From NCBI GenBank assembly GCA_020629155.1, contig JAHDDW010000016.1, positions 1 through 46,116 on the forward strand: DNA of 46,116 nucleotides. Reading direction: 5' to 3'. Numbering within the stretch: the stretch's first letter is position 1; each line of letters opens with the position of its first letter. The position numbers and the translations under genes are program-made. The DNA comes from Acidimicrobiales bacterium. Lineage in GTDB: Bacteria; Actinomycetota; Acidimicrobiia; Acidimicrobiales; SZUA-35. This document shows, piece after piece, positions 1 through 46,116 of the stretch. The notes under the pieces were generated by a model, which saw only the letters and a program-made list of their open reading frames with translations, was not told the origin of the DNA and did not search any database.

Positions 1-55
<55 letters not shown>

Positions 56-76
56 AAATTTTGCAGAACTTTAAAA

Positions 77-970
77 CTATCCGATATTTGTGTCAGAAGC
101 TACCGATTTAGTTTTCTGTTGCGAAGCAAATAAGTCTTCTTCAACAACAGTCACTCGAATGCCGCCTACAAGGTCTGAGATAAGATTAAATAAAACCGTC
201 AATATAACTAAAGCGATAGATGCAAAGATAGTTAAAACACCGCCAAGAAGCATCAGCGACCACAACAAAGAGCCAACTTTAAGCTCAAACGTATCGAAAC
301 TTCCTTGTTCTTTGATAGCGCTTTCAATCCCATCAATTATGCCCAAGGCATCGCCGACAACAAAAATAATTGATGTGGCTAACATAAGCGTCGCAAAAAT
401 AACTAAATGGAAAAGAACAGAAAATGTTAGAACAGACCACGGATCAATATGACGAACGACACGACGAACCTTGCGCGCTTTCATACGCAATGCACGGTTC
501 TCTTTCATATCGCCCAAAATAAGCCTGGAACCTTCTCGGGTTTTTTCGATTGTTTTTTTCTTTATTTCTGTTGCTTTCGTCGAGCTCGAAACCGTTAAAT
601 CAGGCCTTCTGTCTTTCTTTTTTGGAGGCGGAAGATCTTGCCCAAATTTTTGTGTCACTTTCTTACTTTTCTTTTTCAGTTCAGAAGATTTTACACCAGA
701 GATTTTTTCGGGCCCACTACCGTTTTTAGCAACTTTAACTGTTTTTTTAGGAGGAGCTGTAGATGGTGGCGGATTTTTAACTACCGCTACGTCGTCAAAC
801 AAATCTTCTTCTTTATCGGTAAACGCTTCAGCCATAGAATCTGTATCTTTTTCGTTTCGTGAATCGGCCTGATCTTCATCAGCTGCTTCTTGATTTGCTT
901 CAAACCCAAAAGCTGTCACGAAAGCTTCCCCTAAGTCTTCGGCAACTTTTTTGTCTTCTTTGGAACTCAT
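77..970 (-). CDS. DUF3566 family membrane protein
   Basis: The 297-residue protein has a long charged N-terminal region (about residues 1-170, rich in Lys, Glu and Pro, probably disordered and cytoplasmic) and a C-terminal DUF3566-like domain. That domain carries two hydrophobic segments at about 180-208 and 236-262, followed by a conserved-looking tail (NLISDLVGGIRVTVVEED). DUF3566 proteins are typically encoded next to gyrA in actinobacteria, and this one lies just downstream of gyrA on the same strand with a 144-base gap. The biochemical role of the family is not established as far as I know. The basic segment before the first helix could contact nucleic acid or lipid head groups, but that is inference. 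Confidence 0.85.
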   Translation of the reverse strand: MSSKEDKKVAEDLGEAFVTAFGFEANQEAADEDQADSRNEKDTDSMAEAFTDKEEDLFDDVAVVKNPPPSTAPPKKTVKVAKNGSGPEKISGVKSSELKKKSKKVTQKFGQDLPPPKKKDRRPDLTVSSSTKATEIKKKTIEKTREGSRLILGDMKENRALRMKARKVRRVVRHIDPWSVLTFSVLFHLVIFATLMLATSIIFVVGDALGIIDGIESAIKEQGSFDTFELKVGSLLWSLMLLGGVLTIFASIALVILTVLFNLISDLVGGIRVTVVEEDLFASQQKTKSVASDTNIG

Positions 971-1114
971 ACAAGACTTAGTGTACGTTATTACTAAGCC
1001 AGAACCTTATCAGAGAGGTAAACCAAACTAACCAAGCACTATAGGCAATTATCCCATACATTGAGACGTATTGAAACGAATAGAAGAAACTTTTTTAAAA
1101 AATTGCTGGAACAG

Positions 1115-3604
1115 CTACTCTTCAGACGAACTTTCTTCAGAAGTTTCTTCGGCAACTTCATCTTCAACTGTTAAAAGACGAGCAACTGCCGATACTTGGT
1201 CGCCCTCTGGCAGACTCATGACAGTAACGCCTGAAGCGTCACGGCCCTGTTCAGAAATATCGCTCACGTTCATGCGGATCATCACGCCACCAGAAGATAC
1301 GAGAAGTATCTCGTCATCGCTACCTACGAACATAGCACCGGCGACATGACCTTTGCGTTCATTCACCTTGACGCAACGAACACCTAGACCAGCACGGTTT
1401 TTGCGACTAAACAGCGAAGGTTTTGTTCGCTTACCATAGCCTTCGCTTGTGATAACAAGAAATTGTGTTTCTTCGGCGAACACATCACAGCTGACAAGTT
1501 CATCGCCTTCTCTAAATTTCATACCACGGACACCAGCAGCAGTACGACCCATCGGACGAACATCTTTTTCAGAGAACCTAATTGCTTGGCCAGCCTTTGA
1601 TGCCATGAAGATATCGTCTTCACCATTTGTTGCAACGACCGAAACAAGCTCATCATCATCGTTCAGTTTGATTGCTATTAAACCAGCTTTCAACGACGAG
1701 TCATAGGCTGTAAACAAAGTCTTTTTCACTCGACCGCTCTTTGTTGCAAAAAACAAAAACCTGTTTGTTTCATAATCTCGGGTATCAATAATGGCCTGAA
1801 TTTTTTCATCAGCCTGAAGCGGCAGCAGGTTAACCAGCGCCATACCACGAGACGTTCGACTAGACACAGGAATAGAATGCGCCTTAATACGATACACACG
1901 GCCACGAGTGCTAAAAAACAGCAGATACGCATACGCAGTTGTGTGCAGCAGATGCGAAACAAGATCTTCTTCGCCCTCTTTCAGTTTCGCAGCAGTAACA
2001 CCACGACCGCCACGACCTTGGCTACGGAACTCTTCAGCAGGAACCGACTTTATATAGCCACTAGTTGAAAGCGTAATAACAAGATCATCGTCATCAATTA
2101 AATCTTCGATGTTGAGCTCGCCTGGATCGTCAACAAGCTTTGTTTGACGATCATTTGCGTATTTTTCTTTTAATTCTGTGATTTCATCAATGATAACTTG
2201 GCGTAACTTTACTGGATCGGCAAGAATAGCTTCGAGCTCAGCAATAGCCGCACGCAAATCAGCAAGCTCAGCCTCTAGATTTGCTTTACCCAGACGAGTA
2301 AGACGGTGCAACTGCATGTCTAGAATATGGTCTGCTTGACGTTCTGAGAATTCAAATCCATCGCCTATCAGACGGCTTTTCGCTTCGGCACGGTTTTCAC
2401 TTGCACGAATCGCAGCAATGATCTCATCAATCAGATCTAATGCTTTCAGCAAACCTTCAACGATGTGTGCACGATCTTTCTTTTTCCGCAGCAAATATTC
2501 AGTACGGCGACGGACAACCTCGACCTGGTGCTCGTTATAGGCTACAAGCGCTTGACGCAGGTTAAGAGTCCGAGGGATACCGTCGACAAGCGCAACCATG
2601 TTAACACCGAAACTTGTTTGCATCGGCGTGTGTTTATACAGGTTATTGAGCACAACAAGCGCTGTGGCGTCACGCTTCAAATCAAACACAAGCCGTAGCT
2701 TGCCTTTTGCTGACTCGTTACGGATCTCTCTAATGCCGTCAATAACACCTTTTTCTACGAACTCAGCAGCTTTTCTAGCAATCTGGTCGACAGATGTTTG
2801 ATATGGCACTTCGGTAACAACAATTTGGTCTTTATTTTTGCCTTCAACAATGTCGGCGACGGCACGCAAACGAACCGACCCACGACCTGTCATATAAGCA
2901 TCACGAATGCCAACTTTGCCTAAGATCTCTGCTTTGGTTGGAAAATCTGGCCCTTTAACAAACTGCATCAAATCTTCAACGCTTGCTTCAGGGTTTTCAA
3001 GCAAATGAACCGACGCATCGATAACTTCTGCCAAGTTATGTGGCGGAATATTTGTGGCCATACCAACAGCAATACCTTGACTGCCGTTGACTAGAAGGTT
3101 AGGAAAACGGCTTGGCAACACGGTTGGTTCTTGATGTTTGCCATCAAAATTGTCGATAAAATCAACAGTGTCTTGGTCAATATCGGCGAGTAGCTCCATC
3201 GCTAGCTTCTGCAAACGACACTCAGTATAACGATAGGCAGCAGGAGGGTCATCAGGTGAACCGAAGTTGCCGTGTGGGTCAATCAACGTGTGACGCAAAG
3301 AAAACGTTTGCCCCATACGCACAAGCGAATCATAGATAGCTTGATCACCATGCGGGTGATATTTACCAATAACATCGCCGACAACGGTCGCACATTTCAC
3401 ATGACTGCGATCTGGCCGGTGACCTGCGTCAAACATTGACCACAGAATGCGGCGATGCACAGGTTTTAAACCGTCACGTGCGTCAGGTAACGCGCGTGCA
3501 ACAATAACCGACATGGCATATTCGAGAAAGGATTGCTCCATCTCGTTTTGAATCTCAATAGGTTCGATATTGTCCGAAGGTGGTTCTATTGGTGTATCAC
3601 TCAT
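1115..3604 (-). CDS. gyrA: DNA gyrase subunit A
   Basis: The 829-residue protein is the breakage-reunion subunit of DNA gyrase, which introduces negative supercoils together with GyrB. The catalytic tyrosine is Tyr126, in RYTECRL. The quinolone-determining loop reads HPHGDQAIYD, with Gln88 where E. coli has Ser83 and M. tuberculosis has Ala90. The C-terminal beta-pinwheel contains the GyrA-box (QGRGGRG, near residue 530), which argues for gyrase rather than topoisomerase IV. The C-terminus is a short acidic tail. The gene starts 15 bases after gyrB stops, so the two are almost certainly cotranscribed. Length and domain order are normal for the family. Confidence 0.97.
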   Translation of the reverse strand: MSDTPIEPPSDNIEPIEIQNEMEQSFLEYAMSVIVARALPDARDGLKPVHRRILWSMFDAGHRPDRSHVKCATVVGDVIGKYHPHGDQAIYDSLVRMGQTFSLRHTLIDPHGNFGSPDDPPAAYRYTECRLQKLAMELLADIDQDTVDFIDNFDGKHQEPTVLPSRFPNLLVNGSQGIAVGMATNIPPHNLAEVIDASVHLLENPEASVEDLMQFVKGPDFPTKAEILGKVGIRDAYMTGRGSVRLRAVADIVEGKNKDQIVVTEVPYQTSVDQIARKAAEFVEKGVIDGIREIRNESAKGKLRLVFDLKRDATALVVLNNLYKHTPMQTSFGVNMVALVDGIPRTLNLRQALVAYNEHQVEVVRRRTEYLLRKKKDRAHIVEGLLKALDLIDEIIAAIRASENRAEAKSRLIGDGFEFSERQADHILDMQLHRLTRLGKANLEAELADLRAAIAELEAILADPVKLRQVIIDEITELKEKYANDRQTKLVDDPGELNIEDLIDDDDLVITLSTSGYIKSVPAEEFRSQGRGGRGVTAAKLKEGEEDLVSHLLHTTAYAYLLFFSTRGRVYRIKAHSIPVSSRTSRGMALVNLLPLQADEKIQAIIDTRDYETNRFLFFATKSGRVKKTLFTAYDSSLKAGLIAIKLNDDDELVSVVATNGEDDIFMASKAGQAIRFSEKDVRPMGRTAAGVRGMKFREGDELVSCDVFAEETQFLVITSEGYGKRTKPSLFSRKNRAGLGVRCVKVNERKGHVAGAMFVGSDDEILLVSSGGVMIRMNVSDISEQGRDASGVTVMSLPEGDQVSAVARLLTVEDEVAEETSEESSSEE

Positions 3605-3619
3605 AGGTGGTGGCGTCCC

Positions 3620-5587
<1,968 letters not shown>

Positions 5588-5760
5588 TTACATCATTGAC
5601 TTGCGGCCAATCAATCCTATCATCAATACCGCCACATCAGGCCATCTAAGAGAAACGTTTCAACACTTCTAGGGGGATAGGCAACTACCACTCCAGTTCT
5701 ATAACGTGGCACTACACGTTGCTATGATAGATTCGTCTATCAATTACGAAAGCTCTAGTT

Positions 5761-5948
5761 TTATTCTCGTACTGTGAATCTCTGTTTTTTCAGTGCCTGT
5801 ATCTTTTCCACACGTTCCACAGCGTCTTGTGCATACCACCGATATCGGCTTTGAGATGTGTTCGCCACTGGCAACAGCCCTTCATTTATCCAGAAACGAA
5901 TCGTGCTTGTTTCATACCTGTCTGTCTTGCCAGCTGACCATTTTTCAT
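5761..5948 (-). pseudogene. MerR-type HTH regulator, frameshifted remnant
   Basis: From an ATG at 5948-5946 the minus strand reads MKNGQLARQTG, the start of a MerR/excisionase winged helix. It then runs into a stop unless one base is restored near 5915. In the shifted frame it continues ETSTIRFWINEGLLPV, then a SRYRWYAQDAVERVEKI stretch and FTVRE before a stop at 5763-5761. The second part matches the MerR pattern (IRFW/Y-x-x-EGLL, then a Y-R-x-Y wing and a V-E-R-x-x-x-I helix). The product stops at about 62 residues, so any effector domain is missing. This is either a decayed regulator or a one-base sequence error. Bases 5582-5760, between it and gyrB, hold nothing I recognise. Confidence 0.62.
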
Positions 5949-5980
5949 TAGCTGGTGTTCTTTCACAGCTTTAGGTTTAG

Positions 5981-6034
5981 TTAAACATAGCTACATTTGT
6001 TCCTAAAATATCTTAAACATAGCTATATTTAAGA
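5981..6034. repeat. Paired direct repeat and dyad upstream of MerR remnant
   Basis: TTAAACATAGCTACATTT (5981-5998) and TTAAACATAGCTATATTT (6013-6030) are 17/18 identical and begin 32 bases apart, about three helical turns. The second copy sits inside a perfect dyad, TCTTAAA (6011-6017) with TTTAAGA (6028-6034). The pair lies just upstream of the decayed MerR-type gene on the minus strand, where such a regulator's operator would be expected. The link to that regulator is inference. Confidence 0.5.
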
Positions 6035-6116
6035 TTATGTTGTATCGAAATTCTTGCTTAATTTTTCTTTAGTTGACTCAATTCCTGACGCAATACAGGT
6101 TTGGTGATTTCTATCT

Positions 6117-6422
6117 TTAGCCAATCTTGGTGACGATTTTTTTGACTTTGGAAGGGCTGAATCGCTGCTCGAAGCGTTCTATAATCTGTGTTTGAGACCA
6201 TTGCACTTGACTTGCCCACGTTGAGTCGTCGCAACCAATCACAAGTACTGCATTGACCAACTCTATAGGTCTGGTATAGGCAGACAAGCCAGGGCCAACA
6301 ATGTGATCCCACTCATTTCGCAACTGCGTTAAAACATTGACAGGGGGAGCGCCAAGGTTTTTGAAATATAGCTCAAGCGTTTGTGCCAATGGCACAGGAT
6401 CTTTTTTTGAAAAATCTCTCAT
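6117..6422 (-). CDS. DciA-like DUF721 protein
   Basis: The 101-residue protein has the DUF721 pattern: an N-terminal helical part, the WDHIVGPGLSAYTRPIEL segment, then LVIGCDDSTWASQVQWSQTQIIERF. DUF721 includes DciA, which helps load the replicative helicase in bacteria lacking DnaC, and in actinobacteria the gene normally sits between recF and gyrB as here. Its ATG overlaps the recF stop in an ATGA arrangement, indicating translational coupling. The C-terminus ends soon after the domain, as is usual for short actinobacterial members. Assignment as the functional helicase loader is by family and context only. Confidence 0.85.
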   Translation of the reverse strand: MRDFSKKDPVPLAQTLELYFKNLGAPPVNVLTQLRNEWDHIVGPGLSAYTRPIELVNAVLVIGCDDSTWASQVQWSQTQIIERFEQRFSPSKVKKIVTKIG

Positions 6423-7498
6423 GTTTTTTCCACAAGAACACCTTTATCGCTAAAGGTTAACTCACGATCTGCTTTCACGAGCGGCGGTAATGCCGTCGCG
6501 CTTGAAATAACTGTTTGTCCTTCTGGCAATGTTTGTAGCAGCGACGCCGCCCTATCTTCATCAAGCTCGGACAAAACATCGTCAAGAAGCAGCATCGGCG
6601 GTTCACCCAAACGATCTGTCACCAAGAGATGTCCCGCAAGACGCAGCGCCAATGCCATCGTCCGCTGCTCTCCTTGTGAACACTGCGTCCGAGTAGCGAA
6701 ACCATTAATCTGCAAATCTATATCGTCGCGATGTGGGCCACAGGTCGTTACACCGCGACGAACATCATTATTTCGACTAGCGTTAATCGCGGCAGCGAAC
6801 TCGCCCTCCCAACTACACACATATGTTGCGCTAATCGCAGCAGAATCAACGCTGAGCTCTTGGTAACGATCACTCAACACAGGCAAAATAGCAGCCAAAA
6901 CCTGTCTGCGTTTTTCCACAACTTGTGACCCTATAGTGCATAACTTTTCATCCCACACATCTAACGTCACCGCAGCAGACGAATCAAGGCGGCCTCTACA
7001 CTGCTTCAACAACGCGTTACGTTGCTTGAGAATCTTTCCAAACTTTGAAAGCACAAGATCAAACGTTGGCTCTAATGACACCGCAATATCGTCGATATAA
7101 TCACGACGAATCGATGGACCTTCTTTCAGCAGTGCTAAATCGTCTGGCGTGAAAACTGTTACTCGCAACGCACCTAAAATATCTCTCGAACGCTTCAGTT
7201 TCTGACGATTCACTTGCACTTTCGAGCGGCCTTTGCGAATTTCCAGCTCAACAAGCACTTCACGATCTTCACGAATACCGACTGCCCTGATAAAGGCCGC
7301 ATCGCATCCATGACGGATTAAACTCTCAGTTGGAGACCTTCGAAACGATTTCAAGTTTGACACATAGGCTAACGCTTCTAAAATGTTTGTCTTGCCGAAA
7401 CCGTTTTTACCAAGCAACGCCGTTAAACCAGACTCAAATGAGATATCTAACGTTTCGTAGCTTCTGAAATCTTGTAGCCATAAACGCTGCAGAAGCAT
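6419..7498 (-). CDS. recF: DNA replication/repair protein RecF
   Basis: The 359-residue SMC-like ATPase of the RecFOR pathway acts at gapped DNA and promotes RecA loading. It has an N-terminal Walker A (GKNGFGKTN, near residue 30), a signature-like SQGEQRTMALALRL around 275-290 and a Walker B LLLDDVLSELDEDR around 300-315. The dnaN-recF-dciA-gyrB order is the standard one. The stop overlaps the dciA start by four bases. A G-rich stretch (GGGGTGGG) just before the ATG could act as a ribosome binding site. Confidence 0.96.
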   Translation of the reverse strand: MLLQRLWLQDFRSYETLDISFESGLTALLGKNGFGKTNILEALAYVSNLKSFRRSPTESLIRHGCDAAFIRAVGIREDREVLVELEIRKGRSKVQVNRQKLKRSRDILGALRVTVFTPDDLALLKEGPSIRRDYIDDIAVSLEPTFDLVLSKFGKILKQRNALLKQCRGRLDSSAAVTLDVWDEKLCTIGSQVVEKRRQVLAAILPVLSDRYQELSVDSAAISATYVCSWEGEFAAAINASRNNDVRRGVTTCGPHRDDIDLQINGFATRTQCSQGEQRTMALALRLAGHLLVTDRLGEPPMLLLDDVLSELDEDRAASLLQTLPEGQTVISSATALPPLVKADRELTFSDKGVLVEKT

Positions 7499-7578
7499 GA
7501 ACCCACCCCCGTGGTTTAATCAATGTTGTGAGTCAGACAACCTGTGTGAATACGCCCTGAGCGGAAATACTGATCCTC

Positions 7579-8664
7579 TTAGGAAACTCGAACAGGCATT
7601 AGCAAATAGAGATAGCCTTCAAGTTCATCACTGCGAACAAGCGCAGGTTTAAGCTGATCAATCGTCGATAATGTAATCTCTTCACCTGGCGTAACTTCAA
7701 CACCTTCAAGCAGATATTGCGGATTAAACGCAACAGTTAAATCAGACCCCTCATAGGTCCCTTCGACAGCTTCACGAGCAGTACCGACATCTTGTGTCAC
7801 CGCGACAAGCTCTGTTTTAGAAGCAGACATTTCGATACGAATCGGCGTTGACTCTTGTGCAAGTAACTTGACGCGACGTAGTGCCTCAAGAAAGTCAGCA
7901 CGATTAACCGTCAACGTATTTGGGTGTTCATCTGGAATAAGCCCACGATAGTTAGGGAAATCACCTTCGATCAGACGAGTGATCAGACGAACATTGCCAA
8001 CTTCAAACGCTGCTTGTTTATCACCTAATTGCAAATCAGCTTTATCACCTTGGTTAAGCACTCGATTTAACTCGGCCAAGGCACGAGAAGGAATCAACAC
8101 ACTTTGATCATCTTTAAGAAAAGACACACCAGCGACATCTCGCATAGACAAACGATATGAGTCTGTTGCGACAAGGCGAAGCCCATCGTCTTCGGCAGCT
8201 AAATGCACACCCGTTAAGATTGGTCGAGAATCATCAGAACTAGCAGCCAACACAACTTGTTTCAACGCTAAGGTCAACGACTCGCTAGAAAGAGAAACAC
8301 TTTCGCCTTCCCAACGATCAGTGTTTGGATATTCATCGCTAGATAAAAGCCTAATGCTGAATTCACTACGACCAGCAGTAATCTTCAACGCTTCATCTTC
8401 GGCAGCAAACGAAACCGCTCCAGGTTTAACTGCTTTGACAATATCGGCAGCAAGGCGAGCAGGAATAACCGCTTCACCGTCTTGTTCGCCAGAAACAACA
8501 ACAGTTACAGAAATCGTTAAATCACGATCCGAACCAGTCAACGTCAAATTGTTGCCTTCAAGCTTAGCTTTAATGCCAGACAACGCAGGTAAGCTTTTGC
8601 TAACTGCACGGCCCGCAATACCAAGTGACTCTACAAGAACATCTCTTTCACACCGAAGTTTCAT
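7579..8664 (-). CDS. dnaN: DNA polymerase III beta clamp
   Basis: The sliding clamp is about 361 residues long and has the three repeated clamp domains expected for DnaN. Landmarks are RPILTGVHL in the middle of the protein, IEGDFPNYRGLIP before the third domain, and the C-terminal LMPVRVS, which matches the usual LMPMR ending. Two consecutive ATG codons occur at 8667 and 8664. The ribosome binding site GAGGAG is only 3 bases from the first but 6 from the second, so I chose 8664. The gene is separated from dnaA by about 310 bases that carry the probable origin. Confidence 0.96.
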   Translation of the reverse strand: MKLRCERDVLVESLGIAGRAVSKSLPALSGIKAKLEGNNLTLTGSDRDLTISVTVVVSGEQDGEAVIPARLAADIVKAVKPGAVSFAAEDEALKITAGRSEFSIRLLSSDEYPNTDRWEGESVSLSSESLTLALKQVVLAASSDDSRPILTGVHLAAEDDGLRLVATDSYRLSMRDVAGVSFLKDDQSVLIPSRALAELNRVLNQGDKADLQLGDKQAAFEVGNVRLITRLIEGDFPNYRGLIPDEHPNTLTVNRADFLEALRRVKLLAQESTPIRIEMSASKTELVAVTQDVGTAREAVEGTYEGSDLTVAFNPQYLLEGVEVTPGEEITLSTIDQLKPALVRSDELEGYLYLLMPVRVS

Positions 8665-8976
8665 CATACGCTCCTCGTAAGAAGACTAGTTGGTTTAATT
8701 GCTGCTTCGACGTTCATGAAAAAATATTTCAAAAAATCTCAGATGCAGCGCGGTAAGAAGTTGTCCTCAATACTGATAGCCAAATGATTTATAAATGGTA
8801 GGTCTAATAGTAGGGCCTGTGGATTGTGAATAACTTGCGTAATCGCTGGTGAGCGATAACCATGTTTTCCATACCCCCTGTCAACTTTCCCCAACTACAT
8901 TGTTGTGATTAGAAACAGTTGTGTATAAGAAAAAAGTTATCACCAGAAACGAATAAGCTTTACACACACTCATCCA
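8665..8976. other. Probable oriC (dnaA-dnaN intergenic region)
   Basis: This 312-base gap contains no gene. It holds several near-consensus DnaA boxes, each with one mismatch: TTGTCCTCA (8761-8769, against actinobacterial TTGTCCACA), TGTGAATAA (8825-8833) and TGTGTATAA (8920-8928, against TGTGGATAA). Weaker ones are TGTGGATTG (8818-8826) and TTATCACCA (8937-8945). An A/T-rich stretch at about 8716-8745 is a candidate unwinding element. Actinobacterial origins are classically located between dnaA and dnaN. No single perfect box is present here, so the exact minimal origin is uncertain. Confidence 0.65.
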
Positions 8977-10425
8977 CTATAAATCCCCAGATCTGCTGAG
9001 GTTACGCACAGCTTTTTCCAGAGACATCACGTGGTTAAAAATTTGAGATCGCTCTTTCATCAAGGCATCAATCTTGTCACAAGCATGCATAACAGTGGTG
9101 TGATCGCGTCCGCCGAACTCTTTCGCAATAAGAGGGAAACTTAAATCAGTCATCTGTCTTGTGAGATACATAGCCATTTGACGGGCGATAACAAGCGGAC
9201 GACGTCGTGATTTGCCTGCTAAATCTTCTTTGCTGAAACCGAACTGTTCGACTGTAGCGTCCAAAATCATTTCGACCGTAATCGGCAGGGGCTGACGATC
9301 GGCGATGAAATCACGCAGCACTGTGTCGGCTACTTCTTTAGTGAGTGGCTGCTTTGTTAAATTGGCATACGCCGTTACTTTATTTAGAGCACCTTCAAGC
9401 TCGCGAATATTGCTCTTTATATTAGAAGCGATAAATTCGCTAACATCATTGGGGATAGAGCCACCTTCACGCTCAGCTTTTTTACCCAAAATAGCCATTC
9501 GAGTTTCAATATCTGGAGGCTGCACATCAGTGAGAAGGCCCATCATAAAACGGCTACGAAGACGATCCTCCAACGTCGGGATCGCATCAGGTGGGCGATC
9601 AGACGAAAGCACAATTTGGCGGTTCGCCCCGTGCAGGTCATTGAAGGTATGGAAAAGCTCTTCTTGAAGACGATCTTTGCCTTCAATAAATTGAATATCG
9701 TCAATCAAAAGCACATCGATCGTTCGATAGCGACGTTTAAACTCTTTACCAGATGCTTCTTTAATAGATTCGACAAACTCGTTTAGAAACGTTTCAGTTG
9801 AAACGTATTTAACTTTTAACTTGGGATAGACGCTTTGCACGTAGTTGCCTATGGCTTGCAGCATATGTGTTTTGCCGAGACCAGCGGAACCATAAATGAA
9901 AAGCGGATTGTATGAGCCACCAGGACGTTCAGCGACCGATAATGCAGCGGCATGAGCGAAACGGTTAGATGAGCCAGTGACAAAAGAGTCGAACGTAAAT
10001 TTTTGCGCAAGTTCGAGACCTGTTTGATTAGGGTCACTTTGTTCTACAGGAAGGGAAGTAGATGAAGATGGCTGTGGTTTGACATTAGCTGAAGAACCAG
10101 TCAGATCGATGATGTCATCTTTTGCCGGCTCGTTGACAATATCAGGATCAAACAATGTTGGCAGTACAAGTTCAAAGTGGACCTGCAACGAAGCACCGTT
10201 TGCTTCCTCTACAGCATTTTCAACGAATGGTCGATAGAGCGTATCGAGTTTTTCGCGGGTGATACCGTTAGGGATTCCAAGCACAAATTTAGTGTCTGTT
10301 AACTCCAGCGGAGAAACCTGTGCAAAAGTACTTTGCCAAACTCCCTCTGAATATTGACTCTTCAACAACTCAGAGGCTTTATTCCAAAGATTTTTTGATT
10401 CGGTTAGTGTTTTTGTGTCATCCAT
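8977..10425 (-). CDS. dnaA: Chromosomal replication initiator DnaA
   Basis: DnaA binds boxes at oriC and opens the duplex. The 482-residue protein has an N-terminal domain I, a Ser/Pro-rich linker near residues 105-140, and an AAA+ domain with Walker A GSAGLGKTH near 180 and Walker B LLIDDIQF near 240. The C-terminal DNA-binding domain carries the signature GGRDHTTVMHACDKI. An upstream in-frame ATG at 10440 would add five residues, but GGGGAG lies seven bases before the ATG at 10425, so I chose the latter. The gene points away from rpmH, and the region between them carries a perfect DnaA box, consistent with autoregulation. Confidence 0.97.
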   Translation of the reverse strand: MDDTKTLTESKNLWNKASELLKSQYSEGVWQSTFAQVSPLELTDTKFVLGIPNGITREKLDTLYRPFVENAVEEANGASLQVHFELVLPTLFDPDIVNEPAKDDIIDLTGSSANVKPQPSSSTSLPVEQSDPNQTGLELAQKFTFDSFVTGSSNRFAHAAALSVAERPGGSYNPLFIYGSAGLGKTHMLQAIGNYVQSVYPKLKVKYVSTETFLNEFVESIKEASGKEFKRRYRTIDVLLIDDIQFIEGKDRLQEELFHTFNDLHGANRQIVLSSDRPPDAIPTLEDRLRSRFMMGLLTDVQPPDIETRMAILGKKAEREGGSIPNDVSEFIASNIKSNIRELEGALNKVTAYANLTKQPLTKEVADTVLRDFIADRQPLPITVEMILDATVEQFGFSKEDLAGKSRRRPLVIARQMAMYLTRQMTDLSFPLIAKEFGGRDHTTVMHACDKIDALMKERSQIFNHVMSLEKAVRNLSRSGDL

Positions 10426-10691
10426 AGCAGTTCTCCCCACATTCCACAGAGTTATCCACAGAATGTGTGGTGTTTGTGTGGTCCCAGGCTTTGTTTACCA
10501 GAAAATGACGGTAGCACAGGATCGAAGTTGAACCTCTCAAACCTGTGGAAAAGTTTTACTCTTGTTGTGTGCGATGTGAATAGCAGACCCCATACGTTGC
10601 TGCTTACCTATATTGCCTTTAAGCTGGATCTTTGGATAGAAGCAAGTGAGATGCATAACGCAAAAAATATTTGCTTCAACTATTTTGTACG
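10426..10691. promoter_or_regulatory. dnaA/rpmH divergent control region with DnaA boxes
   Basis: There is no gene in this gap. A perfect DnaA box, TTATCCACA, lies at 10452-10460, 27 bases upstream of the chosen dnaA start, and a one-mismatch box, TGTGGAAAA, at 10544-10552. Short TGTGTGG/TTTGTGTGG stretches follow the first box. The region must carry divergent promoters for dnaA (minus) and the rpmH operon (plus), but I cannot assign -35/-10 boxes with confidence. DnaA binding here would be expected to autoregulate dnaA and may contribute to origin function. Confidence 0.6.
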
Positions 10692-10713
10692 TAACTGCTT
10701 AGAGAAGCAGTTA
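10692..10713 (+). promoter_or_regulatory. Perfect hairpin in rpmH leader
   Basis: TAACTGCTT (10692-10700) and AAGCAGTTA (10705-10713) form a 9-bp perfect stem with an AGAG loop. It ends immediately before the rpmH ribosome binding site (AAGGAG at 10713-10718). There is no T-run, so it is unlikely to be a simple terminator. It could be a leader structure affecting translation or processing of the rpmH-rnpA mRNA. Confidence 0.5.
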
Positions 10714-10724
10714 AGGAGCCCCAA

Positions 10725-10859
10725 GTGAAACGCACATTTCAACCTAATAACCGTAAACGAAAAAAGAAGCACGGTTTTCGTGAACGCATGTCAACCAAAG
10801 CAGGCCGCGCAGTTTTAGCACGTCGTCGAGCAAAAGGACGTAAGCGCTTAAGCGCATGA
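10725..10859 (+). CDS. rpmH: 50S ribosomal protein L34
   Basis: The 44-residue, very basic protein begins at a GTG. It starts [18 protein letters not shown] and continues [20 protein letters not shown] to a stop, which is the full L34 pattern (family length 44-47). It is a small component of the large ribosomal subunit. AAGGAG lies seven bases upstream of the start. Its stop overlaps the rnpA start as ATGA, so the two genes are translationally coupled in the conserved rpmH-rnpA-yidD-yidC-jag-rsmG operon. Confidence 0.97.
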
Positions 10860-11188
10860 TTTGGCGTGTCACACGTCGTGAAACCTTCCTAGCATTACGC
10901 AAAGAAGGAATCAAAGTCAGATCGGGCCTTGTAACTATGGTATTTGCTCCATCAGAAACGCAGCATCCGCAGTTAGCGTTTGCTTTACATAGGCGTTTTG
11001 GTAACGCGGTGAAACGCAACCGGGCTCGCCGTCGTTTAAAAGAAGCATTTACACTTCTTGACAGCCAAAACAGCGTTAAAACTGGGGCCTACCTTATTTC
11101 TGCAAGTCCAAAGGTTCTGCAAGCCCCTTTTAAAGAACTGATTCAGCAGCTTTCGATTTGTTTGCAGAAAGTCGAGAACGCTACGTGA
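10856..11188 (+). CDS. rnpA: Ribonuclease P protein component
   Basis: The 110-residue basic protein is the protein cofactor of RNase P, which matures tRNA 5' ends. The hallmark RNR motif is present as [17 protein letters not shown] around residues 50-65, preceded by the central beta-strand FALHRRF. The ATG overlaps the rpmH stop codon. Its end overlaps the preferred yidD start (GTGA). Length is typical. Confidence 0.96.
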
Positions 11189-11397
11189 AATCGGCACTTC
11201 TGAAAATGTTAAAGCTTTACCAATCGTGGAGTTCATCAAGACCGCAGCGCTGTCGTTATATCCCAACGTGTTCACAGTATGCATGTGAAGCAATTGAACA
11301 GCACGGCGCTGGTCGTGGAACATGGCTGGCTTTCAAACGAGTGTGTCGTTGTAATCCCCTCGGGTCACATGGTGTTGACCTCGTACCAGAGAAATAG
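11185..11397 (+). CDS. yidD: Membrane protein insertion efficiency factor YidD
   Basis: The 70-residue protein begins at the GTG at 11185 and matches YidD: KLYQSW, then CRYIPTCSQYACEAIEQHG, then KRVCRCNPLG-HGVDLVP. The conserved cysteines lie in CRYIPTCSQY and CRCNP. YidD assists YidC-dependent insertion. A longer reading from a TTG at 11158 is open, but the GTG gives a four-base overlap with the rnpA stop and a family-typical N-terminus. yidC begins three bases after its stop. Confidence 0.93.
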   Translation: MKSALLKMLKLYQSWSSSRPQRCRYIPTCSQYACEAIEQHGAGRGTWLAFKRVCRCNPLGSHGVDLVPEK

Positions 11398-11400
11398 AAT

Positions 11401-12444
11401 ATGTTTATTTTTGATTATTTTACCGAAGCCATCGCTAACGCCTTAGCATTCTTCTATTCACTACCTGTTGTGGGTGGCTCCTATGGTCGAGCCATCATCA
11501 TGCTAACGCTCGCAGTGATGGTCGTTATGATGCCACTCACACTGCGAGCAACCAGATCAGCTATTGCGATGGCCGAGATGCAGCCAAAGATCAGGTCGTT
11601 GCAGAAAAAATATAAAGACGATCGGCCAGCGCTTAATGCCGAGTTGATGAAAGTCTATAAAGAGCACAAAATAAACCCTGTAGGCGGCTGTTTGCCGATG
11701 ATCGCACAGATGCCAGTGTTTTTTATTCTGTTTCGGATTTTGCGTGGTTTAGCTGAACGAATAGAAGATCAACGATTCTATGGATTTGCCTCCTCTATCT
11801 GGGAAAAGCAAGGCGACACAACAATTAAAGGCGAGTCTTTTTTCCCTGACTTTGTAAGCGAATCAACGGTGCTCTATGAAGATCTTCGCCAAGACACGAA
11901 AATGGGGTTCGGTCCTTTTGACCTTGGTGTGACTCCGCTAGAAGCTATCCAAAACAACTTGTTAACAGGTATGCCCTATATTCTTCTCCTTGCTTTTGTT
12001 GTCGCTACAGCGTTCTATCAACAAAAACAGATACAAGCTCGCCGTGGCGCAAACCCAGCTGCAATTAACCCGCTGCAAAAATCTATTATGAAATTCCTGC
12101 CGTTCATGTCAGGTATCTTCGGGTTCGGGTTTCCTGCAGGTCTCGTTCTCTATTGGTCTACGTCTAACTCGTTTCGAGTTGCACAGCAGGCCTTTATAAC
12201 AAAGAAGTATTATTCGGACAATCAAGACACATCAATTATTGATGTTGAAGAAGTGCTCGATGATGACGATGAAGAAGAAATCGAAGTAGAAACAAAAGCG
12301 AAAAAGAAAGTTTCTAAGCGTGAGCAAGAATGGCAGAAACGCCGAGAACAAAAAGCTGCGCAAGCATCGAAAAAGAAAAACTCTTCATCAAAAAGAATAA
12401 CCCCGAAAGGCACGAAGCCTTCCCAATCAAAACGTAAGAGGTGA
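11401..12444 (+). CDS. yidC: Membrane protein insertase YidC/Oxa1 family
   Basis: The 347-residue protein inserts proteins into the cytoplasmic membrane. It starts directly with a hydrophobic segment, without the large periplasmic domain of Gram-negative YidC. The conserved cytoplasmic hairpin (MAEMQPKIRSLQKKYKDD) is followed by GGCLPMIAQMPVFFILFRIL and later TM segments, including the region around residues 235-265. The C-terminus (from about 275) is a long acidic then Lys/Arg-rich tail, as often seen in ribosome-binding YidC proteins. It sits in the usual place between yidD and jag. Confidence 0.95.
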   Translation: MFIFDYFTEAIANALAFFYSLPVVGGSYGRAIIMLTLAVMVVMMPLTLRATRSAIAMAEMQPKIRSLQKKYKDDRPALNAELMKVYKEHKINPVGGCLPMIAQMPVFFILFRILRGLAERIEDQRFYGFASSIWEKQGDTTIKGESFFPDFVSESTVLYEDLRQDTKMGFGPFDLGVTPLEAIQNNLLTGMPYILLLAFVVATAFYQQKQIQARRGANPAAINPLQKSIMKFLPFMSGIFGFGFPAGLVLYWSTSNSFRVAQQAFITKKYYSDNQDTSIIDVEEVLDDDDEEEIEVETKAKKKVSKREQEWQKRREQKAAQASKKKNSSSKRITPKGTKPSQSKRKR

Positions 12445-12449
12445 TTCCA

Positions 12450-13319
12450 GTGGAATGGATTAAAACAACAGCAAAATCGTTACCAGAAGCAATAGATCTA
12501 GCATTAGATAACTTAGGTGTCGACGAGTCAGAAGCAGAAATCGTAGTAATCGAAGAACCAAAGCAAGGGTTTTTTGGTCGAGTTAAAGGCGTCGCGCGAG
12601 TCGAAGCGAGAGTACGGCCGAAACCAGTTCGAGCAAAAGAAGAGAAGAGAAACCGCAGAAGCAGCAAACCTTCTCGACAAAAGAAGCCAGCGGCTGCTTC
12701 TCGTGCTAGAAAGAACACACAGGCAAAAAGCCAGTCGAAAAATAAGCCGAAGAAACAAGAGAACCAGAAAATGGATCAACCAGTACAAGAAGATGCGCCA
12801 AAGAAACAAGCTGCATCTAGACCAGTGAAACGTGAAATTCCTGACACGCCAATCGGTGAAGTTTCAGCACACCTAACAACCTTTTTGTCAGGTTTGACAA
12901 AAGCGTTTGGCTACGAAGACGAAGTCAAAATTGAAGAATCAGAAGAGACAGGTGTGACCGCAACTGTTGCAGGTCAATACGGTTATATGGTTGGTCCGAA
13001 AGGCCGAACATTAGACGCTATTCAAGAAATCGCGCGAGTTTCAACGCAAAGAACAAAACCTAGCAATCATAGAATCTATGTTGACGTGGGTGGCTATCGT
13101 AAAAAACGTGAAGAAGCGTTAAAAGCGTTTGCTTTGCAAGCCGCTGAAAAAGCAAAAACCGAAGGCGTTGAAGTTTTCCTAGATCCTATGCCGTCGGCTG
13201 ATCGTAAAATCGTGCATGATGTGTTAAGCGAAACCGAAGGCGTTGAGACACGTTCTGCCGGGTATGATCCGAAACGAAAAGTAGTTGTTGTTCCAGCCGC
13301 TATTGTTGCTAGTGAATGA
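12450..13319 (+). CDS. jag: Jag/KhpB RNA-binding protein
   Basis: The 289-residue protein has the three-part Jag layout. The Jag-N domain begins MEWIKTTAKSLPEAIDLAL and ends near EEPKQGFFGR. A strongly basic Lys/Arg/Gln-rich linker spans about residues 60-130, then come a KH domain (YGYMVGPKGRTLDAIQEIA) and a C-terminal R3H domain (REEALKAFALQAAEKA..., PSADRKIVHDVL). The family binds RNA and is linked to cell-wall growth control in Gram-positives. A GTG at 12441 is also in frame, but AGAGGTGA lies six bases before the GTG at 12450 and the resulting start matches the family. The stop overlaps rsmG as ATGA. Confidence 0.93.
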   Translation: MEWIKTTAKSLPEAIDLALDNLGVDESEAEIVVIEEPKQGFFGRVKGVARVEARVRPKPVRAKEEKRNRRSSKPSRQKKPAAASRARKNTQAKSQSKNKPKKQENQKMDQPVQEDAPKKQAASRPVKREIPDTPIGEVSAHLTTFLSGLTKAFGYEDEVKIEESEETGVTATVAGQYGYMVGPKGRTLDAIQEIARVSTQRTKPSNHRIYVDVGGYRKKREEALKAFALQAAEKAKTEGVEVFLDPMPSADRKIVHDVLSETEGVETRSAGYDPKRKVVVVPAAIVASE

Positions 13320-13921
13320 CAGTAGATGCCCTTATCCAAGTCCTGGAAAAATCTAAGCATGTAGGTTTCTTGGGTCCAGGACCAGTAGAAGACCATCGTC
13401 TTCATGCGATGTATTATGCCGACCCGCTGCAAAACGTAGCGGGTCGTGTGTTAGATATAGGTTCTGGCGGTGGTGTGCCAGCGTTACCTTTGCTTGTGGC
13501 AAACCAACAGTTATCGATGACGTTGCTTGACAGCATGCAAAAACGCTGCTCGTTTCTCCAATGGGCTTTGGTCGAGCTCGGATTACAGGATCGATCCAGT
13601 GTTGTTTGTGAACGAGTCGAATACTTCGCTCACAAACAAGAAAATCGTGGTGTGTTTGCTGCGGTAACTGCAAGAAGTTTTGGTCCACCAGCGTCAACGC
13701 TGGAATGTGCTGCTGCGTTTTTAGAAATCGGAGGAGTGTGCGTTATTAGTGAACCTCCGCAAAGAAGGCAATGGCCGACAGAACCACTAAGCCGATTAGG
13801 GCTTGTTGCCGAGAAAATAGAGGGCAAGGTCGTGGTTTTTCGCAAAGAAACAGAAACGCCTGAGCAGTACCCTCGTCCAAACAAAGAACGCACGAAGAAT
13901 CCTCTTTTTGAATATGAGTAA
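13316..13921 (+). CDS. rsmG: 16S rRNA (guanine527-N7)-methyltransferase RsmG
   Basis: The 201-residue protein is a Rossmann-fold SAM methyltransferase. The SAM loop is VLDIGSGGGVPALPL (near residues 45-59), followed by LLDSMQKRCSFL and VTARSFGPPAST, the arginine-containing RsmG motif. RsmG makes m7G527 in 16S rRNA. The start overlaps the jag stop by four bases. The C-terminal 25 residues are charged and variable. In many actinobacteria parA follows directly, but here about 9.4 kb of accessory DNA intervenes. Confidence 0.94.
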   Translation: MTVDALIQVLEKSKHVGFLGPGPVEDHRLHAMYYADPLQNVAGRVLDIGSGGGVPALPLLVANQQLSMTLLDSMQKRCSFLQWALVELGLQDRSSVVCERVEYFAHKQENRGVFAAVTARSFGPPASTLECAAAFLEIGGVCVISEPPQRRQWPTEPLSRLGLVAEKIEGKVVVFRKETETPEQYPRPNKERTKNPLFEYE

Positions 13922-14042
13922 CGCAAATGAACCACAGAAGCGAATACGGTTCGGTCAAGAAGCCGACAGTGAAGAGTGGAAAAGCTATATCCAAGAGGCT
14001 GAGGTTACTGAAGTGATAGATGACTATTGCGAATCAACGTAG
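13914..14042 (+). CDS. Possible small acidic protein, 42 aa
   Basis: An ATG at 13914, overlapping the end of rsmG in another frame, opens a 42-codon frame. It reads MSNANEPQKRIRFGQEADSE and continues through EEWKSYIQEAEVTEVIDDY before a TAG. Composition is plausible for a real soluble acidic peptide and the codons resemble neighbouring genes. I do not recognise a family. The close overlap with rsmG would allow translational coupling. It may simply be a chance frame, and comparative evidence is needed to decide. Confidence 0.4.
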   Translation: MSNANEPQKRIRFGQEADSEEWKSYIQEAEVTEVIDDYCEST

Positions 14043-14048
14043 CATGAA

Positions 14049-14103
14049 TAGACACTATATTGTCTATATTGTATTGATTTAGACAGTACTATGTCGATAT
14101 GAT
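14049..14103 (+). promoter_or_regulatory. hipBA promoter with two tandem operator dyads
   Basis: Dyad 1 is TAGACA-CTATAT-TGTCTA (14049-14066, perfect arms). Dyad 2 is TAGACA-GTACTA-TGTCGA (14080-14097, one mismatch in the right arm). They are 31 bases apart, about three helical turns. A promoter can be read as TTGATT (14074-14079), an 18-base spacer and TATGAT (14098-14103). Dyad 2 fills that spacer exactly, so a bound repressor would block polymerase. Initiation 6-7 bases after the -10 would fall at the hipB ATG (14110), implying a leaderless transcript. Confidence 0.65.
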
Positions 14104-14109
14104 GGGTGT

Positions 14110-14385
14110 ATGGCACGGCTTGAACTTTATTCTCCATTTGATGTACAGAAAGAATTGGCTGTCTCTTGTAAAGAAAAACGTCGGGGTCGAAAGTGGTCGC
14201 GTGCCGCGTTATCTGAATACAGCACAGTTCCAGCGTCTACTATCAAACGATTTGAAACAACAGGCAAGATTTCTTTGCAACAGTTTTTGTTGCTGTGGCA
14301 CACCCTTGATGAGCTTGAACGCGTGAGAAGCTTAACCAAACCAGTAAGAACTACACCTGTATCGATTGAAGACGTTGTAGATTGA
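14110..14385 (+). CDS. hipB: HipB-like XRE-family antitoxin
   Basis: The 91-residue protein has a helix-turn-helix in its middle (SRAALSEYSTVPASTIKRFE, about residues 29-48), followed by ISLQQFLLLWHTLDELERV, the typical HipB/XRE layout. HipB-type proteins neutralise the HipA kinase and repress their own promoter, and two operator-like dyads precede this gene. The stop overlaps the hipA start (TGATG). There is no clear Shine-Dalgarno before the ATG, consistent with leaderless initiation. The symbol is given by family and context. Confidence 0.85.
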   Translation: MARLELYSPFDVQKELAVSCKEKRRGRKWSRAALSEYSTVPASTIKRFETTGKISLQQFLLLWHTLDELERVRSLTKPVRTTPVSIEDVVD

Positions 14386-15656
14386 TGATGGAACCAAGTA
14401 AAAAGTTGCAAGTGTCTCGTGTGCTAGAGACAGGTGAAAATGTTCTGGTAGGTTATTTGGCGCAGAACAGCAACGGTGCTTACTTTCAATATGACGAAGA
14501 CTATGTTCGAATGTATACTTCGCTTTCACCATTCAAACTTGACTTTGATACCCGTTTACAACGAGCACCACAACAGCCGCATGAAGGTTTGCACGGATTG
14601 TTTGCAGACTCGTTGCCTGATGGGTGGGGCATGTTATTAATGGGCCGAGTATTTCGTCGAGCTGGTATTTCCCTTAAGAAAGTTTCGCAACTCGACCGCT
14701 TAGCTTTTATACATGATCGAGCTATCGGTGCTTTGCGTTATGAGCCAGTTTCACCTCATGGCATAGATGAGGCTGAGATGCCATCACTTTTTGAATTAGG
14801 TTCACAAGCGCAAACTGTTTTTGAAGGCGGAGCCGCAGACATACTCGATATTTTAACAACCACAGGAAGTTCTGGCGGTGCTCGTCCGAAAGCGCTAGTT
14901 TTTTTCGATGGTGACAATATGAAACGGGTAAGTACGCAGGCTCAAGATGGCTTTGACCCTTGGCTAGTTAAGTTCACATCGACGCAGCTTTCGCTTGGGC
15001 ATGAAGAAGGTTTGTGTGAAGCGTCATATCTTCAAATGGCACGTCAGGTAGGTATTCAGTCGGTTGAATGGCGACTTCTGAATGCAAATGGTCAACCAAG
15101 CGGGACGCAGTGGTTAGCGTTGAAGCGTTTTGATTGCACCTCGGTGGGTCGATATCACGTACATAGTCTCTGCGGTTTGCTTGATGCTGATTTTCGTTTA
15201 CCTTCAACAGACTATGAAAGTTTGTTGCGGGTGACCTCGCTGCTATGCAACGACAATCGAGCTGTACAACAACAGTTTCGTCGCGCGATTTTTAACCTGT
15301 TTGCAGTGAACCAGGATGACCATACAAAAAATTGGTCTTTTCTTCAAGATGATCAGGGAAGTTGGTCGCCAGCGCCTTTTTATGATGTAACGTTTGCCCC
15401 GACTCCATTTGGCGAACACAGCATGTCATATGCTGGCTACGGTAAATGTCCACCCAAAAAAGCGATCGAATCCTTGGGTACTATTGCTGGATTCTCTACA
15501 TGGCGAAGTGTTCGCAGCCTTGTGCAAGAAGTTGTCGAAGTTCTAGCACAGTGGCCCAGTATCGCTAGCGCAAACGGTGTTTCTCAAAGCACGATAGGGA
15601 TGATCGAAAAGCAGCTCGCGTTCGTTCGTAACGAAAACAAAGAGCTTTTCATATAG
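14385..15656 (+). CDS. hipA: HipA-like serine/threonine kinase toxin
   Basis: The 423-residue protein is a full-length HipA-family kinase. The N-terminal subdomain contains HEGLHGLFADSLPDGWG. The ATP-loop is GSSGGARPKAL, followed by WLVKFTS, EASYLQMARQVGI and LALKRFD. The catalytic loop is NQDDHTKNWSF (compare E. coli NTDNHAKN), and YDVTF supplies the metal-binding Asp. E. coli HipA phosphorylates glutamyl-tRNA synthetase and causes growth arrest, but the target here is unknown. TTG at 14382 and ATG at 14388 are alternative starts; I chose the ATG at 14385 because it overlaps the hipB stop as TGATG. All catalytic residues I could check are intact. Confidence 0.88.
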   Translation: MMEPSKKLQVSRVLETGENVLVGYLAQNSNGAYFQYDEDYVRMYTSLSPFKLDFDTRLQRAPQQPHEGLHGLFADSLPDGWGMLLMGRVFRRAGISLKKVSQLDRLAFIHDRAIGALRYEPVSPHGIDEAEMPSLFELGSQAQTVFEGGAADILDILTTTGSSGGARPKALVFFDGDNMKRVSTQAQDGFDPWLVKFTSTQLSLGHEEGLCEASYLQMARQVGIQSVEWRLLNANGQPSGTQWLALKRFDCTSVGRYHVHSLCGLLDADFRLPSTDYESLLRVTSLLCNDNRAVQQQFRRAIFNLFAVNQDDHTKNWSFLQDDQGSWSPAPFYDVTFAPTPFGEHSMSYAGYGKCPPKKAIESLGTIAGFSTWRSVRSLVQEVVEVLAQWPSIASANGVSQSTIGMIEKQLAFVRNENKELFI

Positions 15657-15665
15657 GCTTTGTTT

Positions 15666-16063
15666 ATGCAAAATCAAAAAGAAGTTGAACCTACAGTGGT
15701 GCGTGATGGTGCACAGCCTTTGTATAAAGGAGCTGATGGGGTGCTGGCTAAAGTTTAATTGACCATGAGGCCTGTGGCGAGACGAACCTTTCTTTAGGAG
15801 AGATTACATTTGGAGCTGGCAAAGAAGTGCCTCCACATACTCGTCCGTGCCAAGAATTTATTTATGTCATTGAAGGCTCAACGACAATTGTTTCTTGCGG
15901 AAAAGAGTATGTTCTGGAGCCTGGAGACGCTATTTTCATTCCAGCTGGCACCGAACATCAGTACACAAACCCGTCCGAATCGACTTTGAAACAGGTTTAT
16001 ATTTTCTCACCTCCAGGACCTGAGGCAGGTGTCAGAACGTGGCCAGTAATTGAAGAAGGCTAG
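15666..16063 (+). pseudogene. Cupin-domain protein with one-base frameshift
   Basis: An ATG at 15666 opens MQNQKEVEPTVVRDGAQPLY and continues KGADGVLAKV before a TAA at 15756. Restoring one T in the TTT run at about 15754-15756 joins this to LIDHEACGETNLSLGEITFG and a complete single-domain cupin (PPHTRPCQEFIYVIEGS, EYVLEPGDAIFIPAGTEHQY). The cupin metal ligands are present (His in PPHT, Glu in CQEF, His in GTEHQY). The total would be about 132 residues, a normal small cupin. This is a recent frameshift or a homopolymer sequence error. The intact downstream frame from 15827 alone lacks the first cupin strands. Confidence 0.7.
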
Positions 16064-16075
16064 AGGTGTCAGTTC

Positions 16076-16531
16076 TTATTGGTCGCGTAGATTCTCAATA
16101 TCAGCTAAATCTTGAAGTCTCCCAGAAGCTTTTTTATTTATCAATAGATCCTCTAAACCTATGAAAGGCACTTCCAATTCTTCAATAGGAATAGTGATCC
16201 GTTTATTCCAAGCGTCTTTGAAAGAAATACCTGATACAGAAGTTAAGATGTCAATGCGATGAGGAGGGTAACCAAGTTGTATAACTTGATCAGGTTCTAA
16301 AAAATCTTGCGCTTCTAAACCGAGCGACCCGAATCCAAACTGGTCGAGAACAAACCTTATCCTGTCCGCATTTTCATCGTCTGTCATCACCCAAACATCA
16401 AGGTTTTTTGTGTAACGAGGGTATCCGTGAGCGGCAACTGCATACCCTCCGACAACTAAGAACCGAACACTATTTGCGAGGCAATATTGTATAAACTCTT
16501 TGAAGTCTTGATCCAGTTTCATCAGGTTCAT
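16076..16531 (-). CDS. Nucleotidyltransferase-like toxin component
   Basis: The 151-residue protein has the small nucleotidyltransferase pattern FLVVGGYAVAAHGYPRYTKN followed by LDVWV, then RIDILTSVSGI and a C-terminal LEDLLINKKASGRLQDLADI helix. Such proteins are commonly encoded after a short partner and are thought to form toxin-antitoxin-like pairs. The usual Asp-x-Asp metal pair reads Asn43-Leu-Asp45 here, so catalytic competence is uncertain. The gene overlaps the end of its partner by about 60 bases in another frame. A start nine bases further in (16522) is also possible. It could be a housekeeping nucleotidyltransferase, but the pairing argues otherwise. Confidence 0.72.
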   Translation of the reverse strand: MNLMKLDQDFKEFIQYCLANSVRFLVVGGYAVAAHGYPRYTKNLDVWVMTDDENADRIRFVLDQFGFGSLGLEAQDFLEPDQVIQLGYPPHRIDILTSVSGISFKDAWNKRITIPIEELEVPFIGLEDLLINKKASGRLQDLADIENLRDQ

Positions 16532-16661
16532 CTCGTAAATATGATCGAAGTTCCTCTACGTGAGCTAAGCGATCGACGGCTGTTTGTGATGCCCACCACT
16601 TTTGGTGGCTGTTATCTAGGTCGCCTAATTTTTTCTTCTGAACGACCTTTTCAATGGACAT
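16470..16661 (-). CDS. Small partner protein of the nucleotidyltransferase
   Basis: From the ATG at 16661 the 63-residue protein begins MSIEKVVQKKKLGDLDNSHQ. It contains the family-like core KWWASQTAVDRLAHVEELRS and ends SRLQRVYTILPRK. Short proteins with a W-x-x-x-x-x-x-x-RL-x-x-x-E-x-LR core and an RLQRVYxI end are typically found directly upstream of small nucleotidyltransferases. Earlier in-frame ATGs exist at 16688 and 16679. I prefer 16661 because TATACT (16675-16670 on the minus strand) is a good -10 ending eight bases upstream, suggesting a leaderless mRNA. The antitoxin role is inference. Confidence 0.65.
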   Translation of the reverse strand: MSIEKVVQKKKLGDLDNSHQKWWASQTAVDRLAHVEELRSYLRDEPDETGSRLQRVYTILPRK

Positions 16662-16811
16662 ATATAGAAAGTATACCATGTGCAGCATGCATAGGGTAAA
16701 GTAGGCTGTGCATGTTCCGTGTTCTCCAGTGTTTGATCCAGAAAAACATCACATTGAACAAATCTGATAACGTACGTGTGTTTGTAGGTTGAAACTTATA
16801 GGATCACATGC

Positions 16812-17753
16812 ATGAGTTTGGCAATTGAGGTAAACGATCTTTCAAAAAAGTTCGACGATTTTGAAGCGGTCGCAGGCGTAAGCCTAAGCGTAGAAGCTGG
16901 TGAAATTTATGGGTTTCTTGGGCCTAACGGCGCGGGTAAGTCTACGTTAGTGAAGATGCTTACAACGTTGAGTGTGCCAAGTGGCGGCTCAGCTACAGTG
17001 CTTGGTCACGATATTGTTTCCGAAGTTGGCGACCTGCGGCTCAAAATCGGGGTGGCGTTACAAGATGCATCATTGGATGAAAAACAGTCTGGCCGTGAGA
17101 TACTACGGTTGCAAGGTCGGCTATATGGTTTATCTAAAAAAGAAGCCGATACTCGTATTGACGAACTTTCTACATTAATCGAAGTTGATGCCCTCGATAA
17201 ATGGGTCGGCACCTATTCTGGTGGTATGGAACGCCGCTTGGATTTAGCGGCATCGTTGATGCATAATCCGCAACTGCTTTTTCTTGACGAGCCAACGACA
17301 GGGTTAGATCCTACATCGCGCGCGAATGTGTGGGAAGAAATCCGTCGAATCAACAAAGAATATGGCACGACAATTTTTTTGACGACACAATATCTTGAAG
17401 AAGCTGACGTGTTAGCTGATCGAGTGGCGATTATTAATAAAGGAAAAATAGTTGCACAAGGAACACCTGCTGAGCTGAAACGATCGGTTGGAACAGACGT
17501 GATTCAATTACGTTTAGCGTCACGAATTGAAGAAGCGCAACGTGTTCTTAGTGATTTGAAAGAAGTGTCAAAGGTTGAAGTCGGCCCTAACGGTCTGCTT
17601 GTTTCTGTCGAGCAAGGTTCTGTGGCGGTCAGCCCAATAGCTATTGCGTTAGACGCTAACGATATTGTTGTTGAAGCGTTAACATTGCGCACGCCGACGC
17701 TTGACGATGTTTTTCTTGAAGTAACTGGTGATCGTATGGAGGTCAGCGCATGA
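16812..17753 (+). CDS. ABC transporter ATP-binding protein, DrrA type
   Basis: The 313-residue ATPase has Walker A GPNGAGKST (near residue 37), the Q-loop region ALQDASLDEKQSG, an ABC signature YSGGMERRLDLA, and Walker B LLFLDEPTTGLD. A C-terminal extension of about 90 residues is typical of the DrrA/CcmA drug and lipid exporter group. AGGA lies eight bases before the ATG. The stop overlaps the start of the permease gene as ATGA, so the two form one exporter. The substrate cannot be told from the sequence. DrrA members often confer resistance to hydrophobic compounds. Confidence 0.9.
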   Translation: MSLAIEVNDLSKKFDDFEAVAGVSLSVEAGEIYGFLGPNGAGKSTLVKMLTTLSVPSGGSATVLGHDIVSEVGDLRLKIGVALQDASLDEKQSGREILRLQGRLYGLSKKEADTRIDELSTLIEVDALDKWVGTYSGGMERRLDLAASLMHNPQLLFLDEPTTGLDPTSRANVWEEIRRINKEYGTTIFLTTQYLEEADVLADRVAIINKGKIVAQGTPAELKRSVGTDVIQLRLASRIEEAQRVLSDLKEVSKVEVGPNGLLVSVEQGSVAVSPIAIALDANDIVVEALTLRTPTLDDVFLEVTGDRMEVSA

Positions 17754-18568
17754 ATTATAGCCCTGCTATAACAGCGAAACCGTCGGGTTTTTTGAAAGAT
17801 TTGGTCACAATTGCAGGCCGAGCTTTACGTTCTGTTCCTCGTGAGCCAGAGGTTTTTATCCCCGCCTTGTTTATCCCCGCATTCTTTTTTATTGTCAACA
17901 TCGGGGCGTTGCAAGATTTAACCGAAACGGTTTTGCCAGGTGCTGAACAAGCAATCCCTGAAGATTTTGATTATCGAGCGTTTCAGTTGCCGACTGCCAT
18001 TATTTTTGCGGTGACAGGAGTATCTCGTGCAGCGAGTTTAGTAACAGATATTACTTCAGGCTATTTTGACAGGCTTTTGCTGACACCAACACGACGAGTG
18101 CCGTTGTTGCTTGGTCTGATGGTTGCCGACTGGGCCTTAGTGTCGGTGTTGTGTGTGCCGGTGATTATTTTAGGTTTCATCACTGGTGTTTCATTCGGTA
18201 CAGGCATTTTAGGGATGTTGCTATTTATTCTGATAGGCGGTATTTGGGGGTTAGCGTTCACAGGGTTTCCGTATGCTATCGCTCTGAAAACAGGTAATGC
18301 TGCGGCGGTAGCATCAAGTTTTTTGCTGTTTTTCCCGTTCGCTTTTCTGACTTCATCAACGGTGCCGTTGCAAGGTTTAACGGGATGGATGCAAGCAATC
18401 GCTACCTACAATCCGTTGACCTATATTCTAGATGCGATGCGTTCTTTACTTAGCGAAGGTTGGGATTTCGTTGCACTAGGGAAAGGAATCGCCGCAATTC
18501 TCGCCGTTGCAGTTATTTCGCAGACACTAGCATTCCTCGCTTTAAAAGGCCGACTCAAACGCGGATAG
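17750..18568 (+). CDS. ABC-2 type permease, DrrB type
   Basis: The 272-residue integral membrane protein has about six hydrophobic segments and the ABC-2 layout. The first helix contains FIPALFIPAFFFIV, the central segments lie at about 130-200, and the segment MQAIATYNPLTYILDAMRSLL comes before the last helix. It is the membrane partner of the preceding ATPase, with which it overlaps by four bases. Together they would form an ATP-driven exporter in the cytoplasmic membrane. No substrate-binding protein is present, as expected for an exporter. Confidence 0.9.
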   Translation: MNYSPAITAKPSGFLKDLVTIAGRALRSVPREPEVFIPALFIPAFFFIVNIGALQDLTETVLPGAEQAIPEDFDYRAFQLPTAIIFAVTGVSRAASLVTDITSGYFDRLLLTPTRRVPLLLGLMVADWALVSVLCVPVIILGFITGVSFGTGILGMLLFILIGGIWGLAFTGFPYAIALKTGNAAAVASSFLLFFPFAFLTSSTVPLQGLTGWMQAIATYNPLTYILDAMRSLLSEGWDFVALGKGIAAILAVAVISQTLAFLALKGRLKRG

Positions 18569-18722
18569 CGATTTTTGCACGGCCGTGTATCGTGCGCATG
18601 ATCTTTCGTGTGTCGATACCAAAACGGCTATCGCCACACTAAAATCAATGTATTGCCAATTTATGAGCAGGTGATTGATTCAAGTTAAAACTGAGACACA
18701 CACAAGACATGCATGATTCTAA

Positions 18723-19014
18723 GACATTGATGGTTTCTATCCTGAAATGGTTGCGTACTGCTTCGAAAGCAATGTTGCGTAAATTTACTGAAGACGTAAG
18801 ACAATAACTTTCTGAAACTTAAGCCAGAGTGTGTGTGAATTCTGCCCCAGGCATATTTACTTCAGAAACATATGAAAAGATGATTGGTACTAAAATTTAT
18901 AGAAGTCAGTCGAAACGAGTGCCAGCGGAAGTCGCAGAACTTATTGTATATCTCCTAGAACTACCCAAAGCGATGGAGATTGAATCGATAAAGTTTAAAT
19001 CAAAAATAGCTTGA
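18723..19014 (+). pseudogene. Short-chain dehydrogenase remnant
   Basis: The region decodes as the C-terminal half of an SDR only if errors are repaired. DIDGFYPEMVAY (from 18723) must shift frame at about 18759 to join ASKAMLRKFTEDVRQ, rebuilding the YxASK active-site motif. Two in-frame stops follow (TAA at 18805 and 18820). The frame then reads ARVCVNSAPGIFTSETYEK and ends RVPAEVAELIVYLLELPKAM plus EIESIKFKSK. The VNS-APG and PAEVAELIVYLL elements are SDR hallmarks. The N-terminal Rossmann half is absent. One frameshift plus two stops mark genuine decay rather than one sequence error. Bases 18569-18722 hold nothing I recognise. Confidence 0.68.
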
Positions 19015-19089
19015 TACTTGTGCAGCTGGGTTAAATGGTGGCAAATAAATGCTTGCTAGTAAGAGGTACACTATGCAGTAGGTGGCAAA

Positions 19090-20025
19090 ATGTATCGTCT
19101 TTTCAATCTCGCTCAACGAGTTAAAGTATTTAAGCGAAGTCTCGCTGATGGGGCGCGGAGGGAAAGGCTTAACTCTTTAGCAGCAAGTGGTGGGTTTTGT
19201 TTGCTCGCAGCAGATCATGAAACAACAGAAGGTCCTGTTAACGGTTTGGGAGGTTCAAAGTATGCTCGCTTAGTTGCAGATTCTGTTGAGCGAAGTTATA
19301 GCGGCATGGTCGTTCCAGTGGGAATAGCTGAGCAACCAGAAGTTAGGAGAGCATTTCAAAGAACAGCTCAGAACTTAGTAGTTCAACTTGTGGGTTTGCC
19401 AAATAATGAATCAAACCTAAATAAAGTTGCGCTTGGTTCGGTAGAAGATGCTCTATCACTAGGAGCAACTGCAGTTTCCGTACAGCTTGACTTTTCGAGT
19501 AGTAACTTTCCTGACGCATTCAAAACCATTAACAGCTTAAAAAGTGAAGCCCATAATAAAGGGCTCCCTGTCTTATTGATGATTAACTATGATAAAAACT
19601 GGGAAAATTTTTTAAAGGTGCTTTCGTCTACAGCAACTAACGGTTTCGATCTTATTAAAATCTCGTATCCCGAGAAACCTGAAGATGGACCTAGCGAAGA
19701 GTTGAAAATGAATATCGAAACTAGACTAAATGACCCAGCTTTTCCACCTGTGTTGCTCGCTGGAGGAGCACTACCTGAAGATGCTGGTAAGGTTGAAAAG
19801 ACCTTTAAACAAACATTAGAAAAGGCGGTAGGACTAGGTTTCAAAGGAATTTGTGTAGGGAGAATAGAATTTCAAGGAAAAATACAGAAGAGCCCACCAA
19901 GTATTTTGAAGGAACTTCTAGCTAAAATAAATCCCCCCAAACCCAAAGAGAATTTTGGACCCACAAGAGTAGGCCGAGTCGTACTAACGCTGCGAAGAAC
20001 CGTTGGAGCTATTAATGGGCAATAA
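19090..20025 (+). CDS. FbaB/DeoC-type class I aldolase family protein
   Basis: The 311-residue TIM-barrel protein resembles class I fructose-bisphosphate aldolase (FbaB) and 2-amino-3,7-dideoxy-heptulosonate synthase. It has an ADHETTEGPVNGL motif (Asp42-His43), a GATAVSVQLDF strand, and FDLIKISYP with Lys190 at the place of the Schiff-base lysine. PPVLLAGGA and FKGICVGRIEFQ then bind phosphate in relatives. The C-terminal 35 residues are basic and unusual. It overlaps the EamA transporter gene by 11 bases and precedes an SDR, suggesting a three-gene metabolic unit. The substrate is unknown. Confidence 0.75.
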   Translation: MYRLFNLAQRVKVFKRSLADGARRERLNSLAASGGFCLLAADHETTEGPVNGLGGSKYARLVADSVERSYSGMVVPVGIAEQPEVRRAFQRTAQNLVVQLVGLPNNESNLNKVALGSVEDALSLGATAVSVQLDFSSSNFPDAFKTINSLKSEAHNKGLPVLLMINYDKNWENFLKVLSSTATNGFDLIKISYPEKPEDGPSEELKMNIETRLNDPAFPPVLLAGGALPEDAGKVEKTFKQTLEKAVGLGFKGICVGRIEFQGKIQKSPPSILKELLAKINPPKPKENFGPTRVGRVVLTLRRTVGAINGQ

Positions 20026-20983
20026 AAATTTCAATCAGAAATTACAGCTACTAAATAGTCCTTTGCTCACCATTGCTTTTGTAGCAGCGCTGGCCGGTTT
20101 GATCTCTCCAATGAGTAAGTTAGCACTCGAAGCGGTTCCCTCATTCTCTTTTGTCTTTCTGCGTTTGGGTCTCAGTGCTCTTTTCATTTTCTTTTTTATG
20201 AAATGGCGAGGTTTGTCAATAGGGTTGGTTGATATCAGAAAACTATTTTCCGTGGCTATCTTTTGGGATATCAACATTTTGTTATTTGCATTTGGTGTGC
20301 AACGGACAGATGCATCGACTGCGCAACTGATCCACGTTGCTATCCCAGTTGTCACGGCAGTTCTAGCCTTTTTAATCATTGGAGAAAAACTTACAGGCCT
20401 TCAATGGAGTGGATCTTTTTTAGCCCTGAGTGGTGTATCACTTATTATTATTTTCAATGATTCGTTTGTTTTGAGCTTCGGCGAGGTTGCGGGGAATCTT
20501 TTAGTGTGCGCATCAGCTTTCTCGTTTTCTCTTTTCGCAGTAGTGTCGAAACGAGAGCAATATAAACTCTATGACCCCTTGCAAGTTGTTTTTGTTGCGG
20601 CGTTTCTAGGAGCTATTCTTTTTACGCCAGTTGCCTTATATGAGACATGGTCTCAAAAGTGGTTTACAAAAATAGAAGTCATTTCTGTTATTCATATCAG
20701 TATTGTTGTTCTGGCGACTATTTTTCTCTATACCTTTATGCAGACCATCATCAAAAAGACAGGACCTTCCTACGCCACAGTCATCCTATATTTGGTATTT
20801 TTTGCAGCAACTCTTTGGTCAGTAATTTTCCTTGATGAATCGCTTACTCTGGTTAAGCTTTGCGGCGCTTTATGTATTCTCTCAGGCGTAGTAATTTTTA
20901 ATAAGCATAAACCTAAGATAGAGATGGACTTTTCTGAGCTAGAACAGAAAGTCTTGGACAAAGAAGAAGCGTATGAGAAGTGA
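20015..20983 (+). CDS. EamA/DMT-superfamily transporter
   Basis: The 322-residue protein has ten predicted hydrophobic helices in two EamA repeats. The first contains SFVFLRLGLSALFIFFFMKW and the second includes GPSYATVILYLVFFAATLW. The end of each repeat carries the usual IGEKLTGLQWSG and LDESLTLVKLCGA segments. Members export or import metabolites such as amino acids and nucleotides. GGAG lies seven bases before the ATG at 20015, which I chose over an upstream TTG at 20003. It overlaps the aldolase gene, so a linked function such as export of an aldolase-derived product is plausible but unproven. Confidence 0.87.
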   Translation: MGNKNFNQKLQLLNSPLLTIAFVAALAGLISPMSKLALEAVPSFSFVFLRLGLSALFIFFFMKWRGLSIGLVDIRKLFSVAIFWDINILLFAFGVQRTDASTAQLIHVAIPVVTAVLAFLIIGEKLTGLQWSGSFLALSGVSLIIIFNDSFVLSFGEVAGNLLVCASAFSFSLFAVVSKREQYKLYDPLQVVFVAAFLGAILFTPVALYETWSQKWFTKIEVISVIHISIVVLATIFLYTFMQTIIKKTGPSYATVILYLVFFAATLWSVIFLDESLTLVKLCGALCILSGVVIFNKHKPKIEMDFSELEQKVLDKEEAYEK

Positions 20984-21015
20984 ACCTTTGTTAGTTGTCT
21001 GGTTAAACTATTCAT

Positions 21016-21762
21016 ATGAGTACATACATCATCGGAGGCGGCACATCTGGAATCGGAAAGACAGTTGCCCTAGATCTTCTTGAACAGGGAAACGCAGTCG
21101 TGGTGTTTGGGAAAGGTAAGACCCATGTAGATAGCTTTCAAAAAGAAGTTGCTGATCATTATAAGACTAAATGTGTGGTATATTGCGGCGATTTAGTCGA
21201 CAGACAATACGTTGACTCGGTTGTTTCTACGCTAAAAAGTCAAAGTATTGAGGGCCTTGTGAACGCCGCAGGAACTATCTCAGGAGAAGGAATCTACGAA
21301 GAAAAACCAGAAACCTTTGAATATGTTTTGAGTCAAAATTTAGTTTCTGCGTTTAACCTAACACAAAGTGCACTATTGAATCTTTCGATGTCAGGGGCTT
21401 CAATAGTCAATATCTCATCGGTTTGTTCATTGGTGCCTTGCACCTCGTTATCGTATTCAGTAAGCAAGGCAGGCATGGATATGTTCACTAAATCTTTAGC
21501 TAAAACCCTTGCTTCAGATAACATCCGAGTGAACAGCGTTAACCCAAGTGTCGTGGAAACTAATTTGCAGAAAAGCGCTGGGCTATTCCAGGAAACAGAC
21601 TATCAACAGTGGCTAGAAGAAGTTGCGCCTGCTCACCCTTTAGGCAGAGTAGGCACGCCTCAAGATATTTGTGAAGCTATAAAGTTTTTGTTAGACCCAG
21701 AGAAATCAGGTTGGATAACTGGCGCAATACTCAGCATCGACGGTGGTCGTTCCGTAGCTTAA
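21016..21762 (+). CDS. Short-chain dehydrogenase/reductase (SDR)
   Basis: The 248-residue classical SDR has a nucleotide-binding loop GGGTSGIGKTVA (residues 8-19), the NAAG motif, the catalytic Ser in IVNISSV, and YSVSKAG for Tyr and Lys. IRVNSVNP and ITGAILSIDGG follow near the C-terminus, the typical FabG-like ending. It reduces or oxidises a carbonyl/alcohol with NAD(P)(H), substrate unknown. It follows the EamA gene by 32 bases on the same strand. TAAACT six bases before the ATG may be a -10 box for an extra leaderless promoter. Its stop codon overlaps that of the convergent gene. Confidence 0.92.
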   Translation: MSTYIIGGGTSGIGKTVALDLLEQGNAVVVFGKGKTHVDSFQKEVADHYKTKCVVYCGDLVDRQYVDSVVSTLKSQSIEGLVNAAGTISGEGIYEEKPETFEYVLSQNLVSAFNLTQSALLNLSMSGASIVNISSVCSLVPCTSLSYSVSKAGMDMFTKSLAKTLASDNIRVNSVNPSVVETNLQKSAGLFQETDYQQWLEEVAPAHPLGRVGTPQDICEAIKFLLDPEKSGWITGAILSIDGGRSVA

Positions 21763-22217
21763 GGAAGATATTCTTTCCTGGGGTCCTCAGGGAAGTTGAC
21801 GACGTCGAAAAGCACAAATCTTTTTGGTGTGATTCGGTAGAAACGGTGCGGTCTTTCTGAGTGATTAATGAAAGTATCGATTGTTTCACCGTCGAAAATC
21901 CTGTTTTCATACAGGTTTCTTGCTTTTTCAATTTCGGAAGCCTCAGTCAGCATTTGGGCGGTGCCTTCAAATTGAAGACCTCTGGGTGGATCAGCTGGCG
22001 TTTGCGGCAAAGCTAACGCGCCAGCAACACGAGAATCACTCTCTAACTCTTTCGAGTGCCTTCGAGTTATAGAACTAAAAAAGTAGGTGTTTAGGTCTTC
22101 ATCTGCTGCTTGCCAAACGCTACATGCCCAAGGATTTCCACCAGCCACAGTGCAAACTTGCATAAGTTGAGCCTCTTCAAGATAGTCACTGATTAAACTA
22201 CGAAGTTTTTCTTCCAT
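21759..22217 (-). CDS. Pyridoxamine 5'-phosphate oxidase-fold protein
   Basis: The 152-residue protein has the split-barrel flavin-binding pattern. It shows LMQVCTVAGGNPWACSVWQA near the N-terminus, then YFFSSITRRHSKELESDSRV and VAGALALPQ, followed by LQFEGTAQML and a C-terminal FYRITPKRFVLFD strand. The family binds FMN or F420 and includes pyridoxamine oxidases, general stress proteins and heme-handling proteins, so the substrate is not determined. It converges on the SDR gene and the two stop codons share a TTAA sequence. Confidence 0.8.
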   Translation of the reverse strand: MEEKLRSLISDYLEEAQLMQVCTVAGGNPWACSVWQAADEDLNTYFFSSITRRHSKELESDSRVAGALALPQTPADPPRGLQFEGTAQMLTEASEIEKARNLYENRIFDGETIDTFINHSERPHRFYRITPKRFVLFDVVNFPEDPRKEYLP

Positions 22218-22260
22218 GACATACGTTTAGGTATTGCTTCTGAAATAGCCAAATCACACG

Positions 22261-23151
22261 TTAGTTGGAGCTATCGTTCTGGATAAATTTTTTGAGATTC
22301 TTTACAGCACTTCGACCTCGTCTTGCATCTGTTTCATAGGTGTCGCCTGCAACAGCCGTAGAAAAAATCACTCGTGGTAAGTCTTTATAACGCTCGTAGT
22401 TCTGAACACCAGCTGACATATCGAACAGCGCAAAGTTTCCGTCTTGATCAATCCATTCGAAGAAGGCAGGGATGTCAAATGGGCTTCCCCCGCTCGCTTG
22501 CACAAGAATGCTTTTAGGTTTCATAGCAGTAAACGCTTTTGCGTCTAGAACAACAACATCTGTTGTGCTACAGATAACAGTGATATCTGACGAAGCGACA
22601 AGCTCATTAACCTTAACGTGGCGAAGACCTTTGTCTTCCCACGTTTGCTTACGATTAGGACTGAAATAAATCACGTTCATCTTATATGCCAATGCCATAT
22701 GAGCCATTGCTTGCCCTACCTTGCCAAGCCCGATAATCCCCATGGTTCTACCAAGAAGCTCATGCTCATTGCCAGAACGCCATTGATAGTCACCTGCGCC
22801 CCGTGTAAGTTGTACGAGCATCATAAAAAAGTATTCAGCCACAGATTCTTTGTCGTCGGAAACAATATTGCTAAACGCAATGCCGCGTCGTTCTAGTTCT
22901 TCTAGATCAACATTAGCTGTGGAAGTTCCGCAGAGGCCTACATATTTTAGGTTTGGGCAACTGTTCAGATAGTCTGCATCAATTTTTTCCCACGTTGTTG
23001 CAAGCACAATTTCGGCGGTTCCTGTTCGATCGATCCTTTCATTTTCTGGACAACGTTCCGTAGGAAAATCAATTGTATTACTGGCGAATGCTTGGATTTG
23101 TTTTTGAACTTCAAGATCATGGCGATAGTCAAGAACTGCTATTTCATACAT
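22261..23151 (-). CDS. D-isomer-specific 2-hydroxyacid dehydrogenase
   Basis: Counted from the ATG at 23151 the protein has 296 residues. The NAD-binding domain has the TMGIIGLGKVGQAMA loop. The catalytic Arg is in VQASGGSPFDIPA (weakly conserved here), and the ADVDLEELERRGI-like segment lies before the core as NVDLEELERRGIAFS. The usual ATGGxVVD region is divergent (SILVQASGG), and I cannot identify the canonical Glu/His pair clearly, so activity needs testing. An upstream start at 23202 is open, but TATACT ending six bases before the ATG at 23151 suggests leaderless initiation there. Confidence 0.8.
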   Translation of the reverse strand: MYEIAVLDYRHDLEVQKQIQAFASNTIDFPTERCPENERIDRTGTAEIVLATTWEKIDADYLNSCPNLKYVGLCGTSTANVDLEELERRGIAFSNIVSDDKESVAEYFFMMLVQLTRGAGDYQWRSGNEHELLGRTMGIIGLGKVGQAMAHMALAYKMNVIYFSPNRKQTWEDKGLRHVKVNELVASSDITVICSTTDVVVLDAKAFTAMKPKSILVQASGGSPFDIPAFFEWIDQDGNFALFDMSAGVQNYERYKDLPRVIFSTAVAGDTYETDARRGRSAVKNLKKFIQNDSSN

Positions 23152-23164
23152 ATGAAAAGTATAG

Positions 23165-23335
23165 CTACGTCCAGTAAAGTACAAGGCGTAACTTGGTGTC
23201 ACAGAATCTAGAGCACATATAGATCTCTACTTCCAACGAATGAGCATCAAGCCAAATCTGCAAGTCTGGACAATTGTCTAAAGGCTCTTGGGAATCGATA
23301 AGCGCAGTATTAATATAAGACCTGTTCAGAAGCAC
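23165..23335 (-). CDS. Possible 56-aa ORF or gene remnant
   Basis: Between the dehydrogenase and parA the minus strand is open from a GTG at 23335 to a TAG at 23165. It would read MLLNRSYINTALIDSQEPLD, then NCPDLQIWLDAHSLEVEIYM, then CSRFCDTKLR and a hydrophobic end. The frame is open further upstream to about 23385. The residue mix looks protein-like, but I recognise no family and the ribosome binding site is unclear. It could be a small gene, a fragment, or chance. Confidence 0.2.
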   Translation of the reverse strand: MLLNRSYINTALIDSQEPLDNCPDLQIWLDAHSLEVEIYMCSRFCDTKLRLVLYWT

Positions 23336-23382
23336 TGTGCTGGTGATGTGGTGCTGCTGCTCTAATAGTTGTAGGCTGAAGT

Positions 23383-24207
23383 GTGGCTACTAGTGAATCA
23401 GAAAAATCAACGCTTCCGAGCGCTCCGCGTATTATGGCTGTCGCCAATCAAAAAGGCGGCGTTGGGAAAACAACAACGGCGGTGAACTTCGCCGCCGCTG
23501 CAGCAGAAATGGGTCACCGTATTTTGCTTGTTGACCTAGATCCGCAGGCAAATGCAAGCACGGGGCTCGGCCTAAACCCGCAGAAAATCGAATCGTCTAT
23601 GTATGACGTTTTGCTAAACGAAGTACCGCTTGATGATGCCATTGTTGCAGCATCGGTACGCAACTTATTTATTGCTCCCGCGAATCTGGATTTAGCAGGC
23701 GCCGAGATTGAGCTTGTTCCTGCATTTAGTCGCGAAATGAAGCTCAAAAATGCGTTAGCAAAAGTGCAAGACGACTATGACATTATTCTGATCGACTGTC
23801 CTCCTTCATTAGGTCTGCTTACTGTCAATGCGCTAGCAGCTGCGAAAGAAGTGCTTGTTCCTATCCAATGTGAATATTATGCGTTGGAAGGTTTAGGCCA
23901 GCTATTACGCAACGTCGATTTGGTGCAGCGTAACTTAAACACCGAGCTGTATCTATCAAATATTGTGCTTGTGATGTTTGACGCCCGAACGAACTTGGCG
24001 GCACAAGTCGCCGATGAAGTCCGTGAACATTTCGGCGACATTGTTTGCAAAACAGTTATTCCTCGCAGCGTTCGCCTAAGCGAAGCGCCAAGTTTCGGTC
24101 AGCCGATAACGGTTTTCGACACCGCTTCTCGTGGTGCCTTATCATATCGAGATTTGGCGGCAGAAATCTCGGGCCCGGTGAAAGAAGAAAGTGGCCAGAG
24201 TGAATGA
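23383..24207 (+). CDS. parA: Chromosome-partitioning ATPase ParA (Soj)
   Basis: The 274-residue protein is a standard chromosomal ParA. The deviant Walker A is KGGVGKTTT (near residue 24) within IMAVANQKGG, Walker A' is LLVDLDPQANAS, and Walker B is IILIDCPPSLG. It forms ATP-dependent dimers on nucleoid DNA and moves ParB-parS complexes. The start is a GTG at 23383. An internal ATG at 23434 (MAVANQKGG) would remove a 17-residue tail. It overlaps parB by 17 bases. In related genomes it follows rsmG directly, but here Block A intervenes. Confidence 0.95.
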   Translation: MATSESEKSTLPSAPRIMAVANQKGGVGKTTTAVNFAAAAAEMGHRILLVDLDPQANASTGLGLNPQKIESSMYDVLLNEVPLDDAIVAASVRNLFIAPANLDLAGAEIELVPAFSREMKLKNALAKVQDDYDIILIDCPPSLGLLTVNALAAAKEVLVPIQCEYYALEGLGQLLRNVDLVQRNLNTELYLSNIVLVMFDARTNLAAQVADEVREHFGDIVCKTVIPRSVRLSEAPSFGQPITVFDTASRGALSYRDLAAEISGPVKEESGQSE

Positions 24208-25039
24208 TTCTGTTGATCAAACAACAGAAAATGCTTCTGCCATAACTCCTCAATTGGTCGAGATCCGTATCGACCAGATTATTCAAAATGAATATCAGCC
24301 GCGTAAACGTTTCGCTGAGGCCGAGCTTGTCGACCTGTCTGAATCAATTCGCGAAGTTGGTGTTTTGCAGCCAATTCTTGTGCGTCCTTACGAAGATGGT
24401 CTGTTTGAACTAATTGCAGGCGAGCGTCGTTGGCGAGCCGCCAGACGAGCAGATCTAGAAACTATCCCAGCGGTTATACGTGAAATAGACGATCAGACAT
24501 CGTTGGAGCACGCCATTGTTGAGAACTTGCACCGTGAAGATTTAAATTGTTTAGAAGAAGCGACGGCGTATCAGCAATTGATTGACGAATTTGAACTGAC
24601 GCAAGCAGATGTTGCGACTCGTGTGGGCAAGAGTCGCTCTGCCGTAACTAACACCATACGTTTGCTTCAATTGCCTCTTAAAGTGCAAAAAATGGTTTTA
24701 AATAATGAACTTACGGCTGGACACGCAAAAGCTATTTTAATGTTGGATTCTCCTTTGGAGCAAGAGGCGTTAGCGATGAAGGTGCGTGCTGAAGGTTTGC
24801 GTGTAAGAGAAACTGAAAAGTTGGCGACCACGTTCTCGACTACCCCTAAGGTTTCTAAGGAAACACAGTCGAACGCTTACAAATCAACTGGTTATCTTGA
24901 GGTTGAACGGCTATTGGCTGACTATTTGAGCACTAAAGTAGAAGTGGTAAACGCGCAGAAGCGAGGAAAGCTAATCATAGATTTTGCCGACTCGCAAGAC
25001 TTAACACGCATATTCGAGCTGCTCTATACGTATCGTTAG
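24191..25039 (+). CDS. parB: Chromosome-partitioning protein ParB
   Basis: The 282-residue protein has the ParB N-terminal CTPase domain: IQNEYQPRKRF, VGVLQPILVRP, and the GERRWRA box near residue 77 (read as LIAGERRWRAARRA). A central helix-turn-helix (TQADVATRVGKSRSAVTNTIR) binds parS, and a C-terminal dimerisation domain ends LLYTYR. It loads at parS and spreads as a CTP-gated clamp. GTG codons at 24191 and 24200 are both possible starts inside the end of parA. A near-perfect parS lies 350 bases downstream. Confidence 0.95.
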   Translation: MARVNDSVDQTTENASAITPQLVEIRIDQIIQNEYQPRKRFAEAELVDLSESIREVGVLQPILVRPYEDGLFELIAGERRWRAARRADLETIPAVIREIDDQTSLEHAIVENLHREDLNCLEEATAYQQLIDEFELTQADVATRVGKSRSAVTNTIRLLQLPLKVQKMVLNNELTAGHAKAILMLDSPLEQEALAMKVRAEGLRVRETEKLATTFSTTPKVSKETQSNAYKSTGYLEVERLLADYLSTKVEVVNAQKRGKLIIDFADSQDLTRIFELLYTYR

Positions 25040-25390
25040 CTAGAAACAAATCAGTTATTCTGGTCTAGTTGGTGGACTCTTCCCCCCTATTGCTTGTTGT
25101 GAACTCTGATCCTTACCTAGTCAATCAGGTTGATTCTAGAGTGTGAGCCTTTCCTAAATAGAGGCTATCTATCGAGACTGCCTTTTGTTTGTTCCTTGCC
25201 TGTACGAGCACATGTGAAAACCTCCATGGGATGGTCCGAGTGGGGCGGAAATGTAGTAGGTGTCTACAATTATTCGAGACGCAGACAAAGACTATGCGAG
25301 TGTCACGTATCGACCCTTCGAGTCTTGAATCCTGCATGGACTATTGGGAACGCTTGTCAGTCTCAAGCGATAGAGATCCACTTGGTTGGA
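25040..25390. other. Intergenic stretch between parB and parS
   Basis: This 351-base stretch carries no gene I can support. Short frames exist on both strands, but none resembles a family and none has a good start. A CACATGTGAAAAC at about 25209 is only loosely parS-like. Base composition is ordinary here, in contrast to the GT-rich tract further right. Confidence 0.5.
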
Positions 25391-25406
25391 TGTTTCACGT
25401 GAAACC
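25391..25406. promoter_or_regulatory. parS centromere site
   Basis: TGTTTCACGTGAAACC matches the universal chromosomal parS consensus TGTTTCACGTGAAACA in 15 of 16 positions. ParB binds this palindrome. It is the only parS I found in the window, although the region near oriC often carries several. Confidence 0.95.
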
Positions 25407-25446
25407 CCTAGGTTGACCCTTGAAGTGTCAGAATATAACCTATTTT

Positions 25447-25482
25447 CACCCTTGTTAACCCATGTAAGGGTTTGTTTGGGTG
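25447..25482. repeat. Nested dyad with symmetric spacing
   Basis: The sequence can be read as CACCC-5 bases-AACCC-6 bases-GGGTT-5 bases-GGGTG. AACCC pairs with GGGTT and CACCC with GGGTG, and the five-base spacers are the same length on each side. Such a two-layer dyad could be a protein-binding site with two half-site pairs or a structured RNA/DNA element. It lies 41 bases after parS and 715 bases before the second parA-like gene. Confidence 0.5.
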
Positions 25483-25740
25483 GTAAATAGAACCTATGTG
25501 TGTATAGAAAGGGTAATTTCATGAATAAATGTGGGGTGAAAAGGTATGTCTGGGTATAAATGGGGATTATTTGATTGAGGTTTGTTTATTGGGTAGAAAC
25601 CGTAAGCGAAAGAATGAAACTTGCTCTGAGAAGCGCGTCAAGCTACTGTGAGTGTGTTGATTTTTGACGTTGGCTTACATCACGGGCTTGAGCCTGCGGT
25701 GCTTTAGGTTTTAAATTGAGAGGGCAAATTTTGAGGAGTT

Positions 25741-26160
25741 TAAAAACCCACTAAACATGGGTCTGGGGAGAGATTTGTATGGGGTGGGGTTCTGTGTTGG
25801 GGTATGGAAGTGGTGGTTTGGGGCTTGTAAGGGTGTTAAAAGGGTTGTTTGGGGGGTAAGGGTTTATTTTTTGGGTATGTTATGGGTGTGTATTGGTTTG
25901 TTTGGGGGGCAAGAGTAGAAAATCGAGACTAGACAGCTTCTTGATTTGGTAAGTCAGTCTCTTTCTTGGGTATATAGTGGTATGTTTGGTTGTCTTTTGG
26001 AGTTATTTGGGTTTAGTTGGGTATGTATAGGTGTAAATCTGTTTCTTTGGGATTGGAAAGGGGTTTTTCTTGTGTGTCTGGGGGTACTTGGTGACCTTCT
26101 GTTTAGTTTGGTGGTGTTGTGGGGTTTTATGGGTATAATTTAGGGGTTGTTGGGTGCAAG
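25741..26160 (+). repeat. GT-rich, C-poor tract with G-runs and short repeats
   Basis: Over about 420 bases the plus strand is very rich in G and T and very poor in C: each of the lines 25801-25860, 25861-25920 and 26101-26160 has a single C. Runs of three or more G recur, for example at 25781, 25786, 25799, 25820, 25831, 25842, 25851 and 25860, giving strong G-quadruplex potential. TTGTTTGGGGGG occurs twice (25845-25856, 25898-25909). TTGGGTATGT occurs twice (25871, 26017), and GGGTAT six times between 25552 and 26136. A consensus -10 TATAAT lies at 26134-26139, 58 bases before the next gene. The stretch from 25483 to 25740 is less extreme and has no gene I can support. Confidence 0.7.
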
Positions 26161-26197
26161 GCCCTCGTCGTCCAATTATTGTAGAGCAGGTAGACAA

Positions 26198-27070
26198 ATG
26201 AGTATTAAAAATTCAGTAGTTGTCGGGATAGGTAAAGGTGGTAGTTGCAAAACAACGCTCGCCACGCAACTCGCAGGGATCTGGTCAAGCGAAGGTAAAA
26301 AGATCTTGCTTGCCGATTTAGACATGCAAGCGTCAGCAACAAAAGTTGTGGGTCTTGATCCAAATCAACATGGTGACGGTCGCCATCTTATGGATGCCAT
26401 AATGTATGGTGACGATATAGCCACCGTCAAGGCAAGAGATAATCTAGACATAATTGTCGCAGGTCGCCATACAAAAACATTATCGAATCACCTTGTCACC
26501 GCACAAAGCCCAGCTGAAGCATTTGCTGTCCCTTTTGAAAAACTAAATGCGATAGCTCGCTACGATCGAATAATTTTTGACCTTCCTCCATCTGGTTCGT
26601 CAAGACTCGCGGATATGGCGATGCAAACAGGTCAATACTTACTTGTTCCAACGAGCAGCGGTGTTGACAATATCGAAGGTCTGCGAGTTCTTGCGGGAGA
26701 ACTCGAACAGCTAAACTCAGATATTCTTCTTCTTGGTGTTGTGATGATGAAAATTGGAGCAGGTGCTTCCCGGAAACGTTTAGAAACACAACAACAAGTC
26801 ACCGAAATTTTAGCGGGGGTTGCCGACCCGTTCCAAACAGTTATACGAGAAGCAGGCGCAGCGTATGACGATAGTCGCAAAGCAAACCTGTTTCTCCATG
26901 AATATGCTGAGTGGGCAAGTACGGTTTCGATCTCGAACCAGATACGTGGAAGGATCAAAATCCCTGGCAACTTAAAAGACCTTGCGCGAGAGTTTTATGA
27001 ACTGGCCGACGAAGTCGATGACCGCATTGCCTTAGCCGAGCAGCTACTTACAGGAGAAACGGCAGCATGA
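26198..27070 (+). CDS. Plasmid-type ParA-like ATPase with variant P-loop
   Basis: The 290-residue protein has the ParA/Soj layout: MSIKNSVVVGIGKGGSCKTT at the N-terminus, Walker A' LLADLDMQASAT and Walker B IIFDLPPSGSSRLADMA. The P-loop reads KGGSCKTT where ParA proteins have KGGxGKTT, so a normally fixed Gly is Cys. The DxDPQ motif is DLDMQ. The signature lysine at the start of KGG is retained. I chose the ATG at 26198 over an upstream frame because AGGT precedes it and the family starts there. It overlaps its partner gene by four bases. Context suggests a plasmid-derived partition system, though other ParA-like positioning roles are possible. Confidence 0.8.
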   Translation: MSIKNSVVVGIGKGGSCKTTLATQLAGIWSSEGKKILLADLDMQASATKVVGLDPNQHGDGRHLMDAIMYGDDIATVKARDNLDIIVAGRHTKTLSNHLVTAQSPAEAFAVPFEKLNAIARYDRIIFDLPPSGSSRLADMAMQTGQYLLVPTSSGVDNIEGLRVLAGELEQLNSDILLLGVVMMKIGAGASRKRLETQQQVTEILAGVADPFQTVIREAGAAYDDSRKANLFLHEYAEWASTVSISNQIRGRIKIPGNLKDLAREFYELADEVDDRIALAEQLLTGETAA

Positions 27071-27657
27071 GCGATAAAACACTAAAACAAGCCAGAGGTC
27101 TTAATTCCATCGCTAACCCTGCAGATTTTCGAGGTAAGGGTCGGAATAAGCCTGAGCCTAAGGTGAAACCTGAACCAGAAGTGATTCCTCTCAAAAAGGA
27201 ATCTCATCAGACACCAGTTAGTGCAAATAGCACGGTCGAGCAACAACCAGCAGACGTCACACCTCTAGAACCTAAACAAGAAAAACCAGAACGCAACCAT
27301 TTAGCTGTTGCTGAACCAGTTCCAGCGGCACGCCCACATCGAGCTGTTGTCCCAGGAACGAAACGTATTCGGCGTGAATTGTCAGTACCAATTCCTGTAG
27401 CTGATGCACTTGAAGCCACACGCATCAACCCAGCAGATATAGTTATGGCAGCCTATCGTAAACACAGTGACGACATATATGCAGGGAACAAAGGCCGTAT
27501 GGTTTCACGAGGCAGAAAACGCTTGAGACTATCCATCTCTGATAAAGAATTTGACCAGATTACCCGCCTAGGCGAAGCCAGAGGCTGGAACAAATCAGAA
27601 GTAGTCGCTGTGCTTCTAGCAGCGGAACTAATAACAGAATCATCGCTGGATGTATAA
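27067..27657 (+). CDS. Ribbon-helix-helix partner of the second ParA
   Basis: The 196-residue protein has a disordered N-terminal half rich in Pro, Glu and Lys (about residues 20-95). Two C-terminal segments with the beta-helix-helix look of ribbon-helix-helix (RHH) DNA-binding units follow: RRELSVPIPVADALEATRIN from about residue 102, and RLRLSISDKEFDQITRLGEA followed by RGWNKSEVVAVLLAAEL from about 152. In type Ib plasmid partition a small RHH protein binds the centromere and activates ParA. The tandem arrangement would let one chain contribute two units. The ATG overlaps the ParA stop as ATGA. Confidence 0.65.
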   Translation: MSDKTLKQARGLNSIANPADFRGKGRNKPEPKVKPEPEVIPLKKESHQTPVSANSTVEQQPADVTPLEPKQEKPERNHLAVAEPVPAARPHRAVVPGTKRIRRELSVPIPVADALEATRINPADIVMAAYRKHSDDIYAGNKGRMVSRGRKRLRLSISDKEFDQITRLGEARGWNKSEVVAVLLAAELITESSLDV

Positions 27658-27780
27658 CGTATGGTTGCTAACAAGGCAGGTTTCAATGCTTGGGAGAAAC
27701 CGAAAGCTACTGAATCAGAGAACTGTATGGCAAGCGATGCATTGAGTATTTAAAGCGCGAACATATTTCCTAAAGCCGAG

Positions 27781-28554
27781 TTAGTAAGTCATGAAAGTGT
27801 CAGGTGTGTCCCAATTTAAACCGCTGGGAGGCTTAAGCGGAGGTGTTATTGTATCGAAAAGTATGTTCTGCAAGCGACGAACGTTAGGGTTATCGAAAAA
27901 ATCTTGTATTTTTTTTAGTTCTCTTTTTTGGACTTTTTCGGCCATAGTGGGGAGGGTATCTTCAAGAAATTCGGCAATTTTTTTGAGCACTTCGCCTTTC
28001 GTTATATAGCCATTAGAGGTTACTTTCACAACTCTGTCCCAAGGGTTGAACCCATCAGTATTTAGCATGCTTTCTGGAAGTTCATAAGCAAATTTTTCAT
28101 GAAAATCATATAGTTTATATTCGAGAAAGGGATCTCTTTCAGGGTATGCTTCTAATTCAGATTTTCCTTTTAGGTACGCTCTACCGTTTTGCTTAATAAC
28201 AGCTTTGATTAAGTTAGGCAATGATATGATTTCGGGAACAAATGTAAATTGAACATCAAAAGCAGTAGGCCGTAGGGCCTCTATTAAAGGCAGTAAATTC
28301 GATGCGAAATCGTATTCTGAGATCTCGGCTTGGTTTCCAAGATATTCTTCCGAATCATCGTATTCTTTCCAAGTAACGTCAGATATTTTATTAGAACCTG
28401 GGTTGGCTAGGTAGTCTAGATCGTCGTTAAAAAGTACTACAAGTAAATTTTCTTCTTCAGGGTGGCGAGAAACTTGTATAGGAGCCCAAACTTTGCGTAA
28501 ATCCTCGCGCGCCTCATCCCTTACTTCGGAAAGAGCGCTTGTTTCTCCAGACAT
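27781..28554 (-). CDS. Hypothetical protein, 257 aa
   Basis: I do not recognise this protein. From the ATG at 28554 (GAAAGG ten bases upstream) it is soluble and acidic, with no signal peptide or membrane segment. Visible features are an early LLVVLFNDDLDYL strand-like segment, a central FDVQFTFVPEIISLPNLIKA and a helical Lys/Glu-rich part (EVLKKIAEFLEDTLPTMAEK). A proline-rich end, ITPPLKPPSGLNW, follows. Base composition is more A/T-rich than the core genes, suggesting acquisition. It converges on the second par pair and lies next to a MITE-like element. Confidence 0.75.
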   Translation of the reverse strand: MSGETSALSEVRDEAREDLRKVWAPIQVSRHPEEENLLVVLFNDDLDYLANPGSNKISDVTWKEYDDSEEYLGNQAEISEYDFASNLLPLIEALRPTAFDVQFTFVPEIISLPNLIKAVIKQNGRAYLKGKSELEAYPERDPFLEYKLYDFHEKFAYELPESMLNTDGFNPWDRVVKVTSNGYITKGEVLKKIAEFLEDTLPTMAEKVQKRELKKIQDFFDNPNVRRLQNILFDTITPPLKPPSGLNWDTPDTFMTY

Positions 28555-28662
28555 AGCTATCAAGCCTTTCTTTGCAGTTTGTCTATTTTACTATAACAAT
28601 AGAAAATTGATGCAACAAGCCATGACTTGCAACGACAAGTACAGTCGTACAACTTTGTAAAG

Positions 28663-28843
28663 CTAGATGGTTGATTCCTAGCCTACTCAGGTCGTCATTC
28701 CCACGAAAGTGGGAATCTCTGATGGACAAGATCCCCGATTTCTCACAGATGACCATCTGGAATCAAGATAGAGTAAAAACGGCAGCGCTACTTGTTTGTA
28801 AAATACTTTAAAATTCGACATGTTCTTAGAATCAACCATCTAG
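28663..28843. mobile_element. MITE/REP-like element with 15-bp inverted ends
   Basis: CTAGATGGTTGATTC (28663-28677) and its exact inverse GAATCAACCATCTAG (28829-28843) bound a 181-base non-coding segment. Inside is a perfect hairpin, ATTCCCAC-GAAA-GTGGGAAT (28697-28716), followed by GATCCCCGATTT and GATGACC. This combination resembles the widespread GTCATTCCC-hairpin REP-type repeats found in many bacteria. I could not find a clear target-site duplication. Bases 28564-28662 hold no gene. Confidence 0.6.
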
Positions 28844-28852
28844 GTGATTAAC

Positions 28853-28892
28853 AAAAAAAGTTTGAGCCTCTTCAATATGAAAAGGCTCAAAC
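28853..28892 (-). terminator. Rho-independent terminator of trxA
   Basis: GTTTGAGCCT (28860-28869) and AGGCTCAAAC (28883-28892) form a perfect 10-bp stem. On the minus strand it is followed by seven T (complement of 28853-28859). It lies 30 bases downstream of the trxA stop. Confidence 0.9.
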
Positions 28893-28921
28893 CTGGTAAA
28901 TTTTTACACTAACTATATTCG

Positions 28922-29239
28922 TTAAATCTCTAGTTCTTTAAGAAGGCCAGCTTTGTTTTTCGCGCCGACAATGCGTTTTGCTTCTTCACCCGATTTAAAC
29001 AACAACATGGTAGGAATGCTACGAACAGAGAAACGCACCGACAGTGCAGGGTTCTCATCAACGTTAACTTTCGCTATAACAACTTTATCACCGTGCTCAT
29101 TTGCGATTTCTTCAAGAATAGGTGCAACAGCGCGGCATGGCCCACACCATTCTGCCCAGAAATCGACAAGAACAGGCAAGTCATTCTTAATCGCTTCATC
29201 AAACGATGCTTCTGTTAGGTTTTCTATCGTATCTGACAT
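28922..29239 (-). CDS. trxA: Thioredoxin
   Basis: The 105-residue protein has the thioredoxin fold with the active site WAEWCGPCRA near residues 29-38. The conserved cis-proline is in SIPTMLLFKSG, and a C-terminal GAKNKAGLLKEL helix follows. It reduces protein disulfides in the cytoplasm and is itself reduced by TrxB, encoded 127 bases upstream on the same strand. GGAGA precedes the ATG. The pair matches trxB2-trxC in mycobacteria. Confidence 0.96.
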   Translation of the reverse strand: MSDTIENLTEASFDEAIKNDLPVLVDFWAEWCGPCRAVAPILEEIANEHGDKVVIAKVNVDENPALSVRFSVRSIPTMLLFKSGEEAKRIVGAKNKAGLLKELEI

Positions 29240-29366
29240 TATGTTCTCCAGTCAGGTCTAGACACTAGACGCTTAGCATATGTAACACTAGAGCATCCAC
29301 GTGATATTCCTACAGATAGTAGGTCATTAGTAACAAAGTTACTACATCGCTCGCCAGGCCAGCTTA

Positions 29367-30332
29367 TTAAGCATCGTGTTGATCTTCTAGCCAGCGCTCT
29401 GCATCAATAGCGGCGCTACACCCTGAACCAGCAGCTGTAATAGCTTGGCGATAGGTTTCGTCTTGCACATCGCCGCACGCAAAAACACCAGCAACATTTG
29501 TAGATGTAGCAGGAGAGTTCGTTAAGAGATACCCCTTGTCATTAGTGTCAAGTTGTCCTTTAAAAAGATCAGTATTTGGGCGGTGTCCGATAGCAATAAA
29601 CAGACCAGTAACAGCAAGCGTTGATTTCTCTTGCGTTTTGTTATTCACCACATCAATTGATTCAAGTTGCTCGGTGCCGTTAATTGCGTGCACTTCGCTG
29701 TCCCACAGAAATTCGATCTTGTCGTTAGCGAAAGCTCGTTCCTGCATTATTTTAGACGCTCGAAGCTCATCGCGGCGATGAATGATCGTTACCTTCGAAG
29801 CAAATTTGGTTAAAAACGTTGCCTCTTCAATAGCGCTGTCGCCGCCACCAATAACAGCTATCTCTTGATCTTTGAAGAAAAAACCATCACAAGTAGCACA
29901 CGTAGACACGCCACGGCCGATCAGTTCAGTCTCATTATCGAGGCCTAACATCACAGACTTAGCGCCAGTAGAAACAATAATTGACTTTGCTTCATAATCG
30001 GCTTCGCCATCATGAGGTCTATCAGTCCAAATTTTAAAAGGTCGCTGTGACAAGTCAACCGAGGTGACTTTTGTTGTCTCGAACTTGGCACCAAAACGCT
30101 CGGCCTGTGATCTGAAATTAGCCATTAATTCAGGCCCCATGATGCCTTTCGGAAAACCTGGAAAGTTTTCAACATCAGTCGTTAGCATTAACTGCCCACC
30201 TGGTTGATCGCCTGTAGACGAAGGTTCGCCAGCAAGAACCAGTGGTTCTAAAGCAGCTCGTGCGCTATAGATAGCTGCGGTTAACCCAGCAGGTCCACTT
30301 CCGATAATAATAAGATTGTGCAGTGCGGGCAT
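29367..30332 (-). CDS. trxB: Thioredoxin reductase
   Basis: The 321-residue flavoprotein has an N-terminal FAD-binding GSGPAGLTAAIYSARA, the redox-active CATC (VSTCATCDGFFF) near residue 143, an NADPH-binding GGGDSAIEEA and the C-terminal GVFACGDVQDETYRQA FAD motif. It transfers electrons from NADPH to thioredoxin. It begins three bases after the stop of the small membrane protein gene, so these are cotranscribed. Length and motif order are normal. Confidence 0.97.
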   Translation of the reverse strand: MPALHNLIIIGSGPAGLTAAIYSARAALEPLVLAGEPSSTGDQPGGQLMLTTDVENFPGFPKGIMGPELMANFRSQAERFGAKFETTKVTSVDLSQRPFKIWTDRPHDGEADYEAKSIIVSTGAKSVMLGLDNETELIGRGVSTCATCDGFFFKDQEIAVIGGGDSAIEEATFLTKFASKVTIIHRRDELRASKIMQERAFANDKIEFLWDSEVHAINGTEQLESIDVVNNKTQEKSTLAVTGLFIAIGHRPNTDLFKGQLDTNDKGYLLTNSPATSTNVAGVFACGDVQDETYRQAITAAGSGCSAAIDAERWLEDQHDA

Positions 30333-30335
30333 AGT

Positions 30336-30668
30336 TTACGCTTCCTTTTTTCGCCAAAAAAACATTCCTACAAAAATAAACAGAACGCCCAAAATGCTAT
30401 AGGCAAGCCACGTCTCGCCTGGATCAACAAACGAAAGATAGCTAGTCGCTGAAACAGTTGCCCTGGTTAAAGCAATAAAGGCAACAACAAGAAGCATCAA
30501 AACAATGAGCCCAATCGCAAAAATATATACCACTGAACGAGATGCAGCCAATGCTGGGCCTGTTGTCTTGTCGCGCACAGAACCTATGTGTTTCACAACG
30601 GTCGCTGTGGCCTTCGTAGCCCAATCAGGAGAATCAGCGAATTGTTCGTTTTCGATTGAAGAATCCAT
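30336..30668 (-). CDS. Small two-helix membrane protein
   Basis: The 110-residue protein has a polar N-terminus (about 45 residues) and two hydrophobic segments, VVYIFAIGLIVLMLLVVAFI (about 46-65) and AYSILGVLFIFVGMFFW (about 89-105), ending KKEA. I cannot name a family with confidence. It sits between the anti-sigma gene and trxB on the same strand, three bases before trxB. A role in the envelope or the sigM-type stress response is only inferred from location. Confidence 0.75.
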   Translation of the reverse strand: MDSSIENEQFADSPDWATKATATVVKHIGSVRDKTTGPALAASRSVVYIFAIGLIVLMLLVVAFIALTRATVSATSYLSFVDPGETWLAYSILGVLFIFVGMFFWRKKEA

Positions 30669-30749
30669 AGAGCCTGATCATATCCGTATTCTTAACAGGG
30701 ATGTCTTTTTTGTTGAACATCGCTTCAATATTTACGCTGCGCTGAGCAG

Positions 30750-31688
30750 CTACCCATATTGAACACAATTGCGGTCGACAAATATTTCATTAGAAGCAGT
30801 TTTGTTTGCTAAAAAGAATAGCTCGCCACTAACACCGTCGATTTTTGTCTTCGAATAAGAGTGAAGTGAAAAGCCTTTTTCTTGCAGAACCTTTGCACAT
30901 ATAGACGAGCTAAGATCAACATTTCGTTCAAGGTTAGAAGAATCTTCGTATTTCTTGGGTGTATAACTAGGCACAGTAGCTAGCGGCGGCTGTATCGTTG
31001 TTTGGAAAAGAGCGGTCGTTGTGGTTGCTGGCGCTGCTTCTTGCGTTTCTTCCATAGCGTCGCTGCTTTGTTCTTCTGTCCGCAGTGCTGTCTTGTTCTC
31101 AGGCGATGCGGCGGCTTCATCGTCTGCATCGCTAGCAAAGTCTTGCATCGGCGCTGCGCTTGGTTCTTGCATAGATTCTTCGGCAGCGCCTGCATCAGCT
31201 AGCATTGCCCCTTCATCTACATCTGGCGTTTCAGCTTGCTGGTCTAGCTGCAAAGAATCAGACGTTTCTGATTCTGCCGCGACGCTTTCTGAAGCCGTAT
31301 CACGCTGGTTGTCAAAGAAAGAAGACGATCTGTAGAAAGCGAAAACTCCTGCAACACAGACGATAAAAGCTGCGGCTAAAGTAAACCATTTCTGGTGATT
31401 CCTACGGGCAGGCTCAGTTTTTGATTTCTCTTGGCTGGCGGTATTCAAATCAAGAACACCCGATGCAGCGGTAGCGGCAGCTGGATCGAAGGTTTGGAGC
31501 GCTGCAGCGATTTGTCTATCTTTCGCTGCTGTATCGATCAGAACAGGGGCAGCTAGTCCTTTTCTAATCTGTTCAAAATCTGATAGAGCTGCTTGCTGGT
31601 CGGAAGAAAATGGGGTGTCTGAACGAAGGGTGCTCTCTTCGCCGTCGAAGTGTGCTGATAATTGTTCATGAAAGTTTTCAGACATCAT
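30750..31688 (-). CDS. Probable anti-sigma factor, membrane-anchored
   Basis: The 312-residue protein has a cytoplasmic N-terminal part resembling actinobacterial anti-sigma regions (FHEQLSAHFDGEES, then a DFEQIRKGLAAP helix). A single transmembrane segment follows (WFTLAAAFIVCVAGVFAFY, near residues 100-118). The long extracytoplasmic part is rich in Ser, Glu, Ala and Gln, with a compact C-terminal piece (SSICAKVLQEKGFSLHSY to FVDRNCVQYG) containing two cysteines. It follows the ECF sigma factor gene by 114 bases, the place of rsmA in mycobacteria. Sequence similarity to RsmA is weak, so the role rests mainly on context. Confidence 0.68.
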   Translation of the reverse strand: MMSENFHEQLSAHFDGEESTLRSDTPFSSDQQAALSDFEQIRKGLAAPVLIDTAAKDRQIAAALQTFDPAAATAASGVLDLNTASQEKSKTEPARRNHQKWFTLAAAFIVCVAGVFAFYRSSSFFDNQRDTASESVAAESETSDSLQLDQQAETPDVDEGAMLADAGAAEESMQEPSAAPMQDFASDADDEAAASPENKTALRTEEQSSDAMEETQEAAPATTTTALFQTTIQPPLATVPSYTPKKYEDSSNLERNVDLSSSICAKVLQEKGFSLHSYSKTKIDGVSGELFFLANKTASNEIFVDRNCVQYG

Positions 31689-31742
31689 AAAATCCCAACC
31701 GTACTTTACGGGACGTTTTTACAGTGTACATCCCGGTTATTC

Positions 31743-31789
31743 CGCTGCGCTCAGCGTGTTTCCACGCACGGCGTACTAGTTCGCAACTA
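31743..31789 (-). other. Cluster of three small hairpins between sigma and anti-sigma genes
   Basis: Three short perfect stems follow one another: CGCTG-CGCT-CAGCG (31743-31756), GCGTG-TTTC-CACGC (31754-31767) and TAGTT-CGC-AACTA (31777-31789). The first two share three bases, so they would be alternatives. There is no T-run. In the 114-base gap between the two cotranscribed genes they could attenuate expression or mark an mRNA processing site. Confidence 0.35.
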
Positions 31790-31802
31790 CTAGAGGTACT
31801 CA

Positions 31803-32369
31803 TTAGACGGCGTTCATTCCCTTCTGGTTCCCCAAAAGTTCAGAAAGTTGCTTTCTGCCCCTAGAAATACGAGATCGCACCGTCCCTATAGGGATATCTA
31901 GCGTCTCGGCGATTTCGTTATAACTCAAACCAGTTACCTCGCGCATAACCAGCGGCACCCTAAAAGCATCGTCAACCGCAGGCAAAATCTCATCTATAAA
32001 CATTTTGTCAACAACATCACCAGCAATAGTAACGCCGTCAGATTGGGTCTCGACAGTTTGTGCCACAGTAAGCTGATCGACAGGCATCGGCACCCGTTTA
32101 TTTCGCCTGATAGCGTCTAGACAAGCGTTGGTCGCAACACGGTAACTCCATGTAGAAAACGATGATCGACCGTCAAAACGCGGCAACCCTTTAACAATAG
32201 AAACCAGTGCGTCTTGGCAATAGTCATGGGCATCAGCTTCGGAGTTTGCCATGCGACGACACAACATAAAAACTCGCTGATAGTTGCGTGAAAGCAGCGT
32301 ATTGAGGCTGTCACGGTCACCAGCTTGCGCCTGTGTCGCTAATTGTTGATCATCAAGTTCGATCTGCAT
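31803..32369 (-). CDS. ECF RNA polymerase sigma factor, SigM-like
   Basis: The 188-residue group 4 sigma factor has region 2 (CRRMANSEADAHDYCQDALV, then FDGRSSFSTWSYRVATNACL) for core and -10 binding. Region 4 (TGLSYNEIAETLDIPIGTVR followed by SRISRGRKQL) has a helix-turn-helix for -35 recognition. It is encoded upstream of a membrane anti-sigma factor and trxB-trxA, as is sigM in mycobacteria, where it responds to oxidative or envelope stress. The gene begins at an ATG at 32369 with no strong Shine-Dalgarno. Confidence 0.9.
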   Translation of the reverse strand: MQIELDDQQLATQAQAGDRDSLNTLLSRNYQRVFMLCRRMANSEADAHDYCQDALVSIVKGLPRFDGRSSFSTWSYRVATNACLDAIRRNKRVPMPVDQLTVAQTVETQSDGVTIAGDVVDKMFIDEILPAVDDAFRVPLVMREVTGLSYNEIAETLDIPIGTVRSRISRGRKQLSELLGNQKGMNAV

Positions 32370-32523
32370 ATACTAGACACGAAATAACCGAGTTCAAATC
32401 GGATCTTATGGGCATCTCTACTAATTGTAGATGCCCTCGGCATTTCGAGCGTTAGCACGCAGCTTCTAGCGGTTTGTGGATAAAGCGATTCAGCGGAGAA
32501 GCAATCAATAGAGATAGCCCTAT

Positions 32524-33591
32524 TTAACTTAATGCTGAGGTTATGAGAAACAACGCAAAGATCAGCCCAAGTAGCGTCACGATAAAAAGGGTCGCTGGCA
32601 TTTTCCAGTCTGTGCCAGTAGGGTCTCCGCCTAAGCGACCCGTAGGTTTACTTGCTTTTTGCTGTGTCACGCCCATCGTGTTCGATGTGCCAGCTGGCGG
32701 AACGTATGGTCTCGGTACTTTGCGTCGTGGCTCTTTGATTGCTGTTAACGCTGCATTAAACTGTTGAGCGGTCTGGTAGCGCTCGGCGACGTTGCGAGCC
32801 ATGGCCTTCACCACAACATTGTCAACATCGTCACTCACAACAGGGCATAACGAGCTGACAAGTGGCGGTTCGCTTTGAATGCGAGCTAAAGCGGTAGCAG
32901 CCTCAGTAGAAGCTTCGAAAGGTGGTTTGCCTGTAAGAAGTTCAAAAAGTAAGACACCTAAAGAATAAATGTCGGCTCGGGTGTCGACCGCTGCCCCTGT
33001 GACTTGCTCAGGTGCTAAATATTTAGCCGTGCCAAGAAGCATGCCAGTGGCTGTAAGATCAGCATCTGATTCTGCTTTAGCTATACCAAAGTCGGTCACA
33101 ACAACGCGTTTATCGCCGCAAATCATTATGTTTGCTGGCTTTATATCTCTATGCGTGATACCTTCAGCATGGGCTGCGCTCAAAGCGTCAGCTGTTTGCG
33201 CTGCGATATGGAGAGCATCAGCAACAGGAAACTTACCGCGAGTATCGAGCGCTTCTCGTAATGTTTCGCCTTTAATGAGCTCCATAACGATTGCTTCGAT
33301 GCCGTTTTCAGAAACAGTGTCATAGACATTAACAATCGATGGGTGTGAAAGGTCGAGAACGGCAAGTGCTTCACGTTTGAAACGGGCAATAAATTTTTGG
33401 TCGTTCGACAGATGAGGGTGAAGTATTTTAATAGCGACAGATTGCTTCAAATAGTCGTCAGACGCTAGCCAAACTTGCGCCATGCCTCCATAGGCGATTG
33501 TTTGGAGGAGTCGATAACGCTCGACAAGAACCATCCCTGGTGCTGCTAGAGAAATGCCCTCAGGGCTATGGTTGGCTGCGCCTTCTATCAT
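32524..33591 (-). CDS. PknB-type Ser/Thr protein kinase with one membrane helix
   Basis: The 355-residue protein has a Hanks-type kinase domain (about residues 25-285). A glycine loop YGGMAQV (first Gly replaced by Ala-Tyr), AIKIL with the ATP lysine, the catalytic loop HRDIKPANI, a DFG in VVTDFGIAKAE, and APEQ are present. A Pro/Lys/Thr linker leads to a single C-terminal helix (ATLFIVTLLGLIFALFLI). There is no extracellular sensor domain. AAGGAGGATC lies 12 bases before the ATG. It occupies the position of the MviN gene next to sigM in mycobacteria. The target is unknown. Confidence 0.92.
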   Translation of the reverse strand: MIEGAANHSPEGISLAAPGMVLVERYRLLQTIAYGGMAQVWLASDDYLKQSVAIKILHPHLSNDQKFIARFKREALAVLDLSHPSIVNVYDTVSENGIEAIVMELIKGETLREALDTRGKFPVADALHIAAQTADALSAAHAEGITHRDIKPANIMICGDKRVVVTDFGIAKAESDADLTATGMLLGTAKYLAPEQVTGAAVDTRADIYSLGVLLFELLTGKPPFEASTEAATALARIQSEPPLVSSLCPVVSDDVDNVVVKAMARNVAERYQTAQQFNAALTAIKEPRRKVPRPYVPPAGTSNTMGVTQQKASKPTGRLGGDPTGTDWKMPATLFIVTLLGLIFALFLITSALS

Positions 33592-33698
33592 AAATTTAAA
33601 AGATCCTCCTTCTATATGCTAGTAGGAGAAATGCAAAATGTCATATAGCAGGTCTTTAGAACCAGCCTGTGGTCGTTGTGTGTAGTTTTCTGCAGCAA

Positions 33699-33732
33699 AA
33701 AACTCCTGGCGCTATACCTTACCAGGAGTTTT
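33699..33732 (-). terminator. Terminator after aquaporin gene
   Basis: AAAACTCCTGG (33699-33709) and CCAGGAGTTTT (33722-33732) form a perfect 11-bp stem with a 12-base loop. On the minus strand the stem runs into a T-run (complement of 33697-33702). It lies 32 bases beyond the aquaporin stop. Confidence 0.85.
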
Positions 33733-33763
33733 GTCGCTCTTTTATTGAAGAGTACGCTTTCGG

Positions 33764-34540
33764 TTAAGCTTCTGACAATTCGCGCTCTTTTTCTTCAAGA
33801 ACTATTTCGTCTAGCTCGATAGCGGTATCGTCATCAAGAAGGTATTTATAGATAATGCCACCGAGAATACCACCGACAATAGGAGCTAGCCAGAAAACCC
33901 ACAGCTGGCTTAGCGGCTCGGTTGTTCCATCAATCGCTGCGATAAGCGCTGGACCAGTCGAACGAGCAGGGTTAACGCTTGTGTTGCTGATAGGTATAGA
34001 AATTAGGTGAATGAGCGTTAACGAAAGACCAATCGCGAGGCCACCAAAACCAGCGGCTGCTCGTTTAGAGGTCGCGCCCATGATCACAACAAGGAAAATA
34101 GCGGTAAGCACAATTTCAGCAACAACAACAGCTTCGGCGCTGTAGCCACTAGGTGAAAGGGCTCCGTACCCGTTTGATGCTAATGTTCCGATTGCCCCTT
34201 CAGCTTTTTCCTGCACAAGAAAACCGAGCAGTGCAGCTGCAGCAATAGCGCCAAGAACCTGTGAAACAATGTAGCCAGGAGCTTTTGCAGCGTCGAAACG
34301 GCCGCCCGCTGTAAGACCAAGAGTCACCGCTGGGTTAAAGTGTCCGCCGGAAATGTGACCGACGGCGTATGCGCCTGTCACTACGGTTAGACCAAAGGCG
34401 AGACTGATGCCAACTAGTCCGATACCAATATCGCCGCCGTCATCTGCGAAGAACTGAGCTGCGAAAACAGCTGAACCGACACCACCAAGTACCAGCCAAA
34501 AAGTGCCGATGAATTCGGCGACTAACGCTTTTGATTTCAT
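33764..34540 (-). CDS. aqpZ: Aquaporin / MIP family channel
   Basis: From the ATG at 34540 the 258-residue protein begins [20 protein letters not shown], the usual AqpZ start. It has six membrane helices plus two half-helices with NPA motifs: [13 protein letters not shown] in the first half and [14 protein letters not shown] in the second. The Arg after the second NPA is the selectivity-filter arginine. AAGGGG lies nine bases upstream of the chosen ATG. An open frame extends to 34609 but adds a non-family tail. The acidic C-terminus ([12 protein letters not shown]) is longer than in E. coli AqpZ. The symbol is by similarity; glycerol transport cannot be excluded. Confidence 0.9.
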
Positions 34541-34706
34541 ATCTATGATCCCCTTACTGAGCAGGCCATATATGCGACGAGGTTCGCCCATACTAAATCT
34601 GGCCCTCATCAGTATTGGACTCTATAACTAAAATAAAGTTACAAATTTTTGCCACTATGTCACACAAAAGCAGTACATATACCTATCTTGAAGTGGCTTC
34701 TGTAGG

Positions 34707-35147
34707 TTATTTTTGTGAAGCGGCGTCTAAATCTTTCAAAAAAGCAGAGAAACCTTTCCTGAGTTGAGGGTCTAGAATCGGGCCGAGAAGCTTGCCAACA
34801 GGCCCAAATTTAGTTTCATAAGCGTAGCTTACTTCGATGGCAGTCTGGTCCTCGTCGCCTTCTAAGTTGAAGAGCACATCCGCTCGTTTCACGGGAAGTT
34901 TAGCTACCGATTCAATTTCGATGCCTAGTTTGTCTTCTGGTTCCCAAAGCGTAATAATTTCTTCAAGTGCTCCCGCAGGGGAAAGGTCGCAGTGGCGTCG
35001 AGCGCCGACGCCTTCGGTAGCTTCACTTGTAGAGAAGCTATTTTTAACTCCTGCATTCCATTGCGAGATGTTTGGGTAGTCGGCGAGCACAGCCCAAACA
35101 GCAGATTTGCTTGCCTTAATGTTTCTATTGACTTTAATTGTTCTCAC
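34707..35147 (-). CDS. SRPBCC / polyketide cyclase-like protein
   Basis: The 146-residue protein has the START-like SRPBCC pattern: an N-terminal IKASKSAVWAVLADYPNISQ followed by WNAGVKN, central beta strands with the ADVLFNLEGD turn, and a C-terminal helix PILDPQLRKGFSAFLKDLDA. These proteins form a deep hydrophobic cavity and bind lipids or polyketide-like ligands. It has no partner that reveals the ligand, and its neighbours are an aquaporin gene and a divergent DUF3179 gene. Confidence 0.85.
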   Translation of the reverse strand: MRTIKVNRNIKASKSAVWAVLADYPNISQWNAGVKNSFSTSEATEGVGARRHCDLSPAGALEEIITLWEPEDKLGIEIESVAKLPVKRADVLFNLEGDEDQTAIEVSYAYETKFGPVGKLLGPILDPQLRKGFSAFLKDLDAASQK

Positions 35148-35256
35148 GTAGTAATCTCCTTTTGCCTACAAGAAGAACATTTGAAGTAGCTTAATTATTT
35201 CGACAGCCTTAAAAAGATCGCGGCTTTGCATAGCAAATGTGGACATGGGAACAAAA

Positions 35257-36573
35257 ATGGTTAACCAGCAGTTAAAGATAGACATGAGTCGTGTATCTTT
35301 AACTTTGTTTGCCTGTTGTGTGTTGCTGGCTGCTGCGTGCGGAACCTCTTCTCAAGAGGCGCAGTTGCCTGACCAGCCAAATGATAGCGAAACGCTTTTG
35401 CCTGAGTGTTCCGATCCAAGTGAAGAAACAACGGATGAGGCTGACCAGACATTGTCGTATGTCGTTTCTGAAAATTGCGATTATTCTCAGTTTGATTACG
35501 AAGCCGAACCGACAGCCAACGCTTTAGTCGAAGGTTATGATAACGAGGCGTTTCCTCCAGCAGTGATTGAAATAGACAATATTTTTAGCGGCGGTGTCGG
35601 AGCAGATCAAGGAATCCCAGCGATTGACGAGCCGCAGTTCGCTCCTATTGCAGATATTTCATTTATAGAAGACGACGATGAGCCTGTGCTCTCGGTCGAA
35701 GTTAACGGCGAAGCTGTGGCATTTCCTTTACAGATTCTGATTGTGCACGAAATTGTAAATACTGAAATTGGGGGAACGCCAGTAACAGTAACGTATTGCC
35801 CGCTTTGCAACAGCGCGTTGACGTTCGACCGTCAAGTTGGTGCACGGTTGTTAGATTTCGGCGTTTCAGGCAGTCTTTTTAACTCTTCTCTATTAATGTA
35901 TGACCGTCAAACAGGCTCGCTGTGGACACATTTTAACGGCCAAGGTGCTGTCGGTCATTATGCAGGCGTGCAGCTTGATTTGATTCCTACACAAACTGTT
36001 TCGTACGGCAAATTCGTTGAAGCTCACCCTGATGGCAAAGTGCTGACGCAAGATAACGAGCATAACCGTCAAAGCCAATATGGCCGCAATGGTTATGTCG
36101 GCGAAGATACCTCTGACGGCACAAGTGGAGCGCTATTTCGCGGCGAAGTTGACGAACGTCTACCTCGCAAAGAGCGAGTTGTCGGGTTGCTAGTCGAAGG
36201 TGCGTCGTTAGCTGTGCCATTTACCGAGCTTGAGAAACAGCCTGTGCAAGAGGTAACAGAAGGCGACGTGAAGATGGTAGTTTTTTATGAGAAAGGTTTG
36301 GCATCGCCAGTCGACCAGCCACGCATTGCAGACGGGCGAGACGTTGGGCAAAGCGGCGTGTTTACGCCGGAAGCTGATAGGCAAGAGCTAACGTTTACGA
36401 GCGAGACAAACGGTGTGTTCGTCGACGATCAGACCTCTTCCACATGGAATATTTTCGGGCAAGCGACAGCTGGCCCACTCGAAGGTGAACAGCTAGAATC
36501 TATCCCTCACGTCGATTCGTTCTGGTTCTCATGGGCCGCATATCGCCCCGACACACAAATCGTCACCGCATAA
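35257..36573 (+). CDS. DUF3179 domain lipoprotein
   Basis: The protein begins with a signal peptide ending in a lipobox (LFACCVLLAAAC), so it should be lipid-anchored outside the cytoplasmic membrane. After an acidic linker, the DUF3179 domain spans most of the chain. It includes VTYCPLCNSALTFDR with two cysteines, the LLMYDRQTGSLWTHF core and a later TSSTWNIFGQATAGPLEGEQ segment. The function of DUF3179 is not established as far as I know. ATG codons at 35245, 35257 and 35284 and a GTG at 35239 are all in frame. I chose 35257 because GGGA lies eight bases upstream, but the signal peptide would also work from 35284. Confidence 0.85.
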   Translation: MVNQQLKIDMSRVSLTLFACCVLLAAACGTSSQEAQLPDQPNDSETLLPECSDPSEETTDEADQTLSYVVSENCDYSQFDYEAEPTANALVEGYDNEAFPPAVIEIDNIFSGGVGADQGIPAIDEPQFAPIADISFIEDDDEPVLSVEVNGEAVAFPLQILIVHEIVNTEIGGTPVTVTYCPLCNSALTFDRQVGARLLDFGVSGSLFNSSLLMYDRQTGSLWTHFNGQGAVGHYAGVQLDLIPTQTVSYGKFVEAHPDGKVLTQDNEHNRQSQYGRNGYVGEDTSDGTSGALFRGEVDERLPRKERVVGLLVEGASLAVPFTELEKQPVQEVTEGDVKMVVFYEKGLASPVDQPRIADGRDVGQSGVFTPEADRQELTFTSETNGVFVDDQTSSTWNIFGQATAGPLEGEQLESIPHVDSFWFSWAAYRPDTQIVTA

Positions 36574-36582
36574 GGTTCCTGC

Positions 36583-36903
36583 TTATGTGATTTTGATTTC
36601 TTGGTAATCATTGTGCTGGGATTGGGAAACTGTAGTAATAATTTCTGTGACTCGTTCTTTGATCTTAGGCCAGCTGGTTGAGAGAAGAACAACGATGGCT
36701 ATCTTTCTGCTAGCTAAGTTCTGTTGATACTGGAGATTTGTGTCTGTTGTGATGAATACTTCGTAACCCGATTTTTCTACCTTATCTAGGAGTTCCCCAT
36801 TCTGAAGCATCGACCAACCACATTCGTATGCTGTGGCGACTTGATGCTCAGGTAAAAACTTTCTGAGGGGAACGGGTGTGCCTTGGTCAAAAAATACTTT
36901 CAC
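36583..36903 (-). CDS. DUF5615 PIN-like toxin
   Basis: The 106-residue protein matches the DUF5615 PIN-like family: VFFDQGTPVPLRKFL at the start, TAYECGWSMLQNGELLDKVE in the middle, then VFITTDTNLQYQQNLASRKI and AIVVLLSTSW. The acidic residues Asp6 and the Asp of TTDTNL are likely metal ligands of a PIN-type nuclease. It follows a DUF433 gene by 12 bases, the usual antitoxin-toxin pairing. The activity of this subgroup is inferred from the PIN fold. Confidence 0.85.
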   Translation of the reverse strand: MKVFFDQGTPVPLRKFLPEHQVATAYECGWSMLQNGELLDKVEKSGYEVFITTDTNLQYQQNLASRKIAIVVLLSTSWPKIKERVTEIITTVSQSQHNDYQEIKIT

Positions 36904-36915
36904 GCGTGAAGTCTT

Positions 36916-37134
36916 CTAAACCGCAGCTGTACTTAAAGCTACGTACTCTAGGACTTGCTCAGTTTGGCGTTCTGTGGTTCCTGGGAACCATTGGATAAAT
37001 TGTTTGACCGTTGCTCCATCTTCAAGATTATTGAACAGAGCAGCCACTGGGACTCTTGTATTTTTGAATACCCAAGCACCACTGAGGATGTTTGGATTTC
37101 TTTCTACCGCAGAGCAATTAGACCAATCAATCAT
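36916..37134 (-). CDS. DUF433 antitoxin
   Basis: The 72-residue protein shows the DUF433 pattern: RNPNILSGAWVFKNTRVPVA followed by ALFNNLEDGATVKQFIQWFPG and a C-terminal VLEYVAL helix. DUF433 proteins have a helix-turn-helix and usually pair with DUF5615 toxins, as here. The gene is first in the two-gene unit, which suits autoregulation. It starts at an ATG at 37134, about 65 bases downstream of xseB on the same strand. Confidence 0.85.
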   Translation of the reverse strand: MIDWSNCSAVERNPNILSGAWVFKNTRVPVAALFNNLEDGATVKQFIQWFPGTTERQTEQVLEYVALSTAAV

Positions 37135-37200
37135 GCGATCATTCTACCACAAGTAAATCCTCAGTAATAGCTAATTTTCGTGTGGCCAGGTCAACGTCAT

Positions 37201-37428
37201 TTATGGGTCTTGGAGATCAGCGACGGTTTTGTCTACCTCGGTGCTAACAGCAGCTAGTTTACTTTTGCAGAACTCGACGAGTTGTGTCCCGCGTGTTACT
37301 TGGGTACTAAGAACGTCCACACTTGTGGCAGCTGTTTCTAACCCTTTGATGATTGCCTCTAGCTCGTTGAGTGCTTCTTCATAGGTAAGTTCGTCCACGG
37401 GTTTTGGTGAAGTGTTAGTGTCAGCCAT
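37201..37428 (-). CDS. xseB: Exodeoxyribonuclease VII small subunit
   Basis: The 75-residue protein has the XseB helical hairpin pattern: LTYEEALNELEAIIKGLETA, then STQVTRGTQLVEFCKSKL. XseB binds the large subunit XseA to form exonuclease VII, which degrades single-stranded DNA from both ends. It begins 25 bases after the xseA stop on the same strand. Length is normal. Confidence 0.94.
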   Translation of the reverse strand: MADTNTSPKPVDELTYEEALNELEAIIKGLETAATSVDVLSTQVTRGTQLVEFCKSKLAAVSTEVDKTVADLQDP

Positions 37429-37453
37429 CGTGGCAGTCTAACCAGAAGAGGCC

Positions 37454-38683
37454 TTATTCGACACGGCTGCTTATTTTGCCTTTGTGTGTGATGGTGACTA
37501 GTAGCTCATCTTTGGCGACATCGTCTGGCGAGCGAATCGTTTCACCAGCTTCGTTCTGAGTTATCGACCAGCCTCGTTTCAAGGTTTGTTGTGGGTCAAA
37601 GGCTGCGAGTTGTTTTTCGAAAAACGTTAGTCGCTGCGCAGCTTGTGTTTGATAGCGTTGCGCTGATTGCTGTAGCGTTGTCGCAAGTGATGAAAGTGTG
37701 TAGCCCTGACGTTCAACCGTTGATGCGGTTGCTGTTGCTAGACGAAGAGATTTATTCGTAATGTCGACGTGTGCGCTATCTAAACGCATTTTTGCGACAT
37801 CACCGAGTTTACGGCTTGCTTCGATAGTTCGCATAGAGGTTTTATCAACGAGAGAAAGAAGGAGCGTCGCTGCTGCTGTCGGTGTTTTTGCGCTTGTGTG
37901 TGCCACATCGTCTATAACAGATCGGTCGATTTCATGGCCGACGCCGCAGATAACAGGCGTACGACAGTTCGCAACAGCATATGCAACCTCTTTATGGTCG
38001 AAAGCCACCAGGTCGCTTCGTGCGCCACCGCCTCGGATAAGCACAACGGTGTCGAACGCATCTCTGTTTGTAGCGTCCAAGGCACTGGTAATGCTTGCAA
38101 CAGCGTCGATGCCTTGAACTCGGCAATCAAAAAGAGTCACATCGATGTTGTAACGACTGGCTTCTATTTCGGCCATAAAGTCGGCGTGTGCGGCGCTGTT
38201 GTTGCTGGTGAGCAAGGCAATACGTGCAGGCAGCAGCGGCATCGGCAACGCACTGTTTTTGTCGAGCAACCCGTTTTGTTTCAACTCGGCAAGCAGTTTT
38301 TGGCGGTCGAGTTCCATCTTGCCGAGCGTATATTCAGGGTCGATCATCGACATGATCAGCTGCACTCGGCCTTGCGGCGGATAATAGTTGACTTCGCCGC
38401 GAATACGAATTTTGATGCCGTCAGCCATGCGTGTGTTGCCTGAACGTTTTAAAACACGGTTAACGCCCACCTTCGTCGCGGCAAAAAGGGCTACGGCAAT
38501 AACCGAATCTGTTGAAGTGCCAAGGGTTGCGTCAGGGTCGACAAGGTCAAAATAGACGTGGCCGTTTTGAGAGCGACGCAACCCCGAGATCATTCCTTCA
38601 ACCCAGACTTCGCTAGGAAATTGCTGTTTGATCGCTGCCTCGATGTTTTGGCAAAGTTGTGTGACAGTAACAGTTTCAGCCAT
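37454..38683 (-). CDS. xseA: Exodeoxyribonuclease VII large subunit
   Basis: The 409-residue protein has an N-terminal OB-fold (VWVEGMISGLRRSQNGHVYF). The catalytic domain contains ARIALLTSNNSAAHADFM, VVLIRGGGARSDLVAFDHKE and VICGVGHEIDRSVIDDVAHT-SAKTPTAAA. A coiled-coil stretch (about 290-370) and a C-terminal RGWSITQ segment follow. All XseA landmarks are present. It lies downstream of lysA on the same strand with 57 bases between, and upstream of xseB. Confidence 0.95.
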   Translation of the reverse strand: MAETVTVTQLCQNIEAAIKQQFPSEVWVEGMISGLRRSQNGHVYFDLVDPDATLGTSTDSVIAVALFAATKVGVNRVLKRSGNTRMADGIKIRIRGEVNYYPPQGRVQLIMSMIDPEYTLGKMELDRQKLLAELKQNGLLDKNSALPMPLLPARIALLTSNNSAAHADFMAEIEASRYNIDVTLFDCRVQGIDAVASITSALDATNRDAFDTVVLIRGGGARSDLVAFDHKEVAYAVANCRTPVICGVGHEIDRSVIDDVAHTSAKTPTAAATLLLSLVDKTSMRTIEASRKLGDVAKMRLDSAHVDITNKSLRLATATASTVERQGYTLSSLATTLQQSAQRYQTQAAQRLTFFEKQLAAFDPQQTLKRGWSITQNEAGETIRSPDDVAKDELLVTITHKGKISSRVE

Positions 38684-38740
38684 ATGGCAGCTTATCTGTT
38701 TCCATATCGGCTGAGATAGAAACAGTTAGAAGCGCAGAAG

Positions 38741-40012
38741 TTAGTCCATATCAGTAAGAAGTAAGTCATCATAGGTCTCACGGCGGACAACTAAACGGGC
38801 ATTGCCTTTAGAGCAGAACACTACCGCAGGTCGACGCACTCGGTTATAGTTTGACCCCATGCAAAACCCATAGCCGCCTGTTACAGGCGTTGCGACAATA
38901 TCGCCTACAGCAATATCAGCTGGCAGTTTGGCGTTTTCAACAAGCACGTCACTTGATTCGCAGTGTTTGCCGACAAGTCGGGTCGAAAATGTTCTGTCTG
39001 CTAGTGTTTGTGCCGGAGTGAACGCTTCATAGCCAGAGTCATAAAGCATTGGGCGAGGATTGTCTCCAAAGCCGCCGTCAACTGCCACATAATTTCCGAT
39101 GTTTGGGACTTTTTTGATTGTACCTGTGGTGTAAAGTGTTAAAGCGGCAGCAGCGACAATAGAACGGCCTGGTTCGATGCCAATAGCTGAGGTGATGCCA
39201 ATCTCAGCGGCTTTATCTTTAAGAATTTGGCACCATTGCGCAACGCTATGGTGGGTTTCGCCTTCAACATAAGCAACACCAAGACCACCGCCTATAACTA
39301 ACTTAGGTAGTTCGTATGGCGCAGCGAACTCGGCGACTTGCTCTAACGCTTGAGCAAACGAGTCTATTCTAAAAACTTGGGACCCTATATGGGCGTGGAT
39401 ACCAACAAGGTTCAAAGCAGTTGAAGCTCGCACTTTTTCGACTGCTTTATGTGCATCGCCACTAGCCACAATGAAGCCAAACTTTGAATCGTCATGCCCT
39501 GTGGTGAGATATTTATGAGTTTCAGCCTTGATACCTGGAGAGATCCTGACCATCACTTCGGGAATTTCATAGCCTGCGCTATGTAGTTTCTCTAAACGAT
39601 CAATTTCGTCAAACGAGTCGATAACAATTTTGCCGACGCCGGCTTTGAGGGCCATAATCAGCTCGTCTAACGATTTGTTGTTGCCGTGAAAGACAAGGCG
39701 AGAAGCGGGAATGTCGGCTGCTAAACAAACGTGTATTTCACCGCCAGTAGTCACATCAATATTCATGCCTTCTTCGTATGCGAGCTTGACCATAGCTTTG
39801 CAAGTGAATGCTTTACTGGCATAGGTTGCCATGGACCCGAAGGCAGCCACAGCATCACGACAACGAGCACGCATATGTTCTTCGTCATAGACGAAAAGCG
39901 GTGTGCCAAATTCTTTCGCTAGGTCAAGTGTGTTGCAGCCACCGACATGGAGCACACCGTCGTTGGCAACTTCGGCAGTATCACTTAAAAGATCTAAAGG
40001 AAGAGGAGACAT
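38741..40012 (-). CDS. lysA: Diaminopimelate decarboxylase
   Basis: The 423-residue PLP enzyme makes L-lysine from meso-diaminopimelate, the last step of lysine synthesis. The PLP lysine is in TYASKAFTCKAM (Lys67). The glycine loop is IGGGLGVAY, a substrate-binding EPGRSI lies near 280, and the second-subunit Cys is in KHCESSDV. The C-terminal TPVTGGYGFCMGSNYNRVRR has GGY where most members have GAY. It follows a PQ-loop-like membrane protein gene by 16 bases, hinting at a link to transport of a cationic amino acid. Confidence 0.94.
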   Translation of the reverse strand: MSPLPLDLLSDTAEVANDGVLHVGGCNTLDLAKEFGTPLFVYDEEHMRARCRDAVAAFGSMATYASKAFTCKAMVKLAYEEGMNIDVTTGGEIHVCLAADIPASRLVFHGNNKSLDELIMALKAGVGKIVIDSFDEIDRLEKLHSAGYEIPEVMVRISPGIKAETHKYLTTGHDDSKFGFIVASGDAHKAVEKVRASTALNLVGIHAHIGSQVFRIDSFAQALEQVAEFAAPYELPKLVIGGGLGVAYVEGETHHSVAQWCQILKDKAAEIGITSAIGIEPGRSIVAAAALTLYTTGTIKKVPNIGNYVAVDGGFGDNPRPMLYDSGYEAFTPAQTLADRTFSTRLVGKHCESSDVLVENAKLPADIAVGDIVATPVTGGYGFCMGSNYNRVRRPAVVFCSKGNARLVVRRETYDDLLLTDMD

Positions 40013-40028
40013 AGTTATAGGATACCTT

Positions 40029-40661
40029 TCACATTGCGACTGTATTTAGCCGTGTTGGCAACTTTTTGCCAGATAAGAGTTGAGTGATAATCATTGTTAG
40101 GTTTACAACTAGCCAAACCATTGGCACCAGTAGAGTAGTTGCTGAGTAAACTTTCAAGGCCAGAATCACGAAAATAGCGCCGACTAGTGAACATGTCCAT
40201 GAAGCAAAGTTTTCGGTTTCGGGATCACGATATATTTTGAAAACTGTGGGAATTGAGGCTACCACTATTGCGCTCCCTGACATAAACGCCGAAACAAGCG
40301 GGCCAGACAACCCTCCAAGGTCAAGTTTGGCAGGGCCTTCGATAAGCCACCAGCCGACAACGCCCAACAATGACAGAGCTAGAACAATGATGTCCATAGT
40401 TTCAAAACCGCCAACGCCGTAGTGGATAGTGAAAGCAAAGGTGGCGATCATCGCTAACGTGGCTAAGAGGTATGATAGGGCGCCATAGCTAGCGCCACCA
40501 GCTAGTAAATTTGCAGCAGCAATAGCTTCCAAAATAGTAAACACAAGCCAGGTTGTTCTGTGCGGTTTTATTGCACCTTTGAACATGTCACGCATATAAA
40601 TAATGTTTGCGACGACAAACAAAGCACCCGCAACAATGCTGAAGAGTAGTTGTATTTCCAT
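40029..40661 (-). CDS. PQ-loop/SemiSWEET-like membrane protein
   Basis: The 210-residue protein has about seven hydrophobic helices in two similar halves, each with a loop ending in a short polar-Trp motif (KPHRTTWLVFTI and ENFASWTCSLVG). This two-half arrangement resembles PQ-loop and SWEET-type transporters, which carry sugars or cationic amino acids, but the canonical PQ pair is missing. It is upstream of lysA, 16 bases away on the same strand. The transported compound is unknown. Confidence 0.6.
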   Translation of the reverse strand: MEIQLLFSIVAGALFVVANIIYMRDMFKGAIKPHRTTWLVFTILEAIAAANLLAGGASYGALSYLLATLAMIATFAFTIHYGVGGFETMDIIVLALSLLGVVGWWLIEGPAKLDLGGLSGPLVSAFMSGSAIVVASIPTVFKIYRDPETENFASWTCSLVGAIFVILALKVYSATTLLVPMVWLVVNLTMIITQLLSGKKLPTRLNTVAM

Positions 40662-40700
40662 ATCTCAGAGAGTAGTCCAAGGGTGCGGAATATCAAAAAA

Positions 40701-40737
40701 TTATATAACTTTGTTTAATTTAAACAAAGTTATATAA
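40701..40737. promoter_or_regulatory. Perfect 37-bp palindrome in divergent promoter region
   Basis: TTATATAACTTTGTTTAA (40701-40718) is followed by one T and then its exact reverse complement (40720-40737). It lies between two divergent genes, 39 bases from the minus-strand start and 18 bases from the plus-strand ATG. TTGTTT (40711-40716) and TATAAA (40733-40738) with a 16-base spacer could be the promoter of the plus-strand gene, so a bound protein would occlude it. It has no G/C-rich stem, so it is an unlikely terminator. Confidence 0.75.
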
Positions 40738-40755
40738 AATTAGTAGAAATTAGCT

Positions 40756-41418
40756 ATGTTTATGTTAATGAGGACAATAAGTAACGTAGTTGTTGAACTA
40801 GTTAAAGCGGACCCAACAATAGAACCACTTGCTAGTAGAGGTCTAATTAACGTCTCTAAATATGCTCAAGAACTTAAACCATTCGTAGAAGAAGAGCTTT
40901 TAACAACGGTCTCGGACCATTCGATCCAAGTAGCATTGCATAGATATTTTCGCAAAGCGTCTTCTACTAGGCAAACAGCTACGTTCTTTATTGATGGGTT
41001 GTTAATCCACGCAGATCTTGCCGCAATTACTATTGAAAGAAGCGATGCGGCATGGCTACTTACTAAAGATTTTTACGCCCAGGCTCCTACTACATCGAGC
41101 ACTTTTTTGACAATCACGCAAGGGGTCAGCGAAGCGACATTGATAGCAAGCGCAGAGCAGGCTCAAAAGCTAAAAAAGCTCACGGATGCAAGATCAATCA
41201 AGACTATATATTATTTAGAAAATTTGGTTGGTGTGACTGCACGAGTCGACCTTACCTATGTTCAGACGCCAAACTTTTTTCACGCGATCTTGTCAAGGAT
41301 GGCGCTTCGTAACATAAACATAATCGAGTCTGTTTCTACTGCGACTGAAATAACGTTTTTTGTCAGTAAAGAAGATCTCAAAGTCACGCTCGATCAATTG
41401 CAAGGGTTATTGAAATAA
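40756..41418 (+). CDS. ACT-domain protein, possible regulator
   Basis: The 220-residue protein has an N-terminal helical region (ASRGLINVSKYAQELKPFVE, then TVSDHSIQVALHRYFR) that may be a helix-turn-helix-like unit. A middle part follows, and a C-terminal ACT-like domain (about residues 155-219: VGVTARVDLTYVQTPNFFHA, ILSRMALRNINIIESVSTATEITFFV) binds small ligands in relatives. The pattern fits aspartate-kinase-related ACT proteins. ATGs at 40756, 40762 and 40768 are alternative starts, none with a Shine-Dalgarno. The perfect palindrome just upstream is a natural candidate for its operator. Confidence 0.62.
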   Translation: MFMLMRTISNVVVELVKADPTIEPLASRGLINVSKYAQELKPFVEEELLTTVSDHSIQVALHRYFRKASSTRQTATFFIDGLLIHADLAAITIERSDAAWLLTKDFYAQAPTTSSTFLTITQGVSEATLIASAEQAQKLKKLTDARSIKTIYYLENLVGVTARVDLTYVQTPNFFHAILSRMALRNINIIESVSTATEITFFVSKEDLKVTLDQLQGLLK

Positions 41419-41545
41419 GCTGCAAGACGAAAAAGTGTAGGTAAATCGTTTGCTTTGCCAAGCAGTGTGGGGCACTATCAATGGTGGCACGGTCTGATTG
41501 TGATTGTGAGCCTAAAAGTCAATGTAGAAAGATAGCCTTACGTTA

Positions 41546-42913
41546 GTGTCTAGTGACGAAGAAATATATACAGAAGAAAAGCCAGTTGTTCTAGGTGAAC
41601 ATGGCGAAATTCTTTCAGATCACCGTGGCGCTTTCGGCGAGTTCGGCGCAACAGTTGAAGAGGGCTTTCTTGACCGTTCATTTCGTGAACGGGTCGTTAT
41701 CGTCGGGCTTTGTCAAAGTGCCCAGACCGATGAACAAACTTCAGCTTCATTAGACGAACTAGAACTTTTAATCGATACAGCAGGTGCCAGTGTTGTTGAA
41801 CGGTTTACGCAACGCCGAGACAGGCCGCACGCTGCCACTTTCGTTGGTAAAGGTAAAGTGCAAGAGATTCTTGACGCTTGCTTAGCTCATGACGTCGACA
41901 CGGTTATTTTCGATGATGAGCTATCTCCAGGGCAGCAACTCAATTTAGAGCAGCTGCTAAAAAGAACAGCATTGGACAGAACAGCAGTTATCTTAGACAT
42001 TTTTGCACAACACGCCACCTCATCAGAGGGTAAAGCACAAGTAGAACTCGCCCAGCTAAAATATCGTTTGCCGAGGCTAAAAGGCAAAACTAACTTTAGT
42101 CAGCAGGGCGGTGGGATAGGCACGCGTGGTCCAGGTGAAACCCAGCTTGAGGTAGACCGCCGCCGTCTTGTGCGCAAGGTCCACAAGCTAGAAAAGGATC
42201 TCAAGACTATAAGTAACCATCGTGAGAATCAGCGCAAAGCAAGAACACGGTCACACCTTAAGAAGGTTTCGCTTGTTGGCTACACCAACGCTGGAAAGTC
42301 GTCGCTGCTGCGTCGTCTAACAGGCGCTGACGTCCTTGTTGAAGATAAGCTTTTTGCAACAGTTGACCCGACAACCCGTAAGCTAGCGTTGCCAGGTGGT
42401 GAGCAGATTTTGCTTAGCGATACAGTCGGGTTTGTCAAAAAATTGCCGCATCAACTTGTTGAAGCGTTTCAATCAACGTTAGAAGTTTCAGCAAGTGCCG
42501 ACTTGCTTTTGCATGTGGTTGACATCTCTAGCAACGACGTTGCAGGCAATATTGAAGCAGTGCAACATGTTCTGGCAGAAATAGAAGCCGAAGAAGTCCC
42601 AACCCTGCTCGTTTGCAATAAAGCCGACGCTACTGACGAAGCGTATGTGCGAGCACAACAGTATGGCGATGCTATTGCTGTATCGGCGGTAACAGGCGAG
42701 GGAATAGACGAACTTATTGCCGCTATTAGTGACTCGTTGCAGGCAGCGACGAAACTGTATGATCTTTTCGTTCCATGGGATAAAGGTGAGGTGCTTGCCT
42801 TGTTGCATCGAGAAGCACATCTTCTATCGGAAGAATCACAAGATAATGGCATGAAAGTACAAGCTAGATTAGAAGAACACACAGCGAAAAGACTAGCCAG
42901 TTTCATAAAGTAG
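41546..42913 (+). CDS. hflX: GTPase HflX
   Basis: The 455-residue ribosome-associated GTPase starts with a GTG. It has the HflX N-terminal domain, with the signature GGGIGTRGPGETQLEVDRRR near 190-210, then a coiled-coil linker. The GTPase domain has G1 GYTNAGKSS, switch I LFATVDPTTR, G3 DTVGFVKKLP, G4 CNKAD and G5 SAVTGEG. HflX splits stalled ribosomes under stress. It ends in a strong hairpin shared with the convergent lipoprotein gene. Confidence 0.95.
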   Translation: MSSDEEIYTEEKPVVLGEHGEILSDHRGAFGEFGATVEEGFLDRSFRERVVIVGLCQSAQTDEQTSASLDELELLIDTAGASVVERFTQRRDRPHAATFVGKGKVQEILDACLAHDVDTVIFDDELSPGQQLNLEQLLKRTALDRTAVILDIFAQHATSSEGKAQVELAQLKYRLPRLKGKTNFSQQGGGIGTRGPGETQLEVDRRRLVRKVHKLEKDLKTISNHRENQRKARTRSHLKKVSLVGYTNAGKSSLLRRLTGADVLVEDKLFATVDPTTRKLALPGGEQILLSDTVGFVKKLPHQLVEAFQSTLEVSASADLLLHVVDISSNDVAGNIEAVQHVLAEIEAEEVPTLLVCNKADATDEAYVRAQQYGDAIAVSAVTGEGIDELIAAISDSLQAATKLYDLFVPWDKGEVLALLHREAHLLSEESQDNGMKVQARLEEHTAKRLASFIK

Positions 42914-42943
42914 AGGTCATCGCAAGAAACTGCGATGATCTCT
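42912..42943. terminator. Hairpin between convergent hflX and lipoprotein genes
   Basis: AGAGGTCATCGCA (42912-42924) pairs with TGCGATGATCTCT (42931-42943), 12 of 13 pairs perfect plus one G-T wobble, around a six-base loop. It overlaps the hflX stop and abuts the stop of the minus-strand gene. T-runs are weak on both sides, so it may work as a bidirectional transcription barrier or an mRNA-stabilising hairpin. Confidence 0.6.
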
Positions 42944-43882
42944 TTAAGAAGCGTGGATTACTTTAGCGGTCGTAGTAATTGTTCGTTCTATCTCGCCTGT
43001 AATGGTGTCAACGAGCGCGACACTGGTGATTTTTTGTGTCTTTTTGTCAAGAAGGTTCACAAGAACCTTATCGCCATAGTGTATGATGCTGTCTACATTT
43101 TGGACGAACTCGATTTTCCACAATGGAACGCCTGTTTCTGTGTTGCGAGCTTGCACTACAGATGATGCTTGCGTATCTGATTTTTGGGAGATATACACCA
43201 GCGAAGAGCCGTCGGCTGTAATCGTATACTTGTAGGTACGGTCAGCGCCTAACAGATTAAGCCCTTTATCTGTCAAGATTTTTTCGATAGCGCCTGTTTG
43301 GCTGTTGAAGTCGATGCTGAATGTTTTATCCCCGAATGTTTCGGCATCGCGTTCGTAGTTGCCATAAAGGAAATTTTTCGACGGTGTGGATGAGCGTTTT
43401 TTGCTGACGCAGTTGTACCTATAGCGAGGCACTTCTACTGTGCTGCCATCTCTATTGTCGATCTCGGCGGTGTTGTTGACTGTCGCGATAAGGTTGTTGT
43501 TCTCTGTGTGTAACTCATCGATCAAATCGCCTTCTTGGGTTATGCAAACAACGTTGCCTTCTTTGCTTGCGATAACGCCTTGAGCTGAATCGCTTAGCCA
43601 AAGAAAGTGTGTGCCATCGAAAAAGGCTGTTGTCGGAATGGAAGGAAGTGCTGTTTGTTTCCCGTTCTCCTCTATGCTGACGGCGCCGTTGGTTGAGGTT
43701 ACGAGTAAAGAAGCGTCAAGGGATTGAGAAAGGTCGCTATTTACTGGCGGAGCCGTGTTTGTCTTTTTGTCCTCGGGTGAGACGACGCCATCGGCGTCTG
43801 GTTGTTTAGGGCTTTGCGTTCCGCCGCCAGAACAGGTTGTGGTTAGCAGCAGCATTGCTGCCAATGCATAAACTCTCGCCAT
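42944..43882 (-). CDS. Hypothetical lipoprotein
   Basis: The 312-residue protein starts with a signal peptide and lipobox (YALAAMLLLTTTCSGGG), so it should be lipid-anchored at the outer face of the cytoplasmic membrane. After a Pro/Asp/Lys-rich linker, the rest has repeated strand-turn units such as FFDGTHFLWLSDSAQGVIAS and KYTITADGSSLVYISQKSDT. These suggest a beta-propeller-like fold, but I cannot name a family. It converges on hflX and has no obvious partner. Confidence 0.8.
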   Translation of the reverse strand: MARVYALAAMLLLTTTCSGGGTQSPKQPDADGVVSPEDKKTNTAPPVNSDLSQSLDASLLVTSTNGAVSIEENGKQTALPSIPTTAFFDGTHFLWLSDSAQGVIASKEGNVVCITQEGDLIDELHTENNNLIATVNNTAEIDNRDGSTVEVPRYRYNCVSKKRSSTPSKNFLYGNYERDAETFGDKTFSIDFNSQTGAIEKILTDKGLNLLGADRTYKYTITADGSSLVYISQKSDTQASSVVQARNTETGVPLWKIEFVQNVDSIIHYGDKVLVNLLDKKTQKITSVALVDTITGEIERTITTTAKVIHAS

Positions 43883-44232
43883 GGTATAGATGGTAACCTA
43901 TTTGAATCTTATTTCATCCTATATACGTATCTTTAATCTGTTACTTAGTGGTGCTTTTGATTGCAGGCGGAAGGTGTTTAGGTGTCGTGTGGTAACGTTT
44001 TGTCTGATGGGAGATAGATTTTTATCCGAATTTTCTCTGTCTTTGTATTTTGGGTGCAGTAAAAGGTGCTGCTTGTGGTCAGAAAGAGAATTTTTGCTTG
44101 TATGAGTAGGTTTGTGCTTAGTGAATAATTGTCTGATTTGCAGATGGCTTGATTAATTTCACATCGAGGTTCAAAAGGGTTTGTCATACGCATAGAGTGT
44201 GGATGTAAAATCTGTTCCCCAGGAGGAAATAA
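43883..44232 (+). promoter_or_regulatory. Intergenic region with sodB promoter and ribosome binding site
   Basis: The 350-base gap holds no gene I can support. Near its end, TTGTCA (44181-44186) and TAAAAT (44206-44211) could form a promoter, although the spacer of 19 bases is long. AGGAGG (44221-44226) lies six bases before the sodB ATG and is the strongest ribosome binding site seen in the window. Confidence 0.5.
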
Positions 44233-44832
44233 ATGGCTTACGAGCTTCCCGAATTGCCTTACGATTATTCAGCTTTGGATCCTGTGATTTCTAAAAACAC
44301 GCTTGAGTTTCACCATGATAAACATCACGCAGGTTATGTCACAAAATTTAATACAGCAGTGGCTGGAACCGAGCTCGACGAGAAATCTCTTGAAGATGTT
44401 ATCACTGGCATTGCTGGTGACCCTGAGAAAGCTGGGTTGTTTAACAACGCTGCACAGGCATGGAACCACACGTTTTATTGGAATTCTATGAAACCTAATG
44501 GTGGCGGTACGCCAACAGGTGAGTTGGCTGCAAAAATAGACGCTGACTTCGGCAGCTTCGACGCATTCGTGGCAGCTTTTAAAGAAGCAGGTGCGACACA
44601 GTTCGGCAGCGGTTGGGCTTGGCTTGTGTCAGATAACGGCACACTTAAAGTAACCAAAAGCGGTAATGCTGATACGCCTCTAACACTTGGGCAGACGCCT
44701 CTTGTAACGATTGATGTGTGGGAACATGCGTACTACCTTGACTATCAGAACAAGCGCCCTGCCTATATCGATGTTTTTATTGAAAAACTTCTCAACTGGG
44801 ATTTCGCCGCTGCTAACTTTGCAGCTCTGTAA
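44233..44832 (+). CDS. sodB: Superoxide dismutase, Fe-type
   Basis: The 199-residue protein matches Fe/Mn superoxide dismutases. The metal ligands are the His in TLEFHHDKHH, the His in QAWNHTFYW, and Asp and His in DVWEHAYYLDYQNKR. The active-site Gln in NNAAQAWNHTF and the ATQFGSGWAWL segment follow the Fe-SOD rather than the Mn-SOD pattern. It removes superoxide in the cytoplasm. Length is normal. Confidence 0.95.
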   Translation: MAYELPELPYDYSALDPVISKNTLEFHHDKHHAGYVTKFNTAVAGTELDEKSLEDVITGIAGDPEKAGLFNNAAQAWNHTFYWNSMKPNGGGTPTGELAAKIDADFGSFDAFVAAFKEAGATQFGSGWAWLVSDNGTLKVTKSGNADTPLTLGQTPLVTIDVWEHAYYLDYQNKRPAYIDVFIEKLLNWDFAAANFAAL

Positions 44833-44927
44833 AAGAACAGTAATCAACGTCTCGGTGATGTGGTGAGAAAAACTCATCGCTAATTGGTATTAGGTGCTCT
44901 GGCTAAAAATGGGCTAGACTGTATGTG

Positions 44928-45413
44928 ATGTGGTCGAAACCAGGAATAAGTGTTCTGCTTCTGATAGCAGCCGAACTTATTGTTTTTAAAATTTTATCTA
45001 CCCAATTCGGTTTCGGTAGAGTGCTTTTTGTCGCTCTGCTGTTATCCGTCTTGGGTTTTTTTATGCTTGTTCGCAAAGTGCCAGACTACATACGACAATC
45101 TGCGAAATCAGTTTTCAATAGCGATGAGAAACTGTCGAAAAATAGAATCGCTTCGCGTGGGTATTTCGTAGCAGCTGCTGTGTTGCTGTTTGTCCCAGGT
45201 TATGTGTCGGCAGTTTTTGCATTGCTGCTGCTTTTCCCGCCTGTGCAAGCGGTGGTGCACCCCAGAATTTCTAGTGCTTTCGGAAACGTTTCTCTTGGTA
45301 AACGTTTCCGTATGTTTACACCTGGATCTTCTAGATGTGGCAACGTTGTTGATGTGCAAGAAACTAAAAATGCCAACCGTCGATCAAATCCCGATTTACC
45401 CGAATTGCAGTAA
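44928..45413 (+). CDS. fxsA: FxsA family membrane protein
   Basis: The 161-residue protein has the FxsA pattern: a first helix SVLLLIAAELIVFKIL, a second GRVLFVALLLSVLGFFMLVR, then a helix with FVPGYVSAVFALLLLFPPVQ, the conserved PG...LLLLPPV segment. A polar C-terminal tail follows. Overproduction of E. coli FxsA relieves exclusion of phage T7 by F plasmid, but its normal role is unclear. A GTG at 44925 one codon earlier is also in frame. Confidence 0.8.
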   Translation: MWSKPGISVLLLIAAELIVFKILSTQFGFGRVLFVALLLSVLGFFMLVRKVPDYIRQSAKSVFNSDEKLSKNRIASRGYFVAAAVLLFVPGYVSAVFALLLLFPPVQAVVHPRISSAFGNVSLGKRFRMFTPGSSRCGNVVDVQETKNANRRSNPDLPELQ

Positions 45414-45433
45414 CCCCCCCGTAGGAGAAAGTA

Positions 45434-46018
45434 ATGCCTTTAGCAGACGACACAATCCCTGTCCCACCGTTAACTCCTGGAGTTGCACGTGCGTTAAGTC
45501 CTTTAGTTCGTCGAATCACGTGTGAAAGCGACGGCGATGCTGGTGGGCATAATACGTATTTGGTTGGCATCGATGAGATTGTTGTTGTTGACCCTGGGCC
45601 TTCTATCGGCGATCATTTAGATATTGTTTGTGGCTGCGGCGGCGATCGTATCCGTTGGATTCTTTCGACCAAGCACGACGCAGACTATGTAGCAGGCGCC
45701 GAGTTCGTTAAAAAGGAGACAGGTGCTGAGCTTATCGCGCCGACTGGTTTCGCCGACGCTGACCAAACGTTGGGTGACGGGTTCAAGATAGATGCCACTG
45801 AATTTCGTCTAGCAGCGGTGACCTTTGCTGATAAGGATGATGCATTGTTTGCCTACGTGCTGGAACAAGAACGCACGCTTCTAACTGGCGCAGGTATTGA
45901 TATGGCGAAAGGGTTAGTGCCTTCTAAATTGATTGAAAAAGTCAAACCGTCTCGCATCAAATCGATTGCTCCTGGCTATGGCCAGTTCATCGAAGACGCT
46001 AGGCCGTTGTTAAAATAA
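45434..46018 (+). CDS. Metallo-beta-lactamase-fold protein with degenerate active site
   Basis: The 194-residue protein resembles LACTB2-like metallo-beta-lactamase-fold proteins, beginning LVRRITCESDGDAGGHNTYL and VVVDPGP. The metal motif that should read THxHxDH appears as TKHDADY (residues 79-85): Lys80, Asp82 and Tyr85 replace three histidines, with only Asp84 kept. The next ligand regions are also changed: no HTPGH-like motif is seen, and TGAGI stands where TGD occurs. It is shorter than usual family members. The fold is probably intact while zinc catalysis is lost. It follows fxsA by 20 bases. Confidence 0.75.
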   Translation: MPLADDTIPVPPLTPGVARALSPLVRRITCESDGDAGGHNTYLVGIDEIVVVDPGPSIGDHLDIVCGCGGDRIRWILSTKHDADYVAGAEFVKKETGAELIAPTGFADADQTLGDGFKIDATEFRLAAVTFADKDDALFAYVLEQERTLLTGAGIDMAKGLVPSKLIEKVKPSRIKSIAPGYGQFIEDARPLLK

Positions 46019-46055
46019 ACCTGCAAGATTTGCTGTAGCTCGGACGTACGTTCAT

Positions 46056-46116
46056 ATTCTCTATTCTCTATTCTCTATTCTCTATTCTCTATTCTCTATT
46101 CTCTATTCTCTATTCT
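46056..46116. repeat. Heptamer tandem repeat at window edge
   Basis: ATTCTCT is repeated without any visible error from 46056 to the end of the window, about 8.7 copies, and continues beyond it. It is 38 bases downstream of the last gene's stop. Perfect short repeats of this kind are prone to slippage, and can also mark an assembly boundary. Confidence 0.9.

Follow-up and report, generated by a model that had tools for sequence, protein, structure and literature searches.

RHH-type partition is known from plasmids, and archaeal SegAB represents a chromosomal parallel. According to PMC5016525, type Ib systems combine a small partner protein, in which a flexible N-terminus is followed by a C-terminal RHH domain, with a repeat array beside the operon. 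PMC13245405 describes RHH systems as binding statically to arrayed centromeric repeats, and PMC9178275 describes SegAB as a chromosomal ParA with an RHH centromere-binding protein whose sites lie upstream of the genes. Among the papers listed in a literature search limited to open-licence papers, none is on a chromosomal bacterial RHH partition locus.

A ParA2/RHH gene pair beside chromosomal parABS

Here, we analyze a 46,116-nt stretch of an Acidimicrobiales genome (the window, i.e., the whole of contig C16 of genome G000) in which a gene for a ParA-type ATPase, ParA2, overlaps by 4 bp with a gene for a predicted RHH partner, and in which a G-rich spacer lies immediately upstream of this pair (the cassette) and downstream of chromosomal parA, parB and a parS-like site (Table 1). 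The initial annotation had already placed the parS-like site, the ParA-like gene and the RHH gene around the spacer, and all three are there; the 16-mer by which the site is called parS-like is what we take to be the parS consensus. The window also encodes dnaA (8977-10440, minus strand), followed by dnaN, yidC and jag, all by Pfam. Because these genes as well as parA and parB share the contig with the pair, the pair belongs to the chromosome and lies close to the origin. Query genes that we take, by sequence recognition, to be trxA and trxB lie at 28922 and 29367 on the strand opposite to the pair. The HTH-ParB-type ParABS system thus adjoins the cassette in the same origin region; the repeat array of the cassette, however, differs from parS.

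Table 1. Features of the locus, in window positions
Feature	Position	Strand	Remark
Chromosomal parA	23383..24207	+	Pfam, context gene
Chromosomal parB, HTH type	24191..25039	+	Pfam, context gene
Chromosomal parS-like site TGTTTCACGTGAAACC	25391..25406	.	1 mismatch to 16-mer consensus
G-rich spacer carrying phased repeats of GGG/GGGT and GGGTA(T)	25447..26197	+	Proposed centromere/operator array
TGGGTAT core	25551..25557	+	GGGTAT at 25552
GGGTAT core	25800..25805	+	GGGTAT at 25800
TGGGTAT core	25872..25878	+	GGGTAT at 25873
TGGGTAT core	25967..25973	+	GGGTAT at 25968
TGGGTAT core	26018..26024	+	GGGTAT at 26019
TGGGTAT core	26130..26136	+	GGGTAT at 26131
ParA2, ParA-type Walker ATPase, 290 aa	26198..27070	+	AAA_31, E 3.5e-21
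RHH partner protein, 196 aa	27067..27657	+	Predicted: disordered N-terminal half, two RHH units

ParA proteins of type-I RHH-ParB (type Ib) systems are without a long N-terminal HTH extension. The same holds for ParA2, in which the AAA_31 match starts at residue 8 of 290. Neither ParA2 nor the RHH protein has a match above cut-off in NCBIfam, and Pfam searches at E 0.01 and E 10 gave no match for the RHH protein, hence none to ParB_N or HTH_ParB; by Pfam, the ParB_N CTPase and HTH domains of HTH-type ParABS partners are absent from it. An AF2 model based on 15 sequences has a low-confidence N-terminal half followed by two RHH units in one chain (residues 100-139 and 150-193), with the elements E100-108, H109-118 and H122-139, and E150-158, H159-172 and H176-193, in blocks with pLDDT values of 90-96; in this monomer model, both ribbons of an RHH fold are provided by one chain. 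The partner is thus predicted to be a small protein with an unstructured N-terminus and a C-terminal RHH region as in type Ib systems, in a variant with two RHH units per chain. Foldseek ranks chains of the F relaxosome highest (E 3.5e-3, with no match below 0.001), and chain 9f10_E aligns to the model with Z 9.4 and an rmsd of 3.1 over 94 residues (VIA-align). We take this chain to be TraY, the structure record naming only the F plasmid relaxosome. TraY of the F plasmid has tandem RHH units in one chain as predicted for the partner; however, TraY is a conjugation protein, while the predicted tandem RHH protein of the window is paired with a ParA. A search of PDB sequences with an RHH profile gave a single match at E 2.7, which is not meaningful. 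In its N-terminus, the partner has a near invariant motif, MSxxTLGKARGLNSIADP, and R10 within ARGLNSIA, a candidate arginine finger of the tail, is invariant in 15/15 aligned sequences.

Several plasmid systems resemble this layout. TP228 ParF-ParG-parH, pSM19035 delta-omega and pCXC100 share with the locus a ParA ATPase and, with partner and centromere as described in PMC5016525, an RHH partner and an adjoining array. The locus differs from type Ib plasmid systems in being chromosomal and origin-linked, in the two predicted RHH units per chain, in the GGGTA core phased at 10.5 bp and in the array, which in most relatives flanks the genes on either side. It differs from SegAB, which is archaeal and has palindromic SegB sites, in that its repeats are directional direct repeats. 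ParA2 matches 849 plasmid records, two of which were inspected, i.e., pAL1 of Arthrobacter (the best match) and pCHL of Nocardioides. Both encode a ParA ∼32% identical to ParA2 and a partner (204 and 187 aa, respectively; that of pCHL is annotated as RHH, CopG family), with the two genes overlapping by 4 bp. Upstream, they have direct repeats of 11 and 12 bp; in stretches picked by eye after reading, self-identity is highest at lags of 11 and 12 bp, with 0/300 shuffles as high. Unlike the chromosomal GGGTA array, these repeats are plasmid-borne and consist of other words (GAATGCG, TARCGG). Because neither partner aligns significantly with the window's partner, the analogy is a likeness of layout rather than proof of descent. 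The RHH protein had no tblastn match among plasmids at E 1, while ParA2 matches 17 phage records, all at <60% identity. The ParAs of loci L019-L021 were read by eye only.

Other features of the window are recorded here for their own sake. Between the RHH gene and trxA lies an ORF of 260 aa (27781-28563, minus strand) without a Pfam match at E 0.01 and without a tblastn match in the 20 relatives' loci searched. Between the rsmG query gene and parA are ∼9 kb of other genes (13922-23382), including a HipA-like kinase (14382-15656, Pfam) and, by eye, an ABC transporter, another transporter and others; in several relatives, rsmG and parA nearly adjoin. The very end of the contig (46055-46116) consists of 8.9 copies of a perfect 7-bp tandem repeat, TATTCTC, which could be a VNTR or an assembly edge. 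Rfam gave no match over 22000-30000, and a promoter scan found 4 sites compared to 3.8 in shuffles.

Composition and periodicity of the tract

The tract of 751 bp upstream of ParA2 contains 161 A, 70 C, 249 G and 271 T. GGGTAT occurs six times on the plus strand and not at all on the minus strand, while TTGGGTATGT (25871 and 26017) and TTGTTTGGGGGG (25845 and 25898) occur twice each and nowhere else in the window on either strand; these counts agree with those in the initial annotation. Over the entire spacer (25040-26197), the six GGGTAT compare to 0.92 expected and the five TGGGTAT to 0.32 expected, and in neither case did any of 1,000 first-order Markov shuffles reach the count. The tract is also strongly G-skewed. 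In 500-bp windows, the skew peaks at 0.66 in the window starting at 25751 while the highest value outside 25000-26300 is 0.27, making the skew of the tract the strongest of the whole window. The longest C-free run is 85 nt, compared to 35 nt (plus strand) and 66 nt (minus strand) outside 25001-26300. The description of the tract as nearly free of C applies to 25761-25920 (4 C) and 25966-26150 (9 C); by contrast, 25600-25760 (27 C) and 25921-25965 (9 C) have an ordinary C content. Similarly, the suggested proneness to G-quadruplexes is reflected in G4Hunter values, which are ≥1.2 in 118/727 25-nt windows in the tract versus 57/44,768 outside (absolute value), but a canonical G3+ quadruplex with 1-7-nt loops is absent from the tract.

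The tract is also periodic. GGGT has a period of 10.3 bp and GGG one of 10.4 bp, and for GGGT, GGG and TGGG the phasing was not matched in any of 300 shuffles each; that of GGGTA is weak (6/300 shuffles as high). The GGGT phasing value of the tract, 3.6, compares to at most 2.0 in 116 other 751-bp windows taken from the contig, a control of low power because pairs are scarce in these windows (2-6 in the top rows). Self-identity of the tract by lag is not significant (18/300 shuffles as high). Moreover, none of the three close GGGTA pairs after parB is phased in G000, a triple-phased GGGTA pattern has no match in this genome, and its RHH gene is not followed by any GGGTA over 250 bp. The array in the window is, in other words, weaker than the pooled figures for the family suggest.

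Phased GGGTA repeats and the gene pair in one family

Among 119 genomes searched, ParA2 is present in 17 (including G000), all in the window's family, at 77-83% identity in the 16 others; further matches, among the matches listed, have ≤47% identity. The RHH gene was detected in 16 genomes at E <1e-27, leaving aside two weak ones from other families (E 1e-4 to 1e-3); in G033, the contig stops near the end of the ParA2 match. Scanning 84,980 species genomes for ParA2 returned 16 loci, all, by title, from Acidimicrobiia, Acidimicrobiales, Acidimicrobiaceae or actinobacterial MAGs, in a scan that misses distant kin because it needs exact peptide words. The mean column identity of ParA2 is 87%, and none of its 17 copies is interrupted by a stop (one is cut by a contig end). 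In the same genomes, the 77-83% identity of ParA2 compares to 48-58% for ParB; this conservation is not exceptional because chromosomal ParA is equally conserved (69-83%). The pair adjoins parB, in either orientation, in 12/12 genomes with parAB and the pair on one contig, and it is on the trxA side of parB wherever the fetched stretch includes trxA.

These 12 genomes provided the parB-to-cassette spacers for comparison; G019, G023, G027 and G036, with parB and the pair on different contigs, and G033, in which no parB was found, were left out. By dinucleotide expectation, TGGGTAT is among the most enriched words together with parS-type words (32 occurrences versus 1.5 expected; 10/12 genomes). 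Under a maximal-order Markov expectation, which is stricter, the top 14 words of the same 12 spacers include none with GGGTA, and the enrichment thus depends on the null used. The spacing is more telling: same-strand GGGTA copies are mostly 10-11, 21-22, 31-33 or 42-44 bp apart. Pooled over the 12 genomes, 70/89 same-strand pairs lie within 1.5 bp of a multiple of 10.5 bp, where a uniform distribution gives 34%; because pairs are non-independent, we rely on first-order Markov shuffles, 300 of which gave 0.08 pairs at 10-11 bp on average and never more than 1, compared to the 18 observed. The best period over 11 spacers is 10.6 bp. Aligning 55 phased copies gives GGGTAYRAANN, and the two register positions that follow are G in 49/55 and 46/55, counts that are partly built in because the copies were chosen for having a phased neighbor. 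The array unit in relatives is thus 11 bp, roughly GGGTAYRAANN, and its core, GGGTAYRAA, is non-palindromic and directional.

Phasing is kept in most relatives and concentrates at the locus. In the loci of ten relatives, 12/46 overlapping spacer windows have phasing values >4 versus 6/269 other windows, and all six of the latter overlap or adjoin the cassette. The ten genomes that have the motif have spacers of 0.7-2.6 kb, along which its copies are spread. In G001 and G002, which belong to the window's own genus, both genes are present while the spacer lacks GGGTAT; G001 retains phased G-runs, G002 is without GGG phasing, and no alternative motif was found in either. RHH strand substitutions in these genomes (S106T and S156T in G001; R102Q in G002) are suggestive of residues that track motif loss, but this idea is contradicted by G004, which has S106T and keeps phased GGGTA. 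By contrast to phasing, 300-bp windows with a skew >0.4 occur in only 3/12 single-contig spacers (G000, G004 and G037), and the phasing and TGGGTAT excess recur in the low-skew spacers of G011, G014 and G030. We therefore rejected strand skew or G-quadruplexes as a conserved feature, and the strand-biased, quadruplex-prone nature of the centromere suggested in the initial annotation is not supported; what the spacers share is the helical phasing of GGGTA. Two spacers contain further reading frames by eye: that of G004 has an open reading stretch resembling a LAGLIDADG-type homing endonuclease (L059, ∼7770-8110), and in that of G011 a nitroreductase-like frame and another seem to sit inside the array region (L061, 4861-7427), so that the G011 array is split by genes.

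Several lines of evidence tie the phased repeats to the cassette. First, as in type Ib systems with an array upstream of the operon, GGGTA occurs ≤200 bp upstream of ParA2 in 15/17 cassettes (the exceptions being G001 and G002) and at least twice in 14 (shuffle maxima, 14 and 8). Downstream of the RHH gene, it also occurs within 250 bp in 12/16, nearly always on the minus strand of the cassette and with G000, G001, G002 and G004 as exceptions; where the cassette faces parB, this downstream stretch belongs to the same spacer. Second, over the 1.5 kb that follow parB (342 bp in G036) in 15 cassette genomes, 37/44 GGGTA pairs within 45 bp are phased, contributed by nine genomes. The same stretch contains no phased pair, and no pair at all, in 13 valid control genomes without the cassette, in which the spacers are short (121-332 bp in four measured); of 15 control rows, G025 and G029 were excluded, here and from the ParB tree, for in-frame stops that revealed wrong coordinates. 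Third, a triple-phased GGGTA pattern has 19 matches in 39 family genomes versus one for the reversed-pattern control, and 15/19 are on contigs with the cassette or parB and come from 8/17 cassette genomes. Among these, the G019 match is ∼6 kb from the cassette and near a contig end. Of the four others, G003 and G016 account for three, which are of a GGGTACT type, and G010 for one; off this locus's contigs the cassette genomes contain none.

Looser patterns were less specific. TGGGTAN{4,5}TGGGTA has 27 matches in 12/39 genomes, a number that alone says little because the reversed control gives 15. Eleven matches are on cassette or parB contigs (six genomes), and the 16 others comprise 15 that start with TGGGTACT and one overlapping such a match. 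The TGGGTACT-type matches, which also occur in genomes without the cassette and were treated as unrelated, lie within ∼170 bp of contig ends beside a tRNA-like stretch on three G000 contigs, one beside an integrase-like frame (by eye). At the ends of G000 contigs C9, C22 and C49 (L155, L156 and L157), multi-copy TGGGTACTNNNTGGGTAC direct repeats are seen by eye beside a tRNA-like stretch and are perhaps integrase arm sites of an integrated element. The pattern TGGGTATN{3,33}TGGGTAT was too loose, with 28 matches in 17/39 genomes, five of them on this locus's cassette contigs, and 11 for the reversed control.

The parS-like site varies with the cassette. With ≤3 mismatches allowed, it follows the parB match at a distance of 55-586 bp from its end in 13/15 cassette genomes (three with 3 mismatches) and ∼2 kb after parB in G011 and G019. 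In the 13 valid controls, the sole parS-like site found is 1.77-2.15 kb before the parB end, placing it upstream of parA in the four genomes mapped (G017 and G026 among them). In the window's family, the position of the parS-like site, downstream of parB in cassette genomes, thus shifts together with the cassette, a displacement of a chromosomal centromere site. In a ParB tree, presence and absence of the cassette are separated by one branch (support 95/93), and because of this the associations of the cassette with the array and with parS position represent one evolutionary event. The phasing, which recurs in spacers otherwise unlike in sequence, is the more independent evidence.

Interpretation of the array

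We consider it probable that the locus is a chromosomal type-I RHH (type Ib-like) partition module with its centromere/operator array next to parS. The proposal that the tract is a centromere or regulatory array of the ParA/RHH pair is partly supported, in that the repeat lies next to most homologous pairs and phased pairs are missing at the same place in the 13 valid relatives without the pair; it does not extend to G001 and G002, which lack GGGTAT. From the repeats with their phasing and recurrence in relatives, the gene co-occurrence, the predicted fold and the plasmid analogues, we infer binding, ParA2 stimulation and a function in segregation. We suggest that the tract is the form taken in this genome by a phased array of direct repeats that would be bound by the tandem-RHH protein of the adjacent operon. 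The array would serve as a centromere and, where copies sit just upstream of ParA2, also as an operator in autoregulation. The RHH protein would coat the array by docking along one face of the helix, while its disordered N-terminus would engage and stimulate ParA2. In this way, the origin region, which also bears parS, would be positioned, held or segregated by a second, RHH-type system beside the HTH-type ParABS. Because the two predicted RHH units share one chain and differ, the recognized site need not be palindromic, which fits the directional GGGTA core.

Alternatively, the array could be an autoregulatory operator alone, with ParA2 and the RHH protein positioning other cargo or regulating genes instead of segregating DNA. 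ParA-type ATPases can position non-DNA cargo, and the copies just upstream of ParA2 in 15/17 cassettes would suit an operator. However, copies spread over spacers of 0.7-2.6 kb and on both sides of the genes in most cassettes exceed what an operator needs, and the pair is beside parAB in all 12 genomes with both on one contig; we regard this alternative as unlikely.

It is less probable still, and in our opinion quite improbable, that the array belongs to the HTH-type ParABS/SMC loading region or is a site for a nucleoid protein that merely neighbors the cassette. A parS-like site does lie beside the array within 600 bp of parB in 13/15 cassette genomes, and at ∼2 kb in G011 and G019, but the 13 valid controls have parS and parB and no phased pair after parB (although this contrast represents one event in the tree and the control spacers are short), and copies are also present on the trxA side of the cassette. 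That a plasmid partition locus was captured and is now decaying, as a non-functional remnant that in this genome has undergone G-rich drift, would explain why GGGTAT is absent in G001 and G002 and why the window's array is degenerate; we consider it very unlikely given the 77-83% identity of ParA2 in 16 relatives, the lack of internal stops, the mean column identity of 87% compared to 48-58% identity for ParB, and the phasing kept in most relatives. Finally, the extreme skew of the tract would be expected of a compositional artefact, i.e., a G-rich leading-strand spacer prone to G-quadruplexes with chance repeats, but we give this next to no credence because the phasing and TGGGTAT excess beat composition-matched shuffles and recur in the low-skew spacers of G011, G014 and G030, and because the tract is without a canonical quadruplex.

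Beyond the reading of the locus as a partition module, a broader scenario that we hold to be nearly evenly balanced is that two segregation systems share one composite origin-proximal centromere, with ParABS acting at parS and a captured RHH-type system acting at its own phased array, kept across a clade of one Acidimicrobiales family. The 10.5-bp phased GGGTAT provides a concrete candidate binding site, and a single-chain asymmetric RHH protein could explain directional centromere repeats. If true, the scenario would be a natural case of plasmid-segregation capture and, if function is shown, the locus would be an exception to the stated rule that bacterial chromosomes use HTH-ParB alone.
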